In this document: positions 1 to 34,471 of the stretch, in pieces
How positions within the stretch are numbered: position 1 is the first letter of the stretch
Layout: each line of letters begins with the position of its first letter
Assembly: GCA_009908945.1 (NCBI GenBank)
Contig: JAAAOI010000268.1
Coordinates: 1-34,471 of the forward strand
DNA length: 34,471 bases
Direction of reading: 5' to 3'
Source: Bacteroidota bacterium
Lineage (GTDB): Bacteria > Bacteroidota > Rhodothermia > Rhodothermales > Salinibacteraceae
Notes under the pieces: generated by a model
What the model was told of the DNA's origin: nothing
The model's database searches: none
Seen by the model: the letters and a program-made list of their open reading frames with translations, nothing else
Program-made: the position numbers and the translations under genes

Positions 1-108
1 CGCTCGCGTGCCATCAGCGCGGGCCGTGCTATCAGCCATTCCTGTCTCGCGCCCTGGCGGGCTACCCGTCGTTTTCGCCCCTCTCCAATGCACAGCAGCG
101 CATCCCGG

Positions 109-621
109 CTACTGCTCCCGGCTATCCACCACGGCGGTGCTGTTGATGCCGCCGCGCACGTTGTACTCGGTCTTTACGCGCAGGTACTCGGGGTTGCCCA
201 GCACGGCGTGCAGGTCCTGAAAAATGAGCGGCGTGAGCTCTTCCTGCGCGGCGCCGATGGTGCGCCACGAGACGATGTAGTATTTGAGGCTCTTTAGCTC
301 TACGAGCCAGTCGCCGGGCACGTACTCCACGTAGAGCGTGGCGTAATCGGGCAGGCCCGAGAACGGGCAGAGGGCGGAGAACTCGCCCGGCTCCGTTTGA
401 TACGTGACCACCTGCCGCGTCTCGTGTGGGTAGGGCAGGCGATCCAGCGCATCGGCCGCGCGGGTGTCGGGCGGCAGGAACAGCTGCACCTTGCCCTCGG
501 GCCGGATGCCGTATTGCTCCATGTGTTTCAGGGAGCGGCGGGTGTTCTCCACAGCCTCGCGCTCCAGCGCACTGAGCTGTTCTTCGAGGGCCGAGGCATT
601 GGGGGCGGTGTCGTCGGACAT
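109..621 (-). CDS. queF: NADPH-dependent 7-cyano-7-deazaguanine reductase QueF (short, YkvM-type)
   Basis: QueF reduces the nitrile of preQ0 to the amine preQ1 with NADPH, in the cytoplasmic queuosine precursor pathway. The 170-residue product has the short unimodular QueF layout. The nucleophilic Cys is at residue 85 (LCPFSGLPD), followed by Asp92, and the family signature E(S/L)K(S/A)hK is read as ELKSLK at 108-113. At the position of the usual His-Glu pair (FHE) it has Gln126-Glu127, so the His is replaced. An in-frame extension to 693 exists, but its 24 extra residues are Cys/Arg/His-rich and unlike QueF, so the ATG at 619-621 is preferred. It is divergent from queC, which supports the pathway call. 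The 151-bp gap between them shows no convincing preQ1 riboswitch. The family call is secure; normal activity is likely but the His change leaves some doubt. Confidence 0.93.
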   Translation of the reverse strand: MSDDTAPNASALEEQLSALEREAVENTRRSLKHMEQYGIRPEGKVQLFLPPDTRAADALDRLPYPHETRQVVTYQTEPGEFSALCPFSGLPDYATLYVEYVPGDWLVELKSLKYYIVSWRTIGAAQEELTPLIFQDLHAVLGNPEYLRVKTEYNVRGGINSTAVVDSREQ

Positions 622-772
622 AGCACGGTAAGCGTACGGGCAGAACACGGAGCGCGGGCGTGGGTGGCGCTCGCACGAGGAAACATGCGCCATCTTCCAC
701 GCAAGGAAGCCTTGGTCGGATTCACTGGTATGCGAACCCCTCTGTTGTCTTCTTCACCGCTTCTCGTTTCCC

Positions 773-1480
773 ATGCACACGCGCCCTGCCGATGCCACCA
801 CTGCGCTGGTTCTCTTCTCTGGCGGACAGGACTCCACCACGTGCCTCTTCTGGGCGAAGGACCACTTCGCTGCCGTGCACGCCCTCGGGTTTGACTACGG
901 CCAGAAGCACCGCGTGGAGATCGAGCAAGCCACGGTGATCGCGGAGAAAGCAGGCGTACCGTACACGCTCCTGGAGATGGAGGGTATCCTGGAGGGCTCG
1001 GCGCTCACCGAGCACCACAAGGACATGAACGCCGCGCACGAGCGGGCGCCCGACCTGCCGGCGTCGTTTGTGCCAGGCCGGAATGCGCTCTTTCTTACGA
1101 TGGCCGCCAGCTTTGCCTACAACCACGGCATCCACGACCTCGTGGGGGGCATGTGCCAGACGGACTACTCGGGATATCCCGACTGCCGCCGCGTTTTCAT
1201 CGACGCCACGGAAACGTCGCTCTCCCTGGCACTGGATCAGGACCTGCGCATCCACACGCCGCTCATGTACCTGACGAAGGCCGAGACGTGGAAGCTGGCG
1301 GCTGACCTCGGCACGGTAGACGGCTGCGACGTGCTGGAGATTGTCCGCCGCGACTCCCACACCGACTACAACGGCGACCGCTCGCAATTTAACGACTGGG
1401 GCTATGGCAAGCTCGACAATCCGGCATCAAAGCTCCGCGCCGCAGGTTACCGGGAGGCGGAGGAAAAGGGGTGGGTGTGA
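773..1480 (+). CDS. queC: 7-cyano-7-deazaguanine synthase QueC, zinc-site-less variant
   Basis: QueC converts 7-carboxy-7-deazaguanine to preQ0 using ATP and ammonia. The 235-residue product opens with the PP-loop pyrophosphatase motif SGGQDSTT (residues 16-23) and keeps GFDYGQKH, the PGRN segment and the GGMCQTDYSGYPDCR segment typical of QueC. The C-terminus aligns without gaps to the usual zinc-binding region (HTCYxGDR ... GYGCGxCPACxLR), but all four cysteines are replaced by Asp198, Lys213, Asn216 and Ser219 (HTDYNGDR ... GYGKLDNPASKLR). The rest of that region, including the LRAAGY tail, is intact, so a frameshift is not the cause. The ATG at 773 follows a pyrimidine-rich leader with no Shine-Dalgarno. 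The neighbouring queF argues for a queuosine role rather than the QueC-like proteins of defence systems. Whether zinc is dispensable here cannot be told from sequence. Confidence 0.92.
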   Translation: MHTRPADATTALVLFSGGQDSTTCLFWAKDHFAAVHALGFDYGQKHRVEIEQATVIAEKAGVPYTLLEMEGILEGSALTEHHKDMNAAHERAPDLPASFVPGRNALFLTMAASFAYNHGIHDLVGGMCQTDYSGYPDCRRVFIDATETSLSLALDQDLRIHTPLMYLTKAETWKLAADLGTVDGCDVLEIVRRDSHTDYNGDRSQFNDWGYGKLDNPASKLRAAGYREAEEKGWV

Positions 1481-1522
1481 GGCTGCGAACGTAACGATAC
1501 GCTACAGCGCACGAGCCCTTGC

Positions 1523-1804
1523 CTACTCTTCCATCCCCACCGAAAAGAGGTGCTCCAGGTCGTGCTGCGAATGGACCCGGAAGCCGATCAGCGTTTCCGA
1601 GCGCTCGATGCCGTCGAGAGCGCGGATCTGCTCCGTCACGAGCGTCGCCAGGGCCTCGGTATCCTTCACGCGAATGATGACGACGAGGTCGTGGCGGCCG
1701 GCCACGGAGTGCACCTCGCTAACCCCCTCAAGGTTGGCGAGCGCTTCAGCGACGGGCGTGATCTGGCCCTGGGCGACGTCGAGCAGTACGATGGCAGTGG
1801 TCAT
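1523..1804 (-). CDS. Stand-alone Lrp/AsnC ligand-binding (RAM) domain protein
   Basis: This 93-residue protein consists only of the C-terminal effector-binding domain of Lrp/AsnC regulators, with a beta-alpha-beta-beta-alpha-beta pattern. Family-like stretches are EGVSEVHSVAGRHDLVV and the later hydrophobic strand before GFRVHSQ. There is no helix-turn-helix, so it cannot bind DNA alone. Such free-standing RAM proteins form dimers or higher oligomers that bind small ligands, often amino acids, and may modulate a full-length Lrp protein. It lies 29 bp downstream of the GatZ/KbaZ-like gene on the same strand and is probably co-transcribed with it. It converges on queC with a 42-bp gap. The ligand and partner are unknown. 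Confidence 0.85.
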   Translation of the reverse strand: MTTAIVLLDVAQGQITPVAEALANLEGVSEVHSVAGRHDLVVIIRVKDTEALATLVTEQIRALDGIERSETLIGFRVHSQHDLEHLFSVGMEE

Positions 1805-1833
1805 GAGGAAGGGAGAGGTGATATAGGGGAGAG

Positions 1834-3120
1834 CTACGAGGCGACGGTGGAGGCCGGGGTCAAATCTGCGAGCAGCTGTTCGTTTAGCCCGATCAGGTTG
1901 AAGTGGTGGGCGTAGTGCAGGATGTCGGTTTCGATGCGCCAGCGCACGTACGATGCGGCCGGGTGGTGGTCGGCCACGTTAGCGTACAGGCGCTGCCGGG
2001 CCGCGTCCACGGCCGGGTGGGTCCACACGTAGCGGCTGCCGGTGCGGATGAGCCACTCCTGCCGCTCAGGCGCCAGTGCCTCAAACGCCCGGCCTTCCTC
2101 GCGAGGCTGCAGCCATTTGCGCCAGCGGTTGCTTTCGATGACGGCGTTGCGGAGCGCTTCCGGAAACCCCGAGTGGTGGTCGAGGCGTGCTTCCAGCCGC
2201 ACCAGATCCAGGAGCGCCTCGTACTCCACCGCCGAGAAGCCCGGCCCCACGTTGGCGCCCCCCATCCCGCTGATAGGATAGGCCTCGGGGTTGGCCACAT
2301 CATCCGTATAGTGCCCTTTGATGAGTGCGGGCAGCCGCTCTGCCGCCTGCGCGAGCGTCTGGGCTTGCGCCGGGTTGAAGTGGTCGCTGGCCAGCGTGGT
2401 GCCCACATCGCCCACCACAAAGCAGGGCCGCGGCAGGTGATGCGCCTCCAGGGCCGCTTCGAGGGCGTCCACATACGCCGTGAAGCGCTCCACACCCTGC
2501 AGGCCCCCGCCGGCCTCTTCCGTCCCGACTTCGTACGCTACCGGAGGCAGGTGGGCCTGCGCGCGCACGTCTTCCGCGTGCTGGAGGAGCTCCACCGTGC
2601 GCTCCACAATGGTTTCCACCGGGACGGGCGTACCCGCAGGCAGACGGCGGTCGACGGTGGGGTCCAGGTGCAGCAAGCGATACCCGGCCTGCAGGCAGGC
2701 CGTAATAGAGTCCTTCACCGCCGCCATCGTCTCCTCGTAGGGCCAGTCCTCCATCGCATGGAGGTCCTTCTTCCAGGGCCCGCCGTGGTCCAGGCAGAGG
2801 AAGATCGGCACGTCGATGCCCTCCCGCTCGCAGGTAGCCTCCACGTACGAGGCAAACGACGCCTGCGTCCAGCCGGTGTAGCCGCCGTCGGTATCCACCT
2901 GGTTAAGGGTGGCCGCGAACAACAGCGGCATGTCGGCTTGCTGGGCGGCGCTGAGGGCGGCGTGGGTGACCGCTTCGGAGTTGGGGCAGACGGCGAGCAG
3001 CGTATGCCGCCGAGCGCGCGGGCCGCGAAGAATGTTGACCACCCCATCCAGCGTGGAACGGCCAGCCTGGCGTAGCAGAGCATCAAGACGGGATGCGCGC
3101 GGCGTGTCGGCTACCTGCAT
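1834..3120 (-). CDS. GatZ/KbaZ-like class II tagatose-1,6-bisphosphate aldolase accessory subunit
   Basis: This 428-residue protein belongs to the GatZ/KbaZ family, known in enterobacteria as the non-catalytic subunit that stabilises the class II tagatose-bisphosphate aldolase GatY/KbaY. Recognisable family blocks are LNQVDTDGGYTGWT (GatZ: SNQVNQFGGYTGMT), LDHGGPW (DHLGPN), the LLHLDPT segment, the GTEE block after PPVAYEV, and VGPGFSAVEYEALLDL near residue 280 (GatZ: VGPALTFALREAIF). The length matches the family (about 420). No GatY/KbaY catalytic partner is visible in the window, so it may act with a partner elsewhere or have its own sugar-phosphate role. The ATG at 3118-3120 is the only sensible start. 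The downstream gene is the small RAM-domain protein. Family assignment is good; the substrate is not determined. Confidence 0.85.
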   Translation of the reverse strand: MQVADTPRASRLDALLRQAGRSTLDGVVNILRGPRARRHTLLAVCPNSEAVTHAALSAAQQADMPLLFAATLNQVDTDGGYTGWTQASFASYVEATCEREGIDVPIFLCLDHGGPWKKDLHAMEDWPYEETMAAVKDSITACLQAGYRLLHLDPTVDRRLPAGTPVPVETIVERTVELLQHAEDVRAQAHLPPVAYEVGTEEAGGGLQGVERFTAYVDALEAALEAHHLPRPCFVVGDVGTTLASDHFNPAQAQTLAQAAERLPALIKGHYTDDVANPEAYPISGMGGANVGPGFSAVEYEALLDLVRLEARLDHHSGFPEALRNAVIESNRWRKWLQPREEGRAFEALAPERQEWLIRTGSRYVWTHPAVDAARQRLYANVADHHPAASYVRWRIETDILHYAHHFNLIGLNEQLLADLTPASTVAS

Positions 3121-3455
3121 GGCAGTGGAGGCTCGGCGAGAAAGACAGACAGGATGTCGATCTGTGGCAGCCTTTGTACCACAGGCCTGGGGGGAGGTTT
3201 AGGTCTTGCTCCGGGGCCCGGGCATGCGCGCCTTCTGGCGTGCACCGGCATGCGCCAAACCTGGGGGCTTTCTTTAGCGCATGTGCCCGCCTTTCACGGG
3301 TGAAACCGCTATGGCTGCACAAGCCAGCTTGATGCTACTTTCACCCCTGTTGCGCAGAAGGAGCTATGTGGCAAAAATGGCACCCAAGCGAAAAAAGGTG
3401 TATCATGCAACGTCTCCCTACTTTCCACGAGGCTGTCCGATAAGGTCTGTTTGCC
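3121..3455. other. 335-bp gene-free divergent spacer between the aldolase-like gene and the T6SS locus
   Basis: No supportable gene lies here, and the spacer must hold the start signals of both flanking units. It contains a hairpin (3225-3232 with 3237-3244, loop TTCT, one G-U pair), a perfect short inverted repeat TTTCAC-GG-GTGAAA (3292-3305), and an A-rich stretch from about 3371 to 3397 just upstream of tagH. A 13-base string at 3363-3375 is identical to the reverse complement of the tandem-repeat unit found after vgrG. No clean -35/-10 pair and no sigma-54 GG-N10-GC element was seen before tagH. Confidence 0.5.
3292..3305. promoter_or_regulatory. Perfect inverted repeat TTTCAC-GG-GTGAAA, possible operator
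   Basis: This 6-bp palindromic half-site pair with a 2-bp centre lies 150 bp upstream of the tagH start, in the long divergent spacer. Such a short symmetrical element could be a dimeric regulator site controlling the T6SS or the aldolase-like operon. There is no direct support beyond its symmetry and location. Confidence 0.25.
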
Positions 3456-4682
3456 ATGACATTTAAGCTTTTCGTTTCCCGCACGAGTGAAGATCAGGCG
3501 GCCGAAGTATACCGGTTCGAGGAGGAGGTCGTGCAGATTGGGCGGGGGGCAGGCAACGACCTGCAGCTGACCGACGACACGCGGGTCGTGAGCACACGGC
3601 ACGCCGAGATTCGGGCGGAAGAAGGGGGGTGTCAGGTGGTGGATTTGAACAGCAAGAACTTCACGTACCTGAACGGTGAACGGCTGCGGCCCCAGCAGGG
3701 CTATCCGCTGACACCGGGCGCTGTGCTGAGGATGGGAGACTTTGAGCTGCAGTTTCAGCCAGAGCAGCCGGCAGTTGCGGCGGCGCGCGGTGCAGATGAC
3801 GAACGCACCGTCTTCGCGGCCAGCTTCGAGAATCCGTTTGAAGACGATGCCGCCGTACTGGCAGCCGCCGTAGAGCGCATGCGGGCGGCGTATGCCGACG
3901 AGGCGCCAAGCCGCCGCGCGGATGCGCTGCGTGATGCCCTCACCACCGCCTTTGACGAGGCGCCCGGCAGCCACGCCCTCGATGGGGTGTTGGCCGCTGT
4001 GCTGGGCGCCGGCAATGTGCCTGCCGCCGCGGCTGCCTCAGGCGCTGTGGCTGCCCCGATGGCGGCCTCCACCCCCAAGCCGGAGCCCGCACCGGCCCCC
4101 CCATCGCCTCCTCCGAAGCAGCCACCGGCCCCACGGGCGGTGCCGTCTACCGAAGGCGCCTCGGCCAGCCGTATCGACCTGCTCATCGACACGCTGCTCC
4201 GCGTCGTCGCGCGCATGGCCGAGGTGCCGTGGCGCTTCCGGCACGAGTTCATCGGGCAGACGATCATGCAGTCGGAAGAGGCGGCGTTTATCTACAGTGG
4301 CGACGCGGACGCGCTCCGCGGGCATCTGCTGAACCCTACCGTACCAGACCAAGCCGCCCGTCACCGCCTCCAGTTGCTCGAAGACGCCCTGGAGGATTTG
4401 CTGGTGCATCAACTGGCCCTGCTGGATGGCTACAAGGCCAGCGTGCAGAAGGGTATGCACCGGTTTTTGGAGGATGTCGACCCAGCGCCTGTGGCCCAGG
4501 AGCTGGCCGAGGAGTCGGCGCTGTACCGGTTCCTCGCGGTGCTGGCCCAGGCCAGGGCCGCCGAAACCATTATCGAGCGCTGCGAAACCTTGCGCCAGGA
4601 AGACTGGGCCGTGGTCGAGCGCCGCATCTTCCGTCCGGCCTTCATCAAAGCCTACCTGGCCCGTATGACGGCCGCTGATTGA
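3456..4682 (+). CDS. tagH: T6SS-associated FHA-domain protein TagH (Fha-type)
   Basis: This 408-residue cytoplasmic protein is the first gene of the T6SS run. Residues about 5-100 form an FHA phosphothreonine-binding domain, with Gly29-Arg30 (IGRG), the S-x-x-H element at 46-49 (VSTRHAEI) and the NFTYLNG turn. A Pro/Ala-rich linker (roughly 190-232) leads to an alpha-helical C-terminal domain (about 235-405) of the T6SS TagH/Fha type, with segments such as FRHEFIGQTI and the terminal FRPAFIKAYL. In Pseudomonas, Fha1 is phosphorylated by PpkA and promotes assembly; here tagF lies downstream and a second FHA gene sits at the right end, but no kinase or phosphatase is in view. It starts at ATG 3456, preceded by the 335-bp spacer, and is followed 90 bp later by tssJ. 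Confidence 0.9.
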   Translation: MTFKLFVSRTSEDQAAEVYRFEEEVVQIGRGAGNDLQLTDDTRVVSTRHAEIRAEEGGCQVVDLNSKNFTYLNGERLRPQQGYPLTPGAVLRMGDFELQFQPEQPAVAAARGADDERTVFAASFENPFEDDAAVLAAAVERMRAAYADEAPSRRADALRDALTTAFDEAPGSHALDGVLAAVLGAGNVPAAAAASGAVAAPMAASTPKPEPAPAPPSPPPKQPPAPRAVPSTEGASASRIDLLIDTLLRVVARMAEVPWRFRHEFIGQTIMQSEEAAFIYSGDADALRGHLLNPTVPDQAARHRLQLLEDALEDLLVHQLALLDGYKASVQKGMHRFLEDVDPAPVAQELAEESALYRFLAVLAQARAAETIIERCETLRQEDWAVVERRIFRPAFIKAYLARMTAAD

Positions 4683-4772
4683 CCGGCGCGCACGGACGGT
4701 CACCACATGACCGGTCGCGCTCTGGCCTTGTGCTACGTTACACCTACGCTCACCGCCTGACTGTTTTCGCTT

Positions 4773-5282
4773 ATGTCCCCTGCTTGCTCCCGTCAATGCC
4801 TCCTCCACCGCACCGGGGCCCTTGTAGCAGCCGGGCTACTGCTGGTGCTCGTCCTTTCGGCCTGCGGCTCCTCCGATCCCCTGCGATTGCCGCTTTCGCT
4901 CGAAGGGGCGCCCTCGATGAACAGCGGGGGCAACGCGGCGGTGGTGCGGGTCTATCAGTTGGCCAGCAGCACCACCTTCCGGCAGGCGCCTATCGAGTCC
5001 TTTTGGCAGGATGACGAGGGCCTGCTCGGCCGCGATCTGGTAGTGCCCAAAGTGGAGCGCACGCTGTACCCGGATGATGTGGAAGAGATCACGCTCGAGA
5101 TCCACGAAAATACGCGCTACATCGCGATCGCCGTGGATCTGCGCGACCCGGATGCCGACCACTGGCGCCAGCTCTTCACCGTGGAAGAAGTCGGGGAAGG
5201 GCAACCGTTTGTGGTGGAGGTCGGCGAGCGGCGCCTGCGGCTGGCGCTGCATCCCACACCATCCGAGGGGCGCGCGCTATGA
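4773..5282 (+). CDS. tssJ: T6SS outer-membrane lipoprotein TssJ
   Basis: TssJ is the outer-membrane lipoprotein of the TssJLM envelope complex and binds the periplasmic C-terminus of TssM. The 169-residue product has a lipoprotein signal peptide: a basic start, a hydrophobic core at about 16-28, and lipobox LSAC with Cys31 as the lipidation site. The mature part is a small beta-sandwich with the family-like segment VRVYQLASSTTFRQAPIESF followed by a DDEGLLG element, then beta strands ending in the VEVGERRLRLAL stretch. It ends 74 bp before tssK. The TssJ-K-L-M order fits. The ATG at 4773 gives a well-formed signal peptide and is preferred. Confidence 0.9.
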   Translation: MSPACSRQCLLHRTGALVAAGLLLVLVLSACGSSDPLRLPLSLEGAPSMNSGGNAAVVRVYQLASSTTFRQAPIESFWQDDEGLLGRDLVVPKVERTLYPDDVEEITLEIHENTRYIAIAVDLRDPDADHWRQLFTVEEVGEGQPFVVEVGERRLRLALHPTPSEGRAL

Positions 5283-5356
5283 ATGGCTTTATCAACTCTT
5301 TACGCGTGATAACTATTTTCGCATGATACGCTCATGATTCCCTGAAGGGTCGCCTT

Positions 5357-6721
5357 ATGTCTCAGTTTCATAAACGTGTGGTGTGGTACGAAGGGATGAC
5401 CCTTGACCCCCATCATTTTCAGCAGTGGGACCGCCACGTGGTCCAGCAGTTGCATACCCGGATGCAAGCGGTGATGGCGCGCGGATGGGGGTTCACGGAG
5501 CTGGGCATCGACCGGGACCGGTTGGCCAACGGAACGCTGGCGCTGACACGCTGCCGCGGGGTCATGTCCGATGGGTTGGTGTTCGACATCCCGGACACGG
5601 ATCCACTGCCTGAGCCACGAGCGGTGGAGGAGGCCTTCCCGGCCACGGCGGAGGTGCTGGAGGTGGCCCTCGCCGTGCCTGCGCACCGCACGGACGGCGG
5701 CAACATCGAGCGCGCGGGCAGTCCGGCTGGCCGCGAGCCCCGCTTCACCACCGAGACGCTGACGCTGCCCGATGATACCACGGGCGCCGACGAGCGCCCG
5801 GTGGAGGTGGCGCACGGGTGCTTCCGCCTCCTCTTTGGCGGCGAGCCGCAGCAGGCCCTCCGCACGATGAAGCTGGCCGAGGTGGTCCGCACCTCCAGCG
5901 GGGCCTATCAGCTCCGGGACGGGTTCATCCCGCCGTGCCTTTTTATGGAAGCCTCCGACGTGCTGATGCGCTTGGCGCGCCGCCTGCTGGAGGTGATGGT
6001 GACGCGCAGCGCGGAGCTGACCAGCCGAGCCCGCGGCATCCGGCAGCAGCGGGAGGTGTCGGTGGCCGACGTCACGGCGCTGGGGCTGGCCAGCGCGATC
6101 AACACGTACCTGCCCGTGGTGAAGCATCACCACGCCTCGGGCACGTCGCACCCCGAGGCCTTCTTCGAGGTGATGCTGGAGCTCGGCGGGCAGCTCTCCA
6201 TCTACGCCGACGCCAAGCCCCTCCCGGTGCGTGACTTCCCCGTGTACGACCACGGCGCCCCGTCCGCGCCGTTTGCCACGCTGGACACCGCCGTGCGCGA
6301 AATGCTGGGCGGTGCGGCCCCGCCTTCCAACTTTACTGAAGTCCCGCTGAGTACCTCCGGTGAAAACCTCTACACCGCCACGTTGGAGGCTGCGATGCTT
6401 TCCGGCAGTGCGCTGTACCTGTTGGCCCGGAACGGGTCCATGCCCGCCCACCGCCGAGCAGCTGAGCTGCCCCTGATGCTGCGCATTGCCTCCCCTGACA
6501 CCATCGACCCGGTGCTGCGCAGCTACACCCGCGCCCTTCCCGTCGATCATGCGACGACCCTGCCTGGCGGCGTCCCCGTGGACGAGGAAGCCACCTACTT
6601 TCAGCTGCAGCAGACGGGCCCGTTCTGGGAGGCCATCACCAAGGAGCAGGCGTTGGCCCTCTATGTGCCGCCCGATTTTCGGGACGTGTCCTTCGACCTG
6701 ATTGCCGTCAAAACCGCATAA
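5357..6721 (+). CDS. tssK: T6SS baseplate-membrane connector TssK
   Basis: TssK trimers connect the TssEFG baseplate to the cytoplasmic parts of TssL and TssM. The 454-residue protein starts with the hallmark N-terminal block VVWYEGMTLDPHHFQQWD, matching the TssK (VasE/ImpJ) family. The central neck region has PPCLFMEASDVLMRLARRL, and the C-terminal head ends in FYVP-like residues (ALYVPPDFRDVSFDLIAVK). Its length is normal (about 440-460). It lies between tssJ and tssL in the usual order. A weak purine stretch (GAAGGG) precedes ATG 5357. No anomaly seen. Confidence 0.95.
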   Translation: MSQFHKRVVWYEGMTLDPHHFQQWDRHVVQQLHTRMQAVMARGWGFTELGIDRDRLANGTLALTRCRGVMSDGLVFDIPDTDPLPEPRAVEEAFPATAEVLEVALAVPAHRTDGGNIERAGSPAGREPRFTTETLTLPDDTTGADERPVEVAHGCFRLLFGGEPQQALRTMKLAEVVRTSSGAYQLRDGFIPPCLFMEASDVLMRLARRLLEVMVTRSAELTSRARGIRQQREVSVADVTALGLASAINTYLPVVKHHHASGTSHPEAFFEVMLELGGQLSIYADAKPLPVRDFPVYDHGAPSAPFATLDTAVREMLGGAAPPSNFTEVPLSTSGENLYTATLEAAMLSGSALYLLARNGSMPAHRRAAELPLMLRIASPDTIDPVLRSYTRALPVDHATTLPGGVPVDEEATYFQLQQTGPFWEAITKEQALALYVPPDFRDVSFDLIAVKTA

Positions 6722-6790
6722 GCCCCACGGAAGCCCCGTTATCCGCGCCGCCCGCTGCTCACGTGCCTCTCGCCCAACCCCTGCCGCCCC

Positions 6791-7513
6791 ATGGCTGGTT
6801 CTGCTGCCTCCACCGATCTGCTCTTCGACCCCTCTGCCGTCCGGCGGCTTTCGACGGTCTACTCCGACTGTTTTGCCCTCATATTGCAACTGCGGGCCAC
6901 GGAAGACTTCGGCCCGCCTGAGACCCTCCGTGCGCGCCTGAAGGAGCTTCTGCAGGAGGCCGAGCGCGCGGCGCAGGGGCAGGGCATCTCCGCCGCCGAA
7001 ACGCGCTCGGCCAGCTTCGCCCTGGTTTCGTTCATCGACGAAACCATCTTGTCCTCCAACTGGCCGCACAAGGAATCCTGGCTCACCGACCCGCTGCAGA
7101 AAGAGCGCTACGACCGAACGGACGCCGGGGAGGAATTCTTCAGCCGCGTAGAAGAAATGCTCAGGCATCCCCAACGCGATGCGGAAGTCCTGGAGGTCTA
7201 CTATCTGTGCATGACGTTAGGCTTTAAGGGCAAGTACCAGCTGCACAGCCAGGGGCAGCTGCGCGCCTTGATCGAGACGATTCGCGAGCAACTGCGGAAG
7301 GCCCCCGGCTTTACGGCGGCCACCCTTGCGCCCCACGGCACGCCCGAGGACCAGGCAGCGGCCGCATTTAAAAGCAGGCTGCCTACGTGGGTGGTGCTGG
7401 CGCTGGCCGGCGCGCTGGCGCTGGTGATCTACGTGGCGATGAGCTTCTACATCGAAAGCGTCGCGAACAGCGCGGCGGCATCCATCGAAGCGGTGGCCTC
7501 CGTGCTCTCTTGA
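6791..7513 (+). CDS. tssL: T6SS inner-membrane protein TssL (DotU/IcmH-type, short form)
   Basis: TssL is the DotU-like inner-membrane partner of TssM and contacts TssK in the cytoplasm. The 240-residue product has the cytoplasmic all-helical domain, with the family signature around ASFALVSFIDETILSSNW (about residues 76-93) and the YYLCMTLGFKGKY block (about 137-149). A single C-terminal transmembrane helix follows (about 199-218: VVLALAGALALVIYVAM), then a very short periplasmic tail. There is no OmpA/peptidoglycan-binding extension, so anchoring to the cell wall must come from another protein or be absent. No Shine-Dalgarno precedes ATG 6791. tssM follows after 48 bp. Confidence 0.94.
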   Translation: MAGSAASTDLLFDPSAVRRLSTVYSDCFALILQLRATEDFGPPETLRARLKELLQEAERAAQGQGISAAETRSASFALVSFIDETILSSNWPHKESWLTDPLQKERYDRTDAGEEFFSRVEEMLRHPQRDAEVLEVYYLCMTLGFKGKYQLHSQGQLRALIETIREQLRKAPGFTAATLAPHGTPEDQAAAAFKSRLPTWVVLALAGALALVIYVAMSFYIESVANSAAASIEAVASVLS

Positions 7514-7561
7514 AGCTGATGCTGGCCGCTCCCTCTGTTTTCTCTTAACGCAAACGACGCT

Positions 7562-10500
7562 ATGCGGTGGTTCTTGCAGATCTTTAAAAGCCGCGGCTTT
7601 CTCATCAGCCTTGGGCTTCTCGCGGTCGTCGCGCTGTGGGTTACCACGACCCTGTGGTTTGCCTGGTCCACGACCACCCTGCTCATCGGCCTGGTGGTGA
7701 TTTTGCTGGTGTGTGTGGTGGCGTTGCTGCTGCACGTGCTGCGGGCCCAGCGCAGCTCCGATGCCATCGAGCAGTCCATCCGGCAGCAGGCCGAGCAGCA
7801 GCGCATGACTGCCGGCCCCGATCGCCGGGCCGAAATCGCGCAACTGCAAGAGCGCCTCGAGGCCTCCATCAACCAGTTGAAAGACTCCAGGCTGGGCGGG
7901 CGCGGCGGGCGTGCTGCGCTCTACGCGCTGCCGTGGTACCTCTTTGTAGGGCCGCCCGGCGCGGGCAAGACGACGGCCATTGCCAACTCTGGTCTCAACT
8001 TCCCGATGGGCGTTGACCGTGTGCGGGGCGTGGGCGGCACGCGCGACTGCGACTGGTTCTTCTCCGATGAAGCCATCCTGCTGGATACCGCCGGGCGCTA
8101 CATGACGGAGGAGCAGGACACGGAGGAGTGGACCACCTTCCTGGAGACCCTCAAAGAGCACCGGCCCGCTCGCCCGATCAACGGCGTCATCGTGGGCATC
8201 AGCATTAGCGAGCTGGCCGAGGCCTCCGGCGAGCAGATCGAGTGGCACGCCGCCAACATTCGCCGGCGCATCGACGAGCTCATCAAGCAGCTGGGGGTGC
8301 GCTTCCCAGTCTATCTCGTATTTACCAAGTGCGACCTCCTGCAGGGCTTCACCGAGTTCTTCGGCGAGCTGACGCGGCAGGAGCGCCAGCAGATCTGGGG
8401 GGCTTCGCTGCCGGTGGGCGAGGGCCGGGACCCCGGGGCGGCCTTTGAAGCCGAGTACGAGCACATGGTGGAGGCGCTGATCAACCAGCGTACCGTACGC
8501 CTCGGACGCTCGATGAAGCGGGAAAACCGGCGCCGGGTGTACGTCTTCCCGCTGGAAGTGGCCGCCGTGAAGGAGAACCTTCGCTCATTCGTACAGCAGC
8601 TGTTTCAGCCCAACCCCTACCAGGAAACGCCCGTATTCCGCGGGTTCTACCTGACGAGCGGCACCCAGGAAGGCGCTCCCATCGACCGCGTGATCCAGGC
8701 CATCGCTGATAAGTTTGGGCTGCCAACCGGGCGAGCGGAAGCGGCGCCCTCACCGCTGGAGGCCAAGAGCTATTTCATCAAGAACGTCTTTACGGACGTG
8801 ATCGTGCCGGACCGCTACCTGGTCCAGCAGACCTCCAAAGCCGCAACACGAGCACGCCTCATGCAATTTGGTGCAGCCGCTGCCGCCGTGGTGTTGCTCG
8901 CACTGTTCATTGTTGGGACGTCGCTGGCCCTGCTGAGTAGCCGCAGCCACCTGCAGGGCGTGGAGCAGGCTGCGCTGGCCGCCGCTGATGTCTCGTGGGA
9001 GGGCCCGCCCCAGCCTGCAGACCTGGAGCGGATGCAGGCGTTGGGAACCGAGGTATCGCTCCTCCACCGACGGGACGGGCGCCCGCCGCTGCTGCAGCTG
9101 GGCCTGTACCGTGGCGGTGACGTGATGGGGCCAGCGCGCGCCCTCTACGAGCGCAAGATGCAGGCCTTTGCAGAGGCCTACCCGTTGCGAGCGCTGCGCG
9201 ACTCGATGCAACAGGCCACCACCCGGGGCTTTCTGCCCGGCGAAGCGCGGGAGGCGCTGTACGAGCGCCTGCGAGCCTATCTGCTGCTGAGCAGCGAACA
9301 TGAGCGCCTTGCAGACGAAACCAATCGGGCGTTCCTTACCCGCGTGCTCACTGCACACGGCACCACAGGCCTCACTGCAGGCCTGGGTACCGACCTCCAC
9401 GCTGGGGTCGAAGGACTGGTGGAAGCCTACGTGAGGGCTCTGCACGAAGGCACGCTGGCCCCACAGGAGGCCGACGACCTGCTGATCCGCCGCTCCCGCA
9501 ACCTCATCTATGAGCAGCCCAGCATCGCCAGCGCCTACCAGCGGATTCGGCAGGAAGGGCTGGATGCGCTCCGGCCCTTTACGCTGGTTGATGCACTGGA
9601 TGGCCGGTACATCGGGCTCTTTCAAGGAGAGCCCGAGGTCTCGGGGTTTTTCACGCAGGAAGGATGGGCCCGCTACGTGCTGGACCGCATCGTGGAGGAG
9701 AGCGAGGACCCCACGGCGGACGACTGGGTGATGGGCCGCACGGAGGACGAACTGCCAGCCGCCATGCTGGATAGCGAGAGCATGATGCTGGAACTGATGC
9801 AGCTCTACTTTAACGACTACGCCAACGCCTGGCAGCGCTTCGTGCAGCAGGTACGGTACCGCCCCTTCCTTGACTTGGTGGATGCTGCGCGGGGCCTGGA
9901 ACAGATCAGCAACCCGAGCGACTCTCCTGTGCTGTGGCTCTTGGCGCAGGTCACGAACCAGACGACGTTTCCGGAGGAGGGCGGGCTGAACGCCGGAGAA
10001 CTGGCCGATCAGGCCTCCGGGGTGCGGGGCCTGCTGAGGGGCGCGCCCCGCCGCGCCCTGGACCGGGCCAGCCGCATGGGCGGCGGGGGCGATGACGGAG
10101 AGGCCGAAACGGCCCATCCCGTAGAGCAGCGCTTTACGGCCTTGCACGATCTGCGCGCCCCAGAAGCCGTGACGGGCGGTGCCTCGGCCAACCTGATGCA
10201 GGCGCTGGCCGGCCTGACCAACGTGTCCAGCCTGCTCAACGATGCCGCCGCCGATGATGCGCAGGCTGCCGAGATTGCGGCGCGCGTCCTCGACGGGAAT
10301 GGCGGCGCCCTGGCGCGCGAGCTGCGCAGCATACAAAACGCGCTCGTCCGTCTGGATAGCGACACCCGCCGCACCCTGTTCGAGCAGCCCATCCGCATGG
10401 CCTGGGCCGCTGTGATGGCGGCTGCCCAACGGCACCTCGACCGGCAATGGACGAACGAGGTGCACCGCCCCTTCCAGCAAACCCTTGCCGGGCAGTACCC

Positions 10501-11140
10501 GCTTGATGTCAACAGCGCAGTCGACACGCCGATTCAGGATTTTGAATCGTTCTTCCGCCCGGGTGACGGCGTGATCAACCGTTTTGTGGAAGAGCGCCTG
10601 GACCCCTTCCTGACGGGAGGCGCCATCAGCACGCCGCGCCGCTGGGAAGGCCAGGGGCTACAACTGTCCGCGTCGGTACAGCGCACGGTGGAGTCCGCCG
10701 AACGCATCGGGCAGGCGCTCTACACGGGCGGGGCGCTGCGCCTCGCCTTTGAGCTGCAGCCGGAGCTGCCAGATACGGAGCCGGGCGCGCCGGCGGTGGG
10801 CCAGGTGACGCTGGCGGTGCACGGGCGCGAGAGCAGCTACAACATGGGCAGCAACCGGCCCTGGGTGCCCTACGCCTGGCCGGGCCGAGCCGGCGCGCGC
10901 CTCAGCGTATCGACCCGCACCGGCGGCCTGCCCCCCAAGCAGGCGACCGGGGACTGGGCCTTTTTCCGCTTATTGCAAGAAGCGACCCTCCGCGGCCAGG
11001 GCGCTGCACAGTACGAGGTGCGCTGGCCTATGGCGCAGGGCGTAACGGTGCGCTACACGTTGCGCGCGCGCAGCCGCACCAACCCGTTCGGTGACCCCCG
11101 CGGGTTCTTCAGCCTGCAGGTGCCCGAGACGCTTCGCTGA
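7562..11140 (+). CDS. tssM: T6SS inner-membrane protein TssM (IcmF family)
   Basis: TssM is the large IcmF-like component that spans the inner membrane and reaches TssJ across the periplasm. The 1192-residue protein has two N-terminal transmembrane helices (about 12-30 and 40-60), then a cytoplasmic NTPase-like domain with an intact Walker A motif GPPGAGKT at residues 130-137 and downstream LLDTAGRY. A third transmembrane helix lies around 436-457. The long periplasmic part follows and ends in a beta-rich C-terminal domain that binds TssJ. The length is typical (about 1150-1300). Many TssM proteins lack a functional Walker A, so its preservation is worth noting. It sits between tssL and tagF. 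Confidence 0.95.
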   Translation: MRWFLQIFKSRGFLISLGLLAVVALWVTTTLWFAWSTTTLLIGLVVILLVCVVALLLHVLRAQRSSDAIEQSIRQQAEQQRMTAGPDRRAEIAQLQERLEASINQLKDSRLGGRGGRAALYALPWYLFVGPPGAGKTTAIANSGLNFPMGVDRVRGVGGTRDCDWFFSDEAILLDTAGRYMTEEQDTEEWTTFLETLKEHRPARPINGVIVGISISELAEASGEQIEWHAANIRRRIDELIKQLGVRFPVYLVFTKCDLLQGFTEFFGELTRQERQQIWGASLPVGEGRDPGAAFEAEYEHMVEALINQRTVRLGRSMKRENRRRVYVFPLEVAAVKENLRSFVQQLFQPNPYQETPVFRGFYLTSGTQEGAPIDRVIQAIADKFGLPTGRAEAAPSPLEAKSYFIKNVFTDVIVPDRYLVQQTSKAATRARLMQFGAAAAAVVLLALFIVGTSLALLSSRSHLQGVEQAALAAADVSWEGPPQPADLERMQALGTEVSLLHRRDGRPPLLQLGLYRGGDVMGPARALYERKMQAFAEAYPLRALRDSMQQATTRGFLPGEAREALYERLRAYLLLSSEHERLADETNRAFLTRVLTAHGTTGLTAGLGTDLHAGVEGLVEAYVRALHEGTLAPQEADDLLIRRSRNLIYEQPSIASAYQRIRQEGLDALRPFTLVDALDGRYIGLFQGEPEVSGFFTQEGWARYVLDRIVEESEDPTADDWVMGRTEDELPAAMLDSESMMLELMQLYFNDYANAWQRFVQQVRYRPFLDLVDAARGLEQISNPSDSPVLWLLAQVTNQTTFPEEGGLNAGELADQASGVRGLLRGAPRRALDRASRMGGGGDDGEAETAHPVEQRFTALHDLRAPEAVTGGASANLMQALAGLTNVSSLLNDAAADDAQAAEIAARVLDGNGGALARELRSIQNALVRLDSDTRRTLFEQPIRMAWAAVMAAAQRHLDRQWTNEVHRPFQQTLAGQYPLDVNSAVDTPIQDFESFFRPGDGVINRFVEERLDPFLTGGAISTPRRWEGQGLQLSASVQRTVESAERIGQALYTGGALRLAFELQPELPDTEPGAPAVGQVTLAVHGRESSYNMGSNRPWVPYAWPGRAGARLSVSTRTGGLPPKQATGDWAFFRLLQEATLRGQGAAQYEVRWPMAQGVTVRYTLRARSRTNPFGDPRGFFSLQVPETLR

Positions 11141-11191
11141 CCCGAGCGGCGCCCCCCTTTCGTTACTCTTTCACCCCACCCGCCCTCCACG

Positions 11192-12130
11192 GTGCCTACT
11201 CCGCCTCCTCCTCAGGCGCCGCGTGTTGCGGCACTGGGGAAAATACCAGCCTATGGCGACTTCCTGCGGGTCGGCTCCCTGGGGCCAGCCTGGCAGTCGT
11301 TTGATGCGTGGATGCAACGCGGGCTGTACGCGGTGCGGCAGGTAGCGGGGACGGCCTACAAAGCACGCGTGGCCCAGGTACCGCCTACGTACGTCCTGCA
11401 CAGCACCAGCGCGGCCGTGCTGCTGGGCGCGTTTCGGCCCAGCACCGACCGCGTCGGGCGGATGTACCCGTTCATCGCCGGCATCGAGCGCTCCCGGGCG
11501 GCCCTGCCCACAGCGGCGCTGCCCCGCCTGCCCCTGCGGTGGGCCCGCGGCCTCCGGGTGTGCGACGCCGTTACGGCGGAAGCCGTCTCCGACGCCGCCA
11601 CGCCCGAGGGGCTCCGCCAGCGCATCAGTGACCTGGAGCCGCGCCCGGATGCGCGCGCGAACGCAGCGTGGGACGAAACCCTGTACGCCACGCCGGTGCG
11701 CGCCCTATTGGATGGGCAAGCGGCCACCGCCGATGGTACCATGGCGCTCCACGCGCTCAAAGCCTTTGGCACGCCCCGGCATCGGCCCCTCCGGTTGGGG
11801 GTGCGCCTGCCCCTGTATCCGCCAGGGCAGGGGCACGAACTGTCGACCACGGCTCAGGTCGTGTTCTGGCTGGAAGCCATCACCCGCGTTACCGCAACCT
11901 CGTGGGAGGAGGCCACCGTCTGCTGGTCCGCCGCCCCCAACGCGGCCTCGGTGCTGTGCCTGGTGCGCGTCCCGGCAGCCTACGGGTTTCCCCACCTGTT
12001 GCCCGGCGCCCGCGCCGACGACCACGTGGTTGACCTGACCGGGGCCTCTTCTCCCACCCCAGACCCTGCCGTTGCGGCGCTCCTGCGCGACGATAGCGCT
12101 ACCCTCCATGACGTGCTCCACGCCCTCTAA
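11192..12130 (+). CDS. tagF: T6SS-associated protein TagF (ImpM family)
   Basis: TagF is a cytoplasmic T6SS regulator; in Pseudomonas and Agrobacterium it represses secretion post-translationally by sequestering Fha. The 312-residue product has the ImpM/TagF signature near the N-terminus (LGKIPAYGDFLRVG, residues 15-28), the SFDAWMQRGL helix and the VGRMYPFIAGI strand (about 91-101). The C-terminal half resembles the two-lobed longer TagF proteins, with the FWLEAITRVTA segment. It begins with GTG at 11192, the only start that keeps the conserved N-terminus at normal distance. It is 51 bp after tssM and only 12 bp before tssA, so it is probably co-transcribed with them. FHA proteins at both ends of the locus are plausible partners (inference). 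Confidence 0.9.
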   Translation: MPTPPPPQAPRVAALGKIPAYGDFLRVGSLGPAWQSFDAWMQRGLYAVRQVAGTAYKARVAQVPPTYVLHSTSAAVLLGAFRPSTDRVGRMYPFIAGIERSRAALPTAALPRLPLRWARGLRVCDAVTAEAVSDAATPEGLRQRISDLEPRPDARANAAWDETLYATPVRALLDGQAATADGTMALHALKAFGTPRHRPLRLGVRLPLYPPGQGHELSTTAQVVFWLEAITRVTATSWEEATVCWSAAPNAASVLCLVRVPAAYGFPHLLPGARADDHVVDLTGASSPTPDPAVAALLRDDSATLHDVLHAL

Positions 12131-12142
12131 CCCCCCACAGCT

Positions 12143-13762
12143 ATGCCCGAAACTGCTGTAGAGCCCCTCGCGCCCCTTGTAGACGGCGACCATCCGCTGG
12201 CCGCTGTCGTCGATCGCGTTGCGCAACCCGTCACCGCAGATGCGCCCTGTGGCGAGGATGTAAAGTACGACGACGATTTTCAGGCCATCAAGCAGCAGAT
12301 CAACCAGATGGGCAGCGTACGGGGGGAGGTGGACTTCGACACGGTTGTGGCCAAGAGCTACCACATCCTGGAGACCAAGTCCAAGGACCTGATGACCGCC
12401 AGTTACCTGGCGCTGGCGCTGGCGCGCACGCAGGGGGCAGCCGGCACCCTGGAAGGACTGCTGGTGCTGCATACGTTGATGCGCGACTTCTGGGAGGGGC
12501 TGCATCCCCAGAAGCCCATCCGGCGGCGAAACGCGTTGCAGTTTGTGTCGGATCGCTTGCAGGATGCTTTTGAGCTGTGGGACCTGCCGCAGCCCGAGGA
12601 GCGCGAGGCGTTGGAGCTGGCCGTGGAGGCGAGTGCGGCCATCCAGGCCTACGCGATGGCGGCGCTGGGCGAGCGGGCGCCGGCGCTCAGCGGCCTCACG
12701 AACGGCCTACGCGAGCGGGTCCGCCGGCTCCCGAAGCCGCCCAAGCCAGAGCAGGAACCCACCGGCCCTGCAGCCGACGACACGTCTGGGGATACCTCCG
12801 ACCAAGCCCCCGCCCCGGCCCGTGCCACCGGTCCGCGGGCGGCTGTCGCCTCGGCTGCGGATGCCCGGAGTGCCGTCATCGAAGCTGCTACGTTTTTACG
12901 AGAGGCCGATGCTACCAATCTCGTCCCCTACCGCCTCTTGCGTAGCCTCCGGTGGGATATCCTGACGGACGCCCCGCCCAACGAAAACAATGTGACCCGG
13001 CTGGAGCCGCCGCTGGAGCAGCGCCGCACCTACCTGCGGGGGCTGGTGGAGAAAGGGGAGTACGAGACCCTCCTGACCGAAGCAGAGCGCTCCTTTCAGG
13101 AGGGTACGTTTCACGTCTGGCTCGACCTGCAGCGCCTTCTCATCGACGCTCTCGGCGCCCTTGGCCCCTCCTATGCGCCACTGGCAGAGGCCCTCACCAC
13201 CGACCTGGCCGTGCTCGTGCGCCGCGTGCCGGCGCTCCCTGCGCTGCGTTTCACCGATGATACCCCCTTTGCCGATGGCCCCACGGTGGAGTGGATCGAT
13301 ACGACCGTGCGCCCGACACTTGCCGCCGGCGAGGCGGCATCAGGCAAGACCGCGCAGGCGGAGGAAGCCGACCCGCTCGCTGACGCCTACACCGAGGCCC
13401 GTGCCCAAAGCGGGAGCGACCTCCCGGCAGCGCTTGCGATCTTGCAGGAAGTCGCTCCAGACGGAACGCAGCGGTTTGCGTTTCGGCGGCAGCTCTACGA
13501 AGCCACACTCTGCGCCCGGGCCGGGCAGCACACTGTGGCCCGGGCGCTCCTGGAGAGCTTGGCCGATGATATCCGCCGCCATCAACTGCAGGCCTGGGAA
13601 CCCCGCCTGGCCCTCGCGGCCCAAAAGGAGCTATATGCCTGCTACACCGCCCTGGCAGGAAAGGCCGCGCCGGCTAAAAAAGCAGCCCTCTACGAAAAAA
13701 GCCAACAGGCGCTGGATGCCATTGCACAAATAGACGCTGCACAGGCCCTGGGCGTACAGTAG
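12143..13762 (+). CDS. tssA: T6SS assembly protein TssA (ImpA_N, long form with VasJ-like C-terminus)
   Basis: TssA proteins prime baseplate, tube and sheath assembly. Residues about 25-135 carry the ImpA N-terminal domain, with PCGEDVKYDDDFQAI, the LALALARTQGAAGTLEGL helix and DFWEGLHPQ. A Pro-rich linker lies around 195-235, then a helical middle domain. The C-terminus (about 415-539) resembles the VasJ-type domain of long TssA proteins, with REVA-like repeats such as LARALLESLADDI and LQAWEPRLAL. The call rests on the N-terminal motifs and the neighbourhood; the exact TssA subclass is inferred. It ends 213 bp before tssB, the largest gap in the core run, so tssB may have its own promoter. 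Confidence 0.9.
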   Translation: MPETAVEPLAPLVDGDHPLAAVVDRVAQPVTADAPCGEDVKYDDDFQAIKQQINQMGSVRGEVDFDTVVAKSYHILETKSKDLMTASYLALALARTQGAAGTLEGLLVLHTLMRDFWEGLHPQKPIRRRNALQFVSDRLQDAFELWDLPQPEEREALELAVEASAAIQAYAMAALGERAPALSGLTNGLRERVRRLPKPPKPEQEPTGPAADDTSGDTSDQAPAPARATGPRAAVASAADARSAVIEAATFLREADATNLVPYRLLRSLRWDILTDAPPNENNVTRLEPPLEQRRTYLRGLVEKGEYETLLTEAERSFQEGTFHVWLDLQRLLIDALGALGPSYAPLAEALTTDLAVLVRRVPALPALRFTDDTPFADGPTVEWIDTTVRPTLAAGEAASGKTAQAEEADPLADAYTEARAQSGSDLPAALAILQEVAPDGTQRFAFRRQLYEATLCARAGQHTVARALLESLADDIRRHQLQAWEPRLALAAQKELYACYTALAGKAAPAKKAALYEKSQQALDAIAQIDAAQALGVQ

Positions 13763-13975
13763 CTACGCCAGACGGAGGGGGAAGCCCAAACGGCCGGGCG
13801 TGTCCAACTACCACGGCGCAGCCCGCTTACTTGTCTATGAAGGTTCGACGGAGTACAGTAGAAAAAGCGCAGTGACGTTCAATCCAAAGGTCTGTCGCAT
13901 ACCAGTATGGATGTTGCTATCTAATCCTACTGCGATCGCCCGAGCACGCATCCATCTCATCTAACACCCGCTTCT
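13763..13975. promoter_or_regulatory. 213-bp tssA-tssB spacer, candidate control region for the sheath/tube genes
   Basis: There is no gene in this stretch. It is the longest gap within the core T6SS run and precedes tssB, tssC and hcp, whose products are needed in large amounts. It is richer in A/T than the flanks from about 13850 to 13930 and contains a 12-bp inverted repeat CATAC-CA-GTATG (13898-13909). No confident -35/-10 pair or sigma-54 element was found, and there is no clear terminator after tssA. A promoter here is inference from position. Confidence 0.3.
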
Positions 13976-14509
13976 ATGTCTAACAGTTTTCAGCATGAAA
14001 AACCGCCGGCCCGCATCAACCTTTTTCTGGAAGTGGCCAAGGGCAATGCGAAGAAAAAGATGGAGCTCCCCCTGCGGATGCTGGTAATGGGAGACTACCT
14101 GGGCCGGGAGTCCGATACCCCGGTATCGGAGCGTGAGGTGGTGAATCTCAACAAGGACAACTTCGAAGACGTGATGTCCTCTGGCGAGATGGAGCTGAAC
14201 TATACGGTTAAAGACAAGCTGCGTGGGGGCGACCATGACATGCGCGTCAACCTCGATATTGACAGCATGGATTCGTTCAGCCCAGAGGCGGTAGCACAGC
14301 AGATCCCAGAACTTAGCCGCTTGCTGGCCACGCGTAACCTGCTGCAGGACCTGCGCAATCGCCTTATCAGCATGGGCGACTTCCGGAAGCAACTGGAGTC
14401 AGTGATCAAAGACGAAGCCCTGCGCGAGAAACTGCTGGGCGAGCTGGATGCCGTAGTGGCGGCCGAAGAAGCTGAGGCCAACGCCCCGACCGACAAAGAC
14501 GACGCCTGA
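13976..14509 (+). CDS. tssB: T6SS sheath small subunit TssB (VipA)
   Basis: TssB pairs with TssC to form the contractile sheath. The 177-residue protein has the typical block LPLRMLVMGDYLGRE (about residues 38-52), the NLNKDNFEDVM segment, the SMDSFSPEAVAQQIPEL stretch (about 99-115) and a C-terminal helix ending in an acidic tail. Its length is normal for VipA-type proteins (about 165-180). No Shine-Dalgarno is visible before ATG 13976. It is followed 89 bp later by tssC. It is the canonical reference for recognising the TssB-like half of the fused protein at 32052. Confidence 0.96.
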   Translation: MSNSFQHEKPPARINLFLEVAKGNAKKKMELPLRMLVMGDYLGRESDTPVSEREVVNLNKDNFEDVMSSGEMELNYTVKDKLRGGDHDMRVNLDIDSMDSFSPEAVAQQIPELSRLLATRNLLQDLRNRLISMGDFRKQLESVIKDEALREKLLGELDAVVAAEEAEANAPTDKDDA

Positions 14510-14598
14510 CCCTTGACGCATCGCCGCAGCCAACGCTTACTCCGGTCAGCCGCGGCGCGCGCGGACCACCTTTTCACGTACGAGCCTTACCGAAGATT

Positions 14599-16128
14599 AT
14601 GGCCGAGCCCCAAGCTTCCTCTCCCGCCCCTGATGCTCAAGTCGCCGAAGGCGAAGCCAGCCTGCTGGACAGCATCCTCTCCAAAGTGGAAGTCAAGATG
14701 CCGGACGCGTCCGTTCGGGTCTCCGACTTCAAGCACCAGAGCGCTGTAGCCGAAAAAGACCGCGGCGCGATGGTTTCTGCTGCGCTGCGTGTCTTCATCG
14801 ACGCCGTAGCATCGATGGAAAGCAGCGTAGAGAAGATCGACAAGTTCCTGCTGGACAGCCTCATCGCCTCCATCGATGAGAAGATCAGTACGCAGCTGGA
14901 CGTCATCCTGCACCACGACGACTTTCAGGACCTGGAGTCGGCGTGGCGGTCGCTGAAGGACTTGGTGGACCGGACGGACTTCCGGAAAAACATTACGCTT
15001 GAGTTGCTAAGCGTGACCAAGGAGGAGCTGCGCGAGTCGTTTGAGGACGCCCCTGAGCTCATTCAGTCCGCCCTCTACAAGCACGTCTACACCAACGCCT
15101 ACGATCAGCCTGGCGCGGACCCGTATGCGGCTATTGTGACGGACTACGAGTTTGACAGTTCGGCGCAGGATATCGCGCTCCTGCAGAATGCCTCCAAGGT
15201 AGCTGCGTCGGCGCACTGCCCGTTCCTGGCCAACGTCGGGCCTGAGTTTTTTGGGAAAGACTCCATGGAGGAGTGGAAAAAGATTCCCGACCTGACAGCC
15301 TACATGGAAACGGCGGATTACATCAAGTGGAACTCGTTCCGCGACACAGAAGACGCGCGCTACGTGGGCCTCAGCTTTCCGCACTACATGGCCCGCCTGC
15401 CGTATGGCCCGGACACCAACCCGGTGAAATCGTTCAACTACGTTGAGGACGTGAAGGGATCAGACCACGACAAGTACCTGTGGGGCAATTCCTCTTTCCT
15501 GTTTGCCTCGAACATGGTGAAGTCGTTCATGAGCGACGGCTGGTGCGTGCAGATCCGTGGCCCGCAGGCCGGCGGGAAGGTGGACGATTTGCCCGTGCAC
15601 ATGTACGATGTAGGCAAGGGCAAGCAGATGAAAATACCGACGGAGGTACCCATCAGCGAGACGCTGGAGTTTGAGTGTGCCAACCTCGGCTTCATTCCGG
15701 TGAGCCACTATCAGGGGCAAGACTTTGCGGTGTTCTTCTCGGCCAACTCAGCGCAGCGCCCACAGCTCTACGATGATCCAGATGCCACCGCCAACAGCCG
15801 CATCAATGCGCGCCTGCCGTACATCTTCTTGGCCTCTCGTATTTCGCACTACCTGAAGGTGCTGCAGCGTGAAAATATCGGGGCAACGAAGGACAAGACC
15901 GTCATTGAGGACGAGCTGAACGCGTGGCTGAACAGCCTGGTCACCGAAATGCCCAATCCCACACCGGCGCAGGTGGCGAAATACCCCTTGCGTGCTGCGC
16001 AAGTAGAGGTGCATGACGTGGAAGACAACCCGGGCTTTTTCCGCGTGCAAACCTCCATCATGCCGCATTTCCAGATTGAGGGCATGGACATCAACCTGTC
16101 CCTCGTCGGAAAACTCCCGAAGAAATAG
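14599..16128 (+). CDS. tssC: T6SS sheath large subunit TssC (VipB)
   Basis: TssC is the large sheath subunit. The 509-residue product has an N-terminal helix (LLDSILSKVE, about residues 21-30) in the position of the ClpV-recognised helix of VipB. It then has the conserved core: the LESAWRSLKDLVDRTDF block (about 113-129), the ALLQNASKVAASAHCPF region, and the SFPHYMARLPYG stretch. The C-terminal part has GPQAGGKVDDLPVH and ends with the beta strand of the handle domain (MDINLSLVGKLPKK). Length and order are normal. The ATG at 14599 lies 89 bp after tssB. No defects seen. Confidence 0.97.
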   Translation: MAEPQASSPAPDAQVAEGEASLLDSILSKVEVKMPDASVRVSDFKHQSAVAEKDRGAMVSAALRVFIDAVASMESSVEKIDKFLLDSLIASIDEKISTQLDVILHHDDFQDLESAWRSLKDLVDRTDFRKNITLELLSVTKEELRESFEDAPELIQSALYKHVYTNAYDQPGADPYAAIVTDYEFDSSAQDIALLQNASKVAASAHCPFLANVGPEFFGKDSMEEWKKIPDLTAYMETADYIKWNSFRDTEDARYVGLSFPHYMARLPYGPDTNPVKSFNYVEDVKGSDHDKYLWGNSSFLFASNMVKSFMSDGWCVQIRGPQAGGKVDDLPVHMYDVGKGKQMKIPTEVPISETLEFECANLGFIPVSHYQGQDFAVFFSANSAQRPQLYDDPDATANSRINARLPYIFLASRISHYLKVLQRENIGATKDKTVIEDELNAWLNSLVTEMPNPTPAQVAKYPLRAAQVEVHDVEDNPGFFRVQTSIMPHFQIEGMDINLSLVGKLPKK

Positions 16129-16249
16129 CCCCCTGAACGTTCTGGTATCTACCCCCTGTGTGCGCAGTCGCCCCCGGGCGCGGCGCGGGGTACCCACCCC
16201 AGCTTTACCCATTTGGCGCATCAAGGCGCTCACCCTTATCCACTAAGCA

Positions 16250-16265
16250 CACGGAGGAAAGAGAC
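16250..16265 (+). promoter_or_regulatory. Strong Shine-Dalgarno before hcp
   Basis: The leader CACGGAGGAAAGAGAC places GGAGGA about 8 bases before the hcp ATG at 16266. Most other starts in the locus have no such element, so this site decides the hcp start over the longer in-frame extension to 16158 and fits high expression of the tube protein. Confidence 0.75.
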
Positions 16266-16751
16266 ATGCCCACACCCGCATACGTATTTTTCAACGACGA
16301 TCAGGGCAACCAGATCGACGGGTCGGTACAGATTGCAGATCGCGAAGGAAGCTCAGAAGTCATCGAGTTTGATCACGGCATCCGCATCCCCACCGACAGC
16401 CACACCGGCAAACTGACGGGCGTGCGCATGCACGGCTCTGCCCGCTTGGTGAAAGCCTACGATTCCGCCTCGCCCCTGCTCTACCGCGCCTGTTGCGTAG
16501 GGCAGACGCTGAGCGAGGTGACGTTTCACTGGTACCAGATTGATGATACCGGTACGGAGGTCGAGTATTTCCGCCACACCCTTGAACAGGTAAAGGTGGC
16601 TGGGGTGAAGTCGTACATGCCCAATACCAAAGACCCCCGCATGGAGAAGATGACCCATCTTGAGGAGGTCAACCTGGTGTACGGACAGATCACCTGGCTC
16701 TTTGTCGATGGCTCGCTGGAGTACACCGACTCGTGGACGGCCGGGCGATAG
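16266..16751 (+). CDS. hcp: T6SS tube protein Hcp (TssD)
   Basis: Hcp hexamers stack into the inner tube that is ejected with the spike and can carry small effectors in its lumen. The 161-residue protein starts MPTPAYVFF and keeps the family layout: the FDHGIRIPTDSHTGKLTG loop region (about 37-54), the RMHGSARLVKAYDSASPLLY segment, and a C-terminal half with the EEVNLVYGQITWLF strand. Length is typical (about 160-170), with no C-terminal effector extension. A strong Shine-Dalgarno supports ATG 16266. A stable hairpin lies 59 bp downstream, which may raise hcp transcript level relative to tssE onward. Confidence 0.96.
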   Translation: MPTPAYVFFNDDQGNQIDGSVQIADREGSSEVIEFDHGIRIPTDSHTGKLTGVRMHGSARLVKAYDSASPLLYRACCVGQTLSEVTFHWYQIDDTGTEVEYFRHTLEQVKVAGVKSYMPNTKDPRMEKMTHLEEVNLVYGQITWLFVDGSLEYTDSWTAGR

Positions 16752-16810
16752 CTCATGGCGCGTGCGAGGTGCAGGCCGGTTGGCCTCGACACGCGCAGCT
16801 TGGCCCTCCG

Positions 16811-16843
16811 GCGCCCCCATCGCAGCCGATGCGGTGGGGGCGC
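16811..16843 (+). terminator. Strong hairpin downstream of hcp (terminator, attenuator or mRNA-stabilising stem)
   Basis: The arms 16811-16824 and 16830-16843 pair over 14 bp (one G-U) around a 5-base loop GCCGA, and the stem is almost entirely G/C. No long T-run follows (TCGGCTTCTACTG), so it may be an incomplete terminator that lets some polymerase through, or a 3' stabiliser of hcp mRNA. It lies wholly in the hcp-tssE gap. Confidence 0.65.
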
Positions 16844-16896
16844 TCGGCTTCTACTGAATCCCTCACTGTTCTGTACCTGTGCCTCGGAGGACGCCC

Positions 16897-17316
16897 ATGA
16901 AAGCTGGCCTTGGTGACGTACTGCGCGGCGGCTTCCCCGACGGTACGGCACTGCACGCAGTGCCTGAGGCCGAGTGGCCGCTTCGTAGTGTGCTTTCCAA
17001 CTTGACTGCGCTGTTCAACACGCGGCAAGGGACGATCGCCCACCTGCCCTCCTACGGCCTGCCCGATCCGTCCGTAGTGTACAGCGGCAAGCAAGAGTCG
17101 GTCGACCAGCTGCGGCGCGCCGTACAGAAAGCTGTCCAGCATTACGAGCCGCGCCTCCAAAACGTGCGGGTCCGCCATTATCAGGACGCCGACGCCTTGC
17201 TGCGGGTCACCTTCGTCATCAGGGGCCGCCTGTACGACGGTACGCCCGTCGCCCTGCAGACCACGTTTGCCTCCGACGACCTCGTCACGGTTGATCCGTG
17301 GGCTGGCCCCCGCTAA
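16897..17316 (+). CDS. tssE: T6SS baseplate protein TssE (gp25-like)
   Basis: TssE is the gp25/GPW-lysozyme-like wedge protein that helps start sheath polymerisation on the baseplate. The 139-residue product has the gp25-family block RSVLSNLTALFNTRQG followed by LPSYGLPD, then the helix-rich segment ending in RVRHYQDAD and a C-terminal beta strand pair (LLRVTFVIRG). An upstream GTG at 16879 would add six residues, but CGGAGGA at 16884-16890 sits 6 bases before ATG 16897, so that start is chosen. It is 39 bp before tssF, forming the usual tssE-F-G block. Confidence 0.93.
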   Translation: MKAGLGDVLRGGFPDGTALHAVPEAEWPLRSVLSNLTALFNTRQGTIAHLPSYGLPDPSVVYSGKQESVDQLRRAVQKAVQHYEPRLQNVRVRHYQDADALLRVTFVIRGRLYDGTPVALQTTFASDDLVTVDPWAGPR

Positions 17317-17355
17317 GGACCTGCGCCACGCTCCATCATAGCTCTGTTTCGCCCC

Positions 17356-19110
17356 ATGGCCCGCCGATACTTCGAAGAAGAGATGCGTTACCTACACGAA
17401 GCGGGCAAGCGGTTTGCCGAACGGCATCCCGAGCAGGCGCGCATGCTTAACATCGACAGCGTAACGGACCGCGATCCGTATGTGGAGCGGCTCTTTGAGG
17501 GATTCGCCTTTCTGACGGGGCGCATCCACGAGCGCCTGGATGATGACGTGCCAGAGTACGGTGAGCAGCTGCTCAACCTGCTGGAGCCCGCAGCGCTGCG
17601 TCCCATTCCATCGCTTGTGATGATGGCGTTTCGTTCCAAGGACCTCAAGCAGCCGGTGACGCTCCCCCGGGGCACACCCATCAGGTCCGCACCGGTAGGG
17701 CCGCAGCGAACCGTGTGCCATTTTCGCACCACCCAACAGGTGGACCTGCGGCCCCTGAGGCTGGCGGACGTATCGCTGGCATGGACGCCGGAAGGCACGA
17801 CTACCGCCAGGCTCACGCTCCGCTTCCCCAACCCCCTGCCATGGAAGGAGCTGCAGATGAACACGCTCCGCCTGCATTTTCATGCGGAGCCAGGGCTTGC
17901 CTCGTTGATGCACCGGTACTTTACACAGCATGTCGCACGCATAACCGTAGAACCCAAGCAGGCGCTGGCCCTGGGAGATGCCGGCGAAGTAGCCCTCACG
18001 CTGCCCCCCGAGGCTCTTGCGCCCGGCGGCTTCGGAATCGACGAGCGGCTGCTTCCTCAGCCGTCGGCCTCGTTTTCGGGCTTTAGCCTGCTGCAAGAGT
18101 ACCTGTCCTTTCGCCGCAAATTCTGGTGTGTGGACCTGCACGGGCTTGACCGGCTGGACCCCGAGGCCACCTTGAGCGAGGTTACCATAGCCGTTCACTT
18201 CGACCGCTCCTACCCCGAGGCGAAGCGTTTTGCTACGGAGCATGTTCGGCTGCACTGTGCGCCGGCTGTCAACCTGTTCTCGCATGATGCCGACCCCATC
18301 CGTGTGGCTCACGAAGTGAGCGCTTATGCCGTGGAGCCAAGGCAAGGGCAAGAGTTAGAAGTGTATGACGTGCAACGGGTGGTAGGAATGGACACCCGCA
18401 CTGGGGCAAGGCACGAGTATACGCCCTTGTACCGCCTCCCCGGCACTGCCAACGGGGAGGGGCGCCGCTACGCAACGCAACGCCGCTCAGGGCCGGCCGG
18501 ACGCCCCAAAGTGTACCTGCAGCTAAATACACGGGGCATAAGCAATGCACTGACCGAGGAGACGCTTTCCGTCGACCTCCGATGCACCAACGGCACGCTG
18601 CCCCGGGAGCGTCTGCAAGAAGGTATGATCACCGAGCTTGGCCCCGAAGCCCCCGGCGGCGTTACGGCTGTCAATCTGACGGCTCCCACCCTCACCCTCC
18701 GCTTGCCTCAGGAGCGCAGCGGGGGCCTGCCCTGGGAGTTTGTAGGGCACCGTGCACTCAACTACCGTACCGTGGCCCAGCGCGCGACGCTCGTAGGGTT
18801 GCTGGCGTGGTACGACTGGACCGACGACAGGGCACAGCAGCGCCTCCGGCAGGGCATCCGGAAGGTGCAGTGGTCCCCGAAAGAGCGGGTCCACCGGGGC
18901 GCCATTCTGCGGGGTGCCGAGGTGACCATCGAACTCAATGAAACCCATCTCCCCAATGAGGGAGAGGCGGTACTTCTCGGTCAAGTGCTGAGCCGCTTCC
19001 TGTCGATGTACGCCACCCTCAACTCGTTCGTGCACCTCACCCTCGTTCTCATTCCATCAGGTACCACCTACACATGGACGCCTCCGGCGGGACATCGGCC
19101 GATGCTGTGA
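17356..19110 (+). CDS. tssF: T6SS baseplate protein TssF (VasA/ImpG)
   Basis: TssF is the large wedge subunit of the baseplate, forming a complex with TssG and TssE and contacting VgrG. The 584-residue product begins with the conserved RRYFEEEMRYLHEAGKRFAE and the DPYVERLFEGFAFLTGRI region. It then has the PSLVMMAFR segment and, towards the end, the GxxLxRGAxV-type stretch (HRGAILRGAEVTIEL) and the LGQVLSRFLSMYATLNSF helix. Length is normal (about 580-620). Its last 37 bp overlap the start of tssG, indicating translational coupling and a fixed supply ratio. No Shine-Dalgarno precedes ATG 17356. Confidence 0.95.
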   Translation: MARRYFEEEMRYLHEAGKRFAERHPEQARMLNIDSVTDRDPYVERLFEGFAFLTGRIHERLDDDVPEYGEQLLNLLEPAALRPIPSLVMMAFRSKDLKQPVTLPRGTPIRSAPVGPQRTVCHFRTTQQVDLRPLRLADVSLAWTPEGTTTARLTLRFPNPLPWKELQMNTLRLHFHAEPGLASLMHRYFTQHVARITVEPKQALALGDAGEVALTLPPEALAPGGFGIDERLLPQPSASFSGFSLLQEYLSFRRKFWCVDLHGLDRLDPEATLSEVTIAVHFDRSYPEAKRFATEHVRLHCAPAVNLFSHDADPIRVAHEVSAYAVEPRQGQELEVYDVQRVVGMDTRTGARHEYTPLYRLPGTANGEGRRYATQRRSGPAGRPKVYLQLNTRGISNALTEETLSVDLRCTNGTLPRERLQEGMITELGPEAPGGVTAVNLTAPTLTLRLPQERSGGLPWEFVGHRALNYRTVAQRATLVGLLAWYDWTDDRAQQRLRQGIRKVQWSPKERVHRGAILRGAEVTIELNETHLPNEGEAVLLGQVLSRFLSMYATLNSFVHLTLVLIPSGTTYTWTPPAGHRPML

Positions 19111-20135
19111 GCCTCACCGAGGCAACAGCGGCATCTCCTCCGGCAGCAGATCCGATCGCTGCTGCGACGGGTGTTTATGCGCGCCTCTTTGAGCAAGGGT
19201 ACCGGTTTGACTTCTACCAGGCGCTGCGCCTGTTGGAGGCCTATTTCGAGGAGGCGCCCCCGGTGGGAGAGACGACCCGCGTGGCCAACGAGCGCATACG
19301 CCTGCGTCCGCACGACGGGCAGGGGTTTCCGGCGACCGACGTCCGCATGGTAACCCCACCGACCAAGCAGAACCCGCAGGCCACGGTCGTAGCTACGTTT
19401 ATGGGGCTCTATGGCATTGCCTCGCCCCTTCCCGCCGCGCTGTACGAGTCGGGAGCGCAAGAGCCTGCGGCTGTGGCTCCGTTGCACGACTTCCTCGACA
19501 TCTTCAACCACCGCCTGTATGCCTTCTTTTATCGGGCGTGGAAGAAGTATCAAGCAGGCCTCTTCAGCAGACCCGACCCGCAGGATCACCACTACCGGCG
19601 ATTCCGCGCACTCACCGGCCTGCCGCCTGCCGACCCCGAGGTGCCCGTGCAGCCAGAGGCCCTGCTGGCCTTCGCCGGGCACCTGGCATCGCCCGTACGC
19701 AACGCCGAGGGGTTGTATGTGCTGCTGACCGGCCTTTTTGATGACCTGCGCGTGTCCATCACCGAAAACGTGCGCCGGTGGGTAGCGCTGCCGTACCGGC
19801 CCACCATGGGCCGCGGCGCCCACGCCATGACGCTCGGCGCGTCGGCCGTCATTGGGGAGCGCGTGCCGGATGTTGCCGGCATGTTTCGGCTTACGCTCGG
19901 GCCGCTGGACCTGGCGCGCTTTGAGGGGTTCCTGCCCGGCGGGCCGCTGGCCCGGCGCCTGGACTATCTCGTGCGCCTCTATGCACCCGACTTTCTCCAC
20001 TACGATGTTGAGTTGCTGCTGCCCCGCACCGAAGTGCCGCCCCTACGCCTGGGTCACCGCAGTGCCCGGCTGGGACTAAACACGTGGCTCGGTACCCCCG
20101 CCGAGCCCATCACTTGCCGCACCATCACCTACTGA
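19074..20135 (+). CDS. tssG: T6SS baseplate protein TssG (VasB/ImpH)
   Basis: TssG is the second wedge protein of the baseplate and binds TssF and TssK. The 353-residue product has an Ala/Thr-rich N-terminal stretch, then the family start FEQGYRFDFYQALRLLEAYF (about residues 39-58). The LYGIASPLPAALYE segment (about 112-125) and the LHDFLDIFNHRLYAFFYRAW block (about 136-155) are strongly diagnostic. The C-terminus keeps the RLGLNTWLG end motif. The ATG at 19074 lies inside the 3' end of tssF (37-bp overlap, different frame). clpV follows after 14 bp. Confidence 0.95.
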   Translation: MDASGGTSADAVSLTEATAASPPAADPIAAATGVYARLFEQGYRFDFYQALRLLEAYFEEAPPVGETTRVANERIRLRPHDGQGFPATDVRMVTPPTKQNPQATVVATFMGLYGIASPLPAALYESGAQEPAAVAPLHDFLDIFNHRLYAFFYRAWKKYQAGLFSRPDPQDHHYRRFRALTGLPPADPEVPVQPEALLAFAGHLASPVRNAEGLYVLLTGLFDDLRVSITENVRRWVALPYRPTMGRGAHAMTLGASAVIGERVPDVAGMFRLTLGPLDLARFEGFLPGGPLARRLDYLVRLYAPDFLHYDVELLLPRTEVPPLRLGHRSARLGLNTWLGTPAEPITCRTITY

Positions 20136-20149
20136 ACCTCGCCGTTGTT

Positions 20150-22900
20150 ATGATTACCCATGACCTAAAGCGCCTTCTCCAGAAGCTGAACGACCACACC
20201 ACCCGCGCGCTGGAAGCGGCCGTAGGGTTCAGCATTGCACGCGGCCATTACGAGGTCACGCTGGAGCACCTCTTCCTGAAGCTGCTGGAAGACGGCGGTG
20301 GCGACCTCCCCCAGATCCTCGACCATTTCGGCATAGAGCAGGGCCAGGTGTGGGATGCCCTCATCAAGCACATCGAAGCGTTCCGTACGGGCAACACCGG
20401 CCGGCCGGCCTTCGCCCCGACGCTGCTGCAGCACGTGGAGTCGGCCTGGGTGGTGGCGTCGCTGCACCACGGGCTCTCCGAGATCCGCTCCGGCACGCTC
20501 CTGGGCGCCCTCCTGCAAACGGATGGCTTCACCGGCCTCTCCTATGCAGACGCCCTGCAGGGCGTGAAGCGCGATGACCTGCGCGACGCGTTTTTCGACA
20601 TCGTGGCAGGCTCGACCGAGGATGCGCCGCACCAGCGCCGGGCCGGGCAGAACGTCGGCCCCAACGGCGTGCCGCCGGAAGGGGAGACGGCGCTCGACCT
20701 CTACACGAAGGACCACACCGGTGAGGCGCGTGCGGGCAAAATCGATACCATCTCAGGCCGCGATCAAGAGATCCGGCAGATCATCGACATCCTGAGCCGA
20801 CGCCGCAAAAACAACCCGATCCTGGTAGGGGAGCCCGGCGTAGGGAAGTCGGCCGTGGTAGAAGGGCTGGCGCTGCGCATCGCCGACGGGGACGTCCCGG
20901 ACAGCCTCAAGGAGGTCGAAATCCGCGGGCTCGATCTGGGCCTCCTGCAGGCGGGCGCGGGCGTGAAGGGCGAGTTTGAGCAGCGGCTGAAATCCGTGAT
21001 CGAAGAGGTGCGGGAGGCCTCCAAGCCCGTCATCTTGTTCATCGACGAAGCCCACACGCTCATCGGTGCAGGGGGCGCCGCGGGCACGAGCGATGCGGCC
21101 AACCTCCTGAAGCCCGCCCTCGCCCGAGGCGAGCTCCGCACCATCGCGGCTACCACGTGGAGCGAGTACAAGAAGTACATCGAGAAGGACGCGGCCCTGG
21201 AGCGGCGCTTTCAGATGGTGAAGATTGATGAGCCGTCGGTCGAGAATGCGGTCATCATGCTCCGGGGCATCAAGGGCGCGTACGAGGCGCACCACGGCCT
21301 GCCCATTTCGGATCAGGCGGTACGCGCCGCCGCCGAGCTGGCCGAGCGCTTCATCGCCGGGCGCTTCCTGCCGGACAAAGCCGTAGACCTGCTCGACACC
21401 TCCGCCGCGCGCGTCAAGATGGCCCGCACGGCTACGCCGCCCCCGGTGGATGATTGCCGCCGCCAGCTGACCTATCTGGAGAAGGAAATAGCATCCATTC
21501 GGGACGACCTGCAGTCCGGTGTGGGCGGCGATGACGGTCGGCTGACCGAGCTGGAGGCCCGGCGCGAGGCGATGTCCGGGGAGCTGGCTACCCTGGAGGC
21601 GCGCTGGGCCGAGGAGAAAGCCCTGGTCGATGAGATCGACGCGGTGCGCGCCAAGCTGAATGGCAACGGAGCCTCCACCGTTACGGCCGGAGCGACGGCA
21701 GATGCAACCGCGGAAGTGGCGGCTGAGGCCACGGACGAAGCAGGCGAGGTGACGCCAGAGACTGCAGGCGGAGACGGCGAGGCTACGGGCGCATCCACTG
21801 ACCTGCCGGCCCATGCGCTGCTGGAGGCGTTGGCCGCCCATCAGGCGAAGCTGGCCGCGCTGCAGGAAGACCGCCAGCCGCTGGTGACGGCTGAGGTGGA
21901 TGCGGCCGTGACGGCCGCGGTGGTCTCCGACTGGACCGGCATCCCCGTGGGCGCCATGGAGAAGGACGAAGCAGCCACGCTGCTGGCCCTCGAAGACCGC
22001 CTCAAAGAATCGATCCTGGGGCAGGACGAGGTCATCAACGAAATCGCCGACAGCATCCGCACCGCCAAGTCGGGCCTCCGCAATCCGGACGCCCCCACCG
22101 GGGTGTTTCTGTTTGTGGGGCCCAGCGGCGTGGGCAAGACCGAGTGCGCGCGTACCATTGCGGAGCTGCTTTTTGGCGGCGAGCGCTTCCTCACCACCAT
22201 CAACATGTCCGAGTACCAGGAGTCGCACACCGTCTCCCAGCTCAAAGGCTCACCTCCCGGCTACGTGGGCTACGGCGAAGGCGGCATCCTGACGGAAGCC
22301 GTGCGGCGCCAGCCCTATTCCGTCGTCCTGCTGGATGAAGTGGAGAAGGCCCACCGCGACGTCATGAACCTGTTCTACCAGGTCTTCGACAAAGGCTTCA
22401 TGCGGGATGGCGAAGGGCGCGAGGTCAGCTTCAAGAATACCATCGTGATGATGACCTCCAACCTGGCGTCCGACACCATCTCCTACGTCTGTACCGAAGA
22501 CGAACGGCCCGGCCCCGATGCCCTCCGCAAGGCCATCCACGAGACGCTGGCTGACTGGTTTCAGCCGGCGCTCCTGGGACGGATGAAGGTGGTGCCCTTC
22601 TATCCGCTTATGAAGGCGCCCATGCAGGGCATCGTCAAGATTAAGCTCGGCCGCATCAACAAGCGGCTGCAGCAGGCTCACGGCGTCGCCTTTACCTATG
22701 CCGATGCGGTGGTGGACCGCATAGCGGAGCGCTGCACCCAGGTGGATACCGGTGCGCGCAACATCGACTTCATCATCGACCGCGACGTGCTGCCCGCGGC
22801 GTCCCGCCAGCTCATCGCTCGAATGGCCGACGAGGACATGCCGGAGGCGCTTGCGCTGGGCCTGGACGAGGCGGGTAACTTCACCTACAACTTCACCTGA
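20150..22900 (+). CDS. clpV: T6SS sheath-recycling AAA+ ATPase ClpV (TssH)
   Basis: ClpV disassembles contracted TssBC sheath. The 916-residue product starts MITHDLKRLL at ATG 20150; a longer in-frame reading to 20084 runs through the 3' end of tssG and is rejected. The N-terminal Clp repeat domain (about 1-150) precedes AAA1, with Walker A GEPGVGKS (227-234) and Walker B FIDEAH (297-302). AAA2 has Walker A GPSGVGKT (657-664) and Walker B LLDEVEKAH (727-735). Between the two AAA domains, after a coiled-coil segment, there is a low-complexity Ala/Thr/Glu/Gly-rich insertion at about 504-551, resumed by helix ALLEALAAHQAKLAAL and SDWTGIPVG. All catalytic motifs look intact. Confidence 0.95.
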   Translation: MITHDLKRLLQKLNDHTTRALEAAVGFSIARGHYEVTLEHLFLKLLEDGGGDLPQILDHFGIEQGQVWDALIKHIEAFRTGNTGRPAFAPTLLQHVESAWVVASLHHGLSEIRSGTLLGALLQTDGFTGLSYADALQGVKRDDLRDAFFDIVAGSTEDAPHQRRAGQNVGPNGVPPEGETALDLYTKDHTGEARAGKIDTISGRDQEIRQIIDILSRRRKNNPILVGEPGVGKSAVVEGLALRIADGDVPDSLKEVEIRGLDLGLLQAGAGVKGEFEQRLKSVIEEVREASKPVILFIDEAHTLIGAGGAAGTSDAANLLKPALARGELRTIAATTWSEYKKYIEKDAALERRFQMVKIDEPSVENAVIMLRGIKGAYEAHHGLPISDQAVRAAAELAERFIAGRFLPDKAVDLLDTSAARVKMARTATPPPVDDCRRQLTYLEKEIASIRDDLQSGVGGDDGRLTELEARREAMSGELATLEARWAEEKALVDEIDAVRAKLNGNGASTVTAGATADATAEVAAEATDEAGEVTPETAGGDGEATGASTDLPAHALLEALAAHQAKLAALQEDRQPLVTAEVDAAVTAAVVSDWTGIPVGAMEKDEAATLLALEDRLKESILGQDEVINEIADSIRTAKSGLRNPDAPTGVFLFVGPSGVGKTECARTIAELLFGGERFLTTINMSEYQESHTVSQLKGSPPGYVGYGEGGILTEAVRRQPYSVVLLDEVEKAHRDVMNLFYQVFDKGFMRDGEGREVSFKNTIVMMTSNLASDTISYVCTEDERPGPDALRKAIHETLADWFQPALLGRMKVVPFYPLMKAPMQGIVKIKLGRINKRLQQAHGVAFTYADAVVDRIAERCTQVDTGARNIDFIIDRDVLPAASRQLIARMADEDMPEALALGLDEAGNFTYNFT

Positions 22901-22966
22901 GTGCGCTGATAGGTCGGCGCATTTCGCTCGACCGCACCACGTTTCCTCGTACGCACCTGCCCGATC

Positions 22967-25900
22967 ATGACTACACCCTATAGCTTTTCGCTCTTAAGCG
23001 CCAACGCCGATGTGGAGCTGGACGTCTTCAGCTTTGTGGGGCGCGAACGCATGTCGCAATTGTATCAGTTTGAAGTTACGGTGTCCGCGACAGCTCCCCT
23101 GAACATCGACGCCGCTGTGGGCGAGCGAGCCGAGCTGATGATGCGGCAGGAACGCACTGTTGAGGGCACGGCGGAAGTGCTCAGCCGGCCGGTCTACGGG
23201 ATTGTCAGCGAGGTGCAAGTGGGCGCCCGTAAGGAAGTCGGCGATGACATGCTGGACTTCTACCGCTTTCAGGTGGTGCCGCAGCTCTGGAAGCTGTCGC
23301 TGAGCCGGCGCAGCCGGGTCTTTCGCGACAAGACGGTGGGCAGCATCCTGCACACTGTGCTCTCCGGGGCGGGCTTGCAGGCAGACGTAGACTTCCACGT
23401 CCAACTGGGCAGCGACGCCCAGGGGGCCCTCTACGAGGAGCGGGAGTTCTGCGTGCAGTACAAGGAAAGCGACTTTGCTTTCATCAGCCGCCTGATGGAG
23501 TACGAGGGCATTTTCTACTACTTCGAGATGGAGGAGGCAGAAGAGGCGGAGAAGAGGCGGGAGGTCCTTGTGATTACGGACGGGAACCCGGCGGATGAAC
23601 TCCCCGACGTGGAGTACCAGGACCGCAGTGCTTCGGACCCCAGACCGGCTATTCATCGCATGACGCTTCGGCGCACCCTCACGCCAGGCAAGGTGCGAGT
23701 GTGGAATAATGACGTTGGGGATTTCAAGGAGCATGGCGACTCAGAGGCCCCCGTCGCTCGCGGGGATGAAGGGGTGGCGTATGAGGAAGACGGGGAATGG
23801 CTCCAAGAGAAGCGAGGGGCCACCGAGCAACATGTCGACGACAACGTGGGCGACCTTGACCGGCTCGGGCAGCGCCTCGGCCAGGTGGCCCGCCGCCGCT
23901 CCGAGGAGATTGCGGCCAACCAGGCCGGCGCCTACCGCGGGCAGATGACGGATCCGCGCTTCTGGGCCAGCGCCGTGGTGGAGCCTACCCTGTGGAACGA
24001 AAACGGCCCGGGCGATGCGCCCGCGCTCCCGGGTGGCGAGACGCGCTTCCTGATCACGAGCCTGCACCACGCGGGTGCCCAGCGCAGCGGGACGCATGGC
24101 GGATTTGACGAACGCGACACGCAACTCGATGCCTACCCCACCGATCTGCAGCCCCTCCTGCAAACCGCCGGCCAAACGAACGAAGCGGCCTACGCTGGGG
24201 CCTTCACGTGCATCCCAGCGGCCAAGCCCTACCGCGCCCCGCGGACTACGCCGGTACCCCGCGTGCCCGGCATCCTCACCGCCAAGATTGAGGACCAGGG
24301 GGAGGCTACCGTAGATGCAGAGGGGCGCTACCGCCTGCGTATGCATTTTGACCACGATGAGCATGAGGCGAACACTGAAGGCTCCACACGGCCCGTGCAT
24401 ATGGCCCAGCCCTACTCAGGGCCCGACTATGGTTTCCACTTTCCCAACCGGGAAGGAGCGGAGGCGGTCGTATCTTTTATCGATGGCGACATCAACCGCC
24501 CGGTGATGCTCTCCACCGTACCGACGCCCAAGAACCACACCGTCGTTCCCAATACCAAACACAAGCTGCCCACGCAGAATGCACCGGAAGGGGCGGGTGC
24601 TGCGGCTGTCGCTGCAGGGGAGGGCATAACGCCCGAGAACCAGGAACCTCAAACCTTTGATGCCAACAAGAATGTTATCCAGACGAAGAAAGGCCATCGA
24701 CTGGTCATGGATGATAATGACGGCACCGGTAACGTGGGGATCAGTCTGCAAGTTGGCAAAAGTCCGATTGAGGGCGGCACAGCCGACGCGTACTGGGCCT
24801 CCCGTATTGATATGGGCGGCTACCGGAAGAAGGCCTTCATCGAACAGTTTATGGATAGCGCCTCCCACGTGCACCCGTGGCTGGGATCTGCACTCTCGAA
24901 GCGGATTCAGGCCATTCCTGAATATGCCGGCCTGATCGGTGAGATTACGGCGTCTGCCGTCTCGACGGGCAACTATATCTCGGATACGTTCGGAGATACG
25001 GCGCCGGTGGGCATTGGCGGGGTGTCTTCCCAGGACGTGAAATTTGCAGGCGCCAACGGCGTTAATCTCATCATGCCCAATCTGCTGGGCGCCTGGGGCG
25101 TCGGCATCCTGCCAGGCCTTGGGCCAGGCAACCACCGCGTCGGCAACGCCATCGTCAATTTCCTGATCAACGTGCTGTATCAGGACACAATCAGGGAGGG
25201 GATGGACTTTGCTGAAAACGTCAAGAAAAAGAGCCAGGATGCAGATCCGGATTTTCCAGAGCTTGGCAAAGAATGGTCACGGTTGCAAGACTTCTGGGGA
25301 TGGGAGAAAAAGAAGAAACTTGCTTTCGTCAGTGGCACCCTGCAAAGCGCTATGGGCATGCCGGCAATCAACCTGAAGTCAGCCGCTGGTATCAACCTGG
25401 CAGCCTTCGGCAAGACGTCCGTTATGGGCGGCTACGGCGGGATCGAGCTCGAGTCCAAATCCGTGATGAATCAAAGTGCCGACCTGGATTTCAACATCGA
25501 AGCCAAGCAGAGCCTGGTGATCAAGACGAAGGGCAAGCCGATCGGCTCCCCAGGCTTTCTGGGCGTCTGGCCGCGGTTGGCCGGGGCCTTCCCTCTCGTG
25601 AAGAATATTCCGTTTCCGAAGAAGGCCAGCCCGAAACCGTCGCCGGCGGATTGCCACCTGACCCTCCTGAATGAGAACCAAAACATCCAGCTTTTTACAC
25701 CAGAGGGCGACATCCGAGCAAAGGCAAAAAATACGCTCCATCTGGAGTCCACAAAGGGCAGCATTACGGCGGAGGCGCCGGAGGGAGCCATCTGCCTGAA
25801 CACGGGCACCGCTGGCGTTAATGTCCGTGAGGACAGTGGGGTCAGCCTGATATCCTCCAAGGAGCCTATCTCCCTGGTGGCCGGCAAGGCGTCGATTACG

Positions 25901-26479
25901 CTGCACCCGGATGGCACGATCGATATAAACGGCACGAAGGTCACCGTCAATGGGTCGGACGAGACCCTCGTAAAGGGTGGAAAGACGCTCGAAATGCACG
26001 GAAAGACGACCACCATCAACGCGTCCGCTCCACCGCCGGGCAGCCCGCCGCAGATGCCCGATAAGCCGGATGCAATGGCGGCACCGATACTGGATCAGAT
26101 GGAGCCTGTAGAGCCCTCCCCCGATGCATCGAAGGAGGAACTGAAACGTGTTGCAGCCCTGAACAAGAGTATCGCGGAGTACAATGCAGCGCAACAGCGG
26201 CGCTACCAAAAGCGAGAGCAAGAATATAGCAAGTACATCAAGGCCCTCGAAAAATATTACACGGACATAAGCGCGTGGGTAAGCAAGACCGGCCAGGCCA
26301 CCGCTACCCTTGAGTTGGGGACGAGTGGCATTAAGGCGGATACGAAGTCTGACGTCAAGATCACGTGTACCAACTATTCTACGGACGCCAAGCTAAAAAG
26401 CGAGACGAAGGGCACCATGATAGATGCTAACGCCAAGGGCATCTTATCTATCAAGGGGGCCATGACAAAGATTGGGTAG
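22967..26479 (+). CDS. vgrG: T6SS spike protein VgrG (TssI) with central insertion and C-terminal extension
   Basis: VgrG trimers form the puncturing tip. The 1170-residue protein has the gp27-like base (residues 1 to about 420, with FVGRERMSQLYQFEVTV and the YKESDFAFISRLMEYEGIFY block), then the gp5-like OB fold (about 430-525, GRYRLRMHFD and GPDYGFHFPN). The spike starts at NVIQTKKGHRLVMDD (about 567). An unusual region, roughly 610-880, is Gly/hydrophobic and Lys-rich and not typical VgrG. The beta-spike resumes and peaks at ASITLHPDGTIDINGTKV (about 973-990). A Pro-rich linker, a helical/coiled-coil segment (about 1055-1105) and a further beta-like tail end the protein. The region from about 24650 is visibly less GC-rich than neighbours. 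PAAR, rhs and accessory genes follow, so it probably carries their cargo. Confidence 0.93.
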   Translation: MTTPYSFSLLSANADVELDVFSFVGRERMSQLYQFEVTVSATAPLNIDAAVGERAELMMRQERTVEGTAEVLSRPVYGIVSEVQVGARKEVGDDMLDFYRFQVVPQLWKLSLSRRSRVFRDKTVGSILHTVLSGAGLQADVDFHVQLGSDAQGALYEEREFCVQYKESDFAFISRLMEYEGIFYYFEMEEAEEAEKRREVLVITDGNPADELPDVEYQDRSASDPRPAIHRMTLRRTLTPGKVRVWNNDVGDFKEHGDSEAPVARGDEGVAYEEDGEWLQEKRGATEQHVDDNVGDLDRLGQRLGQVARRRSEEIAANQAGAYRGQMTDPRFWASAVVEPTLWNENGPGDAPALPGGETRFLITSLHHAGAQRSGTHGGFDERDTQLDAYPTDLQPLLQTAGQTNEAAYAGAFTCIPAAKPYRAPRTTPVPRVPGILTAKIEDQGEATVDAEGRYRLRMHFDHDEHEANTEGSTRPVHMAQPYSGPDYGFHFPNREGAEAVVSFIDGDINRPVMLSTVPTPKNHTVVPNTKHKLPTQNAPEGAGAAAVAAGEGITPENQEPQTFDANKNVIQTKKGHRLVMDDNDGTGNVGISLQVGKSPIEGGTADAYWASRIDMGGYRKKAFIEQFMDSASHVHPWLGSALSKRIQAIPEYAGLIGEITASAVSTGNYISDTFGDTAPVGIGGVSSQDVKFAGANGVNLIMPNLLGAWGVGILPGLGPGNHRVGNAIVNFLINVLYQDTIREGMDFAENVKKKSQDADPDFPELGKEWSRLQDFWGWEKKKKLAFVSGTLQSAMGMPAINLKSAAGINLAAFGKTSVMGGYGGIELESKSVMNQSADLDFNIEAKQSLVIKTKGKPIGSPGFLGVWPRLAGAFPLVKNIPFPKKASPKPSPADCHLTLLNENQNIQLFTPEGDIRAKAKNTLHLESTKGSITAEAPEGAICLNTGTAGVNVREDSGVSLISSKEPISLVAGKASITLHPDGTIDINGTKVTVNGSDETLVKGGKTLEMHGKTTTINASAPPPGSPPQMPDKPDAMAAPILDQMEPVEPSPDASKEELKRVAALNKSIAEYNAAQQRRYQKREQEYSKYIKALEKYYTDISAWVSKTGQATATLELGTSGIKADTKSDVKITCTNYSTDAKLKSETKGTMIDANAKGILSIKGAMTKIG

Positions 26480-26490
26480 CGCGGTACTGC

Positions 26491-26580
26491 ATAGCCTCTT
26501 TGCCACATAGCCTCTTTGCCACATAGCCTCTTTGCCACATAGCCTCTTTGCCACATAGCCTCTTTGCCACATAGCCTCTT
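26491..26580. repeat. Tandem 16-bp repeat, five perfect copies plus a 10-bp partial
   Basis: The unit ATAGCCTCTTTGCCAC is repeated without any change at 26491, 26507, 26523, 26539 and 26555, then continues for 10 bases to 26580. It starts 11 bp after the vgrG stop and ends 30 bp before the PAAR start. The period is not a multiple of three, and neither strand holds a credible gene. Perfect identity suggests recent expansion by slippage or unequal crossing over. The reverse complement of part of the unit (13 bases) recurs at 3363-3375 before tagH. Confidence 0.95.
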
Positions 26581-26610
26581 CTTGCCCTTTCCACTCCACC
26601 ACGTACGGCC

Positions 26611-26940
26611 ATGTCGTTACCTGCCACCACCGTCACCGCATCAACGGTCCACGGCCCGCCCATTATGGGCCCCGGGTGTCCCACCGTGCTTATCGGCGGG
26701 AAGCCGGCCTGGCGCGTCGGGGATACGCATACGTGCCCCATGGTGAATGCGCCTCCCCCTGCAGGCCCCGGCACGCCCCACGGGCCCGGCGTCACCATGC
26801 CCCCGGGCTCCGTCACCGTGCTAATTGGCGGGATGCCCGCCTGCCGCACCAGTGACAAGGTGAGTGAGCCCGCTGCGGTCGTGCCGTTGCCGCCCATCAA
26901 CCCCATCTTGCCGGGTGTACCCACCGTATTGATTAAATAA
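26611..26940 (+). CDS. PAAR-domain spike-tip protein
   Basis: PAAR proteins cap the VgrG spike with a sharp zinc-bound cone and attach effectors. The 109-residue product is made only of the PAAR fold: the repeated pattern GPGCPTVLIGGKPAWRVGD, HTCPMV, GPGVTMPPGSVTVLIGGMPACR and LPGVPTVLIK. Candidate metal ligands are His40 and Cys42 (THTCP) plus Cys77 in MPACR. There is no N- or C-terminal effector extension, so cargo must bind non-covalently, most likely the Rhs protein or its accessory partners downstream. It follows vgrG after the 16-bp tandem repeat. The ATG at 26611 is the natural start. Confidence 0.93.
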   Translation: MSLPATTVTASTVHGPPIMGPGCPTVLIGGKPAWRVGDTHTCPMVNAPPPAGPGTPHGPGVTMPPGSVTVLIGGMPACRTSDKVSEPAAVVPLPPINPILPGVPTVLIK

Positions 26941-26984
26941 CCAGGCCCGGCGGCGCCCCGTGCGCGGCCGAGGCGTTGCGCCCC

Positions 26985-29663
26985 ATGCCCCTTCACGTTC
27001 ACGTCATCTCTGGTGCCACCGAGTGTTACGAGGAAGACCTCGTACGGCCCGGGCTCATCCCCGTGCGGGTAGCGCGCCTGTATGATAGCCGCCACCCTGG
27101 GGTGGGGGGGTGCGGCCGGGGCTGGATGCTCAATCTGGCCCTTACGCTTACGGTGACCGATGCGTATGTAACCCTGAAGACACCGGGCGAGCCCGATGTG
27201 GTCTTCTCGCCGATTCGGGAAGGGGTTACCGCCGTGCAGGAGGGCACCGGCTATGTGCTCGATCACTACGCGGATCGCTACGAGGTTGTCCGTGCTCCGG
27301 GATACCGACTTCTGTTCTCCAAGCACCTGGCCGCTGGCGGTGTGCACCCGCTGAGACGTATTGAAGACCGCGCAGGCAACCACGTCCAACTCGGCTACCG
27401 AGGCCGCACCCTTACGGAGGTGGCAGACACCCAAGGCCGCCTTCTGCGCCTCCAGCGTACGGGGGGGCTGCTTACCGCACTGGAGGTAACCCCACCGGGG
27501 GGCGGCGCAGGGCAGCAGGTGCGCACCTACGCTTATAACGCCCGGGGCCAGCTTGTGCGGGTGACTGATGCCATTGGCGCTGAGACGCGGTACCACTACG
27601 ACGGCGAGGTGCTCGTGCAGTACACGAACCGCGTGGGTGGTGCGACCTACGCGCAGTACAACGACGACCGGCAGTGCATCGCCTGCTGGCAGAGCAACAA
27701 CGCCCGAGCTCGCCGTGTGGCGTACGACGACCGGCAGCAGCTTACCCGCGTCATCGACAGCACAGGCCAGCAACACCTGTATCAGCACGCCGGCGAGGCG
27801 TTCGTGCTGAAGCACTTCTTCCCCAATGGGACGGAGCAGGTATATTACTATGACGAGGTCCAGCGCCTCATCGGATATGCCGCGATGGATGGACAGGTCG
27901 CTACGTTTCAACGGTATGAAAGGGAGGAGCAGACATTTCAGCAAATCGACGGTGAAGCACGCCTGGCTACGGTGCTACTTTCAGACACCGGCCAGGCCGC
28001 GCACGTAGCCGACGGGGCGGGCCACTCGTTCGCGCTGACGTACGATGAACGTGGATTTTCAGCCGGTCTGAAGACCCCAGCGGGGCACGCCTGGCAGTGG
28101 GCGCGCGACAAACGGGGGCGCCCCGTGTCCCTGACAAGCCCCGAAGGACGGATGGCGCGCTGGGCATGGGACGGGAGCGCGGGGTGCACGGTAACAGACG
28201 CCGATGGCGCACCGACGCATGTACGATACAATAACGCAGGCCGCATCGTGGAGGTCGTGCGAGCCGAGGGGGTGGCCCACGCCTTTGCGTACGATGCAGA
28301 GGGGCGCCTGACGGGTGTGACCCTCCCCGATGGCACAGCGCTCCGGTTTGGCTACGATAGCGAGGGCCACCTGACGGCGGTATCCGACACGCGCAATCGC
28401 CGGGAAGCCTTGCGCTACGATGCCTTCGGGCAGTGCACCTCGTATGCGTCTGGGGCTGCGCGGTGGCAATTCACCTGCGATAGCGAAGGGCGGCTGGTAA
28501 CCGTGCAGGATAACGCGGGGACAACCTACGCGCTGGCCTACCAGGCCGATGGGCGATTGCAGACGGTCCATGCCGATAGGGCCGCGTGGGCTGCGATTAC
28601 TTACGCAGAGGATGGGCTCATAGAGATCGACCGGCCTTCCGGGCATTATGCCGCCCGCTATAACGGCCTGGGGCAGCTTCTTGAGGAGCACAGCCCCCGT
28701 GGCGTACGGTCCCTTGCGTACACGCCCTCCGGCGCGTTGGCCAGTGCCCAGGTAAACGGTGACGCCCGCCACCTCACGTACACGCCCGACGGGCTGGTCC
28801 AGGTCTGTAGTGCCGATGCGCAGGACGTAACCCTGCAATACGACCGCGACGGGGTATTGCAGGGGGTGCACATCGGAGGAGCTCGGGTGCTGTCGCTGGA
28901 CGTGGACAAGGCCGGCCGGCTGCAAGCGCTCCAGATGGAAGGACGGCCACGCCGTCAGTACCGCTATGTCCCAGCCCACCGCCTACAGGAGGTGATTGGC
29001 GCCGATACGGTGCTTGCTTCGGTAGCGTATGGGGGCAACCAACGCCGTCTCCGCACCCCCGGTAAGGGGCAGGTTGACGATGCCGTGCTCGGGCACACTG
29101 CCTTGGGGGGGGAAGCAGAGGTCCGCCTTCAACTCACGACTGACGGCACGCATGTCGTCTCCCGGATGGCCTATGGTGGTGTGCTACTGCCCGTGTGGGT
29201 TCACACAGCTCAGCCTCACCGCACCCCGCCCCTGCATCAGGAAATAGCCCAAGCCTGTACCCTTCGCCCCACCGCCGCCCTCCTGCCATCGCCGATGCCT
29301 GCCCTGCAGACGTACGCGCGCTGGCGCGGTGCCCTTGCCACGCGCTGCCCGCTTACCAAGCTACCCATCGGGCTGCTTCCTGCGTGGTGGCAGCCGCTGG
29401 CCGCATCGTATGCCCTACAGCCCGCCGCCCAACAGCCGGTTGGGGGGCACGACCGCCCGCTGCAGCCGCTGCGTGGCCCGATGGATTTGGATCGGAGCCC
29501 AGACCCCGTCATCACGGGCCCGCACCAGCAGCAGGCTCTATGGCCGACGGTCTGGCCAGATCGGGCGATAAACCCCGTGCCGCTTGTGCCAGCAGGGATC
29601 GCGCGCCGTGGCGGCCCGACACCGCGCGAGATGCTGAAGTGGATTGAGCAGGAGGATACGTGA
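26985..29663 (+). CDS. Rhs/YD-repeat protein, probable T6SS cargo shell without a recognisable core or toxin tip
   Basis: The 892-residue product begins with a DUF6531-like segment (VISGATECYEEDLVRPGLIPV, VARLYDSRHPG, GRGWMLNL), then about 20 degenerate Rhs/YD repeats (patterns such as AYNARGQLVRVTDAIGAETRYHYD and AFAYDAEGRLTGVTLPDGTALRFGYDSEGHL) to about residue 700. Rhs repeats fold into a hollow beta cocoon that normally encloses a C-terminal toxin cut off after a DPxGx-type core motif. Here that motif is not seen. The last 170-190 residues are Pro/Ala/Gln-rich, with no known toxin signature. A TTG at 26976 would add three residues; ATG 26985 is preferred. It shares one base with the next gene (TGATG), so the two are translationally coupled. 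Confidence 0.85.
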   Translation: MPLHVHVISGATECYEEDLVRPGLIPVRVARLYDSRHPGVGGCGRGWMLNLALTLTVTDAYVTLKTPGEPDVVFSPIREGVTAVQEGTGYVLDHYADRYEVVRAPGYRLLFSKHLAAGGVHPLRRIEDRAGNHVQLGYRGRTLTEVADTQGRLLRLQRTGGLLTALEVTPPGGGAGQQVRTYAYNARGQLVRVTDAIGAETRYHYDGEVLVQYTNRVGGATYAQYNDDRQCIACWQSNNARARRVAYDDRQQLTRVIDSTGQQHLYQHAGEAFVLKHFFPNGTEQVYYYDEVQRLIGYAAMDGQVATFQRYEREEQTFQQIDGEARLATVLLSDTGQAAHVADGAGHSFALTYDERGFSAGLKTPAGHAWQWARDKRGRPVSLTSPEGRMARWAWDGSAGCTVTDADGAPTHVRYNNAGRIVEVVRAEGVAHAFAYDAEGRLTGVTLPDGTALRFGYDSEGHLTAVSDTRNRREALRYDAFGQCTSYASGAARWQFTCDSEGRLVTVQDNAGTTYALAYQADGRLQTVHADRAAWAAITYAEDGLIEIDRPSGHYAARYNGLGQLLEEHSPRGVRSLAYTPSGALASAQVNGDARHLTYTPDGLVQVCSADAQDVTLQYDRDGVLQGVHIGGARVLSLDVDKAGRLQALQMEGRPRRQYRYVPAHRLQEVIGADTVLASVAYGGNQRRLRTPGKGQVDDAVLGHTALGGEAEVRLQLTTDGTHVVSRMAYGGVLLPVWVHTAQPHRTPPLHQEIAQACTLRPTAALLPSPMPALQTYARWRGALATRCPLTKLPIGLLPAWWQPLAASYALQPAAQQPVGGHDRPLQPLRGPMDLDRSPDPVITGPHQQQALWPTVWPDRAINPVPLVPAGIARRGGPTPREMLKWIEQEDT
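29651..29656 (+). promoter_or_regulatory. Shine-Dalgarno GGAGGA deciding the pentapeptide gene start
   Basis: GGAGGA lies inside the last codons of rhs, six bases before ATG 29663 and only three before an alternative GTG at 29660. The spacing favours the ATG, which overlaps the rhs stop codon by one base. Confidence 0.7.
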
Positions 29664-30742
29664 TGGCGGCTCAAGCGACCATAACACCCATGCCCCAACC
29701 CCTCGCGCTCTCTGAGGGGGCGGCTTATGCGGATGCCAACCTTTCGGGGGTAGACTTCGCGAAGCAGCAGGGAGCGGGCGCTACCTTCCAGGCCTGTGTG
29801 CTGGATCACGCGATGTTTGGCGGGTCCGATTTATGCGATGTCCACATGTCGGAGTGCGTGCTTACCGGGGCATCGCTTGCGAAGACGGATCTTACAGGGG
29901 CCGTATTTGAAGCGGCTGTGCTCCGGGACGTCTCGTTCGAGGGGGCCCAGATGCAGGGCGCAACGTTTATTGGATGCGACCTCAGCGAAAGTGTGTTTAC
30001 AGGAGCCGTGCTCACCGGCTGTACCTTTAACGCGTGCACGCTGGCACATGCCACACTGGACGGCTGTGATTTGACCGGAAGTGTCCTGGACGAAAGCACG
30101 CTGACGGGGGCTACCCTCGCCGATACGGCCTTGATGAAGGCTTCGTTGCAGGGCACCATCCTGATCGATGCCACGCTCGCAAGGGCCGACCTGACCGGGG
30201 CGAACCTGCATACCGCTGTGCTCTCGGGAGCTGACCTGACCGACGCTATTTTCAACAAAGCCCGCCTCTCGCAGGCGGTGCTGGAGGAGGTACGGGCCCC
30301 CCGGGCCTCCTTTCAGAAAGCAACGCTGGCCGCGGCGTTCTTTCGGCGCGCCGACCTGAGCCGCTGTGACTTTACCGGTGCGCTCCTTTCGACTGCCGTC
30401 TTCGAGCGGACCAGCATGGGAGCAGCCCTGCTCGTCCGCGTCGAGGGAGAAGGCGTGAGCTTTGCTTTTGCCAACCTGCAGCAGGCCCTCTTTCATGAAG
30501 CGGACCTTCCACTGGCATCCTTCCTCGGCGCTGACCTCACCGGGGGGCAGGCCATTGGTGCCGATTTTTACGGCGCCGACTTCGAGTGGGCGCAGGTGGA
30601 TGCGTTCGATGACCGTGCCTGCCATATGCTGCATGCGCGTAGGCCTACAACGGATCACCCAGCCTACGGTCCGAGCGCGCAGCCGCCCCCGGTGAAACCG
30701 CAGTCACTTGCGCGCCCATCGGCTCCTCCCGATACTGCCTGA
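29663..30742 (+). CDS. Pentapeptide-repeat protein of the T6SS cargo module
   Basis: The 359-residue product is built of pentapeptide repeats of the A(D/N)LXX type from about residue 25 to 310 (e.g. ADLTGANLHTAVLSGADLTDAIF), predicted to form a right-handed quadrilateral beta helix. The centre of many repeats is Leu, Phe or Val as expected. The last 50 residues are Pro-rich and probably disordered. In many T6SS loci, pentapeptide repeats occur beside or fused to DUF2169, and here the DUF2169 gene follows 26 bp downstream, so a joint role in loading Rhs/PAAR cargo is likely (inference). Other pentapeptide proteins mimic DNA and protect gyrase; nothing here points that way. It is coupled to rhs by a one-base overlap. 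Confidence 0.88.
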   Translation: MAAQATITPMPQPLALSEGAAYADANLSGVDFAKQQGAGATFQACVLDHAMFGGSDLCDVHMSECVLTGASLAKTDLTGAVFEAAVLRDVSFEGAQMQGATFIGCDLSESVFTGAVLTGCTFNACTLAHATLDGCDLTGSVLDESTLTGATLADTALMKASLQGTILIDATLARADLTGANLHTAVLSGADLTDAIFNKARLSQAVLEEVRAPRASFQKATLAAAFFRRADLSRCDFTGALLSTAVFERTSMGAALLVRVEGEGVSFAFANLQQALFHEADLPLASFLGADLTGGQAIGADFYGADFEWAQVDAFDDRACHMLHARRPTTDHPAYGPSAQPPPVKPQSLARPSAPPDTA

Positions 30743-30768
30743 TTTCACTCACCCCCCTTGGCTCCTTC

Positions 30769-31818
30769 GTGGATATCCGCAACGCCACATCGCTTGAAAC
30801 AGGCGTTACCCTCGGCCCCGGGCCTGAGGGGCGGCCTGGGGTCAGCGTGATTGTGAAGGGCACGTTTGCGATACCAGAAGAGACCGGGGCGAGGGCGCCG
30901 CTTGCTGATGAGCAGCTGCCGCTGTGGGAAGAGGACCTGCACTTTGACGGGGATACCAGCGCGAGCGTTCAGTTTGAGGCGGATACTGCGCCATATAAAC
31001 CAGCGGCCGATATTGTGCTTGTTGGACACGCCTACGCGCCCAATGGACGCCCTACTCCCAGGGTGGATGTCCTCCTGCGCGTAGGGCCACATAAACATAT
31101 TCTCCGGATCGTGGGCGATCGCCAGTGGACCTTCCCTTCGCGCATGCTCATGAAACCGCTGCTCAGTGAGCCGCAGCCCTTCACCACGATGCCGCTGCGC
31201 TACGAGCGCGCTTTCGGTGGGCGCGACCAGGTAGGCGCGGGCTACTGTGAGGCGAATCCGCTCGGGCAAGGATTCATTGCGGCTAAAGCCCGCGATGCCG
31301 TGCACGAGAAGCCGCTACCCAACATCGAGGATCCATACCAGCCCATCACGGCGTGGAACGATCGCCCGCGTCCTGTGGGCTTTGGCTTTTACGGAAAGAC
31401 CTGGGCCCCCCGGAGCGCTTTCAGGGGCACCGAGGCAGGTCTCGCAGCCCCCGACCCGGTGCTGGGCCTGCCGTCAGACTTCACTCCGAAATTCTTCAAC
31501 GGGGCCCACCCCGACTTGCAGGTGCCGGGCTATCTGCAGGGGGACGAGAAGGTGGAGCTGTTCAACCTCACGCCCAATGGCCCCTGCGCCTTTCACTTGC
31601 CAGGCATCACCCCTGAGGTGCGGCTTACGCTACATGAACAGCGCGCCGCAGCGGCCGAAGAGGCCGCCCTGCATGTCCTACACGGGGCGCTCGATACGCT
31701 TGTCTTGTTACCGGATGAGCACAGAGGGTATGTCGTTTGGCGGTTTTGGCATCCGTTGCCTCAGCGCTATGAAGACGTAGAAGATGTGGCGTACGTCACG
31801 GTACGCCTTTGCGCATAA
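30769..31818 (+). CDS. DUF2169-family T6SS accessory protein
   Basis: The 349-residue product carries the DUF2169 hallmarks: VIVKGTFAIPE near residue 30, PxxADIVLVGHAYAP (about 78-92), YERAFGG (145-151), NPLGQGF (163-169) and LPNIEDP (183-189), and FNGAHPDLQVPGYLQGDE later. DUF2169 proteins are found next to vgrG, PAAR and pentapeptide genes and are regarded as T6SS cargo adaptors; the exact mechanism is not established for this one. Translation starts at GTG 30769, the first codon that keeps the conserved MDIRNATSL opening. It is 26 bp after the pentapeptide gene and closes this unit: a hairpin lies 4 bp after its stop. Confidence 0.9.
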   Translation: MDIRNATSLETGVTLGPGPEGRPGVSVIVKGTFAIPEETGARAPLADEQLPLWEEDLHFDGDTSASVQFEADTAPYKPAADIVLVGHAYAPNGRPTPRVDVLLRVGPHKHILRIVGDRQWTFPSRMLMKPLLSEPQPFTTMPLRYERAFGGRDQVGAGYCEANPLGQGFIAAKARDAVHEKPLPNIEDPYQPITAWNDRPRPVGFGFYGKTWAPRSAFRGTEAGLAAPDPVLGLPSDFTPKFFNGAHPDLQVPGYLQGDEKVELFNLTPNGPCAFHLPGITPEVRLTLHEQRAAAAEEAALHVLHGALDTLVLLPDEHRGYVVWRFWHPLPQRYEDVEDVAYVTVRLCA

Positions 31819-31822
31819 TAAG

Positions 31823-31838
31823 GGCGCATGTATGCGCC
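31823..31838 (+). terminator. Short hairpin after the DUF2169 gene, possible terminator
   Basis: GGCGCAT-GT-ATGCGCC is a perfect 7-bp inverted repeat that starts 4 bp after the DUF2169 stop. No T-run follows, so it would be a weak intrinsic terminator at best. Its position before a 200-bp gap and a candidate promoter suggests the end of the cargo transcription unit. Confidence 0.4.
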
Positions 31839-31840
31839 AA

Positions 31841-31870
31841 TTGCCAATGGTAATTCAGGTCTTCTACAGT
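31841..31870 (+). promoter_or_regulatory. Candidate sigma-70-like promoter for the fused sheath gene
   Basis: TTGCCA (31841-31846) and TACAGT (31865-31870) are separated by 18 bp in a distinctly A/T-rich patch (31839-31885). Just downstream are an inverted repeat CGGTC-GTT-GACCG (31900-31912) and two CGTTGAC copies ten bases apart (31904, 31914), plus GGCCA-TACG-TGGCC (31936-31949), possible operators. The match is only moderate, and Bacteroidota use a different consensus. Confidence 0.25.
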
Positions 31871-31963
31871 ATCTTAATAAACTACCTCGCGAAAAGCATC
31901 GGTCGTTGACCGGCGTTGACGAGAAAAACGCGCGAGGCCATACGTGGCCAAGGACCTCTCCAC

Positions 31964-32002
31964 GTGATGACCTGCCGTGATGACCTGCCGTGATGATCAG
32001 CC
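31964..32002. repeat. 13-bp direct repeat, three tandem copies, before the fused sheath gene
   Basis: GTGATGACCTGCC occurs perfectly at 31964 and 31977 and with two changes at 31990. Each copy begins with GTGATG, which offers several spurious start codons and is why start assignment for the following gene is uncertain. The last copy ends 49 bp before the chosen ATG. Confidence 0.8.
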
Positions 32003-32051
32003 GTGCATGCCGCAGGGCCTTATGCTACCCTCCCCAAGCCCCGACATACGT

Positions 32052-33926
32052 ATGAGCGACCAACCCACCGACGGCGCAGGCTTTCGCATCACGTCCGACC
32101 CCGACCGCACCGAAATCACACAGCCCGGAAGGGACGCCCTGGAGCGCCCGGAGGTGCTGCCGCTGCGGATGCTGTTGGTAAGTCACCTGACGCCGGAGGC
32201 GGCTACGCCTTCATGGGAGAGCGGCGTGCACACCACCACCGTGGATGCCGCCGGCTTTGGCCCGTATATGGAAGCAGCGGCGCCCACGCTGGAGGTCAGC
32301 GTGCCGAACCGGGTCAGCGCGTCGCCCGAACGCCTCTCGGAGACCCTGCAGTTTACGTCGCTGGCCGACTTCTCGCCGGAGGGGGTAGCCGCGCAGCTGG
32401 CTGTGACTGCGCCGCTACTGGAGCTTCGAAAAGGGCTGGCCGAGGTTGCGGCTGGCGATCAGGCGCTGGATGAGGTGCGCGCATCGCTGGAGGATGGTGC
32501 GCTGAGCGGTTCGGTAGAAGCACTGCTGGATGCGCTGGGCAAGAGGTCGCGGGCAGGCGACACGGGAGCCAACGGGCGGCCCCCCGATACCAAGGAAGAC
32601 ACGCTGGACCGCCTGCTGTCGATGGTGGATGACGACGCCCCGGAGGCCTCACCGGATGCGCTGGCGGACGCCCTCACGGAGGCGGTGGTCGGGCCGTCGG
32701 ATACCACGCCGCGTCCGGCCGCCGATGCGCTGACGCAGGTGGTGCACCGGCTGGAGGCCCTGATCCGCGCCCAGCTTGAACCTGTGTTTGCGGACGTCTC
32801 CTTCCGCGCGCTCGAAGCTGCCTGGCGTAGCGTGCGTCTGCTCACCAAGCGCTTGCCCTTTCGAAAAGGCGTGGTGCTGGAGGTGCTGTCCGCTGCACCT
32901 GACCAGCTCAACGAGGCCATCCATCATCAGGTGGTGATGCGCGAGCACACGCGCACCGACGATGCGCCACCGCTCTCGGCGGTGCTGGTGGATACCGCCT
33001 TCGGCTGCACGCAGCCGGCGATCGATCAACTGCAGGACCTCGCCGCCTCTGGCGCCAGTGTGCAGGCCCCCATCATTGCGGCTGCAGCGCCGGCCTTCTT
33101 TCAGGTCGACCCTGCTCAGGCGCTCCATGACCTCCCGCCGCTCCGGCAGGTACTGGACGACCCGGCCTTCCTGCCCTACAAAAAACTTCGTGCTGATGAG
33201 GCCGCACGCGCGCTCGTACTCGCCCTACCAGCCTTCCTGCTACGCACGGCCCATACAGCGGACAGTGGTGCGCTGGTCGAAGATGCGCCGCTCTGGGGGC
33301 AGGCGCCCGTGGCTGTGGGGCTGGCCATGGCGGACAGCTTCGTGGCCACCGGCTGGCCCACGCACCTGCGCACCCGCATGCTGGGCAACTTTCCCATCCA
33401 CCGTACGCCGCAAGGCTATACCCCACTGGCCGCGCTGATTCCAGAGAGCAAGCTGGCGGGCTTTGCAAAAGGCGGTTTTACGGTGCTTACCAGCAAATCA
33501 AACCATGACGGGATTGCGCTGGGCCGCGCGCAGACGGTGGCGCTACCCGCCGAACACGAAGACCTCGTGGCGGCCACCGAAGCGCGTGTGCACGTGACGC
33601 TTCCCTGCCAACTCTTCGTAGCGCGGACGGCGCAGTTCCTGTTCACGCTGCAGTCAAGCGTCACGGCCGGGCCTGATGTAGAAGCCACAGCAGCCACCCT
33701 GAATGAGCACATCCGGGCCTTCTTGAAGGCGGGGGAGCCTACCCGGGTGGTTCCGCCGGAGGCGGTATCGGTAGAACCGGTGCCGGACGCGCCCATGGAA
33801 GGAAAGGCCCTCTTTGCCGTGCGGCTTCGTCCGCCTGCCTTTGTGCTCGACAAAGAGGTAAGTCTCGTGCTGGGCGTGCAGGTGCCCACCGCCGAACCGT
33901 CGGCTGATGCCCCCCCGTCCACCTGA
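32052..33926 (+). CDS. Single-chain TssB-TssC-like fused sheath protein
   Basis: The 624-residue product aligns by eye with both canonical sheath subunits of this locus. Residues about 30-165 match TssB: LPLRMLLVSHL (TssB LPLRMLVMGDYL) and DFSPEGVAAQLAVTAPLLELR (TssB SFSPEAVAQQIPELSRLLATR). An acidic/Pro-rich linker with DTLDRLLSMVD (TssC SLLDSILSKVE) leads to residues about 225-615 matching TssC: IRAQLEPVFADVSFRALEAAWRSV (TssC ISTQLDVILHHDDFQDLESAWRSL), LPFRKGVVLEVLS, GNFPIHRTPQGYTPLA near 445, and VHVTLPCQLFVARTAQFL near the end. It is highly diverged and unlikely to replace TssB/TssC in bulk. It could be a minor sheath or cap subunit or a regulator (inference). Upstream in-frame starts at 31977 and 32022 exist; ATG 32052 is preferred because homology begins after it. 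The FHA gene follows 29 bp later. Confidence 0.85.
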   Translation: MSDQPTDGAGFRITSDPDRTEITQPGRDALERPEVLPLRMLLVSHLTPEAATPSWESGVHTTTVDAAGFGPYMEAAAPTLEVSVPNRVSASPERLSETLQFTSLADFSPEGVAAQLAVTAPLLELRKGLAEVAAGDQALDEVRASLEDGALSGSVEALLDALGKRSRAGDTGANGRPPDTKEDTLDRLLSMVDDDAPEASPDALADALTEAVVGPSDTTPRPAADALTQVVHRLEALIRAQLEPVFADVSFRALEAAWRSVRLLTKRLPFRKGVVLEVLSAAPDQLNEAIHHQVVMREHTRTDDAPPLSAVLVDTAFGCTQPAIDQLQDLAASGASVQAPIIAAAAPAFFQVDPAQALHDLPPLRQVLDDPAFLPYKKLRADEAARALVLALPAFLLRTAHTADSGALVEDAPLWGQAPVAVGLAMADSFVATGWPTHLRTRMLGNFPIHRTPQGYTPLAALIPESKLAGFAKGGFTVLTSKSNHDGIALGRAQTVALPAEHEDLVAATEARVHVTLPCQLFVARTAQFLFTLQSSVTAGPDVEATAATLNEHIRAFLKAGEPTRVVPPEAVSVEPVPDAPMEGKALFAVRLRPPAFVLDKEVSLVLGVQVPTAEPSADAPPST

Positions 33927-33955
33927 TGTTTTCGCTTGCTTGAGGGCTGGCTGCT

Positions 33956-34471
33956 ATGTTCTCTCGGCTCCGCACATCCTCCCCCGCTACGCTACCGCCC
34001 GTTCGGGTGCGGGTGGTAATGGACGATGTATCGGACGATGGAGCCGCCGCGCAGACGTTCAGCGTACCCGTCCAGATCGGCCGGGAGGCTTCTTGCGCGG
34101 TGCACGTGCCGGCCCCAAACGTGAGCCGGATCCACGCGGCTACGGAGTGGGCCGAGGGGACGTGGTGGGTCGTAGATCAAAATAGCACCAACGGCCTGTT
34201 CGCCGGGGGCACGCGCATGGAGCGCGTACCGGTGCAGGGGGCCACGGAAGTGCGGCTGGGGAAGGACGGCCCGGTGGTGGTGTTGACCGCTGAACGTGGC
34301 GCTTCCGACGCTAAGCCCGTTCCGAAACGAGCGGCGTCACAGGGCCGCCCGTTCAGTGCTTCCGGGGCCCGCACCGGGCCGCGGGAGCGCGCCGCTACAA
34401 CGGGGGCGGTGCCGCCCCCGCGCGAAGCTACGGGTGCAGATGATGCGGCCCGCCTGGAGGGGGGCTCTGTC
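33956..34471 (+). CDS. FHA-domain protein, 3' end beyond the window
   Basis: An open frame runs from ATG 33956 to the window edge (172 codons, no stop). Residues about 16-120 form a forkhead-associated domain: VQIGREASCAVHVPAPNVSRIHAATEW and the QNSTNGLFAGG turn, keeping the Gly-Arg, S-x-x-H and N-S-T-N-G residues that bind phosphothreonine. The remaining residues to the edge are Pro/Ala/Arg-rich and look like a disordered linker to another domain that is not in view. It sits 29 bp after the fused sheath gene, so the two probably form one unit. A Thr-kinase/phosphatase pathway, a T6SS scaffold, or a membrane FHA protein are all possible; the missing part would decide. Confidence 0.85.
   Translation, partial: MFSRLRTSSPATLPPVRVRVVMDDVSDDGAAAQTFSVPVQIGREASCAVHVPAPNVSRIHAATEWAEGTWWVVDQNSTNGLFAGGTRMERVPVQGATEVRLGKDGPVVVLTAERGASDAKPVPKRAASQGRPFSASGARTGPRERAATTGAVPPPREATGADDAARLEGGSV

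Follow-up and report, generated by a model that had tools for sequence, protein, structure and literature searches.

A T6SS cluster with a minisatellite between vgrG and the PAAR gene

The window analyzed here, a stretch of 34,471 bp, is an entire contig of a 3.34-Mb draft genome (268 contigs, 90% complete; G000 below), whose host is taken to be Salinibacteraceae-like, within Rhodothermales. Apart from the array that is the subject of this report, the window is a T6SS cluster as identified by Pfam, with Tss names read from the Pfam matches. Its members include an FHA protein, TssJ, TssK, TssL, TssM, TagF, TssA, TssB, TssC, Hcp, TssE, TssF, TssG, and ClpV, as well as VgrG, PAAR, Rhs, a pentapeptide-repeat protein, DUF2169, and a TssB/TssC-like open reading frame (ORF). 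The vgrG gene (22967-26479, plus strand; 1,170 aa) matched Phage_GPD (5.3e-49), Phage_base_V, and DUF2345, and ends in a TAG stop at 26477-26479. The PAAR gene (26611-26940, plus strand; 109 aa; PAAR_motif, 8.4e-13) begins with an ATG at 26611, a start consistent with its homologues, and downstream of it lies an rhs-repeat gene (26976-29663, plus strand; 895 aa; RHS_repeat and DUF6531).

The gap between vgrG and the PAAR gene measures 131 bp (26480-26610) and holds a 91-bp tandem array (26490-26580, plus strand) of the 16-bp unit CATAGCCTCTTTGCCA. TRF reported 5.7 copies as assembled, that is, five full units plus 11 nt, with 100% match and a score of 182. When the whole window was shuffled 200 times with dinucleotides preserved, the best score was 68, and the array is therefore not due to chance. 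A first-pass annotation made from the sequence had described a perfect 16-bp array between vgrG and PAAR genes, which the TRF match and the Pfam names of both neighbors confirm; its five copies plus a partial one also stand, while its start at 26491 has to be moved one base earlier. That the array fills almost the whole gap was somewhat generous: the gap is mostly filled, with 10 bp on the vgrG side (26480-26489, plus strand) and 30 bp on the PAAR side (26581-26610, plus strand) lying outside the array. The annotation rightly held that this is no CRISPR array, as the copies adjoin one another without unique spacers. Minisatellites are head-to-tail arrays of units of roughly 10-100 bp, and the array, with its 5.7 head-to-tail copies of a 16-bp unit at 100% match, is of this kind; it lies outside coding sequence, 10 bp past the vgrG stop and 30 bp ahead of the PAAR start. 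The 30-bp spacer is pyrimidine-rich and opens with CTTGCCCTTTCCA, which by eye resembles a broken additional copy. By arithmetic, the gap would measure ~56 bp once the surplus units are subtracted.

The cluster carries a second minisatellite (31963-32005, plus strand; TRF and sequence), with 3.3 copies of the 13-bp unit CGTGATGACCTGC at 93%. It lies just 5' of where the TssB/TssC-like gene probably starts, and its units carry GTG/ATG words in a shifting frame. That gene (31977-33926, likely start at 32053 by eye) encodes a second, diverged TssB/TssC-like protein, in which VipA (1e-13) and VipB (1.2e-30) matches fall within a single ORF. The fused-domain ORF coexists with TssB (13976-14509) and TssC (14599-16128) of the canonical, separate kind. 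Counting the own genome, 9 of 41 genomes of the order had a near-full-length match to the fused-domain ORF, and in three of these a single TGA lies inside the aligned stretch.

Coding and RNA properties of the array

Each of the three sense frames of the array contains two stop codons, so that it cannot be translated through. The sense RNA had less structure than shuffles of the same sequence (z = +3.2), and its fold was weaker than that of 149 of 149 same-strand spacers in the genome sample (91-400 nt, one 91-nt stretch from each), as is expected anyway when the repeated unit lacks self-pairing. C minus G was at least as high as in the array in 8 of the 149 comparable spacers. Rfam gave no family at gathering score anywhere in the window; with the z-score and no terminator-like site at the array, nothing on the sense strand indicated a structured RNA or a terminator. 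A scan of 26200-27100 for promoters and terminators gave a single hit of each kind (shuffle means 0.3 and 0.7, respectively); the promoter-like and the terminator-like site each fell on the minus strand, left of the array. Read on the minus strand, the array has no stop in any of the three frames and falls within a 497-aa ORF, and RNA from that strand, if made, would fold better than shuffles (z = -3.0). A coding gene there was considered and set aside, since high-GC DNA commonly leaves the antisense strand open, as is taken to be the case over PAAR/rhs.

By eye, no Shine-Dalgarno (SD) word precedes the PAAR gene in 26581-26610. This is ordinary here, since an SD-like 4-mer was found at 9.9% of 497 predicted starts in the genome sample, whose same-strand spacers in general carry more C than G in the sense direction (C 0.353, G 0.264). 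Same-strand spacers were C-over-G rich (sense) in all seven samples compared (G000, G001, G002, G004, G005, G006, and G010), across which 4-11% of predicted starts had an SD-like 4-mer and 16-27% an anti-SD-like one.

Distribution of the unit and history of the gap

With 0 or 1 mismatch allowed, CATAGCCTCTTTGCCA had no copy beyond the array in its own 90%-complete assembly. A genome search for the unit had been proposed in the first-pass annotation, and its outcome gives no sign of a dispersed repeat. DNA matching the array was found in 0 of 40 relatives, two same-genus genomes among them. A query covering the gap region matched one of the 40 (2 of 41 with the own genome), at the PAAR end and not in the array. 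Plasmid and viral-contig searches gave no DNA match to the array, and these searches together with that of the family found no strain-level relative. With up to three mismatches, a 24-base stretch was present in 2 of 27 family genomes, own genome included, the other (G009) having two related copies.

The same-genus genome G001 keeps the order TssF-TssG-ClpV-VgrG-PAAR-Rhs-pentapeptide-DUF2169, and its syntenic vgrG-PAAR gap is 20 bp long and free of the array, which is thus lineage-specific. From this comparison of sequences, the array appears to have been gained after the split from G001 or else lost in G001. Nine more PAAR loci with a VgrG-type upstream ORF (L014, L015/L058, L018, L027/L063, L053, L054, L056, L061, and L062) showed no array in their gaps, which span 4-77 bp; L014 and L018 are cut loci that show the DUF2345 tail only, in L018 under its Pfam cut-off. 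Nor was an array visible upstream of PAAR at L055, L059, and L060, which were left out of this range because the longest qualifying upstream ORF lay 242, 232, and 250 bp off, respectively, and had no VgrG-type Pfam match. Thirteen weaker PAAR matches, out of 21 rows, stand outside this gap measurement; TRF, applied to every one of these loci, gave one array assigned to a gap, at L030. The recent expansion read from the array in the first-pass annotation is well founded: the copies are identical, the assembly has the unit nowhere else, and G001 has a short, array-free gap at the syntenic position.

One other array before a PAAR-like ORF was seen in G032, from another family of the order. There, 2.7 copies of a 60-bp unit unrelated to CATAGCCTCTTTGCCA (L030, 1214-1372) fill most of the gap between a 401-aa open frame and the PAAR-like ORF, and the array holds an inverted repeat, ATCCCGAACTAGATTCGGGAT, by eye.

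Other intergenic arrays and the 16-bp period

Other intergenic arrays with different units, some of 16 bp, are present in the genome sample. Between fliF and fliG of the own genome (genes by Pfam), TRF found 3.7 copies of a 16-bp unit (L079, 5012-5071), the first of which contains the TAG stop of fliF itself; the gap is 76 bp. In the congener G002, this gap is 45 bp without an array, and the N-terminal 201 aa of FliG are 96% identical. The flanks align through, which points to local tandem gain (or loss) and not to an inserted element, and the placement of the array on the fliF stop, together with its absence in G002, indicates that such arrays can arise in situ. For both arrays, then, an orthologous gap without the array exists, as befits minisatellites formed in place. 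A further 16-bp array of the own genome (L048, 111-259, contig C16), with 9.3 copies of GCCTCCCGGTAAGGAC, lies upstream of an RsmB/NusB-type rRNA methyltransferase gene.

In the own-genome sample (629,539 bases, TRF score of at least 60), intergenic arrays of period 16 numbered nine and those of period 15 ten. Outside the discovery contigs, 9 intergenic arrays of the three genomes of the genus had at least three copies, 5 of them with period 16; samples from four other genera of the family gave 15 such arrays, 1 of them with this period (exploratory Fisher p = 0.015). The cut-offs for this count (three copies, score 60) were chosen after the rows had been seen, so that it is not a true held-out test; it sets aside L079, which was fetched through a pattern match, the window itself, and the first 20 contigs. 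When two-copy arrays were counted as well, the 28 arrays of the genus outside discovery included 8 of period 15 and 10 of period 16, and a third batch of 20 own contigs (C200-C213 and C215-C220) had no strict period-16 array. Several of the period-16 units are alike by eye and may therefore not be independent. Arrays were called intergenic with a crude gene-calling script, which missed the PAAR gene, added by hand. With small samples and with counts against it, the genus may favor period 16, the sole surprising element of this analysis. In L122 (G010:C1:300001-320000), nearly 7 kb without a called gene by the crude caller (~1967-8926) holds eight TRF minisatellites of period 14-19.

Origin and possible roles of the array

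The array is probably an ordinary, young, slippage-born, and untranslated intergenic minisatellite. A non-coding stretch between vgrG and PAAR would have been tandemly duplicated in situ and then expanded in this lineage, presumably by replication slippage or else by unequal exchange. In E. coli, replication slippage was considered likely for variable segments flanked by repeats shorter than ~30 bp, the threshold quoted there for RecA-dependent recombination (PMC2884548). The 16-bp unit is below this length and so fits slippage, and the whole 91-bp array could also exchange unequally with a sister copy. If transcribed, the array would form an untranslated, unstructured spacer in a putative vgrG-PAAR-rhs message. 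As each unit adds 16 nt and neither protein is touched, copy number is probably near-neutral and likely strain-variable, and the variation from strain to strain raised in the first-pass annotation is plausible. Against so plain an origin, the weak fold and the C-over-G richness could reflect a selected property, loss in G001 is an alternative to gain here, and plain slippage does not account for the apparent period-16 preference of the genus. A common length shared by differing local units, if true, calls for a length-setting process, which slippage does not supply. A fixed 16-bp ruler (e.g., a polymerase, a nuclease, or a DNA-binding footprint) would make arrays at gene junctions from local and differing units, with other lengths in related genera of the family; we consider this process unlikely.

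The array might instead be a cis-acting mRNA element that tunes PAAR/rhs output, either as a standby site for a start that lacks an SD or as a Rho-loading (rut-like) stretch, in which case copy number would set the ratio of VgrG to PAAR/Rhs. It ends 30 nt ahead of the PAAR start in an SD-poor genome, and its fold, weaker than in every spacer compared and than in its shuffles, would suit such a role, as would a C excess matched in few spacers. The low structure, however, follows from the unit not pairing with itself, the sense-pyrimidine orientation is by eye inconsistent among the other arrays of the genus, and the array is missing from the syntenic gap of G001, whose cluster looks intact, which argues against its being essential. 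A standby or rut-like role is possible; that tuning of PAAR/rhs explains the array is, in our estimate, unlikely. The first-pass annotation had also suggested a recombination site for swapping PAAR/rhs cargo cassettes. The array does sit at the border of the cargo module, and G032, in the same order, likewise has one before its PAAR-like ORF, albeit with an unrelated 60-bp unit. The suggestion was not borne out: allowing one mismatch still yields no second copy of the unit in the assembly, the array has no counterpart among the 40 relatives, whose sole DNA match falls in the PAAR end, and a similar array of the own genome occupies the housekeeping junction fliF-fliG. We consider cargo swapping at this array highly improbable.

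Even less credible is a dispersed family of 16-bp repeats serving as protein-binding sites and sharing a conserved core, CATAGCCTC. This core is common to the window array and the fliF-fliG array (contig C156), with 16-bp spacing in both, and G009, of the same family, carries CATAGCCTCTCTGACTCATAGCCTCT. Four pyrimidine-rich arrays (L041, L089, and L095 of the own genome and L162 of G001) are alike by eye, with CCTCGTTTC-like units; this likeness indicates that some 16-bp units may be related to one another, though not to the window unit. The TAG common to the fliF-fliG array and the window unit is, in the former, a stop codon, however, and 6 of the 9 occurrences of CATAGCCTC outside both arrays in the G000 sample fall inside predicted genes. 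A two-core pattern with two mismatches was found in 3 of 27 family genomes, own genome included. As a dispersed motif, CATAGCCTC was rejected: of its 17 occurrences in the G000 sample, the two arrays account for 8, and permuted words reached a mean of 3.2 and a maximum of 30. The same fate befell the dispersed family as a whole, for which searches with the unit (exact and with one mismatch) in the own genome and with longer patterns (three or two mismatches) in 27 family genomes returned scattered weak relatives only. An assembly artefact or a miscounted copy number is very unlikely as well. The genome is a draft in 268 contigs, and among intergenic arrays with a TRF score of at least 100 in samples of three draft genomes of the genus, 4 of 11 lie at a contig end, which indicates that arrays disturb these assemblies; they probably break them and may be undercounted. 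The four are L095 (1-129), L082 (5-199), and L089 (1-229) of the own genome and L113 (16341-16433) of G002. Common short reads are, however, longer than the 91-bp array, and the contig continues for 7.9 kb beyond it through recognizable genes.

Relation to known repeats and implications

As a minisatellite, the array resembles the intergenic minisatellites/VNTRs of bacteria in its head-to-tail, near-identical units of non-triplet length, its intergenic position, its restriction to a lineage, and its single locus in the assembly. VNTRs are defined by copy-number polymorphism, whereas the window array is known from one assembly. The cyanobacterial STRR heptamers have a constant length of 7 bp and unit sequences that differ. 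The possible 16-bp pattern is like them in combining constant length with varied units but differs in the length itself, and the 16-bp bias rests on small samples. Closer in setting are the TAACTGA heptamer repeats of marine Beggiatoaceae, Cyanobacteria, and Bacteroidetes, which lie mostly between genes and, in the main species, chiefly before start codons (PMC4679880). Genomes that bear them often lack SD sequences, contigs terminate inside the arrays, and in two Bacteroidetes long TAACTGA arrays have no counterpart in a close relative, where the gap is shorter (PMC4679880). The arrays described here share with them the intergenic position near starts, the SD-poor genomes, the shorter array-free gap in a relative, and the arrays at contig ends. 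One sequence recurs among the heptamers, whereas here the length of 16 may recur and the unit sequences differ. A literature search, mostly of titles and abstract openings, returned no vgrG-PAAR tandem array and no bias to 16-bp arrays in this clade.

Taken as a whole, the array is an ordinary feature, and the apparent preference of the genus for 16 bp is its one loose end. The array is likely to serve as a marker of strains in an uncultured lineage, and the length of the spacer could be used to probe whether the ratio of VgrG to PAAR/Rhs depends on an untranslated spacer in SD-poor bacteria. If true across the genus, the 16-bp preference would mean that the length of bacterial minisatellites can be set by machinery rather than by sequence.

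Follow-up and report, generated by a model that had tools for sequence, protein, structure and literature searches.

A single-chain TssB-TssC sheath paralogue beside the canonical T6SS sheath genes in Rhodothermales

The window, meaning the whole stretch of 34,471 nucleotides that was analysed, contains a complete canonical T6SS locus, and adjoining it a gene in which TssB and TssC are joined in one chain. In the source order, Rhodothermales, this fusion lies between the spike-loading genes (VgrG, PAAR and Tvp) and an operon for FHA-SLT, PP2C and Ser/Thr kinase proteins, of which the FHA gene alone is visible in the window before the contig ends. The canonical tssB at 13976, the canonical tssC at 14599 and the FHA gene 29 bp downstream of the fusion are located as the original prediction claimed. 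The genes of the locus are as follows.

3456–4682, + strand: FHA protein with a T6SS_FHA_C domain (TagH/Fha-like), distinct from the FHA gene at 33956
Starts at 4773, 5357, 6791 and 7562: TssJ, TssK, TssL and TssM, respectively
11192–12130, + strand: TagF
Start at 12143: TssA
13976–14509, + strand: canonical tssB (Pfam, NCBIfam)
14599–16128, + strand: canonical tssC (Pfam, NCBIfam)
Start at 16158: Hcp
Start at 16879: TssE, assigned from its position and its resemblance to the equivalently placed gene of other loci
Starts at 17356 and 19074: TssF and TssG, respectively
20084–22900, + strand: tssH/ClpV (NCBIfam)
22967–26479, + strand: VgrG
26611–26940, + strand: PAAR protein
26976–29663, + strand: Rhs/YD-repeat protein (Pfam, NCBIfam)
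29660–30742, + strand: pentapeptide-repeat protein, a possible Tvp partner (Pfam)
30769–31818, + strand: DUF2169 protein (TvpA-like PAAR chaperone; Pfam)
32052–33926, + strand: single-chain TssB-TssC paralogue of 624 aa (uninterrupted ATG-start frame, Pfam, NCBIfam, order alignment, AlphaFold2, PDB matches)
33956–34471, + strand: FHA gene, cut by the end of the window

DUF2169 proteins are PAAR chaperones in Tvp complexes (PMC13373197). Just 5′ of the fusion gene, within a 233-bp intergenic gap, lies a 13-bp tandem repeat (gtgatgacctgcc, approximately 2.6 copies, 31964–31997). Several other genomes carry in place of the pentapeptide/DUF2169 pair, directly 5′ of the fusion, DcrB-domain genes (PF08786; L150:11570-12824 and L149:3348-3911), which we take to be Eag-chaperone-like.

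The start of the fusion gene was assigned to the ATG at 32052, which fits the conserved start of the family in the alignment; an alternative GTG at 31977 was rejected, as it lies inside the tandem repeat and is unsupported by that conserved start. A fused, highly diverged TssB-TssC paralogue had been predicted here, a proposal that would have fallen had the N-terminal third lacked a TssB profile match. T6SS_VipA (PF05591) matched residues 36–145 (E 9.4e-14; 51.9 bits against a gathering cut-off of 24) and VipB (PF05943) matched residues 229–496 (E 1e-30; 107 bits against 27). The NCBIfam equivalogs for TssC (TIGR03355, 1.9e-32) and TssB (TIGR03358, 1.3e-13) were also matched, with scores of 112.7 and 51.1 bits that fall far under the respective cut-offs of 271.5 and 97.25, identifying the fusion as a diverged paralogue. 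A search of its own genome otherwise matched just the canonical TssC, at 26% identity, and TssB, and identity to canonical TssC is about 25–31%. The gp25-like handshake domain PF18945 found no Pfam match in the fusion, though the C-terminal domain still aligns and its secondary structure is predicted.

The AlphaFold2 model of the fusion (pLDDT 80, pTM 0.79) agreed with the original prediction of joined TssB and TssC halves. Its nine best PDB matches were all T6SS TssC sheath chains (TMt 0.65–0.75), TssB 5urw was likewise matched (TMt 0.65), and similarity to phage, R-pyocin and eCIS sheath proteins was weaker than to TssC. The modelled protein thus carries the T6SS sheath fold, with disorder predicted for residues 1–32 and about 169–221 (the latter with pLDDT < 50). 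The following parts were distinguished.

32052–32156, + strand: N-terminal arm, with strand-like GFRITSDPDRT and a connector longer than that of TssB, predicted to be disordered in isolation (alignment, AlphaFold2)
32109–32111, + strand: codon of Thr20, a candidate phosphosite (alignment)
32157–32486, + strand: TssB/VipA-like half with the TssC-docking helix (V112, L116, L123) (Pfam, alignment)
32544–32714, + strand: low-confidence linker joining the halves, residues 165–221 (AlphaFold2)
32601–32630, + strand: TssC N-terminal (ClpV-type) helix motif TLDRLLSMVD within the linker (alignment, matrix search)
32736–33539, + strand: TssC/VipB-like N-terminal and middle domain, without the VipB 127–137 helix segment (Pfam, alignment)
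33540–33923, + strand: strongly diverged TssC C-terminal (handshake, tube-facing) domain and C-terminal donor strand (alignment, AlphaFold2)

An assembly artefact or accidental frameshift was rejected, the same single frame being present in many genomes, including the single-contig genomes G037 and G033, with a dN/dS of 0.11–0.16; orthologues in other genomes likewise rule out an oddity confined to the window. A phage or viral origin was also rejected, as the search of viral contigs found no relative of the fusion and the PHROG and PADLOC searches gave no match.

An NrfD-like ACIII subunit encoded in the source genome has its best PDB match in 6f0k of Rhodothermus marinus (874 bits, against 615 for 6btm), in keeping with an assignment to Rhodothermales. 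The fusion was found in 18–19 genomes of the source order, single-contig ones included, and 15 full-length orthologues align end to end with 28–43% identity to the window protein. Among 114 genomes of the order, canonical TssBC was present in 22, 17 of which also carry the fusion, and the fusion was found in two of the 92 genomes negative for canonical TssBC, both incomplete MAGs (Fisher p 5e-14 for co-occurrence). Put the other way, 17 of the 19 fusion carriers have canonical tssB/tssC, and the remaining two genomes are incomplete. Within the order, co-occurrence of the fusion with T6SS is near-obligate. A further, very diverged copy of 468 aa directly precedes the FHA-SLT gene of G804, and the contig of G012 stops where the fusion would be expected before that gene. 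Among T6SS carriers outside the order in the phylum sample, the fusion was absent from all six. At equal dS of about 0.5, dN/dS was 0.106 for the fusion, 0.011 for TssC and 0.030 for TssB; by these estimates the fusion is constrained, yet about tenfold less than lattice TssC.

The family proved to be widespread, which goes beyond the original prediction. Single-frame TssB-TssC proteins are also present in Acidobacteriota, Myxococcota, Planctomycetota (about ten of the 48 genomes with a match), Nitrospirota and Sumerlaeota, giving, among the phyla surveyed, at least six with that of the source order, and in these other phyla the gene mostly accompanies a canonical pair in the same genome. The scan of genome contigs returned mainly canonical adjacent tssB/tssC genes in two frames, which were checked and excluded. 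In two differently sampled trees built on the TssC half, all full-length single-chain forms fell in one clade (A) with 100/100 support, the long branches leaving relationships inside it unsure. The VipB 127–137 helix segment is shortened in 25/25 clade A members and in 0/38 canonical TssC. Separate fusions in each phylum are ruled out for clade A by the tree and the common deletion. Clade A is an ancient group of single-chain TssB-TssC paralogues, present alongside the two-chain sheath and not as its replacement. The literature search, which covered open-access publications, found none on natural TssB-TssC fusions, and the family is apparently undescribed.

Three shorter proteins of Acidobacteriota (about 500 aa; G381, G468 and G402; loci L197:9352-10866, L196:9125-10603 and L199:9009-10592) are nested among canonical TssC in the trees and stop where the C-terminal handshake domain of TssC would start. 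By its placement this clade (B) is a second, independent fusion event, and from its sequence it could pass an arm to a neighbour but receive none, like a chain terminator. Two other arrangements were observed. The planctomycete locus L207 has a tandem pair of dissimilar single-chain TssBC genes (8483–10291 and 10324–11793; 603 and 490 aa), the second without linker or helix, and diverged stand-alone TssC-like genes stand beside canonical tssC in T6SS loci of Acidobacteriota and Planctomycetota (L198:3993-5330; G997, G965 and G1022).

The gene immediately 3′ of the fusion encodes an FHA-transmembrane-SLT transglycosylase protein in 16 of 19 order loci, which answers the call of the original prediction for a neighbour survey of FHA linkage. 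It is mostly followed by genes for PP2C, a transmembrane Ser/Thr kinase with PEGA domains, and CsgG-like and TPR proteins, and the linked set of transmembrane kinase, PP2C and FHA genes adjoins the fusion in 12–13 of the 19. In G043, G029 and G053 the whole signalling block, with the fusion leading, is on a contig apart from the tssB/C core, indicating that the fusion is tied to this block no less closely than to the core. The operon is not strictly dependent on the fusion, since the place of the fusion ahead of the FHA-SLT/kinase operon is taken in G008 by a HEAT-repeat gene (L223:8314-10419). Outside the order, the single-chain genes lie near VgrG or DUF2169 genes (G528, G507, G402), core genes (G341, G541, G977), FHA genes (G541) or an FHA-GAF-HisKA gene (G335), and the Myxococcota loci examined showed no recognisable T6SS or FHA gene near the fusion. 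Together with G017 and G025, in which the FHA/kinase operon does not adjoin the fusion, the Myxococcota contexts indicate that location in a T6SS and phospho-control both have exceptions. The earlier idea of a phospho-regulated add-on is reasonable by its FHA/PP2C/kinase context.

The operon resembles the PpkA/PppA/Fha threonine phosphorylation pathway in combining a transmembrane Ser/Thr kinase, PP2C and FHA proteins, and the likeness extends to the TagF and Fha-like genes of the core cluster in the window. Unlike that pathway, the FHA protein here has transmembrane and SLT transglycosylase domains, the kinase has PEGA domains, and a sheath paralogue heads the operon. With an FHA domain, a single membrane-spanning segment and an SLT lytic-transglycosylase domain on the same chain, the FHA protein (full-length at L141:9469-11343) is a possible direct link from phospho-signalling to cell-wall opening for T6SS. 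Within the N-terminal arm of the fusion (order consensus VGIRITSDPDxT), the position of Thr20 is Ser or Thr in 15/15 aligned order members. Lying in a segment predicted to be disordered and encoded near the kinase/phosphatase/FHA operon, Thr20 is a candidate phosphosite.

The features on which sheath assembly depends were examined in the fusion. Sheath cohesion involves the donation of the TssB N-terminal and TssC C-terminal strands to neighbours (PMC5807055, PMC5813253). These donor arms, formed by the opening strand of TssB and the closing strand of TssC, are still chain ends in the fusion, and the TssB-TssC order, by leaving both at free ends, makes it compatible with assembly. The amphipathic helix by which TssB docks TssC (V106, I110 and L117 in E. 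coli TssB1; PMC3840085) is also kept, the I110 site being hydrophobic in 15/15 and the L117 site in 14/15 order members. The arm-accepting C-terminal domain appears to be present in every clade A member examined; the Myxococcota forms begin almost at the following strand and have no N-arm. Like the TssB/TssC (VipA/VipB) sheath, then, the fusion has the homologous halves, fold, docking helix, donor arms and ClpV-type helix, and unlike it the fusion is one chain with a deleted helix segment, a mostly lost K223 and a longer N-arm connector. The gp18 phage, R-pyocin and eCIS (Afp/PVC) sheath proteins share the form of one chain with N- and C-terminal arms, and the fusion would act as a single-chain protomer as they do, but with its TssB plus TssC sequence, TssC-type ClpV helix and T6SS loci it is not a member of that group.

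We tentatively propose, at somewhat less than an even chance, that the clade A paralogue is a minor specialised protomer of a starter or collar ring at the sheath base, phospho-gated and working beside the canonical sheath. Its halves would fold together as one TssB-TssC protomer, which would form a specialised, minor ring within the canonical sheath and not its bulk lattice. At the base, such a starter or collar would license or hold assembly on the loaded baseplate, gated by kinase/phosphatase/FHA signalling, for which Thr20 is the candidate site. More generally, the fusion probably serves as a specialised or regulatory subunit of the sheath and not as its bulk material; the special ring and the regulator first suggested for it are both compatible with the kept arms and the lost lattice residues. 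The constant presence of the acceptor domain in clade A, set against an N-arm that varies (long in the order, missing in Myxococcota), points to a starter or collar near the baseplate and makes a distal cap the less likely position. In Serratia, Fha foci form at the basal complex ahead of sheath assembly (PMC6082577), which fits a role of the fusion at the base.

An inhibitory lock, in which the fusion is built sparsely into the growing sheath and, by way of its long arm and missing contraction contacts, holds it extended or stops its growth until dephosphorylation or extraction by ClpV, is judged improbable. In V. cholerae, VipA-N2 to N7, with at least two extra connector residues, are non-contractile and dominant negative over wild type, as is VipB-D333A, acidity at D333 being needed for contraction (PMC5797969), and the arm of VipA-N3 binds within its own ring (PMC5797969, PMC5813253). 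The fusion family resembles these engineered mutants in its longer connector and its partial loss of charge at D333, and differs from them in being natural, diverged and encoded by a separate gene. The connector comparison also speaks for the specialised ring proposed above. The D333 site is acidic in 15/15 canonical proteins and non-acidic in 8/15 order fusions; the remaining seven, including the window's own fusion (Glu), are acidic. The connector has 17–18 residues in canonical TssB and about 20–26 in order fusions, a difference of approximately 2–8 that hangs on the alignment judgement that GFRITSD/RIT(S) is the beta-1 donor strand, an alternative register giving a nearly canonical length. 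Against a lock, and equally against the proposed ring, stands the K223 site, which is K in one order fusion and lost in 14/15. The K223A change in V. cholerae VipB prevents assembly, so that the fusion may be unable to enter the lattice at all.

The linker could instead make the protein a ClpV-facing regulator that recruits, titrates or positions ClpV, with the sheath fold used for docking only, a reading to which we give a low probability. In other species, the helix at the N-terminus of TssC is a binding site for ClpV (PMC5048182). By sequence, the linker (TLDRLLSMVDDD) carries a helix motif of this type (conserved form LDRLLGMVD), and the helix is the most conserved segment in the order, with a mean column identity of 0.58 against 0.20–0.43 elsewhere and 0.21 and 0.26 in its linker flanks. 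It recurs in almost all single-chain members across six phyla. A putative ClpV helix of the TssC type is retained, exposed in a linker predicted to be disordered, and the original suggestion that a buried helix may let the chain resist ClpV recycling found no support. The helix may however be a mere inheritance from TssC; a matrix of canonical TssC outscored shuffled linkers (p < 0.05) in only 16 of 28 linkers, and ClpV binding in E. coli is cluster-specific (PMC5048182).

Similarly small is the chance that the fusion is a neofunctionalised scaffold, outside any sheath ring, through which the basal complex holds the FHA-SLT protein or the loaded spike. The position of its gene between the VgrG/PAAR/Tvp and FHA-SLT genes would suit such a tether, as would the loss of 103 of the positions invariant in 15 canonical TssC, 34 being kept, but the donor arms, handshake domain and TssB-TssC docking helix are kept across the order. 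A separate homopolymeric single-chain sheath or short ring, with its own tube or for a different machine, would match the one-chain layout seen in sheath proteins of phages and pyocins and the presence of both arms and the C-terminal domain, but is very unlikely given that no Hcp, baseplate or ClpV genes of its own adjoin the fusion, that nearly all carriers have a canonical T6SS, and that its constraint is relaxed, unlike that of a lattice protein.

The proposed base ring can be extended to the family as a whole. The protomer of at least six phyla would then be a dedicated sheath-base ring that licenses or locks assembly, its arm phospho-controlled in the order, and clade B would be a convergent chain terminator; in this full form the proposal is more doubtful and on balance unlikely. 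Some members of the clade have no kinase operon next to the fusion, so phospho-control may be order-specific.

T6SS sheaths in the literature cited polymerise from two components, a single TssB and a single TssC. In the phyla covered here, counting TssB and TssC matches can miscount T6SSs. A paralogue with its arms and ClpV-type helix has been kept beside the normal pair for very long, linked in one order to phospho-signalling, and offers a way into the question of which factors besides TssE, TssA and TagA start, cap or hold the sheath.
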